Shown here piece after piece: positions 1 through 64,000 of a stretch of DNA of 64,000 nucleotides. Below the pieces are notes generated by a model, which worked only from the letters and a program-made list of their open reading frames with translations, searched no databases and was not told where the DNA came from. The position numbers and the translations under genes were made by a program. Numbering within the stretch: position 1 is the stretch's first letter; every line of letters begins with the position of its first letter. This DNA comes from Gracilaria domingensis (taxonomy: Eukaryota; Rhodophyta; Florideophyceae; Gracilariales; Gracilariaceae). The stretch covers positions 62,001-126,000 of the forward strand of contig VCMS01000081.1 in the NCBI GenBank assembly GCA_022539475.1. Direction: 5' to 3'.

Positions 1-273
1 ACGAGGGCCAGGCCAAGTTATGACGGAAAGGGTGGCACGGATCACGAGTCATGATTCACGACCCTTTCGCCGTGTTTGTCGCTGGCGCAATGCATTCTCG
101 CCTCGAAAACGCATTGCATCTCGCCAACGTTCCCACGTGGCTTAACATCCCTCGCCGCATGCTCGTCTTTCGCCACCACCGCTTCCCACGTCATCCTTCC
201 CCAACCACCCATCGACGAGAGCTAAACGCCTTGCAGCGATCTTTTTCTATCTCTCACACATCGGAAATCAGCC

Positions 274-622
274 ATGGCGGGTGGAATGGGAGTCCGCAAG
301 AACGTTCACATAGAAGAATGGGCAAGCTTTCGTGAAAACTGTGAGCATGTCTTCAAGTTTTCTCGTGCCAATTGGGCACGACTCGCGGTATTCGGATTTG
401 CCGTCCCGATAGGACTATACGTCTGGGTCACAAAGGAAATGGTAAGTGCTCCCTAACTTCCCCTCATCCACATAACTTCTTCTGACAAGCGCTTCCTATA
501 TCTCTCGTTGCGATACCGCTCGGTAGTTATGCGAGGGTCATTCAGAGGGGCTTGGTCCTGAGCGTTATGGCTACCAGCGAAAATATATGGGTTTCCCGCC
601 GCAGAAGAGGCAGGAATCATAA
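274..622 (+). CDS. NDUFB4: Mitochondrial complex I subunit NDUFB4/B15-like, two exons
   Basis: Small accessory subunit of the membrane arm of respiratory complex I. Exon 1 is 274-441 and exon 2 is 527-622; the 85-bp intron begins GTAAGT and ends TAG, and both exons join in phase 0. The 87-residue product starts MAGGMGVRKNVHIEEWASFR, very like the plant B15 proteins that open with MGGGM and an N-K-x-x-IE-DW motif followed by REN-EH. One transmembrane helix lies at about residues 36-53 (RLAVFGFAVPIGLYVWV). The tail ends YMGFPPQKRQES. Length matches the short plant form. It converges on COG3, whose stop lies 93 bp beyond. The assignment rests on recognition of the N-terminal half; the second exon is supported by frame and splice sites. 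Confidence 0.78.
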
Positions 623-715
623 ACGGAGTTTTGACACTCTTGCTCGTCGTCTCTCTCACATGATCTGTATTACTGATTTTAGTTGCTCATGGCATTGCTC
701 ATTTACACCACCATT

Positions 716-3412
716 CTACCGTACCAAGTCCGTGCTTGCACTACGAGCCGAACGGGGCGTTTTCATTTCGATACCCGTCACCAAATCCACATCCTCCAGC
801 AATTTACCCACCTTGGCGCCATCAACTGCAATATCTTCCCGTTCCTCTAATGTGTACCGCTGCTGCAATACTGACAAAAGCTCAGTGGCCGCTTCTGCCA
901 CGTTGGCGCGGATCGGTCGCAGTAACACTGCACGAGATGCTGGCTTTGTGATGTAAATCTTCATTCTCTCAATGACCGGTCCCAATTCTTCATTCACAGC
1001 TTTTTCAACCTTCTCCCATGTTTCTTTCACCTTGGTAGGATGCGCGAATGACTCTGGATTCGACTTCTGCGTATCGAAAGGTGCGGATGGTGGTGTGGGT
1101 GGAACCTCGCCTTCTTCAAGCACTCTATGCGCGGTTCGACTTGCAGGCAGTGCATTGCATTTCGCAAGAAACATTAGAACAGGGTCCAGAATCAACCGCG
1201 TAGTCTTCAGAATGAATGACTCACAGGCCCCTCGTACGCGGTGGTCCAGCTCACGTTTCGAGTCGAACACTTTTTCTCGCACCGCGGGTGGAGACGCTAG
1301 CGATCTAGCAGATAGTTCCCCACGAATGACTGAGCCAAGCAACGTTCGCAGTTCAAAGAAATCAAGTTCGTGCTCAGTGTAGCTCATGTCCACATCAAAC
1401 GGGGAAATTTGCTCCCTTGTCATAAGCAGTTGCCAGATTAGAAACAGTTGCGCATGGTCTTCGGCGTTTGGTTTGTCTTGCGCAGTAATGCGCGCGGCGG
1501 CAGCACCTACGCTTTGAACACATATCGCGACTGCTTCCTGGGCCACTCCTGCAAACACCTCTCCATCCACGCATCGGTACAACATGGAGAGAAGTCTTAG
1601 TGTCTTCTCCACCGGTGGGTACCAAGTAGCATATATTCCAACGCTACGGATGTCAGGCAAGAACGCATCCTTCTCTTGAGACCCAGACTCTGCTCCATTC
1701 TCCATATCACCTGCGTCCATTGACTTTTGCAGGGATGTGACAATGGAAGCAGTCGATGAAGATGCTCGTTTGTTATATTCCAGAATGATTTCAGGGTAGT
1801 GTAGATGGTGAGGGTTGGGAACGAATCCTCGGATTTCATCGCGCATGTATACCTCGGCGCGATAAATGATACGCTCTTGTGCGTCTGCAATGGCACGAAC
1901 AGCAGATGGAGCAAATGCCTTTCCGGCAAACCCGCGACGTGGAACTTCATCACCCAGAATCTCTGTCTTCAAAACCTCAATGAGGTAAACCAGGTTATCA
2001 AGGTCATCTTCTTGTAGTATGAGTGGCCTCAGCTCTGTATACACGACATCGCACACAACACGAAGCGCCGCATTCAAGATAGGCGTCTCATTTTCCTCCT
2101 CGCTGTCAAGCGGAAAGAAATGTTCATATAGCTGGCGCTCCAATTGGCAAACTCGCAAAACATACGCTGACGCTAGTCTTGCCAGAGCGATCATGTTCTT
2201 CACATCAGCTAAAGATTTAACGTGGGCGGCAACGGATGAGTCAAGCAAACGCTTCCGTTGTTCAAAAAAGCTTTCTTCGCAGTCTGCATAGAGCCCAAGA
2301 GCTGTGTTCCGTGATGAAAACATAGAATTCGCGCTAAACCCAGTCATCCCACTAGATGACGGATTCGAGTACGCGTCTGTTGTGGAAGACGGTCTTCTGG
2401 AATAACGGGGAGACAAGTTGAGCTCGCTATGCCGCATAGACGTGCCTGCGCGAGGGCTCGAAGGAGCCGCCTTTGCCCTGGAATGAAGTTCCGTCATCAG
2501 CGACTTTATACGAGGGGCGATAGTTCGAAATCGCAAGTATTCTTTCGAAGCATCGGTAAGATCAGCATGCCTAAATCCAGCCCCATTAAGACGATCCTCT
2601 CGAAGCTCCTTCGCAACTTGTGTCGTAGTATCTCGGAACACCGTTACCGTATGGTCTCGAATGGAAGTAAACGCACGTCTCTGCAACTCGAGAAAGCGGG
2701 CCAGGTACCCATCTGCTTCTGCCACCGCTCCAGTAGAACTGGACGCATAAGCAACGCACTCGTCTAGACGATGAAGCAATTTGACAAAGTCAGGATCTGT
2801 TGGTTTGATTGAGTTCTTCCCTCCACCAAATTTCGCCGTCAAGGTCTCGAGTTCCTCAAAGTAGGTGAGTCGCTTTCGAAGGGCGTCCGCAAGTTCACCC
2901 AATGTTTTCCTTTCAGACACCATTGCCTCACAATCTGACTTGAATTGAAGAACCACATCCGATACAAACTTGTGACCGCCTTCAACCTTTACGAGGGCAG
3001 CTAAGGCATCATCCACCGTTTCTATAAGCCTGAGACAGTCCTTTCGGTCCTCTTTCAGACCGTCTACAAGTGATCGATACTTGTGTTCATTGGCTTCCTC
3101 CAGTCTTCGCTCCATCTCGTCGTGCCAAATGTGGAATTCTTCCGCTGTGCTCACTTCTGCCAAACCCTTCAAACCATCCTCTCCCTTGTATGAAAACATC
3201 GCATTATCGCCATCATTCTGCTTTGAATCAGCACCCTCATCAGTCGTCGTTACAGGAACTTTTGAAACCGGAGCAAAGGTTGAGCATTGTGATTCGACAA
3301 GAGCGCAGAGCTGCAGTTGGTCTTGAGTCAGAGGGGCATTACTTTCCCATAAACGCAGGAATTCACCATGACTCTTCGCTCGAGAGGACGCTTCCATTGC
3401 CTTAGAAGCCAT
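716..3412 (-). CDS. COG3: Conserved oligomeric Golgi complex subunit 3
   Basis: Subunit of the COG tethering complex that guides retrograde vesicles in the Golgi. The 898-residue product has a coiled-coil N-terminal half, then the Sec34-type core: FEELETLTAKF, FVKLLHRLDECVAYASS and YADCEESFFEQRKRLL correspond to the conserved COG3 blocks. Length is near the family norm of about 800-850. I chose the ATG at 3412 (MASKAMEASS). The frame stays open 16 codons further upstream without an ATG and is then closed by TAG, which sits at a possible 3' splice site, so a short upstream coding exon cannot be excluded. A Ser/Pro-rich insert near residues 315-360 is low-complexity. It is divergent from HGH1 and convergent with the NDUFB4-like gene. 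Confidence 0.85.
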   Translation of the reverse strand: MASKAMEASSRAKSHGEFLRLWESNAPLTQDQLQLCALVESQCSTFAPVSKVPVTTTDEGADSKQNDGDNAMFSYKGEDGLKGLAEVSTAEEFHIWHDEMERRLEEANEHKYRSLVDGLKEDRKDCLRLIETVDDALAALVKVEGGHKFVSDVVLQFKSDCEAMVSERKTLGELADALRKRLTYFEELETLTAKFGGGKNSIKPTDPDFVKLLHRLDECVAYASSSTGAVAEADGYLARFLELQRRAFTSIRDHTVTVFRDTTTQVAKELREDRLNGAGFRHADLTDASKEYLRFRTIAPRIKSLMTELHSRAKAAPSSPRAGTSMRHSELNLSPRYSRRPSSTTDAYSNPSSSGMTGFSANSMFSSRNTALGLYADCEESFFEQRKRLLDSSVAAHVKSLADVKNMIALARLASAYVLRVCQLERQLYEHFFPLDSEEENETPILNAALRVVCDVVYTELRPLILQEDDLDNLVYLIEVLKTEILGDEVPRRGFAGKAFAPSAVRAIADAQERIIYRAEVYMRDEIRGFVPNPHHLHYPEIILEYNKRASSSTASIVTSLQKSMDAGDMENGAESGSQEKDAFLPDIRSVGIYATWYPPVEKTLRLLSMLYRCVDGEVFAGVAQEAVAICVQSVGAAAARITAQDKPNAEDHAQLFLIWQLLMTREQISPFDVDMSYTEHELDFFELRTLLGSVIRGELSARSLASPPAVREKVFDSKRELDHRVRGACESFILKTTRLILDPVLMFLAKCNALPASRTAHRVLEEGEVPPTPPSAPFDTQKSNPESFAHPTKVKETWEKVEKAVNEELGPVIERMKIYITKPASRAVLLRPIRANVAEAATELLSVLQQRYTLEEREDIAVDGAKVGKLLEDVDLVTGIEMKTPRSARSASTDLVR

Positions 3413-4232
3413 AGAAAAAGGCTCAGTCTCGATTGGGCAAGTGATATTGTCGAAACTCAAAAGCTGAACCTACTCCAGGAATAAATTCAATTTTGTATTA
3501 GTCGATCTGTTCCCAATCAATGCCTTGTCAAGATCCTCATTCTGGTTCTGAGAAGCTATGCAACCATACCGAAGCTCTTAACTCTGTCTAACAAAGCTGA
3601 ACTGGTAACTTGATTGTCGATGCAATGATGCAAACCAATAAAGAACAAGAGTGGAGTTGTGGACAGGCACTGCGTCTAGTGCACAGGCACTACGTCTAGT
3701 AGACAGAAAAGGAATAATTTTGTTGAATCTAGCTAGAGAGAACGGCTTCATGTGGGCGTGAACGCGCTCGCTGCCAGCGTAGAGCAGTGTAAGGCCAACC
3801 CAGCTCGCTGGGCTGCCATCTACAGAGTGACATTTGGGTCGCTACAGAAAACATGTCATGTTGGAAGTCATGTTGTCTGAAGCGGTGACGTCGACGGTTA
3901 GTTCGTTCGTTCCGGTCAGGCCTGATCTTCAGAAATCGGCGTCAACGACAACGCGTCGTCAACGCTTGTTAAGACAGGGCCTGATCAGGTGTTTCTATCT
4001 ATCGTTCAGAAAGTTACCAAAGGTAGCCTTATACTTCGTTCCCGGTGCAGAGCATTCCAGACTGTATTGTATTTTGAGTCGCAACACGGTTTCTTGAACA
4101 AGTTTTGTATAGAACTGAAAGTTTTGAAAGTCTATTGTTTAACGGTATTCCTTGAAGAGCTGTGGATATCAACCTCAAACGCTTTGGTTGTTCAAGATAC
4201 AACACTCGCGTGGGCGACCAGCGGACTTAGAA
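3413..4232. promoter_or_regulatory. Divergent intergenic region COG3/HGH1 with an 18-bp tandem duplication
   Basis: There is no coding signal. It must hold both promoters. Positions 3663-3680 and 3683-3700 are two copies of ACAGGCACTRCGTCTAGT differing at one base. No TATA box is obvious for either gene. Confidence 0.4.
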
Positions 4233-5324
4233 ATGGATAAGGAAGCTTTGTCTGAAATCGTGAAGCTGCTGAGTGGCGCAGTGGGTCCATCTACAAGAAC
4301 AGCGGCATGTACCGCACTGGCGGCCTGTTCGGCGGGAGAGGCAGGTGCCAAACTACGGCACATTATTGGAACTACGAAAGAGGGTGAAGAAACCATTCGT
4401 CGCTTACTCGTGCTCTGCGGTGATCGACAATGCTCTAGAGTGGCTCTTTCTGCCCTGGTAAACATTTCGGAAGCGGCCGAAGCGGTCAAAGTGATGACTT
4501 CTGCAGGTGCTGTTCAGCGAGCTGCAAAGGCATTGGTAGACGATGAGGAACGCGAACTGTCTTCTCTCTATGCAGGACTGTTGTCTAACATCACTCGTCA
4601 TCCATGCGGCGTCGACGCACTCGTTGGTAAAGGTCTCATTGGCGTTGAGAAGGATCTAACTATTGACAGACTGCTTACGCTTGTTGCCCGCTTAGAGACT
4701 ATTCCAAATGTGCTGTGGATGCCCAACGCTCTCACCACTCCGGAGGGAAGAGAAGCTCTTTTGTTCAAATATGCGACAAGCGCTCAGAACGATTTCAACC
4801 GGTCAGGGCAACAACCTCTGACGTGGTTGCTACGTCTGCTCCCTTCATCGAACGAAACAACCCGACTAGCCGTTGCTTCAGCTCTGAGAAATTGTGCAAT
4901 GGCCGAAGACTGTCATGAAGCGCTGCTCAGTGAGCCGGACACGATCGGGACGTGTTTAGTAAGGTTAATGTCGGCCGAACATCCTGTTCCCCCATCAAAC
5001 ATAAGGAGAGCACCACAATCTGTGCAAGATATAGCACTCAGTCCAAATACAGCCACACCGGAGCCTCTTGTGGAAATACGACTATTGCTGGTCGAAGCGC
5101 TTCTACTGCTCTGCAAGAGCCCTCAAGGACGAAAAATATTGTGGGAGAAGGACGCATATGCTGTGCTAGAGGTATGGAAACAAGCAGAAGACAACGAACA
5201 GATTCGAACAGCGATTGACAGCATCATCGACAGGGTTACCATAGCTGAGGACAACGAAAAGCCCGGCGAAGAAAGCGTGGAGCCTATCAACAAGACCGAG
5301 CCGTCAACGCTTGCTGCAGTATGA
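4233..5324 (+). CDS. HGH1: HGH1 homologue (armadillo-like, eEF2 folding factor)
   Basis: HGH1 (FAM203) is a cytosolic armadillo-repeat protein; in yeast it is a chaperone adaptor that helps eEF2 fold. The 363-residue product is all-helical repeat sequence. Recognisable features are VALSALVNISEAAEAVKV, LYAGLLSNITRHPCG, and the C-terminal block LLVEALLLLCKSPQGRKIL, which matches the family's LVEA-LLL--T-GR motif, followed by RTAIDSIIDRV. An in-frame ATG 81 bases upstream exists, but the ATG at 4233 (MDKEALSEIVKLL) begins the first helix and has an A-rich context, so it is preferred. Single exon. Length agrees with the family (about 360-390). The acidic tail is low-complexity. Confidence 0.8.
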   Translation: MDKEALSEIVKLLSGAVGPSTRTAACTALAACSAGEAGAKLRHIIGTTKEGEETIRRLLVLCGDRQCSRVALSALVNISEAAEAVKVMTSAGAVQRAAKALVDDEERELSSLYAGLLSNITRHPCGVDALVGKGLIGVEKDLTIDRLLTLVARLETIPNVLWMPNALTTPEGREALLFKYATSAQNDFNRSGQQPLTWLLRLLPSSNETTRLAVASALRNCAMAEDCHEALLSEPDTIGTCLVRLMSAEHPVPPSNIRRAPQSVQDIALSPNTATPEPLVEIRLLLVEALLLLCKSPQGRKILWEKDAYAVLEVWKQAEDNEQIRTAIDSIIDRVTIAEDNEKPGEESVEPINKTEPSTLAAV

Positions 5325-5939
5325 TGATGTGCGCACTCGTCAATCGTTCCCGTTACGGAGGAGACAATACGTGAATAAGGTGAGCCTAACGGTTACGTTT
5401 ATTCTCTGCAAGGCTATGTCTGACATGAACTCTAAAAGAGTGCCACGGAGTAACTTTGTGGCGAAAGGCGACGAAGTATTTGAACCTCATATCTGTGCCA
5501 ACTTGCAAATATTACGTTAGGAAAAGTGTGTACTCTACTAAGCTCATGCCACGCTTGCATGTCTTTATTACGAGACCAGTAAGATCAGAACGTGCCCATG
5601 GATTCTCGCGGGATGAGACTAGAGTTGAAGAGTTGTTAGACTGAATTTACTGATAGAAGGTGAATCGAGATGTGAAATGAGTTTTGCACCAAAGCTATGG
5701 AGATCGCAGGTTGCTGAATGCAGGTACAGAGTATGAGGGATTTCAAGTTTGAACATTCAAAAGTTACAAGGATGTAGGAAGATGTAGCTGAGGAACGTTA
5801 GACCGAATGCAGCGCGGGGCCAGCGGAGATGTTCACGATAGAACTTGAAGTTAGTGTGAAGGTGGAGTGGCAGTAACGCGGGCTCGTCGTCGCACGGGGA
5901 TCATAGCCACCGGCGTGTTGACTGACGGCATCGACTGGG
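5325..5939. other. Intergenic, convergent HGH1/EAF6; nothing recognised
   Basis: 3' flanks of two converging genes. Only short random reading frames are present; no repeat, RNA gene or splice-linked exon was seen. Confidence 0.5.
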
Positions 5940-6752
5940 TTACTTCTTCTTTTTCTTTTTCTGCACACCGCCGCGCTTGACGATCTGAACGTCAGGGTTG
6001 TCCACCCTGAAAGGCGAAGTAGATGAACTGAGACTAAAAATACGGTCGTTGAGCCTTGACTTGCGGTGTTTGGGCGCGCCGGTAGCCACGCCGCTTCCAT
6101 TGCCGGTGACAACCCTCTCCGAGCGGTCAAGCCTTCGACCAAAACCGTCCCAACCCCTCAAGACGTTGCCCTGCGCCCACGTATCCCTAATGTACGCCTC
6201 CTCCTTGGCGCCAATATCTCGCTCAATATCATCCAGCTCCCTCTGCAGGCTGGACACGCTCTCGGCAATGCTGATCTCCAGCGCAAGGCGTTCCGCAGCC
6301 AGTGCGGCGGTCTCCGCAACCCTCTCGGCGGCCCTTTCCGCCTTGACCAGCGCCTTGGACGCAACCTTGCCCACCCGCGGCTTCTCAAGGAGCGTCTTGC
6401 CCGCCACAGAAGGGCGGCTCCGCGTCGTCGCCGTCTTCCTCACCTCCGGCTTGCGCGGCGGCGCAGGCGGCGGCGCGGACGGCGGCGCGGACGCGGACGC
6501 GGACACGGACGCGGACACGGACGCGGACGGCGTGGGCGTGGGCGTGGGCGTGGGCGTGGGCGTGGACGGCGCGGAGGCGTGCGCAGTGGCAGTGGCAGCA
6601 GAAGGCGCCAGGCCGCGCGGCGCCTTGGCGGCGAGCGGGCGGTGGTGAGCGGCCTTGCGCAGCATGGGGCTGGGCGAGTGCGGCGGACTGCGCTCCGGCG
6701 GCGGCGGGCTGCCCGCCGGCGACGCGCTCGGAAACGTTTTGCCGGCCGGCAT
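5940..6752 (-). CDS. EAF6: EAF6 (MEAF6), subunit of MYST histone acetyltransferase complexes
   Basis: Small coiled-coil scaffold subunit of the NuA4/Tip60 and MOZ-type acetyltransferases. The C-terminal part carries the family signature: a coiled coil (SSLQRELDDIERDIGAKEE), then AYIRDTWAQGNVLRGWDGF, corresponding to the SYL-DT--GN-IRGWD block, and later NDRIFSLSSSTSPF. It ends in a run of lysines. The start is taken at the ATG at 6752 (MPAGKTFPSASP). The frame remains open to 7649, but that extension is Arg/Ala-rich sequence antisense to the rubredoxin gene and is not credible. The N-terminal 160 residues are low-complexity Ala/Pro/Thr/Ser, partly from hexanucleotide repeats near 6490-6560 (TPTPTPTPT, SVSASVSAS). 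Very GC-rich codon use. The start codon is the least certain part. Confidence 0.75.
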   Translation of the reverse strand: MPAGKTFPSASPAGSPPPPERSPPHSPSPMLRKAAHHRPLAAKAPRGLAPSAATATAHASAPSTPTPTPTPTPTPSASVSASVSASASAPPSAPPPAPPRKPEVRKTATTRSRPSVAGKTLLEKPRVGKVASKALVKAERAAERVAETAALAAERLALEISIAESVSSLQRELDDIERDIGAKEEAYIRDTWAQGNVLRGWDGFGRRLDRSERVVTGNGSGVATGAPKHRKSRLNDRIFSLSSSTSPFRVDNPDVQIVKRGGVQKKKKKK

Positions 6753-7133
6753 GGTGCGGCACGGCGCGCGGTGGCGGCAGCTGGCGCCGCGGCGCGGCGC
6801 CTCCACGGCGGGGCGGCGGCGGCGGCGGCGGCGGCGGGACGCTGGCGGCACGGCGGCGCTGCTGCGCGGCGTGCTGCACGACGCAGTGGCACGCGCGCCG
6901 GCGCCGGCACCGGCACCGGCACCCGGCTGGCACCGCGGACGTGGCGCCACGGCGGGCGCGCGCGCGTGCGGCGCCAATTGGGCGTGCAGTGCGCGCCGCG
7001 TTGCCAGCTGTGCGGTGGTCGCGGGCTCGCGGCGCGCGCGCCTTGTGGTGAATCTCCGCCTCCGCCGCCACCGCCGCCGCCGCGCTCTCTCTGGCTCGCG
7101 GCGTCGGCGCGCTGCTCGCGGCTTGTGTACTAC
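6753..7133. promoter_or_regulatory. CpG-rich divergent promoter EAF6/RBD1
   Basis: 381 bp between two divergent ATGs, dense in CGCG and GCCG repeats. Both strands stay open in several frames simply because stop codons are rare at this composition. No TATA box. Confidence 0.5.
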
Positions 7134-7721
7134 ATGGCGTTCGTGGGCTTCGCGCCGCTGCGGCTGGGAGGCCGTCCGGCGCGCAGCGCGGTCTGCGCGC
7201 GCGCGCGGCGCGCGGCGCGCGCGGCGCGCGCGGCGCGCATGGGCGGCGACGACGAGGAGGCGGTGTCGCTGGACGCGCTGAACAAGCTGCGCGGCGGCGA
7301 GGCGCCGCGCGCCGCGCCGGCGGCGGACGCGGCGGAGGGCGGCACGGCCGTGGACGAGCGCAGCGAGCAGCAGAAGGAGGTGGCGCGGCTGCGCGCGGCC
7401 GAGAAGTTCATCACGGTGGACGAGGGGCGGTACGAGTGCCTGGGGTGCGGCTACGTGTACGAGCCGACGCAGGGCGACAAGCAGGCGGGCATTGCGGCGG
7501 GCACGGCGTTTGGCGACCTGCCAGACAGCTACTTCTGTGCCGTGTGCCGCTCGCCAAAGGCGCGCTTCGCGCCGAAGAAGAAGGTGATTGCCGGCTTTGC
7601 CGACAACCAGTCGTACGGGCTGGGCACCAATAGCATGACGGGCGGCCAAAAGAATCTGCTCATTTTCGGCGGGCTGCTGCTCGCGTTCCTGCTGCTGCTG
7701 TCTGGCTACGCGCTCAACTAG
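7134..7721 (+). CDS. RBD1: Plastid membrane-anchored rubredoxin (RBD1/RubA type)
   Basis: A rubredoxin with a C-terminal membrane anchor. Cyanobacterial RubA and plastid RBD1 of this architecture are needed for photosystem assembly, chiefly PSII. The 195-residue product has an Arg/Ala-rich N-terminus of about 36 residues resembling a transit peptide, an acidic spacer, the iron-binding pairs Cys102-x2-Cys105 (YECLGCGYVYEP) and Cys135-x2-Cys138 (YFCAVCRSPKARF), the linker motif FADNQSYGLGTNSMTGGQKN, and a single transmembrane helix at 174-192. All four iron ligands are present. The start at ATG 7134 (MAFVGFAPLR) is the only one giving a plausible targeting peptide; the frame is open much further upstream in GC-rich sequence. 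It is direct evidence that the organism is photosynthetic. Confidence 0.88.
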   Translation: MAFVGFAPLRLGGRPARSAVCARARRAARAARAARMGGDDEEAVSLDALNKLRGGEAPRAAPAADAAEGGTAVDERSEQQKEVARLRAAEKFITVDEGRYECLGCGYVYEPTQGDKQAGIAAGTAFGDLPDSYFCAVCRSPKARFAPKKKVIAGFADNQSYGLGTNSMTGGQKNLLIFGGLLLAFLLLLSGYALN

Positions 7722-9250
7722 CCCGCCTCTTGAAGATATGTTTGGCAGCTGGCAACTGCCACTCGCCTATAATGGCCGCCCCTCTCCCCCTCCCCCCCCC
7801 CTCCCCTTCCCTCCCCCTTTGGGCAAGCGCCTGCCTTACGAACCGCGTGTTTGAAACAAGCGCCCGTTATAAACGCTGAAACAGCTCGTTGCACAGCCCA
7901 GCTAGAGAGAGCGGTCTCGCCGACCACTCCGCCAGCTACGCACGCCGCGGCGACGCGCGCGTGTTACGGAACCGAAACGCGGACAAAAATACTCTCGAGC
8001 AGCGCAAGCGTCTTGTCGGCCTCATGGATTTGTGGCGCGCTCGCCACGACCGGCCAATCGGTCGGCGCGCTGCGCCTGCGGGCGGCTGCAGCGTACGGTA
8101 CTCCTCGCTCATCATCAAGCTTTAAAACAAGCCGGTCAGACGCGCGCACAGTGCGACAGTGAAACACGTCATGGCGTTGTGCTGCGCCATTCGTTGCGCG
8201 CGCGACGTTTTGTTTCCACCCGTTGCGCGCGGCAAGCGGTCACATAATATGTTATCTTATCGGGAGGGGGGACTTGTGTGTGAATTGGTGGCATGCCATC
8301 GGCCTTATATGCTGCGCGAATGGGGGGGGGGGGGGGCGACTGGAATGGGCGCGCTGACATGATGTGTGCGGGCGAGTGGTAAGCGCGATGGTATCAAGTG
8401 CCTACTATGAAGGTGCTATCGGTAAACATTGCGGATGACATTTGCTTGCGGCGTTGTCGATACGCGGCGGGCGGCGCGCTTGTTGACCAGCGCGCAGCGC
8501 CGTGCGCGGCGGTTGGGCGAGTCGGGGGCGCAAACGAGCCGTCGCGGTTGTGCCTCGATTAGGGCAGCTGGCTAGGGCACGGCTGATCAGTCGTTCCGCG
8601 TATGACAGCGCACTTGCTGTCCGTCGCGCGCATCCATGAACAAGTGGAACTAGATATGTAGCGCGCATCGTATTGAAAAAAAGAAAAAAGTGTCGGCAAT
8701 CACAAGAGCACCTTCACGCTCTAGCATGAGCACCGCCGCCGCCGCCGCTTTTCTTTACCCCGCAGCACAACAACACACACAAGCATCGCGCAGCTTACCG
8801 ACGGTCTCAAGCAGTATGATAGCGTGATGGTACGGTCAGATAGAGGTATGACAAGCTTTTGCAGCATAAAACAAATATATGTGTACATAAAACACGCGCA
8901 CAAGCATCATAACAAGCACTTTTTTCTCATTGAAAAAGGCACGGTTGACATACACGCGCGCATATATGACGGCCCGATTCGCCCCGATGGAGTCGCGTGC
9001 GCGCCAGAAAAGAAGACGACCACCCCGCGACAAGAGCACTCTTCACAACCGCCTGGCGCTGGCGCTCTTGCGCCAAAACCAAACCGAAACAAGCGGACGG
9101 GCGGCGCGGCGCGCGCGGCCGGCGGCGGAGCGCGTGATTGAGCGATGCGGCCCGGCGGATGAGGTAGCGCGCGATTGCATGTTAGCAGAAGAGATGTGTC
9201 AGTACAGAAAGAGGAACGAACGGCAGCTGTGGCCACACCCCCCCCCCCCC
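7722..9250. other. Gene-poor convergent intergenic region with homopolymer tracts
   Basis: 1.5 kb between the 3' ends of RBD1 and the acetate-transporter-family gene. A C-rich block lies at 7783-7818, a run of 15 G at 8322-8336 and a run of 14 C at 9238-9251, the last reaching into the stop codon of the downstream gene. No tRNA fold, conserved frame or mobile element was recognised. Confidence 0.5.
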
Positions 9251-9966
9251 CTACGTCAGCGACCGCAGCGGCAGCGACGAGAAACTGTCGCTCCACGCGT
9301 CGGCAAACAGAATGGCAAACGCCATGTAGTACGACAAAATCGACGCCAGCACGCCGGCCACGCCCGAGATGAGCGACGCCCAGCGGTGCTGGAACAGCGC
9401 CACCGCGTCAAACGCGTAGATCACCATGAGCAGGAACAGCGTGGCGCACACGCAGCGGTCAATGCGGAAGCTGGGGATCCACAGCACGAACGCCGACAGC
9501 GCAAACAGCACGTTGTACGCCAGCGCAAACACCTGCTCCGACTGGTACACCGACAGCGCCGCGTCCGCCGAGCGCTCGGTGAACATGCTCGAGTAGTAGT
9601 ACACCGCCTGCGCAAACCAGTGGAAGCCGAACAGCGCAAACGTGTTGCCGGCGTGCATGTTGTTGAGCAGGAAGTGGTAGTACGCCGCAAACAGCTGCGC
9701 AAAGCTGCCCAGCGACAGCGACACGGCGAACAGCAGCGGGTCCAGCGGCGCCTTGCCCAGCAGCTTGGGCACGGACGACAGCGTGATGGCGATCGAAAAG
9801 CCTATCAGGCCCACCGGCGTCGGGTTCGCTATCGGCCGGTACGGCCGCGACGCGCACGACAGCGGCAGCAGCGGCTCGCGCGGCGCCGACATCACCGTGG
9901 AAAGCAGCGCGGCTTGCAGCACGCGCGCGCCCTTGAGCCGCAGCAGGAACGGCGGCACCGCGCGCT

Positions 9967-10003
<37 letters not shown>

Positions 10004-10048
10004 GTTGTGCGACGCGGAGTGCGAGCTGGCGGAGCGGAAGAACGACAT
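9251..10048 (-). CDS. GPR1/FUN34/YaaH-family (acetate/succinate channel-like) membrane protein
   Basis: Six-helix membrane protein of the family that includes bacterial SatP and yeast Ato proteins, which move acetate or ammonium. The 265-residue product has a Ser/His/Gly N-terminus with a ten-glycine run (a CCG microsatellite at 9974-10002), then the family signature NPTPVGLIGFSIAITLSSVP in the first helix, a pore-region segment FALFGFHWFAQAVYYYSSMF, and further helices at VFALAYNVLFALSAFVLW, ATLFLLMVIYAFDAVALF and GVAGVLASILSYYMAFAIL. The start is the ATG at 10048 (MSFFRSASSHS). The frame is open further upstream but only through Arg/Ala-rich promoter sequence. GC-biased third positions. The substrate cannot be told from sequence. 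Confidence 0.78.
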
Positions 10049-10491
10049 GGTGGGAGCGGGGGCGCGGCGAGCGAGAGGAGGGGGGGGTGCGCGCGGCGAT
10101 GGGCGCGGGCGCGGATGAGGAGGAGTGCGGGGCTGACGCGCGTGGTGGTGGAGGGCGCGCGCGCACACACACTCGCGCCCGGATCGGCGCCACCCGCGCG
10201 GCGCGGGCGCGCGTACATACATACACCATCGGCGCGCGCGCGGCGCGCCGGCGGCCACGCGCGCGCGCGCCTGCAGCGCGCGCGCCGCGCCCGCGCGTTT
10301 GAAACGGGCGTGGCGCGGCGGCGCTTCGGCGCGCGCGCGCGCGCGTCCAAACTGCCAGCGTAGCGCGCGCGCGGCCGCGCCGGCGGCTGCTGGCGCGCAC
10401 GGCGCGGCGGCGGCGCTCGCGCGTGCTGCGCTCGCTGGCGGCGTGCTTTTTTAGCGCGCGCGCAGCAGCCGCAGCGCCGACGCCCGCGCGC

Positions 10492-10527
<36 letters not shown>

Positions 10528-10866
10528 GTTGCTTACAGCGGCGTTTTCGGGGCGCTGTATGTGTGCGTGACGCGTGGCGCGCGCTCGCGCGTCTGTTTTC
10601 CCGGGTGCGCGGCGTCGCGCGTCGCGCGCGCGCGCGCGCCGCGGCGGCGGCCGGCCGGCCGGCCGCGCCGCACGCGCGCGGCAGCCGCCGGCGGCGCGGC
10701 GCGGCGCCGCCAACCGCAGCGCCGCGGCGCAGCCGCCGCTGCGCGCCGCACCAGCGCATCTACAGTACAAGCGCACTGTCCTTCGCAGGTGCACCAAGGT
10801 ACAGTGCGTTTAACGCGCTCAAACACACGCGCAACGCCTCCAACGCAGTCTAGTTCGCAAAAGCCA
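10049..10866. promoter_or_regulatory. CpG island upstream of the YaaH-family gene / 3' flank of MED15
   Basis: Extremely CG-dense sequence with CGCGCG runs and a CCG microsatellite at about 10497-10522. It contains the promoter of the minus-strand transporter gene and the 3' flank of MED15. The long frames on both strands are composition artefacts. Confidence 0.5.
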
Positions 10867-11932
10867 TCACACCGTCACCTTCGTCTGGTCCGACATCTCC
10901 GTGCCGTTGAACACTGCGTCCGCCTGCCCCGCCCACGCGTCCAGCATCGCCGCCACGCCCACCGACGCCGCCGGCGAGATGGACAGCACCCTCTTGAACC
11001 GCTTGCGCACCTCCTCCGCCAGCCCCACCCACCCCATCGGCGGCCGCTCAAACCCATACGTCGCGCCGCCCTTGCGCGGGTACCCGCGCTGCACGCGCAG
11101 CATCAGCTTCGGCAGCCGCATCTCCGCAATCTTCAGCATGCACACCACCACCGGGTGCCCAAACTCCTCCACGATCCACACCTTGAGCAGCCGGTTGCGC
11201 TCCTTGGCCGCCTTCACGTCCAGCTTCACCGCCTCGCGCAGCAGCTGCATGTCGCCCGCCTCGTGCCGCGGCTTCTTCGCCAGCCGCAGCCCGCTTTCCG
11301 GCGAGCACTCAAACACCGTCTTCGTCTCGATCACCCCGTCGCCGCCTTCCACGTTCTCCACGTCTGCCAGCGACCCCTTGCGCTTCTTGCCCTTCTTCTG
11401 CGCCTCGTCCGACGCCGACGCGCTCGCGCTGTTGCGCAGCGCCGCCAACGTGATCTGAATCCGCTCGCTCTTCTGCCGTTTCGCCTCCGTGTCCCACGAC
11501 TGCTCCAGGAAGTTCACCTGCGCGCTCACGTCCTTCACCATCGCGATGATATGCGCCATCTTGCCCGGCGCGTCCATCTCTGTCCGGTTCGCACTCTGCG
11601 TCTTGGCGTTCAGCAACGCGTTCTGCTGCGCCGCAGCCGCCGCCGCCGCCTGCGTCCCCGCGTTCATCACAGCGCCCGAATTTCCTGCACTCGCCGCAGT
11701 CGTCGCCGCCGCACCACTGTTCGCAACTCGCGTGTCGTTGCTACCTGCGCGACGCCCGTTGCCGCCCACGCCCAGCGTCGTATTTGTGCCCTGTGATCCC
11801 GCGCCCCAACTTTCCAGCTGCTTGGCGCCCTTGTGCGCCCCGCCGCCGCTTTCCGCCCGCGAACGCACACTGCCCTGACCCGAACGCAAGCTAGCCGCCG
11901 CCGCCTGCTGCTGCCGCTGCTGCTGTTGTTGC

Positions 11933-12013
<81 letters not shown>

Positions 12014-14637
12014 TGCTGTTGCATCCTCGCCGCAACATGCTGCGCCTGCAGTTGATGCAGATGCTGTTGCTGGTTAGTCTGCACCTGCGCCAGCGCTTGC
12101 GCCTGTGCTTGAGTCGGTGCCACTGCCGCCGGATGCGCCGCAGCCTGAACCACTTGCGCCTGGTTCTTCACGTGCGCCTCACCCTGACCACCAGCTCGAC
12201 CCATCTGCATATGTTCCACCAGTTTCGCCATCTGCTGCTGCGACGCCGCCGTACTGCCTCCTACTCCAGCAACACCCTGCACTCTTCCCGCGCCCCTCTG
12301 CAACGCCTGTCGCGCGCGTGCGTTCGCCATCCTGGAAGCCACCGCCTGTGCGTGAGCCTGTCTCCCGGCCGCCAGCTTCGACACATCCACCCCAGCAGTA
12401 CCCGCCGCCACGCCGCCGCGAGCCTGTCGCGATTGCACACCTGACTGCATCTGATGAGCGGTCGCCTGTATGTTAAGTTCATTCAACAGCTTGATCCTTT
12501 GCTGATTTTGATAATGGTAGCTATGCTGCTGTTGCTGAAGACCCAACTGTTGCTGTGCCCGTGCCTGTTGTTGCGCCTTTTGTTGCGCCGTCTGTGGCTG
12601 TGCTTGTGCAGCTGGCTGCGCTTGCGCCAATTGCCCGGCGTCAAGTCGTTGCATGCCAGCGTGAGTTGAACCACCCACCTTCCCTCGGGCAGCCTGCATT
12701 GAAAGCGCACCCTGAGCGGTAGACGCTTGTCCAACCGCCTTGCCTGCCACAGCCGCCGTGGCAGCCGCAACTGCTGCCGCATTGGACTCCAGTCCTTCCC
12801 TCATGTTCGGGCCGCGTTTCGCATGATTCACGTTATAAACTTGCATAAGCCCGTTTAGAAAGCTTTCAGCGCGCTGCAGTACGCCAAAGTCAAATCTTTC
12901 CGGTTTCTGAGTTCCTCGCTTCAGCCTCAAAACTGTGATACAATCTTGAAGGAACTTGAAGAACTGCTCCTTCGACGGCGAGTCCTTATGGTGGATCTTT
13001 CGGATGATGGGAACTAAATGGTTAAGAGGTGCCATGTACTTCCTTTGAATCTCTTCAAGTTTGTTCCAGAACAACTCGTTCTGCGCGTCAGCAGAAAGTT
13101 GCTGCTTGCCCCCTGTGGCGACCGCTTCCGAAGCATTAGGTGCCATAGATCCCATAGCAACATTACTCGGCACCATCCCCGCGTTGGCACCAGCCAGAGC
13201 TCGCACCGTCTGTGCCTGACTCGCATTTTGGATCGCCTGCGCCATGGCTTGCTGCTTGTCCCGCGGGATGGCAGTTGCCTTCTCTTGTTTGATTTTCTGA
13301 CTCGCCAAGATAGCGTTCAGCTGAGCAGGCGTCATGCCTGCGGTTCTCTTCGCTTGGGCACCAAGTTGGGCGTTGCCATGGGCAGCAGCGTTTTGCTGTT
13401 GTTGCTGCTGTTCTTGTTGCTGCGCTAATTGTTCGCGAACCCTTTGAGCTTGCTTTTGCCTCTCAAGAGCCAGTGCGCGGTTAACGGTATTCGCATTCAT
13501 AAGACCCTGACCAGCAGCCGCTGGCTTGTTTCCCATCCATTTAGCCGCGTTAATACTATCAATCGCCGCATTATTCATGTTTATCTGCGCCTGAGCCTCA
13601 TTCATACGCGCAAAGTTCTGTTGCGGCATGGCTACTGCAACGTTGCTTCTCACCGGCCCTTGCGATTTCAAAAGAGTAAGGAATCGCGCCAATTGCTCCC
13701 GGTTGCAGTGACTGAGCTGCTCAGCGGTTACGTTCATCCCTATGGCGTTTGCCGCGTGAGCGATGAGAGCATACTGAGAAACCGGCAGCGCATTCCCGCG
13801 AGCATTCATCATCATAGGATTCTGGCCTTGAACGTTCGCACCATGGTGGAGTGCTTGCGACACGCGGTTAGCGGCATGGGCGCCCACAGACGATGAAAGA
13901 GCCTGCGATGCTTGCTGCTGGACAATAGACATGTCGGGAGTAACACCAGCCGGGGGGAATTGTTGGGCCTGTGATACCTGTTGGCTAGTCACAGGTTGGT
14001 GCGCAGCGCTTTGTAAGGCGGCGGAGACTTGTGCCTGCGACGCTATCGGGATCTGGGCTGCTTGATGCTGTGCGGCAAGTGCCCTCAGATACTCCTGTCG
14101 GGCACTGGGTGGCAAATTGGCGAGAGTGGCCTGCGGGTTGGCGAACATTGCCTGATTGGCGTTCATTTGAAAGGCGCGGCGAAAAGCATCGACATCCGTT
14201 GGGGCGTTCGGCAGTTGACCCTTTGCACGACTCACGGCCGGAGCAGACACGGGCGGCGGGGCGGCGGTCGTCTTCGCGGCGGAAGCATTAGGTTTCTTCT
14301 ACGATTTCGCACAATCACATGGAAAACGGCACAATGCTGTGTTAGATCAAGGAAACAGAATGATGAACAGAATAAAAGACACAGACGATGAGCGATACAT
14401 ACCTTTCCTTCGGCACCAGGCGGAGAGCGTTTAGTAGCTGAGTTAGACTTTCTCGCAGTTTCTTGCGCTTTGTTTTGCGCGTTAGGTTGTTGGACACCAG
14501 GCGCATTCTGCTGAGTCTGTTGTTGTTGCGCCTGGCGTTGTTGCGCCTGCTGCGGTTGCTGCGCCTGCGGTGGCGGCTGCTGCTGCTGCTGCTGCTGCGG
14601 ATGTTGCGGCTGCTGCTGCTGCTGCTGCTGTTGTTGT

Positions 14638-14690
<53 letters not shown>

Positions 14691-15306
14691 TTGCTGCTGT
14701 TGGCGTTGCTGCATTAATAATTGTTGCTGCAGCATCTGATGATGCTGTTGCGCCATCATTTGTTGACGTTGCAGATGTTGATTCTGCAGTTGTTGACGAA
14801 GAGCGGCCTGAGCCTGTACGGTAGGCACGGTCTGCATACCCGCCACGCCTTGCACGCCTTGCACACCCTGCACGGCGGGCACGGGTTGAACGCCCTGCGC
14901 GGCGGCGGCAGCGGCGGCGGCGGCAGCGACGGCTGTGCCTTGTTGGGCGGCGCCCATTTGTTGATTGCGGGCGCGCTGCGACTGTTCGATGCGGCTGAGG
15001 CCCTCGGCGATCTTCTCAAGGTAGTCCTGACGACTGACGGCGTTCTGAAAAACGCCCATCTCGAAGCGGCGCGTTTGGACCTTGAGACTTGCGTGATCGA
15101 ACGTGGACTGACAAGCTTCTGCGGGGCGTGGAGACAAACAGTTAGTACGAGTGGAACGAGAAGGCGGTTTTGCTGGAGGCAGCTCCACGTGACTACGAAC
15201 GGGAGGGCGGCGACGTACCAACTAGCTTGTCGAGGATATGTTGACAGACCTTGATACGGTCGTCGTTTGTCATCTCGAGTTTCCAGCTTCCCTGCTGTGG
15301 CTCCAT
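10867..15306 (-). CDS. MED15: Mediator tail subunit 15 with KIX domain and polyglutamine tracts, three exons
   Basis: Mediator tail subunit that binds transcriptional activators through its KIX domain. Exons: 15219-15306, 14403-15118 and 10867-14298. The introns (100 and 104 bp) begin GTACGT and GTATGT and end GCAG and GTAG, and phases agree. The product is about 1411 residues. The N-terminal KIX domain runs MEPQQGSWKLEMTNDDRIKV, then DKLVEACQSTFDHASLKV and FEMGVFQNAVSRQDYLEKIA, spanning the first splice junction, which supports the model. Two polyQ regions follow, one at 14578-14730 and one at 11907-12020; the second contains 19 uninterrupted CAG codons. The C-terminus (about 11050-11300) is more ordered and Lys/Arg-rich, as in MED15. 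Codon use turns much more GC-rich toward the 3' end. KIX plus Q-rich architecture could also fit another KIX coactivator, but there is no HAT or bromodomain. Confidence 0.8.
11907..12020 (-). repeat. CAG/CTG microsatellite coding polyglutamine in MED15
   Basis: A CTG-rich tract on the plus strand, interrupted by TTG codons at both edges. Positions 11953-12009 are 19 perfect CTG units (CAG on the coding strand). It encodes one polyGln run of about 30-40 residues. Confidence 0.95.
14578..14712 (-). repeat. Second polyglutamine microsatellite in MED15
   Basis: Mixed CTG/TTG repeat on the plus strand (CAG/CAA coding). It is more interrupted than the 11.9-kb tract, so probably more stable. Confidence 0.9.
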
Positions 15307-16538
15307 GGCGACAGAGAAGGCGAATCGAAGCGCGACGCGGTAATGTTACAACAAAAATAAGGGAGGCGCGGCGCGGCTGTGTGTGCGCGCGCAACGAGGC
15401 AAGAGCTGGGAAACGGCGTGTGGCGGGAGGGGGAGGGGGGTGGAGCACAACCAAGCAAGACAAGCAAGGGGGGGTGGAGAAGGCACGCTTCGCGAGACAC
15501 CGACGGGCAACAAGAGCAAGAGAGCGCCTTACCACGAGAAGCGCCTGCAACGAAGAAGCTCGCGCGGGGAGCGGCCAAGTGCACAAGAAGCGCGGGGAGC
15601 GGCGCCAGCGCTGGCGGGAGAGCGACGAAAAATGAGGGCGGGCGCCGCGAGAGTCGGGCAGACGCGGTGGAAACGCGAGCAGCGCGCAGCGGCAACGAGG
15701 CGTCGGATTTGTAGGGCGCGGCGCTCCAGCGCGCGGCGGCACGCCGCGCAAACAATGAAAAAAAAGGGACGCGACGCGCCGGGCGCAGCCGCCACGTGTG
15801 CGCGCTGGCGGCGCTGGAAAGCGCGCGCGGCGCGTGCGGGCGCGCCTCGGCGCTCCGCCGCGGCGGTGGCCGGCGCGCGCGCGCGCGCGCGCGCGGCGCT
15901 GGCGGCAGCCGTTGGGAGCGGGCGCCTTGGCCAGCGCTGCGCCGGTGGACTCCACCGCGTGGAGACGCGCGCGGAGACGGCGCCCATGGCTCCACTACTT
16001 ATCTACCCCTGCGAAGGGAACTTGCCTAACTCTACCGCGGCGGCGCGACCCGATTCGGGCGCGGCCGCTTCGAGATGCGGCCGCGCGGAGCACGCCGCGC
16101 AACGCGTGCGTGCTTACAGCGTTTATTCGTCATGCGCGCCGTTAAAGGCGCGCGTTTATCCGCCGTGCTCGACGTTCCACAGCTCCTGAGGCGCCCGCAT
16201 CGCGCTGCGACCGTGACGCTGCGTCGACGGGCGCGCGAAGCTTGCTTCAAGCACTCTGTAGCGGCAGGTTCCTCCGCGGGCGTGCTATTTACACAAACGC
16301 CTCCTCCCCTCTCGCGATGCGCGAGCGCTTGCAAGCACAAATCACTCTCAGAAACTGTCCTGAGAAACTGCCCTGAGAAACTGTCCTGAGGAGCTGTCCG
16401 AAGCTCGCTGCACCGAAGGTATGGCTAGCCTCACCCGCACACAATTCGATATACCGCGATTCACGGCGCGGCGAGCCATTGCGCAAATTCAGTGACATTC
16501 CCCGGTTCGTCCAGGTGACAACTTCGTAGTACCTCTTA
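15307..16538. promoter_or_regulatory. CpG island promoter of MED15 and 3' flank of the monooxygenase-Hog gene
   Basis: Strongly CpG-rich to about 16290 with alternating CG runs (15875-15895), then ordinary composition. Near 16347-16395 the phrase AACTGYCCTGAG is repeated three times in tandem with small changes. No separate gene was recognised. Confidence 0.45.
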
Positions 16539-19114
16539 TCACAGTTCCACGCGCGAGTCGGTCGTCATCATGATCATGCGCGCGAGCGAGTACAACATTC
16601 TCAGCGGAGCAAGCAGACTGTGCGCCACATTCGGCACAATCGTATGTGTATACGTGGAACAAACAACACCATCAACCACAATATCTCCATCAATCGTCTG
16701 CGGGTTGTACAAACCCTTCCCCTTCACCATTCGAACGTCCACAACAACTTCCTCCGTCCCAGATTCAACCCACACCCGGTCTCCACGTCGTGCAGAGCCC
16801 GCCATCCTCAAGTGGCCGTCCAGATAAATGAAGTGCCCCCGAGTTAGCTTCATAGTCTTCCCGCCCGACGTCGTCACCTGCACAAACCGGTATGGAACGT
16901 GCGCGGAACGGTGAGTGAACATGAACACGTCCGAGTACTGTTTGTGCCCGACCAGTACAGAGTCCCCTATCTCGAGCTCATCCATGCGTTTCGTCCAGCC
17001 GTCTGCGAGCTGCACCGTCGCCGATGCCGGGAAGCACACATCGTCATCGTCACCGTCATCGTCATCGTCATCAGCAGTTTGTTCAACGCTCTCCTCACCC
17101 TCGCCTTCTTCGTCTGTGTCGGACGTGGTCGCCCCCGGTGGCGAAGGCGCCAATGTTGCAGTCGGTGTCTCGGGCGCAAGCGGTTCTGGAGCTGGGCAAG
17201 TCCCCAGCGCGTTGCCAAAATCGGTCGGCGCTCCTATCTCGTCTTCGAACGCAGGGTTCGGTTCCAAGATGATGGCCCCTTCCGTAATATTTCCCATATC
17301 GCCACAGTACGTTCCTGTCAAATTCTGTTCCGGATTGTTGAACCATGCGCAGATGTTGATCTTTTCATTCGTCACTGGGTCTCGTTGAACCGGCCAGTAT
17401 CCCGCAAATTCCATGCACATTTCGTTCTTTGTTTCCAGACCGAACGTTGTGTTCGGGCGCTTCCTTGTGTCGTACAGACATGTCACCTGCATCTGATCCC
17501 CGGGGCGGATCTGCTTCGGAGGGTCGAACACGATGTAGTTTTGAAAGCTATCGCTCCAAAAGTTGACCTGAGTTGCAAAAGAGGCCAAAGCACAGAAGTT
17601 GTGTTAGAGTCAATGTGCATTGTTCAATGATGGTAGATATTTGACGGCTTTGATGCTTACCTTATTCATGTTCTCGATAAAGGTGCCATTTTCGCTGAAC
17701 TTGTTGTTGTATATTTCCATCCCAGTTGTGTGCATGTGCAAGAAGCTCGCAAAGTAATTGATTGGCCTACTGAACTTATTTGTGCAAGCAGACGTACAAG
17801 AGTGTTCATATTCAAACCCATTCTCCACGGGCTGGTCAAAGCGATTAATGAAAATGTCACCCATGAGAAGCGATCCCGCCTCATACTGTCTCATGGTGTT
17901 CGTGTAATACACTCGCACTCCACTGGAGTCGAACGTGTTCGGTCGTAGGTCAGGATTGTCATAGTGTGTTTCCAATATAAGGATGTAGTTCTCGTCATCC
18001 ATAAGAATACCGGCCTCCTCTGGCAGCACCAGTCTCTTCATCCCCTTCACGTCTAAAATGTCAGAGTCACAACCAAGAAGAAGACGAATGGTATCATATG
18101 TTAGCAGTTGTACCACCAGGGCCGAGGACATATGTGATAATACTTACATGCATATATGAAGGTAGCACACTGAGCGAAGTTGCTACCTTGAGGACCTGGG
18201 ATCTCGCTACCTCCTGTAGAGCATTCTACCGTGGATCGCGTGAGCTCTGCGTATTCCTCGCTTCTACAAAGCCAAAAGGTTAAGTGGTGAACCATGGCAT
18301 CATCAGTGGCATTCAAGATCGGTTCTGCTGCGACAATCATGCGCTGCTCTCCAGGACTCAATCTGATGACCTTGCTCGTGCATGCATACGTAGTAACTTT
18401 GTCGCTTGGAACTGTCCATCCAGTCGCGGTCACATCTATGCTCCCATCGACATCCTCTGGCAATGGCTTTTCGTCCATTCCAGCATCAGGTGTGCCATCC
18501 TCTTCGTAGAGAATTACTCTGGTAGAGCTCCTTCGCGATCCGTGATATGCGAACGCAGACCCGTAGGCATAAATGACACTGTTGGGCCCTGGAGGAATCT
18601 CCCTGTCTTGAGCATCATGCGCATCCAATGAGCGCGAAACCTCCAAGATCAACTGCCCATCTTCAGTGCTTCGCATGCAAGAAATCAACGTCCAACTGTC
18701 ATCGTTTTGGCAATCATCTGGAAGCGGAAAGGCAGATGGGGCATCGGCAATTGATTTAATGAGCGGGAAGGCGTAAAAGGGGACATAGCGATCAGTTAAT
18801 TCACACTCTATTGTCTGCCCACTGGAAAACTCTGCGGTAACCACATCTGCACCAAGCATTGAGCCACTCGTGGGTTCAGATATACCAAAACCAATCCAAT
18901 TTGACGAATTAGAAACGATCTCAGTGTCATTGACGACAACTGCAAAGGATGCCGTTGAGCTTTCCAGATCTACGGTGTAGAAAAGTTCAGCATCTTCGCT
19001 AAGGGAAATAGGCCCGAATTCATAATCTTGAGAGAGTTTAAGGGCGTTCGCCCTGTTATCGGCATACAGCAGCGAAAAGATAAGGAAACCGGAAAGAAAC
19101 AAGTGAACGATCAT
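16539..19114 (-). CDS. Secreted DOMON / copper type II monooxygenase / Hedgehog-type Hog fusion, three exons
   Basis: Exons: 18148-19114, 17661-18052 and 16539-17567. The introns (95 and 93 bp) begin GTAAGT and GTAAGC and end TTTTAG and CTCAG, with matching phases. The 795-residue product has a signal peptide (about 1-24) and a DOMON-like domain (about 30-200, NWIGFGISE). A dopamine beta-hydroxylase-type monooxygenase spans about 215-545. All six copper ligands are present: His276-His277 (VHHLTF) and His352 (THYDNPD) for the first copper; His428, His430 (LHMHT) and Met503 (TKNEMCMEF) for the second. A Thr/Pro linker and an Asp-rich run lead to a C-terminal Hog domain: Cys631 in VCFPASATV, Thr695-x2-His698 in LTRGHFIY, and VAHSLLAPLRML, which matches the post-Hint Hedgehog segment. 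Predicted: secretion, then self-cleavage at Cys631 with attachment of a nucleophile to the enzyme. No metazoan Hedge domain is present. Confidence 0.85.
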
Positions 19115-22100
19115 GGCTTGGGTTCGAATCTGACCAGGATGAAGTGTTCTGATAGAAGTGACAGTGGCTCAGAGCAGCGCTGAAGCCCTGTGAACGAAGG
19201 AGTTAGTACTGCACGGAGATTATCCTTTAGAAGAGGAGTCTGTAGCTCCTCTTAAAGAGTCCTACTGAAGTCAGCTTTCTGGTTCGGTATCTGATCTCTG
19301 TTTTATCTATAATGCTGTCATGCGAATGGAGTGCTGTATCAGCACTCTCAACATCGTGCTATGTCAGCAGATGAAGGTAGCCTTTCTAGCCTGCACATGA
19401 TGTTTGTGGATGTGCTAGGGTTGTCCGCTTAGCCTCATGCTCACGAAAGGAAGAAGTGGCAGAAACTGCAAAATCACGTTGCTAGGGATCTCGTGGATCG
19501 AATAATCGAGAATGGATGGTTAGGATAGTGACAAGGTAAGTGAGCATGTTTATTATTATGCAGACCTTAAATGATTGGATTTACTTTAAACGAATGAGTC
19601 GTCTCCATTGGAGACTCCATTGATTGCCGCTGCGCCAGATGTTGCAAGAAAGCAGCGTTAAAAATATGTATTTCTGTTCAGCTTGTGCTTGCAATGCTGT
19701 TATGGATATCCTTAAGGATACCACCGGGGATGCCCGACATCGGATTGTTTCGATGCACTTCTTTGTCCTTCCTTCAAAAATCGCAGTTAGTTGCAAGTCT
19801 TTCGACAGTCTAGGGATATCGAAAAGTTGAGAAGAAAAGAAGACAAAAACCCTCGCGACAAACAATACTAAAAGTGGCTGGTCCAATCAAGTAGCTTGTC
19901 CATGCCATCTGGTAGACATTGTCACTTGCGATGTGCGCCACATCAATGCGCTCAGATCCTGGTACAAACTAGAATTGGAAGAGCAGGCTGCAAATGTGCT
20001 CCAGAATTGTGAGTAAACACTTCATCACCATAATCAAGGATTATGAATCATATTGATATTATTATCTCAGAATACTTCATCAAGAGCCCCAGAGCGGCGC
20101 TGCTCTTTGAATTTCATCATAGACTTCGTTTCAAAATTTGAAACGAAGTCTATGATCAAATTTCGAGAATTTCCCCTAGGCATGTTTCTTTATTGGTGCC
20201 ATTTATCACTCTCGCTCTTTTTCTTTATGACCACAATGCGTTTATTGGAGTTAAATGCACAGAGAAGCCCTCACTATTTCTTTCACTCAAAAGTAGGTCG
20301 TAAAGGATTCTTCTTGTTGAGAATCTAACCTTATCCATTGCTGGCATGGGCTCCTTTTTACTTCAGGCACTTAACCGGCCACTTCAGATAAAAGAGGCTT
20401 TGGTTATCTACCAAAGCCTACGTGGTAAGCCTGTGCATTCAGACACTTTGTGAAAACGGGCTCAAATCGCCCTCGTAATCGTCACCACAATTATTTGCTT
20501 CAGAGGTCTACTGTTGGCTCTTTTCTTCGAGTATCCGAATTGACATCGCATCTGACGATTTGTCATCACGATGATCCTGATCATCATGGTTATGATAATC
20601 ATCATGATTTGTAACAATCTGGTGGCATTCTTGACGTATACTAGCCAAAGCATAATTTCTTGGCCCTTGCTGTTCGTGCTCGAGGGGATGACGACCCGCA
20701 GCAGAGAGCTGGGCTGCAGCTTTTTTCAATTACAAATGCTTGCCTGACCATGATTGAAGTCTGCAACCGGTTTTCTATATCTAATGGATATGTGGCATTC
20801 CGAGAGAGCTTGGCAATGACTAGCCAAAAAATTCTTTGAGGGACACAGAGGGCTCACTAAAAGGTCAAGAGTCCACAACATCCTAGCAAGGCTTAACGAA
20901 ACATTATTTAAGAAGGTGAACGTCGAATGCGACGTCCATTTTGACTCAAAAGTCATGATTAAAGCATCCCGAGGCGCCGAGTTGCCTCGATTAGCAGGAC
21001 CAGAACGCCACAGAAAAGACTTGGAGCAAAGAAGTGCTAAAGTATCATAAGACATTCTAACTTTTTGCCTTCACAGGAGGGAATTCTATGCCTTACAATA
21101 ATAATCTACGAGTCATGGGAAACTGACATCCAAAAATAGAAGACGAAGAAAGACTCTCTTTCTCCTCTTCACATACGAGAGCTGTGCGTTGAATATTCGT
21201 ATCATTGTGGTCATTGCCAACGACCCCCGGCCTCAGCATAGCTTTCCTTTTCACAGTAGCCTAAGGCTGTATAAAGTAATGTTCGACCTGTGAGGATGGT
21301 AGCTGCAAACTCTTACAACAGAAAAAGACTTCCATCTTGCGGCTTTCTGTCACATTTAAAGATTTCGCTAGCAGTTCTCTTTCTCGTGACAGGGGCTGAA
21401 GCTCAGCGAAGAAATATCCTTCGACGAGAAAGCCCAGCACCCCCAAACAAGTATGCCTTCAGTCCGTGAGTGGAACGATGTCGCCCGATTTGCAAACTTG
21501 GAAAGTGCTGGCTATGCGAAAGACAAGAAAAACAATGGTAGACATGAGTAAGCAGTGGGGGTCAAAGTTTTTGGCCTTTACTAGGACAGAGAATTTCATA
21601 TGATTAGTGCAGCCCTCAAGCTAATTCGAAACAAGGGGTGGAGGACCAGGAAGTCAAGCTGCTGCTCACAAGAGGTCGACAGTTTTATAGGCCGAGTACA
21701 GAATATAGAGGCTGTATTGAAGACCATACAGATGAGCCAGTTCGAAAACGATCTACCCATTCGTGTAGTTTTAATATAAGTCGGATGGCACAACTTGGAT
21801 AAAAAAGATGTTGCAGTTTTAAGGGAGGTCGGCACCTTCCAAAGAAACAGGGTTTTGAACATTGTTTATGAGTACAAAGTGTACAATGCGTGCAATATTC
21901 TTAGTCAGAGAACCAAGAGTGGGGTGGCCTTTGAAGCCAGGTGGGATCCAAAGCCCGCTGCCGAAGATAGTGAGTCTATCACTGCGACACTGCAGATAAC
22001 TGCGTTAACACTGCACCGTGTACTAATTGATACGGATTACGTATAGACAAAGGCTCGCGACAGCATCGCACCGCGCGCCATAAAGCTAGGAGACTGACGA

Positions 22101-22200
22101 GTCTAGTTAGTTCTCTTTATATCCATCAGAAACTATTGTTGCGCATTATTAATGCGCAACAACTAGTATCTACTGCTGAAGCTCTTGACCTGTTTGTGTG
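19115..22200. other. Gene-poor region with hairpin-forming repeats
   Basis: No gene was recognised. Positions 20116-20135 and 20137-20156 are perfect 20-bp inverted arms with a one-base centre. Positions 22137-22149 and 22151-22163 form a 13-bp palindrome (TTGTTGCGCATTA arms). ATCATGAT-type palindromes recur near 20580. The first few hundred bases should hold the promoter of the minus-strand fusion gene. GGTTCGAATC at 19121-19130 resembles a tRNA T-loop, but no cloverleaf surrounds it. Confidence 0.45.
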
Positions 22201-22293
22201 CCCCCCTTATTTCTCAATGGGAGCTTCCATGAGCAGGTAAGACCCGCGAAATTAACCCGACTGACACGATATGTCATTATCATCATGATAATG

Positions 22294-22388
22294 ACATGTG
22301 CCAATCGACGCAACGAGTTTACCCTTGGTATCATCATTATGATAATGATGACACCAAGGGTAAACTCGTTGCGTCGATTGGCACATGT
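22294..22388. repeat. Perfect 36-bp inverted repeat with palindromic loop
   Basis: Arms 22294-22329 and 22353-22388 are exact reverse complements over 36 bases. The 23-base loop is itself palindromic (ATCATTATGATAATGAT). A further palindrome, TGTCATTATCATCATGATAA..., overlaps the left edge at 22272-22296. It is probably a small foldback element; no target-site duplication was found. Confidence 0.8.
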
Positions 22389-23200
22389 ACGGACCGTCGC
22401 TGCGGACCCAAGCTGCATGTGCGCACGGCGCACCGGCGATTCTATGGACAAAAAATGTTGATATAGTCGTTTAACTGATTGGTCAGTTTGCCTACCGGCC
22501 TCATGGCGATCGCTGCTGGCCACCCGGATGGATGTCGGTAAAAGATGCTAATTACAGCCGACGAACTGCAACAGGCAACGTGCCCCGGACTGATCTTTTT
22601 CTCTTCAAGTAGTCAATCTTGATGGCGGCACAAGAAACATTTCCTTGTCATGGCGTGGTTGTTCCCGGTGACCTCCAGAGAACAAAGAAAGTACTGTACT
22701 TCAAGAAAGGAAGATATGAACAGAGAGAACTTTTGGTGAAGAAAAGATCAAGAGCCTCTTAGACACCTAACGCTTTCTACAAGTCTACAAGCCTCCCAAT
22801 GAAGGGGAAGACATCCTCTTGTTTATGTGATGGACGCGGTTGTACCTCTGCAAAATATTCATGGAGAACTATGGTCGCTTTTTATCAGGAAAGAAGAGAA
22901 TGCCTTTCGGTGGAGAAACAAAACGTGAAGAGGCACAGACTGCGATCTCGTTTTCTCGCGACGTCCACTTCAAAGGCGCACCACGACGCAAAATCGTCCC
23001 TATTAACGTCTTTTAACATTCGCTTAGTAATAGAATTTGGTAGACAGAATGAAGAGAATTATAGAGACTGATTATGACAGAAAGGACCAGTTGACTCTTC
23101 CTCAGGGTAGATAGGCAGAGATCAGGAAAAGCGTTTCGCCCAAGTCAGAATTGGGCTTGTGTGCTCAAAAATAAGAGAGAGAAACAAGCGGAGAAATAAT

Positions 23201-23676
23201 CCATGGCTTCCGAGCCACTGCGGTGTGGCGGAAAACGAAAGAGTCGACATTCTCGCGAAAAGTGGATTACAAATAGTGCATTACAAAAACCGTTGCTTCT
23301 TCAAGTTGAAATCCCTATGGATTACACTGACGTAAGGGCGGTTTTCAAGCTGAAGTCGAAGAGCAAAACAATTGCACGGCAGTGTGCAGAAAACATTGCC
23401 GACCAACGCGAGGCACGACGAGTTAAAATTGTGCTGGCGCAAATTTGCACAGAACACGCGCCTACACTTCACCCTCTGGCGTCTCACTCAGCGCAGCGCG
23501 AATTGAAGAGTAACTGTGGAGCACAAGTTGAGAAAGATGTAGAACACGTTCTCTTTCGATGTGCGCTCACAAGCGTGTCCCGGCAAAACGAGCTCCCCAC
23601 GGCAAAAGAGCGAGAAGACAAATCTCTGATAGATATGATTAACCTATACCCATCAAAGTTTTGGCCTTCTTTCTTC
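23201..23676 (+). mobile_element. Decayed LINE 3' fragment (RNase H end and CCHC-like zinc finger)
   Basis: Non-LTR retrotransposon remnant. The reading WLPSHCGVAENERVDILAK from 23201 is the last conserved block of a LINE RNase H domain. In another frame, VLAQICTEHAPTLHPLA followed by NCGAQVEKDVEHVLFRC corresponds to the C-terminal H-x4-C zinc-finger region. The frame shift between them and the lost first cysteine show it is dead. It is cut off at about 23676 by the 3' end of an opposite-strand copy of the same family. Confidence 0.7.
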
Positions 23677-24425
23677 TTCTTCTTCTTTAATGCGGACAAC
23701 ATCCTCTAATTCCTAAGATGTAGTAAAACTATCCTTGCAGAAAGTTTTCTCTCGTCAAAAAGGCCAACAATCTATGGGGGTGTTTTCAAATCAAGTCGGG
23801 AAGAACGAGATTTTGACGCTCAGCTGCTGGTGGGAGTGTTTCTCGACGTGTGGCACTTGTCAAGGGACAGCGTAGGACTACGGGGTCTCCATCTTTTTTG
23901 ACGTTTGTCCCGCATGTATACCGTTCAGTTCTACCATTAAGATATGATGCCACTGGGTGCAGGCTTGCAACATGTCAAGTGTAGAACTGTGAGAGTGTCA
24001 CTTCTGCTCTTCGCATGCCTTGCTCATTCGCAAACAAATCTGGAGTGCTTGTTAAGAGTGGTTTCGTCTTCACTTGGTTGACTATTTGCGACTTTGGGTC
24101 CTGAAAAATGATCTTCACTTCTATCTGTTCCACTATAGGGAACGTAAGGCCCCGTTTTGCCTCAGAATCTACGGGTTCGTTCCGTATTATTCCACAATGA
24201 CCAGAATCCAAACGACGTATACTTTGCACCGTCGGCTAATGTAGTGAAGTAATCTTGCGAGTTTCTGGAGGTAGTGAGATTCCTCCGCAGGTTTCCCTGC
24301 AACGCGAGAACAATCGACTGGGAGTCGGTGAAGATTCTTAGAATTCCTTCGAAATGCTCTGGAATTTGTTCCCGTGCGGAGAGCATTGCCAGAATTTCAG
24401 TGGTATAATTAGCCTTCTTTAGGAG
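23677..24425 (-). mobile_element. LINE 3' fragment with RNase H and (AAG)n tail, inserted into an older copy
   Basis: Read on the minus strand: ANYTTEILAMLSAREQIPE and LRIFTDSQSIVLALQ (RNase H, with the DSQS active-site block), then GHCGIIRNEPVDSEAK and FANEQGMRRAEVTLSQFYT. It ends in a short 3' UTR and an (AAG)n tail at 23677-23690. Stops and frame changes show decay. It is the same family as 54696-55266. The 5' boundary is approximate; no duplication was identified. Confidence 0.68.
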
Positions 24426-25796
24426 AAAGAAATACGTATAGTATTAGCGTAGATCTCCTGCTTCGCAATGAGGAGTTGCAGACCATACCAGAGAAGAAGA
24501 AGAAACCCATGGCTGCCGGAGAAGGCACATGGTAAAGTGCGGAAACATGAGGTGCCATGCGTCAGTATTGCGAGCAGAGTGAGACCATGTCTAATGTATC
24601 AGAGATATGAAAAATGTCCAACCTACAGCATCCTTCATACCTCTTGAAGGAGAGTGAACGCTAAGCATAGAACGTTACTTTTGCTACGAACTCCCATACG
24701 GAATCTTGGGCCTTGAACTTCCCCGAGAGAGAGACGTATGTTTATGTTTTCTCTAGCCCTGTTACGGAAGGGGGCCGTGGCGCGTAGGTGACACGGACGG
24801 CTGTTTGCCTAGGATCTCTCAATATCAGTTACATGGATACAACGGAATCTATCGCTCTACCTGTACAGTAGCTCTTAAAGACGTGGTCCTATAGTTTTTG
24901 TGTGTGAATCGATAAGCTATCGGAGACAGATACAGATATCGGGAGATTTGTATGGGGTTTTTTCAGTCTGTAGCTTTGGTACGAAGGGTATTTATCAATG
25001 CGCGATGGGTTTTAGGGGATAGTTGCTGATGCTCAAGGGTTTCACGAGGTCGTTGCTTACCGTAGTGCTCTCATCTTGCGGTGAACGCCTCCTGTGAGGC
25101 CGTTCGCCGCCTGTATGTGCCCCACTCGACATGGGTGCTGTTCTACGACAATGACGATCCCGTCAGGACCGTTAGCGCTACCACGAGAACTACAGCTGCT
25201 ACTCTACGCAACAAACACCGTCTCTTGCTTGCGTCTCTACAATCGAAAGTTAAGTGGAATGGCCTCATGTCGGGTTTTATGCTACCCGCACTATCCTGGA
25301 ACACTTTGATTTAGTTGTTGGTCTCATCCGTTCCCGGCTTTTGTCGGATGTCGCCGCATGTGCATCCGCTTCTATCGGGGCAAAAGGTTTTCCCGTGACT
25401 ATTCCTCTATCTGTGTCTGGGGGTTAACTTTGTAATGGTATCAGGTAGTGACCATGTCGAACAGATTCAGAAATATGTTCATCGTCGTTTACGTTGCGGC
25501 TTACTCCGCCTTGATGGAGGTCTTCCAGGTCTTCTATGTTCGTCGCCATGAAGACGGCCATAAGCCTTCCGATAGTTTCTCTTCAATTCCTGAGTTGAAA
25601 ACTGATGTCCTCAATAAAGAAGAAAGGACTTGTAATAGTCTTGCAGCAAACAACATGTGGCACGACGAGAATTGCCAGGGTGATGACTGGATGCTGTGGC
25701 AAGTTGCAAGAGTTTAAATAAGGATAGACTTCCGTCCACTACGCCGCAAGCGATATTTTCAGATCTCGTGCACTAAACTGCTTTGTTCTATGTCTC
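24426..25796. other. Repeat-derived sequence of unknown class
   Basis: About 24890-25320 shares a diverged copy with 54265-54695 plus 55278-55440. Common words are AATCGATAAGCTATCGGAGAC, GCCTCC-GTGAGGCCGT and CTCGACATGGGTGCTGTTC. No protein family was recognised in any frame. A frame at 25448-25717 has one hydrophobic segment (FIVVYVAAYSALMEVF) but no support. The 3' part flanks the LPA1-like gene. Confidence 0.4.
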
Positions 25797-26883
25797 TTAT
25801 GGTCTCCCGTGTTGATCCTTTGTCGGCAAACGAGATACTTCTTCGACTAGTCTGGACCACAGGGGTGGGCCAACAGATCGAGCACCAACCTTACCGTCAA
25901 GTCGAATAATCACAACAAATACATCATCGCTGTCCTTTAAACGTTTCTTTGCTGCGTCACGTTCCGTGCTGAGCCATCGATTCCAATCGTCCTTTCCATA
26001 CGGTTGCATCCGCCAACTCCGACCAGGAACCCGTTCCACGTCATCCGAGATATAGGGAACGATTAACATATTAGACTTTGAAATCTCGTCTCGAAGTTTC
26101 TCCGCCTCTTTCATGACTTGAGATACTTTTTCAACACCTCCGGCCACTAACGCAATTCGAGTCTTACCACGCAGTTGTTTCAATGGCGTAATCGTTCTTG
26201 TTACAGAATCTTCGATGCGCAAATTGGCAATCTGTGCGCCACGAGACATGCGTTCCAATCGTCGCACGCCCGCCTTGTTCTCAAGTCGCAGCAAGAAGAC
26301 AAACAGGGCAATCACACTCAAGTTAATGCCGACGTTGGGAATCTGATGAAAACATGAAAGAAAAGAAACATATCGTCAGAATGAACGATGTAGATTAATG
26401 CTCCGAAGATGATATTTTGTTGCGTACCGTTTCCTTAAGGGGTTGTACACCTGATACGCCTGATAAGGCAGCGATGACACGCAAACCTGAGATGAAAAGG
26501 CCGACAGCAGCAGATGCCGCCGAACCAGCATACACGAACATGCGTGCTTTTCTAAAAGGTGCTTCTGTTTCTTCTCTCAGTCGGGTGAGCTGCGAATACT
26601 GCCGCGTACTTTGGGGAGTGTCTGGTTTGTCATCAATGTCATTAGACATGGGTGACGAAGCTTTCCGTGACTGTGATGACGTGGTGGCGGTGATATCATT
26701 TGATCGTGTATCGCTGTTGGGTTCCCGTTCTGTCTGACTCATTCTCCACCGTCTGACAGGCTTGAAAACGCGCAACACTGATGGGGACGTCTTGTTTGGG
26801 GATATACTGCGTGTAAAGCCGCTACTCGAACGCAGAGTAACGGGTATTCCGCACGGGGATGTGAAAGCTGGTTCGATAGCCAT
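25797..26883 (-). CDS. Plastid LPA1/REP27-related protein (DUF3493), two exons
   Basis: Relative of LOW PSII ACCUMULATION 1 and REP27, thylakoid membrane factors for photosystem II (D1) assembly. Exons 26428-26883 and 25797-26342; the 85-bp intron begins GTACGC and ends CATCAG, phase 0 on both sides. The 333-residue product has a Ser/Thr/Arg-rich N-terminus suited to plastid import, a charged spacer, then FRKARMFVYAGSAASAAVGL...LRVIAAL and IPNVGINLSVIALFVFLLRL as the two membrane segments of the DUF3493 core. A soluble domain follows (TRIALVAGGVEKV, SWRMQPYGKDDWNRWL, VFVVIIRLDGKVGARSVGPP) as in cyanobacterial and plant homologues. The TPR repeats of land-plant LPA1 are absent, so it resembles the shorter cyanobacterial-type form. 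Confidence 0.75.
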
Positions 26884-27283
26884 AATGCCATTCCTGACTT
26901 GCAGTTAAGCAGTCAAGGTTAACCTTACCCGATCAAGGAAGACGGAGACGGCCCTCACAGAACAATAGATATATGACCTCAACGCAGCAGAGTGGCTCAA
27001 TGGGCCGCTCGTTGCAAACTTTGAGATCAACCGAAATCACAGCGCAAGTTTTCGGGCGACCACTCGAATTTTCATTGAAACTGCCACCTTGCACAGGTGC
27101 AACGGCAGTTCGTTCCGCTGCAAACACTTAAACGCGCCCTTCCACACGCGCAAACCCCCGCACAGCGCTTCGTGCCGCATCGTCGTGCACAATCGCCCGT
27201 GCCTTCCAAGTCGTCTCCCTTTTGGTAATCCGACACGCACCGCTCGTCAATGACGTGGGCACGCATGTATCAGAGAGCGACTC
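26884..27283. promoter_or_regulatory. Divergent intergenic region LPA1-like / unknown gene
   Basis: 400 bp that must carry both promoters. No TATA box, repeat or RNA gene was noticed. Confidence 0.4.
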
Positions 27284-28243
27284 ATGTCATCCACGCCAGG
27301 ACTGCCCCTCGACACCTTCTTGCAATCGTTGCCATGGCTTTCCAACTCGCACTGTGCGCCGCAATCTGCACAGGATGCCACAAATAGTTGCAATGCTTGT
27401 ACGAGTGTCAGCGCCAACTGCTGTGGCGTGGAGGCAGATGCTCATCATGGGTTCATCTCTGGAGTGGCTCGTTTCTACATCAGCGCCCATCAACAGATTT
27501 GTTTCTCGCCGTCAGTATCGAATGGCGCCGCAGTTTCCGATATTTCGGCCGTCATTGGTGTGGAGCAAGGTAAGATTCGCCTGGTTTTGCGTACAGATGA
27601 ATCGGCGGGGAATGTGTGTATGACCATTGATGAAACTCATATCGTCAAACCGGTTCAGACGAGTGAGCAACAAAACGAGCACAAGATACATTTCACTCTT
27701 CCTTTCATCATTCTGGTTTTTCAAAATCGAGCACCAGTTTCGGCTGATAGTTCCGATGCACCCGCAGCAAAAGTTGGTGAACTGAAGAGGTTTGAAAACC
27801 TGAAAGAGGCGGTGAATAAGCTTCGTATAACGGGCATCAAGAGCACAGACGATAAAGAAAGAGTGGATGAACAGCAGAGCACATCGGCCTCTGAACAGCT
27901 GTCAGAGCAAAAGCAAAGCTTGGAAGACAAGGAAGGAGTTGCATTGGAGCATGTGTTTATGAATGTGATCTCGAAAGGAGCGCACATGGTGATGCCGACG
28001 TGCTACCCATATGTGACAGGTAGCGAAGGAGACGAGGATGCTGGGAACAGTAGCGCTTTGCACAAGGCGTTTGTTGAGGCTTGCATGCGGCAGGAAACGG
28101 CAATTCGGGACTCTCTCAAGCAAGCAGAAGGGTGGGTTCACTTTGCCAGACGAAAGCGAACATCTGTGGAACAGAGTCCCACCAAGAATGGGGCACGGAC
28201 GCAGAGAACAAGCGAGCTTCTCAGGGTGGACAAGGGCCGGTAG
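27284..28243 (+). CDS. Unrecognised 319-residue protein
   Basis: I do not recognise this family. The start is the ATG at 27284 (MSSTPGLPLDTFLQSLPWLS). The N-terminal part is Cys-rich (at least eight Cys in residues 24-75). A beta-rich stretch follows (GKIRLVLRTDES, NVCMTIDETHIV, KIHFTLPFIILVFQ). The middle is charged, Glu/Lys/Gln-rich and probably coiled coil (about 155-215), and the basic tail ends LLRVDKGR. There is no signal peptide and no clear membrane helix. The long single frame and its placement between a divergent promoter and the convergent histone gene 19 bp away argue that it is real. Function unknown. Confidence 0.6.
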   Translation: MSSTPGLPLDTFLQSLPWLSNSHCAPQSAQDATNSCNACTSVSANCCGVEADAHHGFISGVARFYISAHQQICFSPSVSNGAAVSDISAVIGVEQGKIRLVLRTDESAGNVCMTIDETHIVKPVQTSEQQNEHKIHFTLPFIILVFQNRAPVSADSSDAPAAKVGELKRFENLKEAVNKLRITGIKSTDDKERVDEQQSTSASEQLSEQKQSLEDKEGVALEHVFMNVISKGAHMVMPTCYPYVTGSEGDEDAGNSSALHKAFVEACMRQETAIRDSLKQAEGWVHFARRKRTSVEQSPTKNGARTQRTSELLRVDKGR

Positions 28244-28262
28244 TGACAAGGGGGAATATCAT

Positions 28263-28727
28263 TTATTCCATTTGTGAACTTTTCTTGGAACCTTTCTTGA
28301 AGGTAAGGCTCTTGTGAATGTAGGGAATGACACCACCACCGGCAATGGTTGCCTGCACAAGGCAATCGAGTTCTTCATCGCCGCGAATGGCAAGTTGCAA
28401 ATGTCTTGGGGTGACTCGTTTGACCTTGAGATCCTTGCAGGCGTTTCCGGCAAGCTCCAGAACCTCTGCGGTGAGGTACTCGAGTATGGCAGCAGAGTAG
28501 ACTGCGGCCGTAGCTCCTACTCGTTCTTGACGGCTGACGCGGTTCTTGAGGTGGCGGTGAATGCGACCGACGGGAAATTGGAGACCGGCGCGAGAGGAGC
28601 GAGAGATGACCTTCTTGGGTTCGGTGGATGAGGAAGTCTTGGCGTGGGTTCCGTTTGTGGAGGACTTGTTGTCCTTGTCCTTGTCCTTGTCCTTGTCGTC
28701 GGCTGGGGCGGACTTTTTGGGAGCCAT
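28263..28727 (-). CDS. H2A.Z: Histone H2A.Z variant
   Basis: The replacement H2A that marks promoters and is deposited by SWR1. The 154-residue product has a Lys/Asp-repeat N-terminus (about 40 residues, including five DK pairs), then the histone fold: [54 protein letters not shown] and [18 protein letters not shown]. The segment [20 protein letters not shown] marks H2A.Z rather than canonical H2A (LLGxVTIAxGGVLPN). The N-tail is longer than in animals. The LKNR-VSRQE loop is slightly divergent. Single exon, ATG at 28727. Its stop is 19 bp from that of the unknown plus-strand gene, so the transcripts almost certainly overlap. Confidence 0.93.
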
Positions 28728-29636
28728 TTGGGCTTAACAGCGCGGGTGAACGGTTTATGATCGGTGCGCGCAGCGCGGGGCCAGCGGGCGGGAGGGCGGG
28801 CGGCGGGCGATGGGCGATGGGCGATGGGCGGGGGACAAGGAAGCTGCGAGCGAGGGCGCGACGAGACGCTGGTGCAAGATGCGGAAGGCGCTTGAAGCAG
28901 AGGTGGAGTGGGGGGGGGGGGCTCACGGGGCGGAAGGACGACGCGTCAGGGGGCGCGCGGGGGGCGGAAGCGGCAGCGACCAAGACGGCGAAGTGGATAA
29001 ATACGTTGCCCCAAAGCGCGCCATTTTTTCTTCGCGCGATTAGATCCCGTGCGCCGCGCCACGTGTGCAGCTGTGCGCGTGGCCACGCGACGGCACCGGC
29101 ACCGGCGCGCGGCGGCGGCGGCGGCGCGCGCGCGCGTGACGCGCTGCGCGCGTGACACGACGCGCGCTGAATTGGCGGCACGCGTGCGACGCGGAGGTGC
29201 ACGCTGGCGCGCGCGGCGCGCGCGGCGCGCGCAGCGCGCGCATCGTGGCGCGCGCGCATCGCGGCGCGGACGAACAAACAGACACTTCGCGGGGCGCGCC
29301 TCGCGCGCAGACGAGAGCGCGTGAAACGGTCGGCGCGCGAAGCCGCGCGCTGTAAAGCGCCGGCTGGCGCCGCCCGTTACGCGCGCGGCGCGCCGCCGTA
29401 CGTGGGCGCCGCGCCGCCGCCGCGGCACGCTTGCGCGTGGCGTGCTATAAAAGCGCATGTTCACCGCCAGCTGACGGCTCTTGCGCGCTGTGAGCTGCGG
29501 TTGGTGACGCTGTGTTCTTGCTTGTCCCCCCTCGCCTCTTTCGCCCCGCCCTCGTCCGTCCCCCACTTCGCCTCCGCCTGCTTTTGCTCGCTCTTTGAGG
29601 CTTGCGCTGAGCTTTGCTTGTTGACGTTTGGTCGGT
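28728..29636. promoter_or_regulatory. CpG-rich divergent promoter H2A.Z / FAS1-Hog
   Basis: CG-dense sequence between divergent genes, with a run of 12 G at 28910-28921 and short tandem GGGCGAT repeats at 28806-28828. A clear TATA box for the plus-strand gene is listed separately. Confidence 0.5.
29446..29453 (+). promoter_or_regulatory. TATA box of the FAS1-Hog gene
   Basis: TATAAAAG within CGTGCTATAAAAGCGC, about 185 bp before the ATG at 29637. It is the only strong TATA box seen at a CpG-rich promoter here. The distance implies a 5' UTR of roughly 150 bases. Confidence 0.6.
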
Positions 29637-31049
29637 ATGAAGCGCTTCTTGTTGCTGCTGGCCTTTTTCTTGGCCGTCACGCTGGTGCGCGCCCAGGAAG
29701 GCGAGGAAGAGCCCGACGTCGGTGCGTTGCCGGACTCTGCTGCCGACGGTGTCTCAAACGCCGTCGTCCCGAATCCGAGGCCCACACTGTTTGGTCTACT
29801 TGCTGAATCTGAAAATCACAAGATCCTCTTCGCCATTGTCAACTCCAACGCGGAGATCAAGGATGCCTTGGACGATCCGGGCGCAAGGTTCACCGTCTTC
29901 CCACCTGTCGATCAGGCCTTCATCCGCCTGACCCGGAGCCTCAGCCCCGGCGTTGACTTTGATGAGCAAGATCCGGAGGAGGTTATTGCCACCCTCTTAG
30001 CCGCTCTCGAGAATATCCGAGAGGTGCCCAACTTTCCTGGCGTGGTTGGCCTTGTGTGGTATCACGTGCTTAATGGCGCGTTCACGTACGGCATGCTGGA
30101 GAACTTTGGCACCTTCAAGACCGGCCTTGGTCCCAACCTGACCTTTGCCGACGGCTTCATCATTGACGGCGACGACACTAGAGACAACGCCAGGGCCAGC
30201 CCCAGAAATATCTTCACTCTTAACGGCTGGGCAAACCCCGTCTTCAACGTCCTTTTGCCGTTCAATCTTCGCGCAGCCCAGGATATTGTCGCCGCCCTTC
30301 CCACCCCGACTCCTGCCGTGACCCCGGAAGTCACGCCCACGCCCATCGTCGCCCCGACTGCCACACCAGTTGCCGTACCTGAAGACGACGACGGCGACAG
30401 TACCGTCACGGGTCCCGCCATTATCGATGACGGTGATGGGGAGGCGACGGTTACGGAAATGGATGACATCGAACCGACGCCCACGGACGAGGATGACGAC
30501 GAAGTGTGCTTCCCGGCCTCTGCGACTGTTACTACCATGGAGGGAGAGTCCGTCCGAATGGCTGATCTTCAACCTGGTGAACATGTACATCACGACGAAC
30601 ACGGTGCTTCTTCTCGCGTGTTCTTCTTCACACATCGTACCTCCAAGCCCGAACTGTGGTTCTACCGCATTTCCACTGCGTCTGGCCACGCCGTCACCAT
30701 GACTGGCAAGCATTACTTGTATGCCAATGGACGTCTCACCGCTGCGCACGCCGTTAAGATCGGTCACCTGCTCCGCACCAAGGCTGGAGAGAGCGCGGTC
30801 ACTTCTGTGCAGCGTGTGAAGGATACTGGACTTTTCGCTCCGCACTCCATGCACGGAGATCTTCTGGTTGATGGCATCGTGGTCAGCAGCTATTCGCGGA
30901 CTGTGGAGCCGCGCTTGGCACATGCTCTTCTCATGCCTCTACGCTGGCTTGCTCGTGCAACTGGATCCAAGGAAGTTCTTCCTGGCGTGTTCTATGAAGG
31001 TGGCCGAGGGTTGGAGAGGTTTGTGCCAAAGGGCTTGGCAGAGTATTAG
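29637..31049 (+). CDS. Secreted fasciclin (FAS1) / Hedgehog-type Hog fusion protein
   Basis: The 470-residue product begins with a signal peptide (MKRFLLLLAFFLAVTLVRAQ). A FAS1 domain follows at about 48-212: ARFTVFPPVDQAF matches the H1 motif and LVWYHVLNG the YHVL motif. FAS1 domains mediate adhesion at cell surfaces and walls. A Thr/Pro linker (TPTPAVTPEVTPTP) and an acidic stretch ending DEDDDEV lead to the Hog domain: Cys291 in VCFPASATV, a GEHV turn, Thr356-x2-His359 in TMTGKHYLY, and LAHALLMPLRWL at the Hedgehog post-Hint position. A 35-residue tail follows. The last residue before the catalytic Cys is Val, as in the monooxygenase fusion, where animals have Gly. Predicted: secretion followed by self-cleavage that releases the FAS1 part carrying a new C-terminal group. 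Single exon. Confidence 0.88.
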   Translation: MKRFLLLLAFFLAVTLVRAQEGEEEPDVGALPDSAADGVSNAVVPNPRPTLFGLLAESENHKILFAIVNSNAEIKDALDDPGARFTVFPPVDQAFIRLTRSLSPGVDFDEQDPEEVIATLLAALENIREVPNFPGVVGLVWYHVLNGAFTYGMLENFGTFKTGLGPNLTFADGFIIDGDDTRDNARASPRNIFTLNGWANPVFNVLLPFNLRAAQDIVAALPTPTPAVTPEVTPTPIVAPTATPVAVPEDDDGDSTVTGPAIIDDGDGEATVTEMDDIEPTPTDEDDDEVCFPASATVTTMEGESVRMADLQPGEHVHHDEHGASSRVFFFTHRTSKPELWFYRISTASGHAVTMTGKHYLYANGRLTAAHAVKIGHLLRTKAGESAVTSVQRVKDTGLFAPHSMHGDLLVDGIVVSSYSRTVEPRLAHALLMPLRWLARATGSKEVLPGVFYEGGRGLERFVPKGLAEY

Positions 31050-32233
31050 ACGTGCGCTTCTCTTGTAACTATGCTTCGATACAGTTTTCGTAGATACTTG
31101 ATCATAATCATCTGCTGGGTGAGAGCAAATGGGCAGATATAGCTTACTACCCTCAACCCTTGCGCCAACATCATTATCATCTCCGGTATTTTTCGCTTTT
31201 CTGAGTTTCATACAAGTAAACTGTACTGCTTATCATCAGGATTTCCATCTCTACCTTCCATTGTGTCCTCTGCTGATGGTTCTCCTTCGTTGGAGCTCGC
31301 CGTCAGCTGGGTGATCGGGAATGAAGATTTTAAGGATTGCGACATGCCGCCATGCGACAATATGGAACGAACAAGCTGAAAGCGGAGACTTCGGTAATCT
31401 TCACGACGTGAGGTTCACGCACGTCAACGAACTGCACCTGAAGTGTTACTGTACAACCCTTACTTCTGCCTCGTGCGCCAGGCGACTGCCCTGGATTGTC
31501 GATATCCCGTTCCTGATGATTTCCGTCACGTTTTATGGATGGAATAGATACAAGGGTTCTTACTTCTACGGTCGGGAAGCGCTCTCGCTGACAACCACGC
31601 CATCACATTTTTGAGCTGTACCTTTGTACCGTTCGGGCTTGAATTGAATTTAATTCATTGACAAAGTCTATCTCTAAGCGTTTCTGATTGTCCAAGAGTG
31701 GATTTCATATCTACGTTGGGCGCTTTACTGCACCTGGGGGCACCCCAGGTGCAGTGCATGCGCACTTCTCATCACTTTTGACGCGGCACTTGAACTTGAA
31801 GTTGTGGCTGTTGGATTTGCGGTGAACGGCACTTTGATGCAACGTTCCGAGCAACGGCGCGCCACGACGCGCCACGACATGATGATGCGACCATCAAGGT
31901 ACGACGGTGAACAGCTCGGCCCTTCTTGTTTGGGCCCGGGAATTGGCTTCATTTGGGGTTGTTCGGCACGGGGGGTGGGCACCCATGCATGGTACCTATC
32001 CCACAATTATAGCACTGCTGGCACGTTGCGGCATGCGAAGGCGTTGAAGACAAGTCGTCGATATTTGTGTTCTTGGCTCTCAAAACCGAAGTTCAAGCCA
32101 CTCAGCCCGCTTTTTCCCAGTAAACCTCCCGCGACTCGTGGTAGCCATACCCTACCTTCTTAACACTTGTCCCCATACGTTTATCAGCGGAGAAAAGTTG
32201 CCAGCAAAACCCGGCACACCACAACCGACGGAA
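31050..32233. other. Intergenic, FAS1-Hog 3' flank to ArfGAP; one 13-bp hairpin
   Basis: No gene was recognised. ACTGCACCTGGGG at 31727-31739 and its reverse complement at 31743-31755 form a perfect hairpin with a 3-base loop, purpose unknown. The ArfGAP promoter should lie in the last few hundred bases. Confidence 0.45.
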
Positions 32234-32527
32234 ATGTCCGAACAACCACCGCAAAGCCGTTCAAAATTGGGCAATAGCTACGACAGAGCCGAGGTTGAAA
32301 GCGTTCAAGCGCAGTATATGAAGGAACTGCGTCAGATGTACTCGAAAACAGGCTGCATCGACTGCGGTGCAAAGCCAGCCAACTGGGCTACTCTAAAGCG
32401 TGGCGCATTTGTTTGTATGAGTTGCGCTCAGAAACTACGCGCAGACGCTTCGAATAGGGTGAAAAACTGTATAGGAACTTATTTATGGCATGAAGACGAA
32501 ATGGCTGTGATGAGGTGTGGCAAATAA
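32234..32527 (+). CDS. Miniature ArfGAP zinc-finger protein
   Basis: ArfGAPs switch off Arf GTPases in vesicle traffic. The 97-residue product carries the ArfGAP zinc finger with exact spacing Cys-x2-Cys-x16-Cys-x2-Cys (CIDCGAKPANWA... FVCMSC), followed four residues later by the catalytic arginine (AQKLR). RVKNCIGTYLWHEDEMAVMR matches the next helix. The chain then stops at about 60 residues of a domain that is normally 110-120. A splice donor at GAG/GTGTGG just before the stop could extend it, but I found no matching downstream exon. Another in-frame ATG lies 96 bases upstream. Either a truncated ArfGAP-like protein or an incomplete gene model. Confidence 0.6.
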   Translation: MSEQPPQSRSKLGNSYDRAEVESVQAQYMKELRQMYSKTGCIDCGAKPANWATLKRGAFVCMSCAQKLRADASNRVKNCIGTYLWHEDEMAVMRCGK

Positions 32528-32633
32528 ATGCAGAGAAGGATGAGGGTTGGAGCCGCTCTCGAGACGAGGGCGAGATAGAGCACGAGAGGTGATGAATAAT
32601 CTGTCGGACGCTCGAGGAAATAAACACGATGAT

Positions 32634-32975
32634 TTACCACAATCTTCCGCCCTTTCTGCAGGAGACGGTGTTTCCAGTGTCGAGGATCCTCTTGACCAAA
32701 AGCGGCGGTTGAAGAGCGGCGTTTTGTGCGCGCTGCCATCGTATGTGGCGATCAATGCCGACAAATGGCCCATAGCTCGGATTGAGGTCGAATAGACGCA
32801 GAATTTGTTCCGCTTGTTGCTTTGACAGAGATTCAATGTTCACCTGCTCAGCGCGCTGAGACGTGACAAAGTCCCAGTCAATTGGGCTTGGAACCGGTTC
32901 AGGTTCTTCCTGTTTCTTCGCAGTGGTTCGCAGCGACGGAGAGATGGGCTTTTCAACGCGCACAAAGTTGTCCAT
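32634..32975 (-). CDS. POLD4: DNA polymerase delta subunit 4
   Basis: The smallest accessory subunit of the replicative polymerase delta. The 113-residue product has a disordered basic N-terminus (MDNFVRVEKPISPSLRTTAK) and the family core LRLFDLNPSYGPFVGIDRHI then RWQRAQNAALQPPLLVKRIL, matching the LR-FDL---YGP--GI-RL-RW-RA---GL-PP signature of POLD4. The final residues (TGNTVSCRKGGRLW) do not show the usual SLW/SYW--RL ending clearly; a small 3' intron is possible. ATG at 32975. It converges with the ArfGAP gene, stops 106 bp apart, and is divergent from the LYR gene. Confidence 0.78.
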   Translation of the reverse strand: MDNFVRVEKPISPSLRTTAKKQEEPEPVPSPIDWDFVTSQRAEQVNIESLSKQQAEQILRLFDLNPSYGPFVGIDRHIRWQRAQNAALQPPLLVKRILDTGNTVSCRKGGRLW

Positions 32976-33297
32976 TTTTTAAGGATCGCTAAAACAGTTG
33001 TACCAACGAGGGCGAATAATACGAGGAAAGAGGAAAGTGACGTGACCACGCGATAATTTCGTGAAGAAGAGGAGGTGGTCAACACGAAAACGGATGCATG
33101 CCAAGTACGCTGCGTCGGTTGTGGAGGCACCGGCGCCCGACACAGATTACAGTTGTGCCAGCTTCCATCACGCTGTCACGCAACGCGTGCCCCACTCGCC
33201 GCGCGCGCATCGTGCGCGGAGCCAACGCGCGCGATCGCCGCCTGCGGCAGACGCATCCAATCTGCCGTTGTACGCCCCGAGAGCAACCAACTCCACC
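32976..33297. promoter_or_regulatory. Divergent intergenic region POLD4 / LYR protein
   Basis: 322 bp, moderately GC-rich in its right half. No other element was seen. Confidence 0.4.
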
Positions 33298-33726
33298 ATG
33301 GCCGCCAGAAACGAGACCGCGCGCCTGTACAGAAGCTTCCTGACTCTTAGGTACCGCTTTCCGAACAAGCAGGCGCGCTCGGTCATGCGTCGATGGACCA
33401 CTTTGTTCTTCACGATGCGACAGGTCGAGTACGAGCAGATCGTCGCGCAGCAGGGAAAACAGGCGGCGGATCTGCAAGCGCAGCAATGGCGGGCTGAAGC
33501 TCATGAGGATCTTGGTAAGCCTTTCGCTTTCCCCATCCGTTTACAAAATTATTGCAGAGAGATCTTGCTTCTACTTGTCACTTACACCCCCTAACCATCC
33601 TGCGCGCTTGCTCCCATTTCAGAGATGTGGAAAGCCTTGGCCGAACAAGATGAGGATTCGAGAAGACAGTTGACGCGCGCAATTCTGCAAGACGGCTCTC
33701 CACCGCACACGCTCAACTCAGCCTAG
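33298..33726 (+). CDS. LYR-motif (Complex1_LYR-like) small mitochondrial protein, two exons
   Basis: LYR proteins serve as mitochondrial assembly factors or complex I accessory subunits and bind acyl-carrier protein. Exons 33298-33514 and 33623-33726; the 108-bp intron begins GTAAGC and ends TTTCAG, and phases match. The 106-residue product begins MAARNETARLYRSFLTLRYR, with Leu10-Tyr11-Arg12 as the LYR tripeptide in the usual first helix, followed by a basic second helix. Exon 2 encodes EMWKALAEQDEDSRRQLTRA. I cannot name the orthologue. Its last 14 bases overlap the 3' end of the opposite-strand carrier gene. Confidence 0.7.
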
Positions 33727-34672
33727 GGTTCTTGCCGTTCTCTCTGGAATGCTTGACAATCATGGGTGTCAACACTTTCTTCGCCGCTTCATACGCTCCA
33801 AAGAACACGGCGCCACCAATAGAAATCCACATCACTCTGGGCACCACTCCGGCCATCAGCGCTCCAGCACCTTCTTCCCTTGCAATCGTACTAATTCCAT
33901 GTACAATGCCATTGTATTTTGGAGCCGCCACATTCTGCGTCATCAGGCGCGTTTTCACAACGTCCAACGGAGTCGTCAACGCTGCTGAGATCGCGCCGGC
34001 CACTGAACCACACACAGAAGTCTCCCAGGTCTCCAGCGTTTGTCCCCTCTTCCGCTTCTTTGCCATCGTTTTAAGATACTCGTATAACGGGAACTGGATC
34101 GCGTCAAACGGTAGCTCGCGAATGACTAAGCTGCCATAGCCAGTGTAAAAGCCTGCAAGTCCTTCTTTTGCAATCGTGCCACGGATCGCAGCTCCAGCGC
34201 CCGCATATAACCCCGATTGTACACGTTGTTTGACAACTTCGAACGGCGCTCTAACAGTAGAGCCCGCAACATCGCCCGCGGCAGCCGCAACCATGTGACA
34301 GAGCGGTGCGTAATACGGCTTTTTGTCGCCGACAAATTGTTCCAAAACATGCTTTACATAGTCATACACTCCGAAAAACGCCGCTGCTGCGGGCGCAGAC
34401 GCTACCACAGCAGGTCCGAAGCCTGCGTATAACCCAGTTAGTAGTGCTGCTGGGGACTTGGGAGCTACGCTGGAAGACAGTTGCAAGCGCGTTTTCAACG
34501 TGTCTAGAGGGAATAGAACCGCATCCACCGTGAAGCCCGCTACAGCACCGGCGCCGAGAGCGATTCGAAACGTTTCCGTCGGTGTGATTGTTTGAGAGCT
34601 TTCTGTTGTGGAATTGGCGATCAAAAGCTGACGAGACCGTCTGGGACAAAGTGGGGGCGGAGACACAACCAT
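33713..34672 (-). CDS. SAMC: S-adenosylmethionine carrier of the mitochondrial carrier family
   Basis: Six-helix inner-membrane (mitochondrial or plastid) carrier. The 319-residue product shows the three family repeats with signature motifs FPLDTLKTR, APFEVVKQR and TPLDVVKTR. SAMC-specific resemblance lies in GLYAGFGPAVVASAPAAAAF, FYTGYGSLVIRELPFDAIQF and VPRVMWISIGGAVFFGAYE. The N-terminal 40 residues are Ser/Arg/Pro-rich and could be a targeting extension. The ATG at 34672 is upstream of the first helix. Single exon. Its tail overlaps the LYR gene by 14 bp on the other strand. Confidence 0.85.
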   Translation of the reverse strand: MVVSPPPLCPRRSRQLLIANSTTESSQTITPTETFRIALGAGAVAGFTVDAVLFPLDTLKTRLQLSSSVAPKSPAALLTGLYAGFGPAVVASAPAAAAFFGVYDYVKHVLEQFVGDKKPYYAPLCHMVAAAAGDVAGSTVRAPFEVVKQRVQSGLYAGAGAAIRGTIAKEGLAGFYTGYGSLVIRELPFDAIQFPLYEYLKTMAKKRKRGQTLETWETSVCGSVAGAISAALTTPLDVVKTRLMTQNVAAPKYNGIVHGISTIAREEGAGALMAGVVPRVMWISIGGAVFFGAYEAAKKVLTPMIVKHSRENGKNPRLS

Positions 34673-35356
34673 TCTGGACTGTGCACTTGAATCGAGATCG
34701 GCGTCTCAAGGTGAAGATGAAGATGTTGGCGTAGCTCTCGCTTGTTGGGGAGATGCTGCGCATTGCAATCTCATCGACGCTGGGATCATCGCGTGTGGCC
34801 AGCGGCTGTCATTTCGGTGACAACTGTCAGCACATGTTGACAAACGCGTCGACACGAATAAAAACTCCAACTAAACAAAACGTGCAACCGGCGAATCGCG
34901 CCGTGATTGGAGATATATCTGCACAACCTACGTCGCATCCTCGACTTCTTTCGATGCGCACGCGCTCCACGAACGCTATCGTCCCTGTTGTGTCTACGTC
35001 CAAACACGACAGTTCGCGAGTCTTCCACCACTGCTTGAATCGCGCAAACCGGGCCACATAGGCCCATTCTGCACCGCCTTGGGAGCAACTCGCCGACTGA
35101 ACGAACCTACTTTCGAAAAGGTCAAACAGTTTATGGTGCCGCCGTACCGCATCTCCTCTAGCGTTGTCGAACTTACCTATATTACAACCTTCTACTGCTC
35201 CCTCGCTACCTGCAGCTGCCGCACCCACGGCGTACAGGGAACATCGTCACTGGTCGTCAGTGGTAGTGGCTTAATTGTGCCAAAGTACACATCATCTGTT
35301 GAATCACATTTCCGAGGGCAAGACCCCTTGGCGCTGTGAACTTTTTCGCCTGGATT
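34673..35356. promoter_or_regulatory. Divergent intergenic region SAMC / TPM-RING gene
   Basis: 684 bp with short random frames only; nothing specific was recognised. Confidence 0.4.
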
Positions 35357-37036
35357 ATGAAGTGCGCTGCTGTTCTAGTTTTCCTTTTGTTTTTGGGTAT
35401 CAAGCAAATAGTTGCGTCAATAGACACCGTTTCTCCTGAATCACTGCCTCCGCCCTGGGCCGACAACAGTGGCATCTGCCACCCAAACCATCACAATCAT
35501 GCGACATCCAGTTCTATATGTGATCCATCTGGTCTTTTGAGCAATCATCAAGTTTCACAACTTGACCGAACTCTAGACCACATCTACACCGGCACTCGGC
35601 CTTACTCACTTGTAAGATGTGGTGCCAATTCCCATTCTGACCCCTCACACCCAACGAGCCACGGCTTTCATGTCGCGATTGCAGTCGTAAGACGAATGGC
35701 ATTTGATGGAGAAACCCTCTCTACGCGAGCAGAGAACTTTGCAAAAGTTGTCTTCGACAACTGGCAATTGGCGGAGAACTGCGGCGCAGGTGTTCTTCTT
35801 TTTGTTTCCATGGCCGACAAAAGAATGTACATGAAGACTGGAGAGACCGCCGTCAAGTATTTAAACGAGCATCAGATCGATGACGTGTACTCCAGAATGG
35901 TACCCAAACTGAAGAAAAATCGACTTGAAGCTGCTCTACGTGTTGGCTTGGAAAGAATAGGGCACTACCTCTCAAAGTATAAAGGAGAGCATCCTGGCGC
36001 TAGGTCAACAGAAGGAGATCGAGGACGCGGTTCAGGTGCACTCTTCTTCCGCAATTTACCGTCCTGGTGGGATTTAGAACTCTCCATAGTTGCGCTGGTG
36101 TTCTCTGCTTTGGCTGTCGTCGCCTGCTGCAATGGAGTTGGTGGTATTGAGGTGGCCAGAAAGAAGAGAGAGAAGAAGGAGCTGTTGCGAAAACTTGATA
36201 TTGTTCGTGACGAGTATTTTGGCAGCATGAGTGAGCACTACGCGCCGTTGACATGTCCCATCAGTCTTGAAAGGATAAAGCTTTCATGGGAGCCAGCAGA
36301 TACTCCTGCATCAGAGAGTGATGCTCTTGCAGAAGGCGAAGCGCCACCGAGAAGGCGGTCTGTACGAACCTTGCGATGTGGCCATACTTTCTACGAAAGC
36401 TCTCTGGAAGAATACATGACACCAGGCGATGACATCCTCAAGTGTCCAGTTTGCGGCTATTCAGAGGCGGAAACGACCAGTCCACCACCATTGCGAGAAA
36501 CCCGCATGCGAGACGTCTCATTCCGTTTGAATCGGTTACGTGACCAGTATCCGCACATTCTGACAGATGATATTATGGCGAAGTTGGAATCTGAACCACC
36601 GAACATCTGGCCAAATCCAATGAGAGAGGCGTACCTCAAACCCCTTCGGCGTCCTCGGGCGCTCGGTGAAGAGGATGACGAAAGACACGTAAGTAGTGGC
36701 AATTTCTGGACTGGAGTTGGGGGCGCGCTTGCTGCGGGTGGCATTGGCGCACTCATCGGATCCTTCTTTGGAGGACGGGGCAGACGGGATGACGGTCCAT
36801 ACTATTCTGATATTGGCGCGAACAACAGTGGCCAAGGTTTCTGGGGACGCAACTCTGGCGGAGGTCATGGCACAGGCTGGGGCAATAACATATCCAACGC
36901 GTTCTCTGGAGGAGGGGGAGGCTTCGGTTCTGGTTGGGGTGGTGGTGGTGGTGGTGGAGGTGGACATGGAATCAGCTTCGGCGGGGGTGGAGGCGGGGGC
37001 GGAGGCGGGGGCGGAGGTCATGGAACAGGGTGGTAG
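35357..37036 (+). CDS. TPM-domain, transmembrane, RING-like protein with Gly-rich tail
   Basis: The 559-residue product starts with a signal-type hydrophobic segment (MKCAAVLVFLLFLGIKQIVA). A TPM domain of the TLP18.3/Psb32 class spans about 60-205 (SQLDRTLDHIY, FAKVVFDNWQLAENCGAGVL, LLFVSMADKRMYMKTGETA). A single transmembrane helix lies at 242-262 (SIVALVFSALAVVACC). A RING-like zinc-binding segment follows at about 300-365 (CPISLERI, RTLRCGHTFYESSLEEYM, KCPVCG). The last 100 residues are Gly-rich with GFGSGW and HGTGW repeats. TPM domains occur in lumenal phosphatase-like proteins and in eukaryotic membrane proteins with Gly-rich tails; the RING placement suggests a membrane ubiquitin ligase with a lumenal TPM sensor. 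ATG at 35357; no upstream in-frame ATG. Function inferred only. Confidence 0.75.
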   Translation: MKCAAVLVFLLFLGIKQIVASIDTVSPESLPPPWADNSGICHPNHHNHATSSSICDPSGLLSNHQVSQLDRTLDHIYTGTRPYSLVRCGANSHSDPSHPTSHGFHVAIAVVRRMAFDGETLSTRAENFAKVVFDNWQLAENCGAGVLLFVSMADKRMYMKTGETAVKYLNEHQIDDVYSRMVPKLKKNRLEAALRVGLERIGHYLSKYKGEHPGARSTEGDRGRGSGALFFRNLPSWWDLELSIVALVFSALAVVACCNGVGGIEVARKKREKKELLRKLDIVRDEYFGSMSEHYAPLTCPISLERIKLSWEPADTPASESDALAEGEAPPRRRSVRTLRCGHTFYESSLEEYMTPGDDILKCPVCGYSEAETTSPPPLRETRMRDVSFRLNRLRDQYPHILTDDIMAKLESEPPNIWPNPMREAYLKPLRRPRALGEEDDERHVSSGNFWTGVGGALAAGGIGALIGSFFGGRGRRDDGPYYSDIGANNSGQGFWGRNSGGGHGTGWGNNISNAFSGGGGGFGSGWGGGGGGGGGHGISFGGGGGGGGGGGGGHGTGW

Positions 37037-37329
37037 TCCAACCGAAGCGTGACCCCAAACTAAGGGATATGGATGCATGCTTTACTAACTAGAGAAAGTG
37101 ATCTGAACCATACTAGAAGTTCTTGTTGCGTACAATGAGATGAACCATAGAAAGGACATGACAGAGTAGCTACTTTGCTCGCTTTGCTGATCATGCTGCT
37201 CGCAATAGTGAGTTCGAGATGACGCAAAGTTGGTAACTTGTCAGAAGAAGACAACCATGATAGTGATGCCATACATAGTCAAACAGCGTGAAACTCAACT
37301 ATTCACAGTTTCTAAGTTGATGCCAATTT

Positions 37330-38060
37330 CTACTTCTTCGCGGGACGCGGTAGTTTCGTTCCAAGAGCCCTTTCAATCTTCACAATGATCTATATAGCAG
37401 AACAGAAGCCAAAATGCTGTCAGCCCCTGCCAAACAATGCGATAGAGCTGTGTGTGATGAGGAATGGACGTACCTGTCCGTTCGGAATGGCCTTGCCGTT
37501 TTCGTACTGATTGATAACAGCTGGCTTTTCGTTTATGATTTTCGCCAGATCGGCCTGTGTCATTTTCTTCTGAGTACGAGCCTTTTGAATTGCCTTGCCT
37601 AGCGTGAGACCGACTCTCTTGTCTGCGCAACACAAGATAAAAGCCAGTTAGCTTGCTAGTCGAAGCAATGGTTTCACGAGCCAATCGGGACTGTGAAAGT
37701 GGTCCACGTACGTGAAAGGTTCTCGGTGTCTGCGTCAAGCTTGGCCATGTTGGTATCACCTCGCCTGGAATTTGAGCCGGCGGCAACTGTTTCAAAGTAG
37801 AAACACGAATGTAAGGGCTACGTTAGTCAACATGTGCGACAGGGAAGCTCCCAACGCAGAAATTTTGGACTCAATATTGACTACACGTACATTTCTTCTC
37901 CGTAGGAGCACCACCAGCTCCGGCCTCCGGCTTCTTGGAGGAGGAGGCCTTCGGGCGAATTACGACTGTCGAGAGCGTAACAAATGTCAGTGAGGCTGTC
38001 TATGATAACGGCTGCTGGTGAATTGTAAGCCATACCTTTTTCCCAATCTTGCTGAGACAT
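37330..38060 (-). CDS. MBF1: Multiprotein bridging factor 1, five exons
   Basis: Transcription coactivator linking activators to TBP, also ribosome-associated. Exons: 38036-38060, 37891-37965, 37712-37786, 37474-37622 and 37330-37389. The four introns are 70, 104, 89 and 84 bp, start GTATGG or GTACGT, end AG, and all phases agree. The 127-residue product reads [20 protein letters not shown] in exons 1-2, ANMAKLD-type linker ([20 protein letters not shown]) in exons 3-4, then the helix-turn-helix [20 protein letters not shown] and [12 protein letters not shown], and the tail [18 protein letters not shown]. This matches MBF1 throughout. It is the most intron-dense gene in the window, with exons too short to notice as isolated frames. 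Confidence 0.9.
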
Positions 38061-39878
38061 CTTTGACAGGTAGTTTGGGAGCGGTTTCTTCGCAGAGGGT
38101 AGCAGGTGGTAAACAACTATTGATGAGGACGCGTTTCGCTGACGGAGCTGGGGAGCGGTTTTAGATGATGGCGAAGAGCGACGTTCTTGAGTGCAATCGT
38201 GCCACAGCAATTAGTATGTTCGGTAGAAGTTTCTGGGATGCCAATTGGCTCTGGGCCGTTGATCGCTGACGTCAACAGCTGTGCCAGCTGGCAAGGTGAC
38301 GTGTACTGACTGCGTTCGACGTCGTGTGCCGAGAAATGCTGCGTTCCGTAACGGAGAGAACAGGGTAGATGTGCTGCTACAATTGCGATGAGGTGAGCGT
38401 CGGCGAGTATCTGGTTAAGAGCCATGGCACTCTGTGATACCTTAAGTACCACGACGATAGTCTGAAATCAAGCCCGTTTATACCTTTGCTGATTGCGCTA
38501 CGACTCGTATTAAAACCTCTGGTGATTTGTCGCAGAATGGCGGCCGTTGAGGAATTCAAACCCAGGCATACAAGGAATTTGCGCACACGATTCACAATAG
38601 AGAGAGAGGCATTCATGTGAAACTGCGCACCCGCTTACGATACGAGACTGTCATTAGTTACATGAGAAAAGAATCGAAACAAGTTCTTTCTTTACATCGG
38701 TGCGACTACAGTTTTGAACAGGTTCTGTTGCCGCTATTAACCGTGCTGCATCAAGAGAGAGAAACATCTGTGTCAAAATTTGCCAAGATTTCCTCCTTCC
38801 CCTCGTACACGTCTACTCGTCTTGTTCATTTTCTACATGAAAATTTTGTTCCAAGAGATGAGGGAAAGCGTTCTCAGAGCTTCTCTGGTAGTTAAGCTTC
38901 ATGAGGGGGCGCGATGTACCATTTGTATTCATGAATTCCTTCCTTGTTGTGATGAAATTGCGATGAAACAGGCAGGGGCGTATTTCTGACTACTTTTCTT
39001 GTAACGTTTGAAGTCAAACAGTTACCCGTTTTTCTCGAAGTCATACCAAAAGTAGTCAATAGGTAGTCAAACGCCAATAAAGCCAATTACGAGTCTTCTT
39101 TACTTATCTTAAGCTGTATATCTTAAAATAAAGATAGAGTCTCTTCGTCTTGAACGCTAGTGTAGCGAGAAAGAGTAAACGTCTTTGATCGAACGTTCAG
39201 AGCTTTGAAAGCGAAGTATCTATAGAGAGCCAAGGTATCAATTAGCGGCTCGAAATGTCTCTGCAACAGCTTTAGACGGTGATTCTAGACACCTTTGACT
39301 ACGTTTGGCTACTTCTTTTTGCTTACTGCTACTCAGCAGTAGTCCCGTTGTCAAAAGTCAATTCTAATTCTGGCAGAGTCATGAAGTCATGGATACGACC
39401 CTCGAAACAGGGCTTAAATACACACTTTACAATACTCTATCCAGCATGAACACTCATTTGCGAAAGTGAATAATAGTTCTCTCCAAGCCCCATGAGTGGC
39501 ATCAATAGGCACAATGCACCTTAAGAAAGAGCGGAATAATATTCGCGTTTCTTTCGTTTTGTTGAGCTGGAGCCCTGTCCTTAGAAAGGAGTACACCGGT
39601 ATTGCCCGAACATAGAATATCCCATAGATCCTCAATGATATTAAGATCTATTTCTCCTAGATCGTGGAGGATATCAATATGTGGAACGGGAGAGCTCGTG
39701 TGTTCCCAAGCTCGCAATCGTGAAATTTTTTTGTCAAGATTAGACAAAATAAGAAGGAAAGGGTGAAAGGGTGAAGAGGTCAAAAGAAAGAGGGGACGTG
39801 GGCGGCCACAATGCTCTCAACAGAACGACTTCATTTACAGACAGTCAATGCCGAAACTTGGCGACACATATAACAAAT
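38061..39878. other. Intergenic 1.8 kb with a hAT-like terminal sequence at 38970
   Basis: No gene was recognised. At about 38968, CAGGGGCGTATTTCTGACTA resembles the terminal inverted repeat of the MITE at 52446-52620. GTAGTC words recur to 39070, but no matching right end or duplication was found. The left part contains the MBF1 promoter. Confidence 0.4.
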
Positions 39879-40692
39879 CTAGTTGATGACATTCTGTCCG
39901 TACTTCCAGTTAGCCGGGATACGCTTTGAGGTCTTGTAATACCTCGCCAAACGATGGATACGACTTTCAATAAGAATTAGTCTGAACTTGGCATCCTTAT
40001 CCTTGCGGTTGCGATCAAGATGCTTACGGACGGAGGCGGCCTTCTTGATAAGCATGTAAAGATCTTCTGGAATTTCCGGCGCCAACCCTTTTGTCTTGAG
40101 AATGCGCAAAATCTTGCTCCCGGTCACGGCGTGTACTTGAGTGATACCTTGGGAATCACGAAGGTAGACACCAATCTGAGAAGGTACAAAACCCTTCTTT
40201 GCCAGTTTACAGATTTGATCGGTAACTTCCTCTGGGGTGGCCTTCAACCAGGATGGAGGGTTCCTCTTGTAGGGCAGAGCTGACTTGGAGATACCCTTTC
40301 TGTGATTTTCATTTCAAATACACGCGCAGGTAGGGACAGGAGTAGAGATACGCTCGTCAGTACGGCTTGGCAGGTTGAAGATTCTTGCAATCATCTCGAA
40401 AGATTTGCATTCGGTAATCAACGCAGCTGGGTGAACGCTGATGACGTTTCGTTTGGGATTCAATCATGCACGTAGTATGCTCGCAGGGAACGCAGTCGGG
40501 ATTGCCATGACGCATTCCGCTGGTGCTGCACATCAGCAGAAAAATAAGCGCTTTAAACTTCCAACGTTTCGTGCAACACAATTACGCGACGAATTGATCC
40601 CTCATTGACGCGTTAACCGGAGGATGAGCAGGTCGACAAAGCGATCGAAACCGACGAAGGATGACTTACCCTTTGCTGTGCATACGACCCAT
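39879..40692 (-). CDS. RPS13: Cytosolic ribosomal protein S13 (uS15), two exons
   Basis: Small-subunit protein uS15. Exon 1 is 40670-40692 (MGRMHSK) and exon 2 is 39879-40299. The 370-bp intron begins GTAAGT and ends TCACAG; the split codon is a Gly, giving [20 protein letters not shown]. The 147-residue product is near-identical in style to other eukaryotic S13: [60 protein letters not shown] and [19 protein letters not shown]. The intron is by far the longest in the window; it contains near-matches to C and D boxes, not enough to call a snoRNA. Confidence 0.95.
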
Positions 40693-41115
40693 GTTGGAAA
40701 GCTTTTGTTAAGCACTTTTACCCGATGCGATGCGCGAGAAGGACGATGTGGCCGTCGTGGTAGCGTACAATCGCTGCGTGCTGAAGAAGGGTGGGCGGCG
40801 TTGGGGATCGGGACGAGCGGGATACAGTCCGTTCTTGGAGACGACATGCGCCGACGACGTCTTCCGTGTGCCGTCGGGCAATGCCAAACTTTATTGGTGA
40901 CTTTTGGAATTATTTTCACATTTCTGAGCGCAATTGGCGGAAGGAAGACAGCGGCGACAAGGAAGCACCTCCAGCAACGCTTTCGCATCTCTAGCGATGG
41001 GCACCCGATAGGGTAGATATCGCCCGCGTCTGCAACAAGTTATGCGCCAGCGGCCGTCTCCATCGCCTCCCGCCCCCGTCCCCCTCAGCGCTGCCGGCTG
41101 CCAGCACCTCCTGAT
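40693..41115. promoter_or_regulatory. Divergent intergenic region RPS13 / SPP-like protease
   Basis: 423 bp carrying both promoters; no TATA box or repeat was seen. Confidence 0.4.
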
Positions 41116-42255
41116 ATGGCGTCCGAGCTGCTCTACCTCCTCACCGACCGCACTGCGCTATGCATGGTAGTCACTGCCACGCTCACTGCGGCTTACGCGT
41201 CCTATCGAGCCAATGCGCCGCTCTTCAAGAGGGGCTCGTCGCGTACGCAGTCGTTGGCGCCATCAATTTCTGAGCAGTTTATTGATGAGAACAGACGCAT
41301 TTTGGAAGGTTCTACAGCGGTTGCGTTTCCTATCATCGCCACGATATCCATTGTGTTCCTCTTCTTTTTCATCAAGTCCTTTGGGTACATACTTACTCTT
41401 CTTTCCACCGTATCCAGCGTTTTTTCAGTCGCTTTCTTCTTGTGGCCTTTTGCTGAGCTCATTGCTGCTCGTATTCGCGCTCTTGCAGTTCAACACCGCT
41501 CGAATAACGCCATCGAGTTTATGATTGTTGTACCCATTGCGCTGACTGTAATTGTAGTTTGGTTGTTCACAGGCAGCTGGATGCCAAACAATGTCATTGG
41601 CGTTAGCTTGTGTGTTTTGTTTGCCTCTCTCTGCAAAGTTCCGAACCTTAAAGTCACCGTCATGCTTTTTGCGGGCCTGTTCGTATACGACATTTTCTTC
41701 GTTTTCTTCTCGGAAAGATTCTTCGGACGAAACGTTATGGTGGAGGTTGCCACCTCCGCCCCTAAGAACCCTGTGTCAGCACTTGCGTCCTTCCTTAATT
41801 TGCCGTTTACCCCAGTGAAGAACTTGGCCTTACCAGCCAAACTTGTGTTTCCCGCTGGAGGGAAGGATTTTGCTATTCTTGGGCTTGGAGATATCATTCT
41901 ACCGGAGGTTCTTCTCACATATCTTTTGGAAGTGGACCTGCTGCGAACTGCTCAAAGGGCATCATGGTACAATGGTTACTTCACGAGGGCTCTAGTAGCC
42001 TATATTATGGCTTTGTACACCAGCTTTTACTGCAATTTTGTCTTTCAGAACGCACAACCCGCACTGTTGTATATAGTTCCTGCTCTCCTGTTGACTACTT
42101 TGGTACATGCAAGAAGCAAGGGAGAAATTGATGCATTGTGGACAGGTACAGCAATCCGACATCCTCAGGGAGAAATTGGGGCGAGCATGACTCTTGAAAC
42201 CAATTCTACAACAACAGACCCAAAAGATCTTGAGACAACTGCGCTTGTGACGTGA
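41116..42255 (+). CDS. SPPL: Signal peptide peptidase-like intramembrane aspartyl protease
   Basis: Presenilin-type protease that cleaves type II membrane segments in the ER, Golgi or endosomes. The 379-residue product has about nine hydrophobic helices. The three catalytic signatures are intact: YD at 191-192 (LFVYDIFFVFF), GxGD at 256-259 (ILGLGDIILPEV) and PAL at 315-317 (NAQPALLYIVP). There is no N-terminal signal peptide with a PA domain, so it resembles SPP or SPPL3 rather than SPPL2. Short polar C-terminal tail without a KKXX motif. Single exon, ATG at 41116. Confidence 0.9.
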   Translation: MASELLYLLTDRTALCMVVTATLTAAYASYRANAPLFKRGSSRTQSLAPSISEQFIDENRRILEGSTAVAFPIIATISIVFLFFFIKSFGYILTLLSTVSSVFSVAFFLWPFAELIAARIRALAVQHRSNNAIEFMIVVPIALTVIVVWLFTGSWMPNNVIGVSLCVLFASLCKVPNLKVTVMLFAGLFVYDIFFVFFSERFFGRNVMVEVATSAPKNPVSALASFLNLPFTPVKNLALPAKLVFPAGGKDFAILGLGDIILPEVLLTYLLEVDLLRTAQRASWYNGYFTRALVAYIMALYTSFYCNFVFQNAQPALLYIVPALLLTTLVHARSKGEIDALWTGTAIRHPQGEIGASMTLETNSTTTDPKDLETTALVT

Positions 42256-42612
42256 CCGCAGTCGCAGCACATTATCTATAAAATGTCAACAATGAAATCT
42301 TCAGGCAGCAGTCAGGAGTTGCAGACTGAGCTTTTGTGAGCTGCTCAGTTACAGAAATCCGTCAAATCCGTCAAATTGATCTTGCGAAAGAATCGCAGTC
42401 CCGCAGGTTGTTATAAAAGGCTGCGGTCCAAGGTCTGCGTCTCTTTGCGCCAATTTTTGTCTTGAAGCCCTATTGCAGCAGTAAGATAAGGTTAGGATAG
42501 TCCCCATTTTGGAAATGCCAGAATATAAGTCAAGTCACTCGTATCATTGATAAACTCAAACTACCTTCACAAAGTTCACATCGGTTGGCTTGAGACAGGC
42601 GCAGAGCTCCTT
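42256..42612. other. Convergent intergenic region SPPL / SEC23
   Basis: 357 bp of 3' flanks; nothing recognised. Confidence 0.5.
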
Positions 42613-44901
42613 TTATTGACTCGACACTGCTAATTTCTTGAGGTGATCTGTGAAGACCTGAAGACTGACATCGTCTGTGAAGATAAAATCTGAGCCTCCG
42701 TACTCTGCAGCAGCACTGTGATGGTTGACAGAGGGGTTCAACTTGGCGAGCAGAAAACGAGCTTGTGATCCCTTCTGGTCACATTCAATGTATCGGGCGT
42801 ATGGGAAACGCTCGTCGAGAACAGCTGCAGCATCGTCCTTTGGTGCTTGAAGCAGCAACTTAAAGTTAGTGTGCTTTCCGTCTTCATGGTATCCAGCTTT
42901 TCGCCAAGCACGAACAGTTTCTCCGGAAAAGACAATTACATAGAAGAACGTATCCAGTAGTAGAATTCGATCGGGCTTGATCGAGGTAACGTCCAGCAGA
43001 ACTGGCTCTGGGGGACCCGACAAGGAATAACTCATAAGAGTGGGCTGAATCATAAGTAGACAGTTGTTGACATTTTCCCGATTCAGGTATGAACGATACA
43101 ACGCAGTCTCATCGGGCGTTGAATTGAAGACTTGAAGGAACTGTGACCGTCTCAGATTGAACATGAACTGCGGGTATAGACTGAAATTTGCGCTGAGAGC
43201 AAACGAGTCAGGACTGTCTCTGTCATACTGCGCAAATCTCGCGCACAAGCGAATTAGCATTCTGTCAACCCATCGCAGAATGTCGAACGAGTCCTCGTTC
43301 TCTGTCTTATACACTGCCATTCTCGCCATCAGTACAGCAGCTGCATCTTGGTCGAATCCAGCAGCAACTGCCTCAATGTTTTCGCCTGAGGTCCAGCGCC
43401 CTGCGGTTGTGGTGACCCGCATCCGATGCTGGCCAGAAGCGTGGATATAACGTGTGACAAACTGAACAAATCTGTACTGGTCGTCGCGAATAGGGTTCGA
43501 ATGTGGGTTCACAACTTCGAAGTACGCAGCAATCGTGGTGTTCGTATCTAGTGTGCACATACGCCATGAAGTTGTGCCACCAATACCGATCTCCATATCA
43601 GTCGAAACAGAAGGCCCGTCTTTGTTCAAAGACGCCACAGGGCCAATGACTCCAGCAATCTTGATCTCGCGCGACGTAATAATGTCCAGAGAAGACTGGA
43701 ACCCCATTGTGAGCTGATTGGTCTCATCGGTCGCAAAGAACTTCTCAAAGGAATTCTTGAACATGGGATGCTCAAACGATTCTGAAATGACCAACACCCC
43801 TCCAGTACGATCAACGCAAGACTTCATCTCATAACTTCCCACTTGGTCCAGAGAACAACTCCATACATCAATCGCATGACCCGCATTAACGGCCCTGGTG
43901 GCAATATCGTCAAAGGCTTTGAGCGCCGAGCTATGGAACGGAGCATTATCCTTTTCCATATCAGAGTGAGATCGAACGGTGTCGCCAAGCTCCAGCGCAA
44001 CAATCTTGCCCGGATCCACGGTACCAGGCCCACCAACAAGCAGCTCAACCCTGGCGCCGTTTCCAGCATACGTGCACTCCAGAATTCCAACCGCGACGGA
44101 AAGCGCAGTGCACGTAGCTCTCTTTGGTCGCTGCGACGCCGGGACTGGCCAGGGATCGGTATCCAATTCTTCTAGAATGGAAGTCATCATGAACTCACCC
44201 TCGCTGGCTGGTTGCAAGAAGCGAGCGGCGCCAACCATGGCTGGGTTGACGCCGGGCGCGCCGTTCATAGCCGCGCCTCTCGCCATGCCGGATGGCAGCG
44301 CCAGCAGCTCTCTTATTTGGTCGGTGGTGTACTCCTTCTCGCCTCGCAGCACGTAGCACTTTGCGCAGTCTGTGTAGCCGATGACGTGCACGTGCACGTT
44401 TTGTCCGAATGTAATGAGGCCGACCATTGCGTCCTGCGGAAGCAAGGACAGCGCCTTGATGATGTAGTCTTTTGCGGTTTGCAGCTCGTCGTCGCGCGTG
44501 CAGGTATCAAGCACGAAGAGAAAGGCGGGCGGTGCGGCGGGCTGTCTCGGCAACGAGTACTCGACGGTGGTGAAATCCGGCACGAGTTCATACGGCAGGT
44601 TTTGCTCCGAGATGGACGAGTAGTTGGGCGGCAGTCCATTGCGATGGTGACAAAACACGCAGAACCACATGCGCGTGCGCAGATCGACGCGGCAGTAGGG
44701 ATTGAGCACGGCGGTGCACGCCTTGCATTGCACCGGATCGTACGGAAGCGGCTGCGGGAGACGGTTGGGGGCAAGGCGCTTGAGCGGGGTGTACATGCAG
44801 GCAAACGGAACGATGCAGCGTGTGGCCTCCAGCCGCGACGACGGCCAGGTCATCCATGACCAGCGACAGCCGTCCATTTCCTCGAGCTCGGCAAAGTCCA
44901 T
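42613..44901 (-). CDS. SEC23: COPII coat GTPase-activating subunit SEC23
   Basis: Inner COPII coat protein and GAP for Sar1 at ER exit sites. The 762-residue length equals the family norm. The N-terminus [20 protein letters not shown] is the Sec23 opening. The zinc finger has Cys59, Cys62, Cys81 and Cys84 ([16 protein letters not shown]). The trunk shows [11 protein letters not shown] and [20 protein letters not shown]; later [20 protein letters not shown] and the beta/helical/gelsolin regions ([37 protein letters not shown]) end at [15 protein letters not shown]. The start is the ATG at 44901. The frame continues 255 codons upstream but has no Sec23 character. Codon use is GC-rich in the 5' third and drops after about 44200. 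Confidence 0.95.
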
Positions 44902-46692
44902 GGTGGGGCGGGGTGCGAAGGCACGCTGCGTCGACGCGGTGTGTCGGGGGCGGGCGCGGCGCTTAACGAGGGCGGGGACGGGCGCGCGGACACCGCGCGG
45001 CTGTGGGCGATGAGCGTTGACGGCGCGTAGATAGAGATGCGCCGCGAGGACATGGTCGATCACTGCGCGTTTGCAAGAGTTTGCAGTCGCAGTTGCTGAC
45101 ACATGCGGCGCACGACCAAAGTAGCGCGGGCCATGTTGATTGCGCAGTTGAGCTGAGAGCCACGTGTCCAGCGCGTCCAGCGATCGGTACGGCTGGAACG
45201 TGTCTCGGATTGACCTCGGATTCAGCCGCTGAATTTCAGCGGTGTAGGCTCTGTTTCTTTCTCTGCACACGTATAAACAGAACAAGGGTATTGAAGTATG
45301 GAAAAAGGATATAGGATGTTCGGAAGGTGAGGCATCTGTACCGTTGTCCAAACAAGGGTATTCACCGAGCAAGTTCGAGGTAGTTTTTGCTCCGGACGCA
45401 GGCGGCGGCTGTGTGTGTGGTGGTGGTAGATTTATGGCATGACTGCTGGCTGTCGGCGTCACAGGTGTTGTGCCGCTCGCGGCGCATTGACGCACCTTTG
45501 CGTGAGCACGTTGCGGCGGGGCTGTGTGACACGCATCAGGGCGGCTGGAGATTGTGTATTCCAGCGCAGGTAACAGTCTGGCTGGTAAACCAGTGCTCAC
45601 TGTCAACACGCGAAGAAAAGTCGTTTGACAACCAGCCTGGCTCGCCGAGCGTTGGGCAGCAGGCAAATGCGAGAGTGAGGTGAAACGTGCGCTGGATTTA
45701 AGTTAGAAGCGCCAGTACGCTGCGCGCGCGGACACATGCAGGAGGTGCTTGCGCGTCGGCGTTGTAAACGGCGAACGGAACACGGAAGCAATGCGAGAGG
45801 CGGTATACAGTCAGCTGCAAAAGAGGAATGCGCTGTCACGCGCGCGCGCGCGCCGTCGAATATCGCGCCGCGGCTGCCGCCGCCGTTTCTGCGAGGAAGG
45901 CGCCGCGCTGCCGCGCCGGCGCGCTCGGCGCGCGCGGGGGCGCGCGCGCGGCGCGGCGCGCGGCGCGGCGCGCCGACGCCTTCGCGACGAAACGTCGTGC
46001 CCGCTGCGACGGGCGACGCGTCGCGAGTAGAAACGGCGCGTGCGGCGCGCGCGGCCGGCGCGCCGTGTGAATTCAACCGCCGCCGGTAACGGCGGCGGGC
46101 AGCGCGGCGACAGCTACCTTCGCGCGCGCGCCTGTAAGCGCGCCGGCGTGACGTGTTGTTGCCGCGCCGCGCCGCGCTTGCGCGCGCTCCGCGCGCGGCG
46201 CGCCGCGCCGAGATGCGCTGAGATGGCGCGCACGTGCGCGCGCGCGCGCTGTCTTTGCGGCGCTACGTGCGGCCGTTGGCGCGCGCGCCTGGCGCGGCGC
46301 CGTCAGGTGCCTGTCTTGCTCGCGCGAAATGTTTCGTCAGCGTCTTGCTCCCCGCCATTCGTAAGGAGGTGCGTCGCTCGCTCGCCGTCCGCGCCACTCG
46401 CGGAGCGCCGCGCCGCGCCGCCTCCAAACCAATAACCTCATTGGCCCCCGGCCCGACCTCGGCGCGCTTTCTTCAAACTGTTCAATCAGGGCGCTATCTC
46501 GAACAAATGCTATCTGTATAAAACAACTCTCTACTTCAAACCTAACGCGCTGTCCTGTCCTTCACACAACCCCCACCTCATGTACAACAACCACAACATC
46601 ATCAACGACAGCAACAAAAGTACAAAAAAAAAAAAGACAACAAAAACACCACAACCCCAAAACTCCCTCCAAGCCCCCTACCTCATCCTTCC
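44902..46692. promoter_or_regulatory. SEC23 upstream region with CpG island (about 45720-46420)
   Basis: 1.8 kb between two minus-strand genes. The first 700 bp contain no supported exon. A CG-dense island follows, then a TATA-like TATAAAAC on the plus strand at 46517-46524, pointing antisense into the glycosyltransferase 3' end. The short plus frame after it (MYNNHNIINDSNKSTKKKK) has no support. Confidence 0.4.
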
Positions 46693-49600
46693 CTATTCTG
46701 CAATCTCGGCCCCAGTCGCGCGCAGGTGTTCGCGCACCGTCTCCGGAAAGTTGTCCCCACAAGGCACATCCCACAAATACGAGTCCTTATACTCCAACAA
46801 CTTCTCGTAACTTTGCTCTCTGAACCGCACCGCCTTGTAGCATGCCGAGTATCGTCTTGCGCGGTGGTGCACAAACACCGACGGCAGATATCCAACTTTC
46901 ACCCCAGCCTTCTTGGCGTCTAGGAAGAACGTCATATGCTCGTTCACTTTGAGGATATTTCGCCACGGGTGGGCGCGCAGAACATCCGTCTTTGCAAGCA
47001 ACGCGTTGTGCAACACGTCAACTCGAATCGGCACTCGCATCTTCTGCACCCCGGGGCCATTGTTCTCGTTCCACACGCAAAGCGTCACCTCGCGATTCTC
47101 AAACTTGCTCACTTTTGCCACATACCGTGGAATGTTGATAAAAATACGTTCCAATTCTTCAATACCGGGCAGGTTGCGCACCCGCACGCCCACAATGTCA
47201 AAGCCTTCCTTGCCAATTCCATTCACAGCAATTCCCAGATCTGTGTCCTCATCAAACACGTGATCATCGTCAAGAAGCAAAAAGTACCGAGTTGTGGTCA
47301 TGTTCACCATGTGATTGCGCCCTACCGAGATACCAGAGTCGGGGGCGAGTCGTACTTCCTCCGTGTACGGGTCTTTCTTGATCAGTGGTGCGTCACTCAG
47401 CGAAGTCGGTCCATCATTGGCCAGCAACACGCGTACTTTTGGATAGTTCACCCGGATAGAGCGCACCAGTCCCAAAACTTGGCGCACTATGCTCGAGTCA
47501 CACACATAGGTCTTGATTCCAACAGTCACTTGACTCTCGATGCTACGGTCCACTTGGTCACGATTCCATGCGCCGTGCACCTTTTCCTGTCTCATGACTT
47601 CGGCAATATCGCCGCGCATATCTTCGATGACCTTGTCGTCACGCTCCAGCTTTGGCCGCTTGTCAAGCTCCTTCTTGGCGCGAATCATATTATTCACAAC
47701 GCAATCGCAGAAGCGCTCCGTGGTGAACTTCTCGCGTACCTCTTGAGTGCCAGTCTGTTGAATGTCCTTGAACATTGGGCTGAACTTGGTCACTGCCTTG
47801 AGCTGCTGAACAATGAAAGACGCCAACGCGCTTGGATTGCTAAGATTGGGCAGCAGCACACCCGTGTTTGTGCGAATCAGCTCCTTTTGTCCACCAACGT
47901 CAGTGCTCATGACGAGTAGACCGGCAGCCATGGCCTCATACAACACGAGTGCGATACCTTCGTTGTTTGACGGCAACAAGAAGATATCGGACATGGCATA
48001 GTAGTCGCGCAGCTGAGCAATGCCAACCGCAGGCGGCTGCATGATCATGAGCGGGTCCTTTCCTTGCAACTGCATGCGCGTAGACTCAAGCATGTCCTTC
48101 TGTTCACCGGAACCAACAAACACAAATGCGAGGCGCTTGGCCATGTCTGCGTCGTCGGCCACACTCGAAACAACTTCTCCCATGACGTCAATTCCCTTGT
48201 CCTGCACGAAGCGGCCGGCAAAGAGGACCACAATTGCATCCTGCGGGATGTCCAGGTCATGGCGCATCTGCGACCGAACGAGCGCCTTTGCATCATCACC
48301 GTGAAGCTGGCTCGGCTCGGTGCCAATGTAACAAGTCTTCACCTTGTGCGGCTGCTCGCGAACGATATCCGGGTCAATCCATGATTTCATGGAAGTCGAA
48401 ACGTTGTCGGAAGCTGTAAGGTGTAGATCAAAATGTTGTGTATATGTAGTGCCATATCGCGGCATTCCGCCGCCCTTTTCTGGCACAACTTCCCAATCCA
48501 TATGCACCATGTGGTTGTAGTCAGCAATGATAGTGCTCGGCGAAAGCGCCTTTATGAATTTGGCATGCTCATAGACGACGCGCGAATTCCCAGTCAGCAC
48601 ATACTGGGGAGCACGCGATTCAACAATGTATCGCAACGCTTTCGAAAACTTATGATTTGGCGACACACCAACAAGGTCGAATACATCCGAAGTGATTGCG
48701 AACGCCTTGCTAATCCACTCGTGTTTCAAAGACATCTCGCCGAGGTCATCCTCGTGCCAGAACGGCATGGTAAACACAAACGTTATCGGCCAATCCATCT
48801 TGACGAATCTGTCCGCCACGTCAAGCATGCACTTTTCTGAGCCTCCCATTTGCATCCACGGCATAATGAACATCACTCGCGGCTTATCGGATTTGTAACG
48901 CACGGCGCGGTAAGGCATGGCCCAAAAGTCGAACGCGTTCTTCTGCGCGACGGATTCGAGCGAATTGTCGTACATCTCGTGCTCCTCCTGACGCGCTGAC
49001 CACTTGTAGTACGCGTGCTCGCTCCACATGTGCTGCGGCAAGTCATCGCGACTGAAGTGTGCCCTTCCTATATTCAAGAGCGGCTTGTACTTTTGCGGCA
49101 ACTGCGTGTCGACTTGCTGGTGAACAATGGTGTACAGCGGCTCACGGTAGACGCGACCCTGCTTCACCAGACGCACAATAGGTTGGTAGTGATCGCGTCG
49201 GTGTGACTCTTCGGTGATTTGCGGCCGTTCTTTGAGCATAGAAGCGTATGCAGTAGCGTGGAACACTAGCGGCAGGGGAGAGAGGGATTCGCGCGAATGG
49301 GAAGATTGTTCCGGAAGCGAGGCATTGATACGCATGGGATCTCCATAAAGAGCGGCGTCTCTCAACGAATGCTCGTCGAAGGCCAGCGGGCGCACGGACT
49401 TGACGTGCGGGCGCATAAAGAGGTACAACCAGAGCTTCTCCAAGGCGGTGGGCTCAAGAATGGCTGAGGCTGGCAGAACTGCATCGTACGTATTTTCCTT
49501 CTCTGGAAGACGGGAAGCTAACTGCTCAAGCAGGCACAGCTCCATGTCGACTCTGGAGGAGGAGGAGGCGGTGCTGTTGGGAGGCAGCGAACATGTGTGG

Positions 49601-50238
49601 AAGCGCAGGTAGGACGGATGGGCTGTCACAAAGTCCTTGTAGCGGGATGGGGATATCTGCTGCTCCAGCATTGTTCTGGAGGCAGATTCGAAGCTCATGA
49701 GATCGTCTGCATCTTGGCAGTTGTGCAGAAGATTGATTTGAGAGGGTAAGAGCGATTGCTGAAAGGCAGCGCGGATGGTGTGATGAGCATGCGCATGACA
49801 GCAATGATGATGGTTTTCGCAAACGATAAACAGCCTGAGAACCGGATCCTGCGTGGACTTGAAGGCGGGCTCTCCCAGCGACAGCTGGTGCGTGGCGCGG
49901 GGGGCGGCGACGAAATGCGGCGGCAGCTGCGCGACGGACATGCGCGCAGTGACGGAGAGCAGGGAGGAGAGCATGTGATTAGAGGGGGAGGAGGAAGTTG
50001 ACATGGACACGAGCAGGAAAAAGAAGATAGGGAGGAGCAGGAGCGGCATGAGGAAGAGCGCCCTGGTGGTGGGGTTGATGGCGTTGAACGAGTCGGAGAT
50101 GGACTTGTCGCGGCGGCGGCGGCGCAGCGTGGCGATGGCGGTCTTGAGATTGGCGCGCAGCGCACGGAGAAGACGGGCCAGGGTGAGACGCAGCGCGTTG
50201 GCAATGCGCACATCGGCGTCTACCAGCGGAAGCTCCAT
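46693..50238 (-). CDS. Double glycosyltransferase fusion (GT4-like plus GT2/GT12-like), type II membrane protein
   Basis: The 1181-residue product has a basic cytosolic N-terminus, one signal-anchor helix at about 60-79 (ALFLMPLLLLPIFFFLLVSM) and a long Golgi-lumen part. A GT-B, GT4-like domain at about 450-840 shows MFIMPWMQMGGSEKCMLDVA, VVLFAGRFVQDKGID (about 670) and NNEGIALVLYEAMAAGLLVM (about 760, the E-x7-E nucleotide-sugar motif). A C-terminal GT-A domain at about 905-1150 shows VTVGIKTYVCDSSIVRQVLG, YFLLLDDDHVFDED (about 989, the DxD metal site) and VFVHHRARRYS, resembling GT12 beta-1,4-GalNAc transferases. The product sugar is unknown; a matrix or cell-wall glycan role is plausible. 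Single exon, ATG at 50238. Confidence 0.8.
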   Translation of the reverse strand: MELPLVDADVRIANALRLTLARLLRALRANLKTAIATLRRRRRDKSISDSFNAINPTTRALFLMPLLLLPIFFFLLVSMSTSSSPSNHMLSSLLSVTARMSVAQLPPHFVAAPRATHQLSLGEPAFKSTQDPVLRLFIVCENHHHCCHAHAHHTIRAAFQQSLLPSQINLLHNCQDADDLMSFESASRTMLEQQISPSRYKDFVTAHPSYLRFHTCSLPPNSTASSSSRVDMELCLLEQLASRLPEKENTYDAVLPASAILEPTALEKLWLYLFMRPHVKSVRPLAFDEHSLRDAALYGDPMRINASLPEQSSHSRESLSPLPLVFHATAYASMLKERPQITEESHRRDHYQPIVRLVKQGRVYREPLYTIVHQQVDTQLPQKYKPLLNIGRAHFSRDDLPQHMWSEHAYYKWSARQEEHEMYDNSLESVAQKNAFDFWAMPYRAVRYKSDKPRVMFIMPWMQMGGSEKCMLDVADRFVKMDWPITFVFTMPFWHEDDLGEMSLKHEWISKAFAITSDVFDLVGVSPNHKFSKALRYIVESRAPQYVLTGNSRVVYEHAKFIKALSPSTIIADYNHMVHMDWEVVPEKGGGMPRYGTTYTQHFDLHLTASDNVSTSMKSWIDPDIVREQPHKVKTCYIGTEPSQLHGDDAKALVRSQMRHDLDIPQDAIVVLFAGRFVQDKGIDVMGEVVSSVADDADMAKRLAFVFVGSGEQKDMLESTRMQLQGKDPLMIMQPPAVGIAQLRDYYAMSDIFLLPSNNEGIALVLYEAMAAGLLVMSTDVGGQKELIRTNTGVLLPNLSNPSALASFIVQQLKAVTKFSPMFKDIQQTGTQEVREKFTTERFCDCVVNNMIRAKKELDKRPKLERDDKVIEDMRGDIAEVMRQEKVHGAWNRDQVDRSIESQVTVGIKTYVCDSSIVRQVLGLVRSIRVNYPKVRVLLANDGPTSLSDAPLIKKDPYTEEVRLAPDSGISVGRNHMVNMTTTRYFLLLDDDHVFDEDTDLGIAVNGIGKEGFDIVGVRVRNLPGIEELERIFINIPRYVAKVSKFENREVTLCVWNENNGPGVQKMRVPIRVDVLHNALLAKTDVLRAHPWRNILKVNEHMTFFLDAKKAGVKVGYLPSVFVHHRARRYSACYKAVRFREQSYEKLLEYKDSYLWDVPCGDNFPETVREHLRATGAEIAE

Positions 50239-50744
50239 CGCGGCGCGGGGGGTAGGGGGCAGGACAGCGGCGGAGCGGGTGCGAGGGAAGGGAGGGGGGG
50301 GGGGGGAGGGAGAAGGGGGGGGGGGGGGGGAGGGGAGGGGAGGGGAGGGGGGTGGTGGCGTTTCGGGCGGAAGTTAAGGGGGAAGTAAGAAGCGGGCTGC
50401 GGCGGAATGCCGGTGGGTCGGGCGGCGAGGAAGGGAATGGCGGAGCCGGTCTTAAGAAGGCGCGCGCGGCGCGCGTGACGGCGTTGGCGCGCGCGCCGCG
50501 ATTACAGCGCGCGCGCGCGGCACGCGCCGCGTGACGGGCGCGCGCGCGCGCGCCGCGGCGCGGCGGGGTGCGGCGGCGCAACAAGGACGGCGCTTTTGCG
50601 CGCGCGTTGAATTATTGCGTTCGCGCACGACGCGCCGTGTAAGCCACGCGCGCGCGCCGCGGATTGGGAAGCAGCCCAATTCAGACGGCGCGCAATTCAG
50701 CGCGCTGCGGCCGCCACGCGTGCACGCGCGCGCGCGCTGGCCTC

Positions 50745-50792
<48 letters not shown>

Positions 50793-52445
50793 TTAATTCA
50801 GTTGGTGCGCGCGTTGACGTCATGCGCGCGCTCATACCGCGCGCGCCGATCAGCGCCATGACGGCGGCTGCGCGCGCTTCGCGGGCGCGCCGCGGGCTGT
50901 GCTCTCGCCACGCTCACCCCGCGCCGCGATCCTCATCATGCGTCACGCTTCCTAAGCCTGCTCGGCGCCCGCGGCCGCGCCGCATCTGGCGCATGGCGTC
51001 CGCGCGCGGCGCGCGGGGGCGCAGCGTGACACGCCGCGCCGTCGCTGTCCAGCGTCAAAATAGATACATTAGATCTCTTCGCTTTCGTCCACCGCTATTT
51101 ACACAGCGCGCCGTCTGGATAACTTGTGCACGCTGCTTTACTTGCTGTCTACTACTGGCCCCCCCATTCCCACACACCGCGTTCGCGTAGAAAAACTCGA
51201 CTAGCTGCACTCCGCAAGCGCCGCGCTACTGTACCGCGCTTAACTTTGTCGACTTCAGCAGTGTAATCAGCGAATAAAACGAATATTTTGCATCCACCCA
51301 TGCCGCCTCTTTTGGGAACCGCGAGCCAAAAACGGACCACCGACGGCGACCACCCGCAGCTTTCCTAGCAACAGTCCCGGCTCCGCAAATGTGCCACACC
51401 CCCAGCACAGCCCCCCCCCCCCCCCCCCCCCCACCACCGGAGGCTCACCGTCCAACCCGCTCCCTGCTCCCCAGCCATTGCTACATCCCTCCCGACTCAC
51501 CTTGCTGCGCGCCGACCAACACCACCCACGCCTTTCAGCCCTTGTCCTTGTGAGCAAATACTCGATACACGAAGCAAAGCATGCCTACCATGGTGAGCTT
51601 GCACTTTTTCCTGCCCCGCAAATGTTCGTCGCGTGACTCATGTTGAAAAAACCAACCTTCGCAATGCACCATCCTGCACATACGCCGTCTTCTGCTCGTC
51701 GCGCTATGCCTTGGTGCTTCATCGCCCGCCTGTAAAGTTGTTGCCGCATCAGCTTAACATGTCCTCAGTCTCAGCATAGCGCAACCTTTAGCTTTCTCCC
51801 ACCGCCCAAATATATCCAAGCCAAGTCCTGTACCCTGGCAATATCGCGGTCATGTCCACCGTCACGCTCACATACCTTTCCAACTTTTGCCCACTCACTG
51901 GAGAGACAAGCCGAACATGCACCCAGCTGCAACTTTTCTCAGCCACAAAGTGAGAGTTTTTCCACCATGTCAAACTCACTATGCAGTTTCCAGTACACTG
52001 CCTTTGCCACCAGCGCATACAACTCTTTAGATTGCTTACGAGCATCAGAAACGATAATCCTCCAATCACAACCAGTACAGCCTTGACTTTTGCAAGATCG
52101 CAAACGTTTCTCATTTCGAACATACCAGTATATCTGTATCCCCTAGTCCTCACCTCAACAGACCGAACAACCTGTGTTGTACTTAGCTCCAATCATTCAC
52201 TTCCTTCAGAACAGAAAATCAGAAACTATTTCGCTTATCGAACCCCATTCGCCGCCATCATCGTATGTGACAGCAATAGCTCCCCACTGCCAACCCAAGC
52301 AACAATCTGTCCATATTTCTTTTCTTAAGTGAAACGATCTCAGTCTAAAGACACCCACTTGGGCTAAACGGCTAAACTCACACATTCGTTCCGCTACTTT
52401 AGGCGCAATGCAAATCTTTGCAAAACTTATCAAATCTGGTTAACT
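50239..52445. other. Glycosyltransferase promoter CpG island and gene-poor sequence with G/C runs
   Basis: Positions 50281-50354 are almost pure G interrupted by single A, upstream of the minus-strand ATG and able to form G-quadruplexes. A CCG microsatellite lies at 50751-50790 and a run of 22 C at 51411-51432. CpG density falls after about 51050. A 134-residue minus frame at 51788-52192 contains one possible membrane helix (AVLVVIGGLSFLMLV) but has no other support. Confidence 0.45.
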
Positions 52446-52620
52446 CGGGGCGTATTTGTGACTATCAAAATAGCAAATTGAGTAGTCATTAGTCAACAAA
52501 AATGGAAAATCGACTAGTCACAACGCTCTAAAAATAAGAAACAAATAGGATTTCGCTCAGCTAAAGTAGTCAGTCAATCTCTATTAGTTGGCAAAATAGC
52601 CAGTCACAAATACGGCCCTG
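52446..52620. mobile_element. hAT-like MITE with 8-bp target-site duplication
   Basis: A 175-bp element with terminal inverted repeats CGGGGCGTATTTGTGACT and, at the right end reversed, CAGGGCCGTATTTGTGACT. It is flanked by GGTTAACT at 52438-52445 and 52621-52628. It is non-coding and contains several TAGTCA words. The CAGGG-type ends and 8-bp duplication are hAT features. Its right terminal repeat supplies the last codons and stop of the adjoining minus-strand gene. Confidence 0.8.
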
Positions 52621-53737
52621 GGTTAACTCCACTATTTGTATCCTCATCACTGTCAACAGCGTGCTCCATCAACCACGCGTACAGTGTCGGTTCAACCACG
52701 CTTTCATTCGCGAATATCATAAAAACAGACATCATTTCAAAGGCTTCCAGACCCGCCACTCTAGCCATGTTAAACTGTCCATCATTATGGCTTGATACAA
52801 TTGCGGCAACGCATTCAACTAGATACAGCATGACATCGATTAGAACTCTTCTTCTTGACAACTTCAATATCCGAGTGTTTCTATTAAACCCTTCACTGCA
52901 CCTCCTGGCACACACCAGTTCTTTCATCTGCACGAATCTTGTGTTCTGATTTTCGTTCATCCTGCCCTTCACGATTGCTTGTGCCGTAGAAAACAAATCA
53001 GCAGGGGACCCATGATAGTCTCTATACAAGTCAAAGAGCACATCCAGTACAAAAATGATGATAACCGTAACTTCGACCCCAAAAGCAACTCTTTGCAGCC
53101 AAACAGGTATACCAAACACCCCTGTTGATGAAATAAAAATCAAGCCGCCGTAAACGAACGACAACAGAAAGATAGAACCCACTTCATACCATTTCAGCAC
53201 CTTAGCTCCGACTACCACCAACGAACCTGCCATCAACGGCAGTACAAGTGCCAGATATGAATCCATGAAAAGCAGATCACCTTCTTGAAATCCCCACGTT
53301 GTGGAAGAAATAAGAAACAACTGGAAGGTACCATGAAGCATTCGACTGTATCGCTGGTTGCGTCCTTTAGACAAAGTCAAAACCATTTCGGCAAACCGTT
53401 GCTCCTCGTTTTCCGCGTTCAGGTTCCTGCCCATCCTTTTTCTCACGGGGTTTCTGAGTTTGCGCAACATCCGCGAAGCAGACCAGATCACATTTATCTT
53501 CAACTGTAGAATGGCAGCCACCACTAAGAAAAGCATGTCAACCCATTGGCGAAAAGAGTCCCTATTGAATCTTCGCTTTACTTTTTGTGTGTTATCGAGT
53601 TGCCTCGAAGCATCTATTGAACCTTCATTTCCATCGCTTAGTTGATGCCGTGTAGCGGCGCCCATATGCACAAAGTGGCACGCCAGTAGAATGCATATCA
53701 AAGTGAAGCAATGTCTCTTCGAGGATATCTGAACCAT
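52604..53737 (-). CDS. Orphan multi-pass membrane protein
   Basis: I do not recognise this 377-residue family. It has a cleavable-looking signal segment (FTLICILLACHFVHMGAA), a charged region (RRFNRDSFRQWVDM), a conserved block NPVRKRMGRNL...FAEMVLTLSKGRNQRYSR, and four or five membrane segments (SYLALVLPLMAGSLVVV, VGSIFLLSFVYGGLIFIS, VEVTVIIIFVLDVLF, VLIDVMLYLVECVAAIV). ESVVEPTLYAWLMEHAVDSD is a conserved C-terminal block. A decayed second copy lies inverted 3.2 kb away, and the blocks conserved between the copies suggest a protein under past constraint. The last five residues (PGPYL) and the TGA stop come from a MITE terminal repeat. ATG at 53737. Confidence 0.65.
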   Translation of the reverse strand: MVQISSKRHCFTLICILLACHFVHMGAATRHQLSDGNEGSIDASRQLDNTQKVKRRFNRDSFRQWVDMLFLVVAAILQLKINVIWSASRMLRKLRNPVRKRMGRNLNAENEEQRFAEMVLTLSKGRNQRYSRMLHGTFQLFLISSTTWGFQEGDLLFMDSYLALVLPLMAGSLVVVGAKVLKWYEVGSIFLLSFVYGGLIFISSTGVFGIPVWLQRVAFGVEVTVIIIFVLDVLFDLYRDYHGSPADLFSTAQAIVKGRMNENQNTRFVQMKELVCARRCSEGFNRNTRILKLSRRRVLIDVMLYLVECVAAIVSSHNDGQFNMARVAGLEAFEMMSVFMIFANESVVEPTLYAWLMEHAVDSDEDTNSGVNPGPYL

Positions 53738-54043
53738 GTTTGCTTGACTCTCAGATTGTGCGACCTTTTATCATTTGAGCGAGGCGTATTTGAAGGGCTG
53801 TATCAATGTATGTATAAATTATACAGTATACAATTATACAGTATAATTGCTGTACGCTTCTTCGAGTCTGAGCTATACGACATGAGGCTTGGGCCCAAGA
53901 CCAGTGATGGTCTGACATAATGTACAATATGATACACCCCTTCTGCGTCATGATCTGCACCAAGTGCTAGAAACAAGGCTTACGAATAATCCTCTAATCA
54001 TGATCATACCGTTTTGTCCATAATCATGATGATGATGATTATA
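53738..54043. promoter_or_regulatory. Upstream of the orphan membrane gene; AT-rich palindromes
   Basis: TATACAGTATA-type palindromes occur at 53817-53842, including possible TATA elements for the minus-strand gene. ATCATGAT repeats lie at 53997-54042. Nothing coding. Confidence 0.35.
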
Positions 54044-54235
54044 GCGGTGGACCAGGTATCCTTACCCTCAGCATAACTGTACCGTTGTAGCTACATAGGT
54101 ATAACACAGTTACCGTTGTACCAAGTTCGTACAACGGTAACTGTACCGATGTAGCTACCTTCGTACAGTTGTAGCTCCCTTCGTACAACGCTACAGGTAC
54201 AGTTGTGCTGAGGGTAAGGATACCTGGTCAACCGC
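54044..54235. mobile_element. Foldback element with 40-bp terminal inverted repeats
   Basis: Left end 54044-54083 and right end 54196-54235 are reverse complements over 40 bases with two mismatches (core GACCAGGTATCCTTACCCTC). The interior holds nested inverted repeats (CAGTTACCGTTGTACC / reverse complement) and repeated TGTAGCTAC words, so almost the whole 192 bp can fold into one stem. No clear target-site duplication. Confidence 0.75.
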
Positions 54236-54264
54236 TCGGTCAGGTCAACCGCTGCAGTACCGTT

Positions 54265-55440
54265 GGTAAGGTGTGAATCGATAAGCTATCGGAGACAAGG
54301 GGAGATATGGCGGGGGATTCTGTTCACTCTCTTTTTGAGTGGTAGGATATTTGATGTGCAACGGGTCGAGTCGCGACAGCTGTTGCTGGTTAGAGTTTCA
54401 GATGGTATAGCATATTACGCTTAGGCACAAAACGGAACAGGCACAAAGAGGCTTCCTCGGGTCTCCCCCGTATCCTCTCCCACGATCCCTAGTGATCGCG
54501 CCTTTATTCTCAAGCTCCTCTATGAGAAGCTGTCTAAATGACCTAGTTTCAATTGCCAACACTGTTAGTCGCGGTGCTTGTCCGTCTGAGTACTCAAACT
54601 TCTACGAACTATATGTAGAGTTCTATAGAAGGTCGTTCATTACCATCGTGCTCTCATTCTGCAGTGCACGCCTCCCGTGAGGCCGTCCGGCGCCTCTACT
54701 TCTTCTTCTTTAATGCGGACAACATCCTCTAATTTCTAGGATGTAGTAAAACTATCCTTACAGGAAGTTTTCTCTCGTCAGGAAGGCCAACAATCTATGT
54801 GGGTGTTGTCTAATCAAGTCAGGAAGAGTAAGGTTTTGACGCTCAGCTACTGGTGGAAGTGTTTCTCGACGTGTGGCATTTGTCAAGAGACAGCGCAGGA
54901 CTACGTGGTCTGCATCCCGTTTGACGTTTGTGCAGCATGTGCACCGTTCAGTCTTACCATTGAGATATGATGCGACTGGATGAAGAGCTGCAACATGTCC
55001 AGTGTAGAGCTGCGCCAGTGTCAGTTCTGCCTTTCGCATGCGTTGCTCATTCGCAAACAAATCTGGAGCTTCTGCAAGGAGTGGTTTCGTCTTCACTTTG
55101 TTCACTATTTGTGCCTTTGCATCCAGGAAATCGATCTTCACCTCTATCTGTTCCAGTATCGGAAGCTTAAGGCCCGTTTTTGCTACAGAATCTACACGCT
55201 CGTTCCGTATTATCCCGCAATGACCCGGAATCCAAACGACATATACCTTGCATCGTCGGTTAATGGGTCCGGCGCCTGTTCGCCATTCTAACTGTCATGC
55301 CTCGACATGGGTGCTGTTCTTTCACTGACGACCCCCGCCACGGCCGTCAGTGCCCGCCTACCGCGGGAGTTAGAGCCGCTACTCTACGCTTTAAACACTA
55401 TCTCTTTTGCGCGTCTCTACACCGACCGCGGTTTCACGCT
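54265..55440. repeat. Unclassified repeat, second copy, split by a LINE insertion
   Basis: Diverged copy of 24890-25320: shared AATCGATAAGCTATCGGAGAC at the left, CTCCCGTGAGGCCGT before the LINE, CTCGACATGGGTGCTGTTC after it. This copy has longer unmatched sequence in the middle. Frames such as FYELYVEFYRRSFITIVLSF suggest it once coded, but I cannot name the family. Confidence 0.5.
54696..55266 (-). mobile_element. 5'-truncated LINE insertion with 11-bp target-site duplication
   Basis: Flanked by GTCCGGCGCCT at 54685-54695 and 55267-55277. On the minus strand it encodes, with no internal stop, the end of an RNase H domain (YVVWIPGHCGIIRNERVDSV), KTKPLLAEAPDLFANEQRMR, LAQLYTGHVAALHPVASYL and a zinc finger CTCC...DHVVLRC, ending LLAFLTRENFL and stop. 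A 3' UTR and an (AAG)n tail at 54699-54710 follow. The open frame and intact duplications indicate a recent insertion. Reverse transcriptase is missing because of the 5' truncation. Confidence 0.85.
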
Positions 55441-56905
55441 GGTGCTGTACAACAGAAGTGTAGAATTGATATTTGTGATTTGAGACAGAACACTACATTC
55501 TATTAGAGTTCTTGCTAGTCTAGAAGATGCTTTAAGTTCTACGGGTGAGAGTCTCTCAAGTTCTACACGACGTCAGTGAGTTTTAGTTACGCTGCGTAAA
55601 TCCCTTCGATATCAGTTAGTGCATCTCTGTCCTGGTTCAGGCGTCTGAGACGATAACAATTTTCAAAGTAGAAGCTAGTCATTACTTAAGGCACACTCCA
55701 TGTTTTATTTGGATATCAAGCTTCTATTACTAAATTGAAGTAGGCCTTCTCTCCGCGATAAGGCTAAAACTCATTCCGGGTTGTGTCGTATAATTTAAAA
55801 CTTAAGCTTGAGTGAAACTTGTTTGGGCGACAGATGGAGAGTTCACGTCGTGATATATTGTGAGTGACGATTTGTGACGAGGGCATCAGAGGACAACATA
55901 GGGCAACATGCTTATAGTCTTTCCAGTTCGTTTACAACCACACGGCATTGTTTCCGTAGACGAATCATTCATCAGCGGAACAGAGAGCGAGAGGAGCCGT
56001 ATCTTAAGATATTTTAAAAAATATTAATAATATTTGTAACTGTCGTGAACGTCTCTTCATTCAAAACCGGGATACAACGGAATATAGGGAGCGGTTTTAA
56101 CGAAACTCTGATTGACGTCCGATCTGTTTCTAAAAAGGTAGTCATAACGCAAGGCACAGAATGAAGTTGAAGCAAGCAGTGTCGGGTTGCGTTGACTTCA
56201 TCCAACTGCACGCACATTTGCCCGTAGTACATCAAGTGGGCGTACAGCGACAGGGGTGTCTCGATGGCACTGTTGTAGCCGACGAGGAGACGCTATGACA
56301 GATAATAAGTAGCAACACAAAAAGAGGGGCATCGATTGCTTCGAGAAAAGTTTTCCTACACTTCCTCCAAGTTGTTGCAAAGCAAAAAGACTGCTTTGTA
56401 GGCTTTTAAACCAAGAAAAAGATGCATTGTTTGATGCATCGCAGAGGTGAGCAAAAATCTGCTCGATGCATTTGTTTTGTCTCGAGTCACAACGAAAAGG
56501 GTGTCGCTTTTTGGGTTAATGTTCTAAGATTCGTGTAAGGTCATCTTCTTCAATATTGCATCGTACTTCTGACTTAAGCAATGTACAAAAACTAATCTGA
56601 AGTGAATTGCGCGATGAAAGTGTTGAGAAAAAAAAGTCACGGTTGTTTGGCACTATACATTACCAAATGTCGATGATTCAATTCGGCCCTGTTTTAAGCT
56701 GGTGATCATGAAGCAGCAGAAATCGTCCGTGCTCAACGTCATAGAGCCCTGGCATTCAAATGCACCTCACACTAAGATAGTTCTAAACATATCAAAGTCG
56801 AACTCTCCGATACACTAAGGCGCCGACATCTTCTTCAGTATTGAAAGTGAAACTTAGGCTGTTAAACCCATAAACAGAGAGAGAGAGAAAGTGAAACACA
56901 TAGAG
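55441..56905. other. Gene-free region
   Basis: 1.5 kb without a supported gene, RNA or repeat. AT-rich stretches are common. Confidence 0.45.
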
Positions 56906-58016
56906 ATGGCTGAGATATCCCTGAAGAGACGTTGCTTCATTGTGATATGCTTCTTCTGGCACGCCACTTTGTGTATGTTTGTGCCGCTACACTGGGCAGA
57001 ACAAGCGAAATAATCGAAGGTTCAGTAGATGTTTCGAAGCAGCTCAGTAGTTCATGAACAATATTACGAAGCGTGGACAGGGAATCCTATCGTCAATGGG
57101 TCGATGAATTCATCTTGGAAATTGCGGCTTTGCTGCAGTCAAAGATAAGCATGACCTGGGCTGCTTCTCGGATTCTGCGCAAACTCAAAAACCCCGTGAG
57201 GGCGAAACTGGGCAGGAATTTGAGCGAGACGGATGTGGAAAAGCGGTTTACTGAAATAGTTTTGACCCTCTGTAAAGGGCGGAACTATCGACACAGCCGT
57301 ATGCTTCATAAAGCCTTCGAGCTGTTCCTTATTTCTTCCACCACGTGGGGATTCACCCGGGGAGACCTGCTTCAACTGGAATCATATCTTGCACCTGTAC
57401 TGCCTTTGATGGCTGGTTCATTAGCGGTAGTCGAAGCTGGGGTTTTGAAATGGTACGAAGTTGGCTCCATATTTTTGTTATCGTTTGTTTACGGCGGTTT
57501 AATATTTGTTTCATCGATAAGCAAGCTTGGCGTATCTGTCTGGCTGCGTACGGCTGCTGTTGGTTTTGAAATTGCTTTCACAATCCTTGTTTTGCTTGAT
57601 TTGCAATTCGAAATGCATAGAGACTATCATGGGAGCGATAATGATTTGTTTTCCACAGCACAAGCAACCGTAAAGGATAGAACGAAGAAAAGACAGAAGA
57701 CGAGATTCCTCCAGATGAAGCAACTTGTGTGTGCGGAGAAGCGTGGAGAAGAGCGATACAGAAGCATTCGAATAATGAGGTTTCGAAAGAGAAGAGTTCT
57801 CATGGATGTCGTGCTACACCTAGCCTTTTGGGCTGCAACAATTATAACAGGCGCAGTTCTTTGACAACATGGATAAACTTGTGAGTCTGGAGGCTTTTCA
57901 ACTGACAGCATTTGCGTTGATATTCCTGAATGACAGCGTGGTTGAACCAACTTTGTACGCATGGATCATGGAGCACGCTTTGGGCGAGGTGGCAATGCAG
58001 GCACGCAGTTTAACAG
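56906..58016 (+). pseudogene. Decayed paralogue of the orphan membrane protein
   Basis: Similar along its length to the 52604-53737 protein but inverted. It begins MAEISLKRRCFIVICFF, then changes frame near 56965 and meets a stop near 57051. The long central part (57076-57864) reads ESYRQWVDEFILEIAALLQ, NPVRAKLGRNLSETDVEKRF, HSRMLHKAFELFLISSTTWG and KWYEVGSIFLLSFVYGGLIF without a stop. A further frame change near 57850 precedes MDKLVSLEAFQLTAFALIFL and SVVEPTLYAWIMEHALGE. At least three breaks make a working product unlikely. The C-terminal block shows how the intact gene's family ended before the MITE. Confidence 0.75.
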
Positions 58017-58453
58017 GCTTAATAGCAGGCCTGCTCACTAGGTTCTGCAGACTGCAATGTACTTCAGCGCAACGGGTATAGAGACGAGTTTTTCTGTTCA
58101 GCCCAACTGTGTTCCTCTGAACTGAAATGGTCTCTCTTCGAAATGCAACATGTCGAGGACTAACTCTTATCGAGGATTCGCTCGAGAGAGGACGATGAAG
58201 GAAGACAGGCCATTTCCAAAGCGGCGCGCTAGAGGGGCCTGTCTTAATATTAAGTTTTAAATTAAAAGTATGGAACCATGCTACATTTTGGAAATCTTCT
58301 CAGGAGCGCGAAAAAGAACTCGTTCGCTCTCATGTCTCTATTGGACTTAAAAGCATCGACAACTCGCCCACTCCGTCCTCTCCCAAGCACACAGAAGCTC
58401 TCGAGGAGTTGCCCTAATTATCTACCGCTCTGCAGCTTCTAGTTAAAAACAAC
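58017..58453. promoter_or_regulatory. CSTF2 upstream region
   Basis: 437 bp; no repeat was recognised. No TATA box. Confidence 0.35.
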
Positions 58454-59533
58454 ATGGGACGACCCCCGGGAACCACCGTGTTCGTTGGTAACATCTCATA
58501 TGATACTACGGAGGAACAGCTGAACGAAGTCTTTTCGCAAGTTGGAAACGTCGTCAACTTCCGCCTAATGCACGACAATGAGACCGGGCGTGCCAAGGGA
58601 TATGGTTTCTGCGAATACGAGGACAAAGAAACCGCCATGAGTGCCCGCCGCAACCTGAACGGTACCATGCTCAATGGCCGCCCACTTCGAGTCGACTTCA
58701 CAGATAGTGACAAACAGATCGCCGCGCGAAATGGACCAAACCTCAACCCGAACCTGTCTGCACCGCCAAACAAGCCTGGAGTCCAGAACATACCCCAGAA
58801 GCCTGCCCACCAAATGCCCAACCACCCGAATATGCAGCCTGCGGGATTGCCACCTGCCCTGGCCTCCGCCAATCCTTCAATGGAGCGCATGTCTTTGCCA
58901 GAAATCCATCAAACCATGGTCCATCTAAAGAAGGCCATCGTTCAGAATCCCAACGAAATGCGCGACTTACTCCTTGCTAACCCACGTCTAGCACAAGCCA
59001 TAATGCAGGGTCAGTTAATGTTAGGGATGGTGCCGCCGCCTATGATGCCTACCCCACAATCCCATCCACCTATGCAACCAAGACCTCCACCTCAGCCAAG
59101 ACAACGACCGCCACCATCTGCGCCACCACGCAATCAACCGCCGCCGCGCAACAAACCACCGCCACGGAATCAGCCTCCTCCGCCTCTCGCGCATGTTGCT
59201 CCCCCCGCACACGTGAATGCAGCCCCACCCCCACAGAACGGCCCCCCTCCGCAGCCGAATATGCCACATGGGGGCATGCAGATGCCGGGCCCGGGCATGC
59301 CATTTGCGCAGGGAATGGGAGAACAAGAGGCATTCCTTCAAAGGGTTATGAGCATGACACCGGAGGAGATATCACAGTTACCAGCTGATTACTCCAACTA
59401 TGTGATGGAGCTGAAGCAAGTTCTGGCTATGCATGGCGCTGGAGGCCTAAACCCGGGCATGAACCAGCCTATGCCACCCGGCATGCCCCCTGGAGGACCA
59501 CACCCGCCACAACCTCAAAAACAGTTCCGGTAA
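58454..59533 (+). CDS. CSTF2: Cleavage stimulation factor subunit 2 (CstF-64)
   Basis: Binds the U/GU-rich element downstream of poly(A) sites during 3'-end processing. The 359-residue product has an N-terminal RRM (about 8-85) with RNP2 VFVGNI and RNP1 KGYGFCEY, a hinge domain LPEIHQTMVHLKKAIVQNPN through LLANPRLAQAIMQGQLML that binds CstF-77/symplekin, a Pro/Asn/Gln-rich middle with repeated PPPRN units, and the C-terminal Pcf11-binding helices SMTPEEISQLPADYSNYVME. Shorter than human (577) because the MEARA repeats are absent. Single exon. It converges with ORC3, stops 232 bp apart. Confidence 0.92.
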   Translation: MGRPPGTTVFVGNISYDTTEEQLNEVFSQVGNVVNFRLMHDNETGRAKGYGFCEYEDKETAMSARRNLNGTMLNGRPLRVDFTDSDKQIAARNGPNLNPNLSAPPNKPGVQNIPQKPAHQMPNHPNMQPAGLPPALASANPSMERMSLPEIHQTMVHLKKAIVQNPNEMRDLLLANPRLAQAIMQGQLMLGMVPPPMMPTPQSHPPMQPRPPPQPRQRPPPSAPPRNQPPPRNKPPPRNQPPPPLAHVAPPAHVNAAPPPQNGPPPQPNMPHGGMQMPGPGMPFAQGMGEQEAFLQRVMSMTPEEISQLPADYSNYVMELKQVLAMHGAGGLNPGMNQPMPPGMPPGGPHPPQPQKQFR

Positions 59534-59765
59534 AACTTGCAATTATGAGTATAATGCTAGAGAAGCTAAACGAGCTGATGTGATGGAGTCTGTATGAGAG
59601 AAACGGAGGGAGAGTCTAAAACAAGAGCGTTTCGATAGAACTGCTCTGTTTCAAGTATATTCGCAAATCTTATCCAGGAGCAAATTGTACCAACTCGCTC
59701 AAAATGAAGAAACCAACCCTTGATCAAAGTTAACATGCAGAGTATCAGAATGATGGAATACAGGT

Positions 59766-61781
59766 TTACTCGAAGACTAATCGGGCAACGTGATCTGACT
59801 TGCGGTTTGTGTACTTCATCACACCTAAAACCTCCAGTTCAGAGCACGCCCTCGCGAAGCGAGACTGAAGTTCAGCTGGGCGGACCTCGGCAATTTGGAC
59901 ATTTCCGCCATCATCTTGTCTGGCAGCAGCTGCAATAACAACGGACGCAAAACTGTTGTACCAATCGTACAGACCCACTAATCGCCCACCTTCAGCAAGA
60001 ATTCTGTATGCGACTGCCGTATCGGCGTGGAAAGAAGCCGAGCTAGGGCCAAGTATCTTCTGCGGTTGACGCATTGCGGTGAACAATGAAGTTCTTGGCT
60101 CCACTGGCCCTCCCATTCCTCCACAGTAAGATTGCAATTCGGCGATATCGGACACGAGTACTGTTTGGTACAGAGGAATCTCGTTCAAAGACTTGACCAG
60201 TTTGGACATGCGCAGAATGACAGACTCTAGCTTCTTCCGAACTGGTACTAAGGGATCAGAGCTTTGTACTTCGTTCGCCACCGCCGTAATAATCTGTCGT
60301 CTACGATTCCTAGCGGCGCCACCCCCTTTTGCGTACCTACTTGAAGTGGTCTGAGACTTCCGCCTATTTTGCAGTGGATGGCTTTGTTCTTCAGATAAGC
60401 TGCTCAAGTCCTTCAGAATTTTCTCTGCTTCTCGCATAAGTGAGCTCATCTCTTCATCGTTCGAGGCTTCCAGAGAACGAGATATCTCTTGTATAATCGT
60501 TTTCAACGTTCTTCGTATCAATGGTTTGCCTGCTTTTCGTATCATTCCGAACAGAGGAGTAATAAACCGATCAAATTTGACCTCACCAGCATCGTCTTCT
60601 ACCAAGAACGCTCTAAAGACATTGATGCGCAAATCATTCATAAGTTCCCTGCGATGAAGGTCATCAACATGTTCCCAGCGTGGTGTGATATCATACGCTC
60701 GACAAAGTTGAATCACGAGTCGTTGAAGAGTCTCTAGCCTTACTCTTCGTACCCATAGTTGTTGACAGGCTTTCAAACAGAGGTTACGATTAGCCTCTCG
60801 AATGGGAAGACCGTTGGTGTGGCTTTCATCCTGAATGCACTTTTTCTCCACAACATCTAAATGTTCTTTCCTTAGCAACCTAAACAAATGTTGTTTGATT
60901 TCAGGTCCTTCTGAAGGTCCTTCTTCCAGGCTTTGCGCTGCGCGTTCTTCGAGAACTTGACAGAATACTGCCGCCAAAGGCTCACGATAGAAGTGCAAAG
61001 TAAAGAGTAGCCGCAGAAAGCGCATCACCATTGATATTGTACGATCTTGTGAAACGAATTCTCGATACAAGAAATCGAATACCTCTCTTGACAACTCTAG
61101 ACCTGCCTCTTGTATAGCGTTCACGACATGACGAAAGCATTCTGCTGGAGTAGGCATCGAGATTATAGTCGGAAGAATTATAGCAGCTTCTGCAATTCCC
61201 AGCGCAGAGTGAAATCGAGCGTCTGACACTCCCACACCCAAAACGAGAGTGATAGGTGGAATCTTTTTTTGCGCAAGAAGTTCAGCTTCTTCAGACTCAC
61301 GCATCTTTCCACATTTGTAGACCATGTCACGGATTACGGACTCCGGTAGCCGATCGACATCGTCCACGGCCACTATTGTCTGCTTTGAGAAATCAGCTGA
61401 CTCCAGCTCTCGTAGCATGGCAGCTATGTTTCCATGCTCCGCTGCTGTCATGGATATAACATTTGAATTTTCTATTGCCCATAGGTGCTTCACCACTCTT
61501 TGAAAAGCTTGCTCTCGATCTCCAGCAGCAGCCGCTGCGCCGAGAACAACACACGCTGCTACAATTTCATTTTCCTTAGAGAAGTGGTTCACAACTTTGA
61601 CAAGCTTTATTAATGAGCCTTTATACAGAGAATTGAGTTCATCTTGCACAGAAAGTTCGAATCTTTTCCACGCTTCTTGAGCCGGGTTTGGTGCACGATT
61701 TGTTTGACGCGATTTCGGTCGTTTACACAAGACTGTCGTCGGTGCTGAGACAAGCTCGTTTGTTCTCGATCTTTTTGTCAT
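59766..61781 (-). CDS. ORC3: Origin recognition complex subunit 3
   Basis: Subunit of the origin recognition complex that loads MCM helicase. The 671-residue product has a basic N-terminus, a degenerate AAA-like region (AACVVLGAAAAAGD, QTIVAVDDVDRLPESVIRD), the all-helical ORC3 insertion, and a diagnostic C-terminal winged helix: GLYDWYNSFASVV and then ARACSELEVLGVMKYTNRKS with DHVARLVFE, matching the ORC3 ending EL-FLGFIK-T-RKTDHVARL. Single exon, ATG at 61781. Head-to-head with CCT7 over 504 bp. Confidence 0.85.
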   Translation of the reverse strand: MTKRSRTNELVSAPTTVLCKRPKSRQTNRAPNPAQEAWKRFELSVQDELNSLYKGSLIKLVKVVNHFSKENEIVAACVVLGAAAAAGDREQAFQRVVKHLWAIENSNVISMTAAEHGNIAAMLRELESADFSKQTIVAVDDVDRLPESVIRDMVYKCGKMRESEEAELLAQKKIPPITLVLGVGVSDARFHSALGIAEAAIILPTIISMPTPAECFRHVVNAIQEAGLELSREVFDFLYREFVSQDRTISMVMRFLRLLFTLHFYREPLAAVFCQVLEERAAQSLEEGPSEGPEIKQHLFRLLRKEHLDVVEKKCIQDESHTNGLPIREANRNLCLKACQQLWVRRVRLETLQRLVIQLCRAYDITPRWEHVDDLHRRELMNDLRINVFRAFLVEDDAGEVKFDRFITPLFGMIRKAGKPLIRRTLKTIIQEISRSLEASNDEEMSSLMREAEKILKDLSSLSEEQSHPLQNRRKSQTTSSRYAKGGGAARNRRRQIITAVANEVQSSDPLVPVRKKLESVILRMSKLVKSLNEIPLYQTVLVSDIAELQSYCGGMGGPVEPRTSLFTAMRQPQKILGPSSASFHADTAVAYRILAEGGRLVGLYDWYNSFASVVIAAAARQDDGGNVQIAEVRPAELQSRFARACSELEVLGVMKYTNRKSDHVARLVFE

Positions 61782-62285
61782 TTTCTCCTCTTAATCCTTA
61801 CAAGAGGAGAGTGGTTGAAATCTGCTAGCACTTCATCATTCACTCACGTCTCAAGAAGAAAAGGCAATCAAAAAAATGTACATGGGTGGCGAAAGAATGG
61901 TCTGTGTTTAAAGCGATGCGTGACAAAGCGGACTCGTACGAAGAGTGGTAGCGAAGAACAAGCCTTCACGAGGCCTCAAAATCTGCTAGCAGTAGAGTAT
62001 GAAAAGGACTCTACCCTTGATAGAAAAATTATTGGACGTTTTGCATATATGTTTTTGGGGATCCTACATAGATCTATGTCGATCAACACGGAACGCGGTC
62101 GGTGTCACGGTCGGTGGGCCAAATCCGTATTTCGTTTTGATCATTCCCCGAGACCATTCAAAGCCCTCGTCTCCCTCCTTCTTAGCCAGGACAGGGTATC
62201 ACTTTTCGTAGACACAACAACCAGTGCGAGGATCAGATCTAGACTAACGATTCCACCCAGGTATTTCGGAAAACGACTGTGAAAG
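61782..62285. promoter_or_regulatory. Divergent promoter ORC3 / CCT7
   Basis: 504 bp. A plus-strand frame at 61815-62282 is open by chance; it has no family resemblance and would overlap the CCT7 5' UTR. Confidence 0.4.
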
Positions 62286-64000
62286 ATGAGCCAGTTTCTT
62301 GCTCCCCAGATCGTGTTTCTTAAAGAAGGAACAGATACAAGTCAGGGTCTTGGTCAACTTGGTAAGTTTTATGCGATGTTCGTCACAAGTCAATATTTAG
62401 CGAGAGCGAGAAGTAGAACAAGAAATTGAAATGCTGACAACCGATAATCCCAGTGTCAAATATCAATGCATGTCTCGCTATCGTGGATATAATGCGAACG
62501 ACTTTAGGGCCGAGGGGTATGGATAAGCTCATCAACGAGGGAAATGGAAAAGTGACTATATCAAATGATGGCGCTACAATTCTCAAACTCCTGGACATTA
62601 CTCATCCGGCCGCACGCACTCTGGTCGATATAGCCAAATCGCAAGACGCGGAGGTTGGAGATGGGACAACGTCTGTTACTCTCTTGGCCGGCGAAATGCT
62701 TAAAAACTGCAAGGATTACGTCCAAGACGGTCTTCACCCCCGTACTGTTATTCGCGCTTATCGAAAAGCGGCAATGCTCGCAGTAGAGCGAGTGCGGGAA
62801 CTAGCTGTTGACATTCATGGAAAGGATGCCAAAGAGACTAGACTGCTGTTGCAGAGATGTGCATCTACTTCCTTGAACTCGAAGCTCATTGCTCACCACA
62901 AAGAGTTTTTCTCCAGCATTGTAACCGATGCCGTGCTTTCGCTTGACGAGGGTCTTGATCTGTCGATGATTGGTATCAAGAAAGTTCAGGGCGGATCAGC
63001 TACCGATTCGATGCTTGTCAAGGGCGTGGCTTTTAAAAAGACATTTTCGTACGCAGGCTTCGAACAACAACCGAAGAAATTTTTGAACCCCAAGGTCATA
63101 ACTTTGAACATAGAATTAGAGCTAAAGGCTGAAAAGGAGAATGCTGAAGTAAGAGTCGATTCAACTAAAGAGTATCAGGCCATTGTGGACGCGGAATGGG
63201 ACATTATCTATGAGAAACTGGACAAGATCGTGAAGACTGGTGCAAAGGTAGTTCTGTCCCGTTTGGCAATTGGAGACCTTGCTACTCAATACTTTGCAGA
63301 CAGAGATATTTTCTGCGCTGGGAGAGTTTCCGAGGCGGATTTGAGTCGCGTGACGAGGGCTGTTGGTGGAGTGGTTCAAACTACGATGAACAGTGTCGTT
63401 GAGTCAGACTATGATACCATTCTTGGCACCTGTGAGCTTTTCGAGGAGGTTCAAATAGGGAACGAACGGTACAACATGTTTACAGGATGTCCAAAAACGA
63501 AAACTGCCACCATTATAGTAAGGGGTGGTTCGGAGCAGTTCATGGCAGAAACAGAACGCTCTCTGCATGATTCGATTATGATTGCTCGTCGGACGATTAA
63601 GCATTCAACTGCTGTCGCAGGTGGTGGTGCGGTCGAAATGGAGCTCAGCCGATCTCTACGTGATTATTCCCTCAAGGTACATGGTAAGGAACAGCTTCTG
63701 ATTCTTGCCTTTGCTAAGGCCCTTGAAGTTATTCCTAGAACTCTGAGCGACAACGCCGGTTTTGACTCTACTGATATTCTCAACAAGCTTAGAGCAAAGC
63801 ATGCTACCGGAGAGGACGGTAAGTGGTATGGTGTGGACATAGAAGAAGCAGGAATATGCAACACATGGGAAACCTTTGTGTGGGAACCGGCTTTGGTTAA
63901 GATTAATGCCATCAGCGCTGCAACTGAAGCTGCATGCATGATACTTTCCGTTGATGAAACTGTCCAGAATCCACAGAGTGAATCGTCTCAACCAGCTCCG
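62286..64000 (+). CDS. CCT7: Chaperonin CCT/TRiC subunit eta, two exons, cut by the window end
   Basis: Subunit of the cytosolic TRiC ring that folds actin and tubulin. Exon 1 is 62286-62361 ([20 protein letters not shown]); a 92-bp intron begins GTAAGT and ends TCCCAG; exon 2 runs from 62454 to the window end with an open frame. Conserved blocks: [59 protein letters not shown] (nucleotide-binding), [19 protein letters not shown] (eta-specific), [39 protein letters not shown] and [19 protein letters not shown]. The 541 codons present end at [17 protein letters not shown], so only the last few residues are missing. Confidence 0.96.

Follow-up and report, generated by a model that had tools for sequence, protein, structure and literature searches.

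We report that the red alga Gracilaria domingensis (Gracilariaceae) encodes a secreted copper monooxygenase fused to a Hedgehog-type Hog autoprocessing domain. That enzyme and Hog are parts of one protein is nearly certain. For the role of the Hog our best reading is tentative, standing a little short of an even chance: by homology, it would be a self-cleaving C-terminal anchor that adds a lipid, probably a sterol, to the enzyme. Within this reading we infer the cleavage, the adduct, the identity of the adduct, and the location of the product.

Gene and domain structure

The gene lies on the minus strand of the 64,000-nt stretch of DNA that we analysed as a whole (hereafter the window), with its start at 19114 and its stop at 16539; in our splice model, three exons separated by two GT-AG introns yield a product of 795 aa (Table 1). 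The model is supported because two homologues cross the junctions without a gap: P0001 (GEZJ01000482.1, a complete ORF according to its source) over both, and P0003, a Trinity product, over the second, the sole junction within its coverage. From its accession, we take GEZJ01000482.1 to be a transcriptome record. The public G. domingensis model (P0077, “Copper type 2 ascorbate-dependent monooxygenase”) comprises 432 aa without a Hog; it is the same as our product to residue 377 (48% of the query identical) and then differs through another reading. Its stop short of the Hog would suit an artefact in which a wrong splice model had run two adjacent genes together, enzyme and Hog being separate proteins. 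Against this, copper ligand M503 and the Hog share one unbroken reading frame, and at least 14 database proteins carry both parts (P0001-P0009, P0011-P0013, P0073, and P0078), among them the complete ORF and the Trinity product; these homologues rule out the wrong joining of two genes, to which we leave a negligible probability. P0077 serves rather as an example of a public gene model from which the Hog exon has been lost. An initial annotation of this DNA had proposed the fusion of a DOMON/DBH-like copper monooxygenase to a Hog, and the gene was found with every residue named there (H276, H277, H352, H428, H430, M503, C631, T695, and H698).

Table 1. Exons, introns, domains, and key residues of the fusion gene, in window positions
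Feature	Positions	Strand	Basis
Exon 1: signal peptide, DOMON, first part of copper monooxygenase (H276, H277)	18148..19114	-	splice model; common to public model P0077
Intron 1, 95 nt, GTAAGT...TTTTAG	18053..18147	-	splice model; P0001 ungapped over junction
Exon 2: copper ligands H352, H428, H430	17661..18052	-	splice model; P0001 alignment
Intron 2, 93 nt, GTAAGC...AACTCAG	17568..17660	-	splice model; P0001 and P0003 ungapped over junction
Exon 3 with stop: copper ligand M503, linker, Hog domain	16539..17567	-	splice model; Pfam
Signal peptide, residues 1-24 (end approximate)	19043..19114	-	most hydrophobic 19-mer begins at residue 1
DOMON, residues 44-185	18560..18985	-	Pfam PF03351 1.1e-8
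Copper type II monooxygenase N-terminal domain (Cu2_monooxygen), residues 227-358, split by intron 1	17946..18436	-	Pfam PF01082 3.4e-19
Copper type II monooxygenase C-terminal domain (Cu2_monoox_C), residues 379-519, split by intron 2	17370..17885	-	Pfam PF03712 1.1e-22
Linker, Thr/Pro then Asp/Glu-rich, residues 577-630; D or E at 20/54	17037..17198	-	composition
Hint/Hog domain, residues 631-795	16542..17036	-	Pfam PF01079 1.3e-30 (630-789); PDB 6td6, 6tyy, 1at0
Cys631, catalytic Cys1 of Hint fold; expected cleavage Val630/Cys631	17034..17036	-	Cys in 77/77 Hogs
His672, site of general base Asp303 of Drosophila Hedgehog	16911..16913	-	PDB alignment; His in 77/77 Hogs
Thr695-x-x-His698 (TxxH motif)	16833..16844	-	T/S and H in 77/77
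VAHSLLAPLRMLYSLA, counterpart of first sterol-recognition helix; second helix absent	16581..16628	-	alignments; helix roles as in the cited parts of PMC7242414

All four Pfam domains exceed their curated cut-offs, Hint/Hog with 107.1 bits vs 29.7. In a PDB sequence search, the enzyme core retrieves dopamine beta-hydroxylase (4zel, 3.1e-30), and the Hog retrieves Drosophila Hedgehog (6td6 at 1.2e-12, then 6tyy and 1at0). With both copper domains and a ligand set of three His, then two His plus a Met, the enzyme is a predicted copper type II ascorbate-dependent monooxygenase; H352, H428, H430, and M503 are kept in 13 of 13 alignment rows, and H276 and H277 in all 10 rows that cover them. The domain matches and ligands bear out the annotated secreted DOMON plus DBH-like monooxygenase with six copper ligands, the Thr/Pro and Asp-rich linker was likewise found, and the proposed check against Hint/Hog profiles returned PF01079 above its cut-off. 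The signal peptide call rests on the hydrophobicity of the N-terminal 19-mer; past residue 30, a hydropathy scan of the whole protein gave no 19-mer above 1.6.

Three other identities for the gene product were rejected. A chance Hint match is excluded by the E-value of 1.3e-30. An intein ends in His-Asn, with Cys, Ser, or Thr and a C-extein coming next; this protein has no C-extein, ending 19 residues past Arg776. A Hedgehog signalling ligand would need an N-terminal Hedge domain, and a DOMON and copper monooxygenase stand there instead.

The Pfam-named neighbours in the window are ordinary housekeeping genes: COG3 (719-3469, minus strand), a mitochondrial carrier (33716-34705, minus), signal peptide peptidase (41017-42252, plus), a Sec23/Sec24-type protein (42616-45702, minus), a CstF subunit 2-like protein (58418-59530, plus), and ORC3 (59769-61790, minus). 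Long glutamine-rich reading frames occupy 10870-15221 on the minus strand. Rfam and tRNA scans of the 64,000-nt window were empty.

Conservation of the fusion

Our first database search gave 49 proteins, 12 of them with both enzyme and Hog (P0001-P0009 and P0011-P0013); P0073 and P0078 came from later searches, and the one that yielded P0077 and P0078 scored 8000 candidates. P0001 aligns to the 795-aa protein with 72% identity over 98% coverage. By part, this identity is 84% in the enzyme, 65% in the Hog, and 24% in the linker, so that the linker is poorly conserved and the Hog conserved.

A branch with support 100/99 in the enzyme-part tree separates the 14 Hog-bearing proteins, the window protein, and P0010 from 25 Hog-less relatives (25 of the 35 rows P0015-P0049); P0010 ends just past the enzyme and is uninformative on the Hog. 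Those Hog-less relatives that bear names come from a tunicate, a fish, a wasp, a brown alga, a diatom, a green alga, and an amoeba; there is no red alga among those named. Short DOMON/copper matches (246-434 aa) were left out of the Hog-less count, since some of them look like exon 1 truncated at the first intron; P0100 and P0012 lie on contigs of equal length, and so do P0112 and P0078. The G. domingensis genome showed no further copies of the monooxygenase among the matches listed: PF01082 has one match, and both matches of PF03712 lie in the window gene.

Hog domains elsewhere in the genome

Profile searches of the 77.9-Mb assembly (680 contigs) with the Pfam Hint model found 44 places, 42 of them above cut-off. 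Besides the window's own Hog there are 37 complete Hogs, each readable in one frame, and a few further copies that are partial or broken; one of the 37 (L029) lies whole inside another (L030) and two are near-identical (L045 and L046), both pairs being counted in the 37 and in the set of 77 described below. The near-identical copies are on contigs C126 and C238, with partial or broken copies on C114 (L049) and C164 (L050), as if recently duplicated. Two further weak and partial Hint matches are on C121 and C380, and the Hog on C40 (L044) is split across two reading frames by an intron or a break.

A Pfam scan for partner domains covered 36 of the 37 frames (all save L029), with L031-L050 represented by only ~1.3 kb of upstream sequence, where partners may be missed. 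Partners exceeded cut-offs in 6 of the 36: fasciclin in L020, L021, and L025, trypsin in L026, kelch in L015, and temptin in L033. L045 has weak pentapeptide repeats, and the other 29 frames gave Hint-type matches only. Kelch-Hog and pentapeptide-Hog proteins also occur in the database, as does one Hog protein named as from the red alga Purpureofilum. By eye, eight loci (L012, L016, L018, L019, L022, L024, L030, and L031) seemingly share a secreted domain upstream of the Hog, with conserved Cys and no Pfam name. The window itself holds a second Hog gene (29625-31046, plus strand), in which a complete Hog comes after a fasciclin domain.

A tree of the Hog part, from which we left out L030 (all of L029 lies within it) and L046 (identical to L045 at 491 of 500 residues), is poorly resolved. 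The Hogs of the monooxygenases are scattered in it, requiring 8 changes, and a single clade of them is not rejected (p 0.248). Since the enzyme tree places the same proteins on one side of a branch, vs this scatter, later swaps of Hogs are possible. In the same tree, the Hog of the second window gene clusters (99/88) with the Hogs of two further fasciclin-Hog genes.

A catalytic centre with a predicted His base

We compared 77 Hogs, namely the 37 of the genome, 39 from the database, and the window's own. They were gathered with a profile made from the monooxygenase Hogs and lean to close kin, and the non-algal comparison consists of PDB chains only. Cys1 and the His of the TxxH motif are invariant in all 77, and the Thr position holds Thr or Ser. 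At the position of Asp303, which is Asp in Drosophila Hedgehog and in Sonic Hedgehog (7e2i) by alignment, every one of the 77 has His. The general base of the Hedgehog type is thus replaced by His672 in the window protein. P0075, at 31% identity, keeps the catalytic residues too.

The cited sections of PMC9163320 describe Asp303 as the general base and an engineered D303H Drosophila Hedgehog that keeps fold and activity, and whose sterol tolerance is widened to a sterol on which the wild type is inactive. With His in 77 of 77, the Hogs compared thus carry this swap naturally; we found no statement of a natural His base in Hogs in open-licence papers.

These alignments make the predicted fitness of the catalytic centre for autoprocessing well supported, and self-cleavage at Cys631 is likely. 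Were the Hog instead inactive here, it would stay uncleaved at the C-terminus and act as a module in, say, sorting, as might be argued from the Thr that replaces the Cys of motif J in the window Hog and from the broken or partial Hog copies in the genome. An idle Hint fold should, however, lose Cys1 in some proteins, so its invariance in 77 of 77, with catalytic residues retained even in P0075, counts against inactivity, which we judge very improbable. Changes of the motif J Cys to Ser, Thr, or Asp are recorded for red algae and moss (Burglin 2008, PMC2362128, in the part cited).

The Hog in the place of an anchor-type segment

A simple hydropathy cut-off calls a hydrophobic tail or membrane-type segment after the enzyme core in 29 of the 35 Hog-less relatives P0015-P0049 (a first count on 25 rows found 22). 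In 18 this is a hydrophobic tail at most 6 residues from the C-terminus, as in GPI signals, and in 11 a transmembrane-like segment; in 3 of the latter, 262-398 residues follow, and 2 of these 3 carry an AMP-ligase-type domain. Five relatives lack a segment and one is cut short. By hydropathy, none of the 15 Hog-bearing proteins has an anchor-type segment between core and Hog; the same cut-off is passed inside the Hog by 5 of the 15. Because 29 of 35 relatives have such a segment after the core, the Hog occupies the place of an anchor-type segment. Of the tethering to a membrane or wall polymer that had been suggested, this favours the membrane, and the wall polymer fares less well.

No GPI-pathway family among the six searched in the genome (Gpi16, PIGA, GPI2, PIG-M, Gaa1, and PigN) exceeded its cut-off, in a search that had no eukaryote positive control; GPI2 gave three weak sub-cut-off matches with internal stops, and the Gaa1 and PigN profiles had no match anywhere in that search. 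Two controls were found by the same search, STT3 (5e-90) and squalene/oxidosqualene cyclase (2e-46). The DOMON profile missed the window gene's own DOMON in this type of search, so weak or split domains can escape it and the GPI absence is soft. The one other place that the DOMON profile listed is C25:381752-382087 (minus strand), an open frame of 734 aa. Red algae have reportedly lost GPI biosynthesis, as Qiu and colleagues are said to have described in 2015. Red seaweeds have cholesterol as their main sterol according to the cited part of PMC5104453, and according to that of PMC3113362 cholesterol has been isolated from Gracilaria salicornia.

In our preferred reading, the protein is a secreted MOXD1-type copper monooxygenase in which a self-cleaving, Hedgehog-type Hog would have taken over from the membrane anchor. 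In the secretory pathway, Cys631 would attack the carbonyl of Val630 to form a thioester; His672, in the place of Asp303, would then activate a nucleophilic hydroxyl, for which the 3-OH of a membrane sterol is the likeliest candidate. The enzyme (mature residues ~25-630) would be released with a lipid ester on its new C-terminus and would stay at the outer membrane face, spaced from it by the acidic linker, and the Hog part would be discarded after cleavage.

The nucleophile might instead be a hydroxyl of agar, another matrix polysaccharide, or a glycolipid, in which case the Hog would ligate the enzyme to the wall as a covalent wall protein. The wall of Gracilaria is agar-rich, and other Hog proteins of the genome have fasciclin (three) and temptin (one) domains. 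A His base also tolerates more acceptor geometries than Asp does, in the results cited from PMC9163320. Ligation to the wall nonetheless seems improbable to us: a Pfam scan of the whole protein found no carbohydrate-binding domain, the first helix is similar to the one by which Hedgehog seeks the membrane, and most relatives have a membrane-type segment.

The missing second helix

The sterol-recognition region of human Sonic Hedgehog is a helix-loop-helix, and neither helix could be lost in cells without stopping the product (PMC7242414, in the part cited); the first helix also steers the protein to the Golgi (cited parts of PMC7242414 and PMC9163320). By sequence, the window Hog has the motif of the first helix and not the second, so the initial description of a complete Hog holds for Cys631, Thr695, and His698 but stops short for this region. 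The first motif is well kept in the genome's own Hogs, with Ala768 in 36 of 37 and Pro774 in 35 of 37. What follows Arg776 is short, with 8-39 residues across the 15 monooxygenase Hogs.

A further element of the tail, built around a G-A/G/S motif, appears by a loose pattern in 18/37 of the genome's own Hogs and 20/25 others, vs 1/15 monooxygenase Hogs, and by a strict pattern in 8/37, 13/25, and 0/15, respectively, both patterns having been drawn by eye, post hoc, once the tails had been seen. Tails of L011, L012, L016, L042, P0058, P0060, and others read hydrophobic, D/E, x, G, A/G/S ... P, x, G about 20 residues past the first helix of the sterol-recognition region. This recurring element is perhaps the counterpart of the second helix in those other Hogs.

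The missing second helix is the strongest evidence against a sterol adduct, and it leaves hydrolysis or another acceptor open. The main rival to our reading builds on it: the Hog would be a self-removing pro-domain, having served folding, transport, or inhibition, and water or a small thiol would resolve the thioester to give a soluble enzyme with a free C-terminus. The short and unconserved tails of the monooxygenase Hogs fit this account, and non-splicing Hint domains are said, in the cited part of PMC7242414, to undergo thioester hydrolysis or ligation. A soluble product would, however, mean the loss of a location that the anchor-type segment provides in 29 of 35 relatives; moreover, all 77 Hogs have the His that is His672 here, a possible base for a nucleophile, and conservation of the first helix motif is high. 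We therefore regard the pro-domain as rather unlikely, and continue with the anchor as the best reading.

Relation to known systems

The window Hog resembles the animal Hedgehog autoprocessing domain (1at0, 6td6, and 6tyy) in its Hint sequence, Cys1, TxxH motif, and first sterol-recognition helix motif, and in its place C-terminal to a secreted domain. It differs in having His for Asp303, Thr for Cys400, and no second helix, and the N-terminal part of the protein is an enzyme, not a signalling domain. The Hogs of red algae and protists (PMC2362128; Cyanidioschyzon merolae, PMC5405695) are of the same type and also show the motif J Cys change. Hog genes of red algae, Gracilaria included, have been in print since 2008, with six fragments from Gracilaria changii (Burglin 2008, PMC2362128, in the part cited). 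In the parts cited here, PMC2362128 and PMC5405695 do not mention a monooxygenase and a Hog domain together, nor do they give an anchor role.

With MOXD1/DBH-like monooxygenases that have a DOMON, the enzyme shares the DOMON, both copper domains, and the six copper ligands; after the core, those relatives mostly have the hydrophobic tail or transmembrane-like segment noted above, whereas the window group has a Hog. If the anchor reading is right, there is a likeness to GPI anchoring, in which a C-terminal signal is also removed and a lipid put in its place. The proposed Hog route would nevertheless be autocatalytic, with no transamidase and another adduct, and is not a member of the GPI system.

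The initial annotation knew of no described enzyme-Hog case. This stands in so far as we found none in open-licence full texts, among the matches listed; it needs qualifying in that at least 14 database proteins carry the fusion and red algal Hogs were printed in 2008. In open-licence papers, again among the matches listed, we found neither the copper enzyme partner, nor the constant His base, nor a link to missing GPI.

Significance

The Hog may be this seaweed's means of fastening proteins to membranes. A broader conjecture, which we hold to be doubtful, is that Hog autoprocessing serves this red alga, in which no GPI pathway was detectable, and perhaps red algae as a whole, as a general route by which secreted proteins acquire a sterol or related lipid at their C-termini without the help of an enzyme. 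If such a general system were true, the copper monooxygenase would be one of some three dozen G. domingensis clients, beside trypsin-, fasciclin-, kelch-, and temptin-type proteins; the client Hogs would naturally hold the His base that has been engineered into Hedgehog; and Hedgehog with its cholesterol would be a single animal example of an ancient way of anchoring proteins.

Protist and algal Hogs have been on record since 2008, and the parts of that literature cited here assign them no function; the fusion to a copper enzyme offers a lead. It rests on a known enzyme class, relatives that mostly have membrane-type tails, a GPI pathway that was not found in our search, and cholesterol-rich algae. 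The role of non-animal Hogs is now testable in one protein. Covalent sterol attachment might turn out to reach beyond Hedgehog, and natural D303H-type Hogs would become available for protein bioconjugation.
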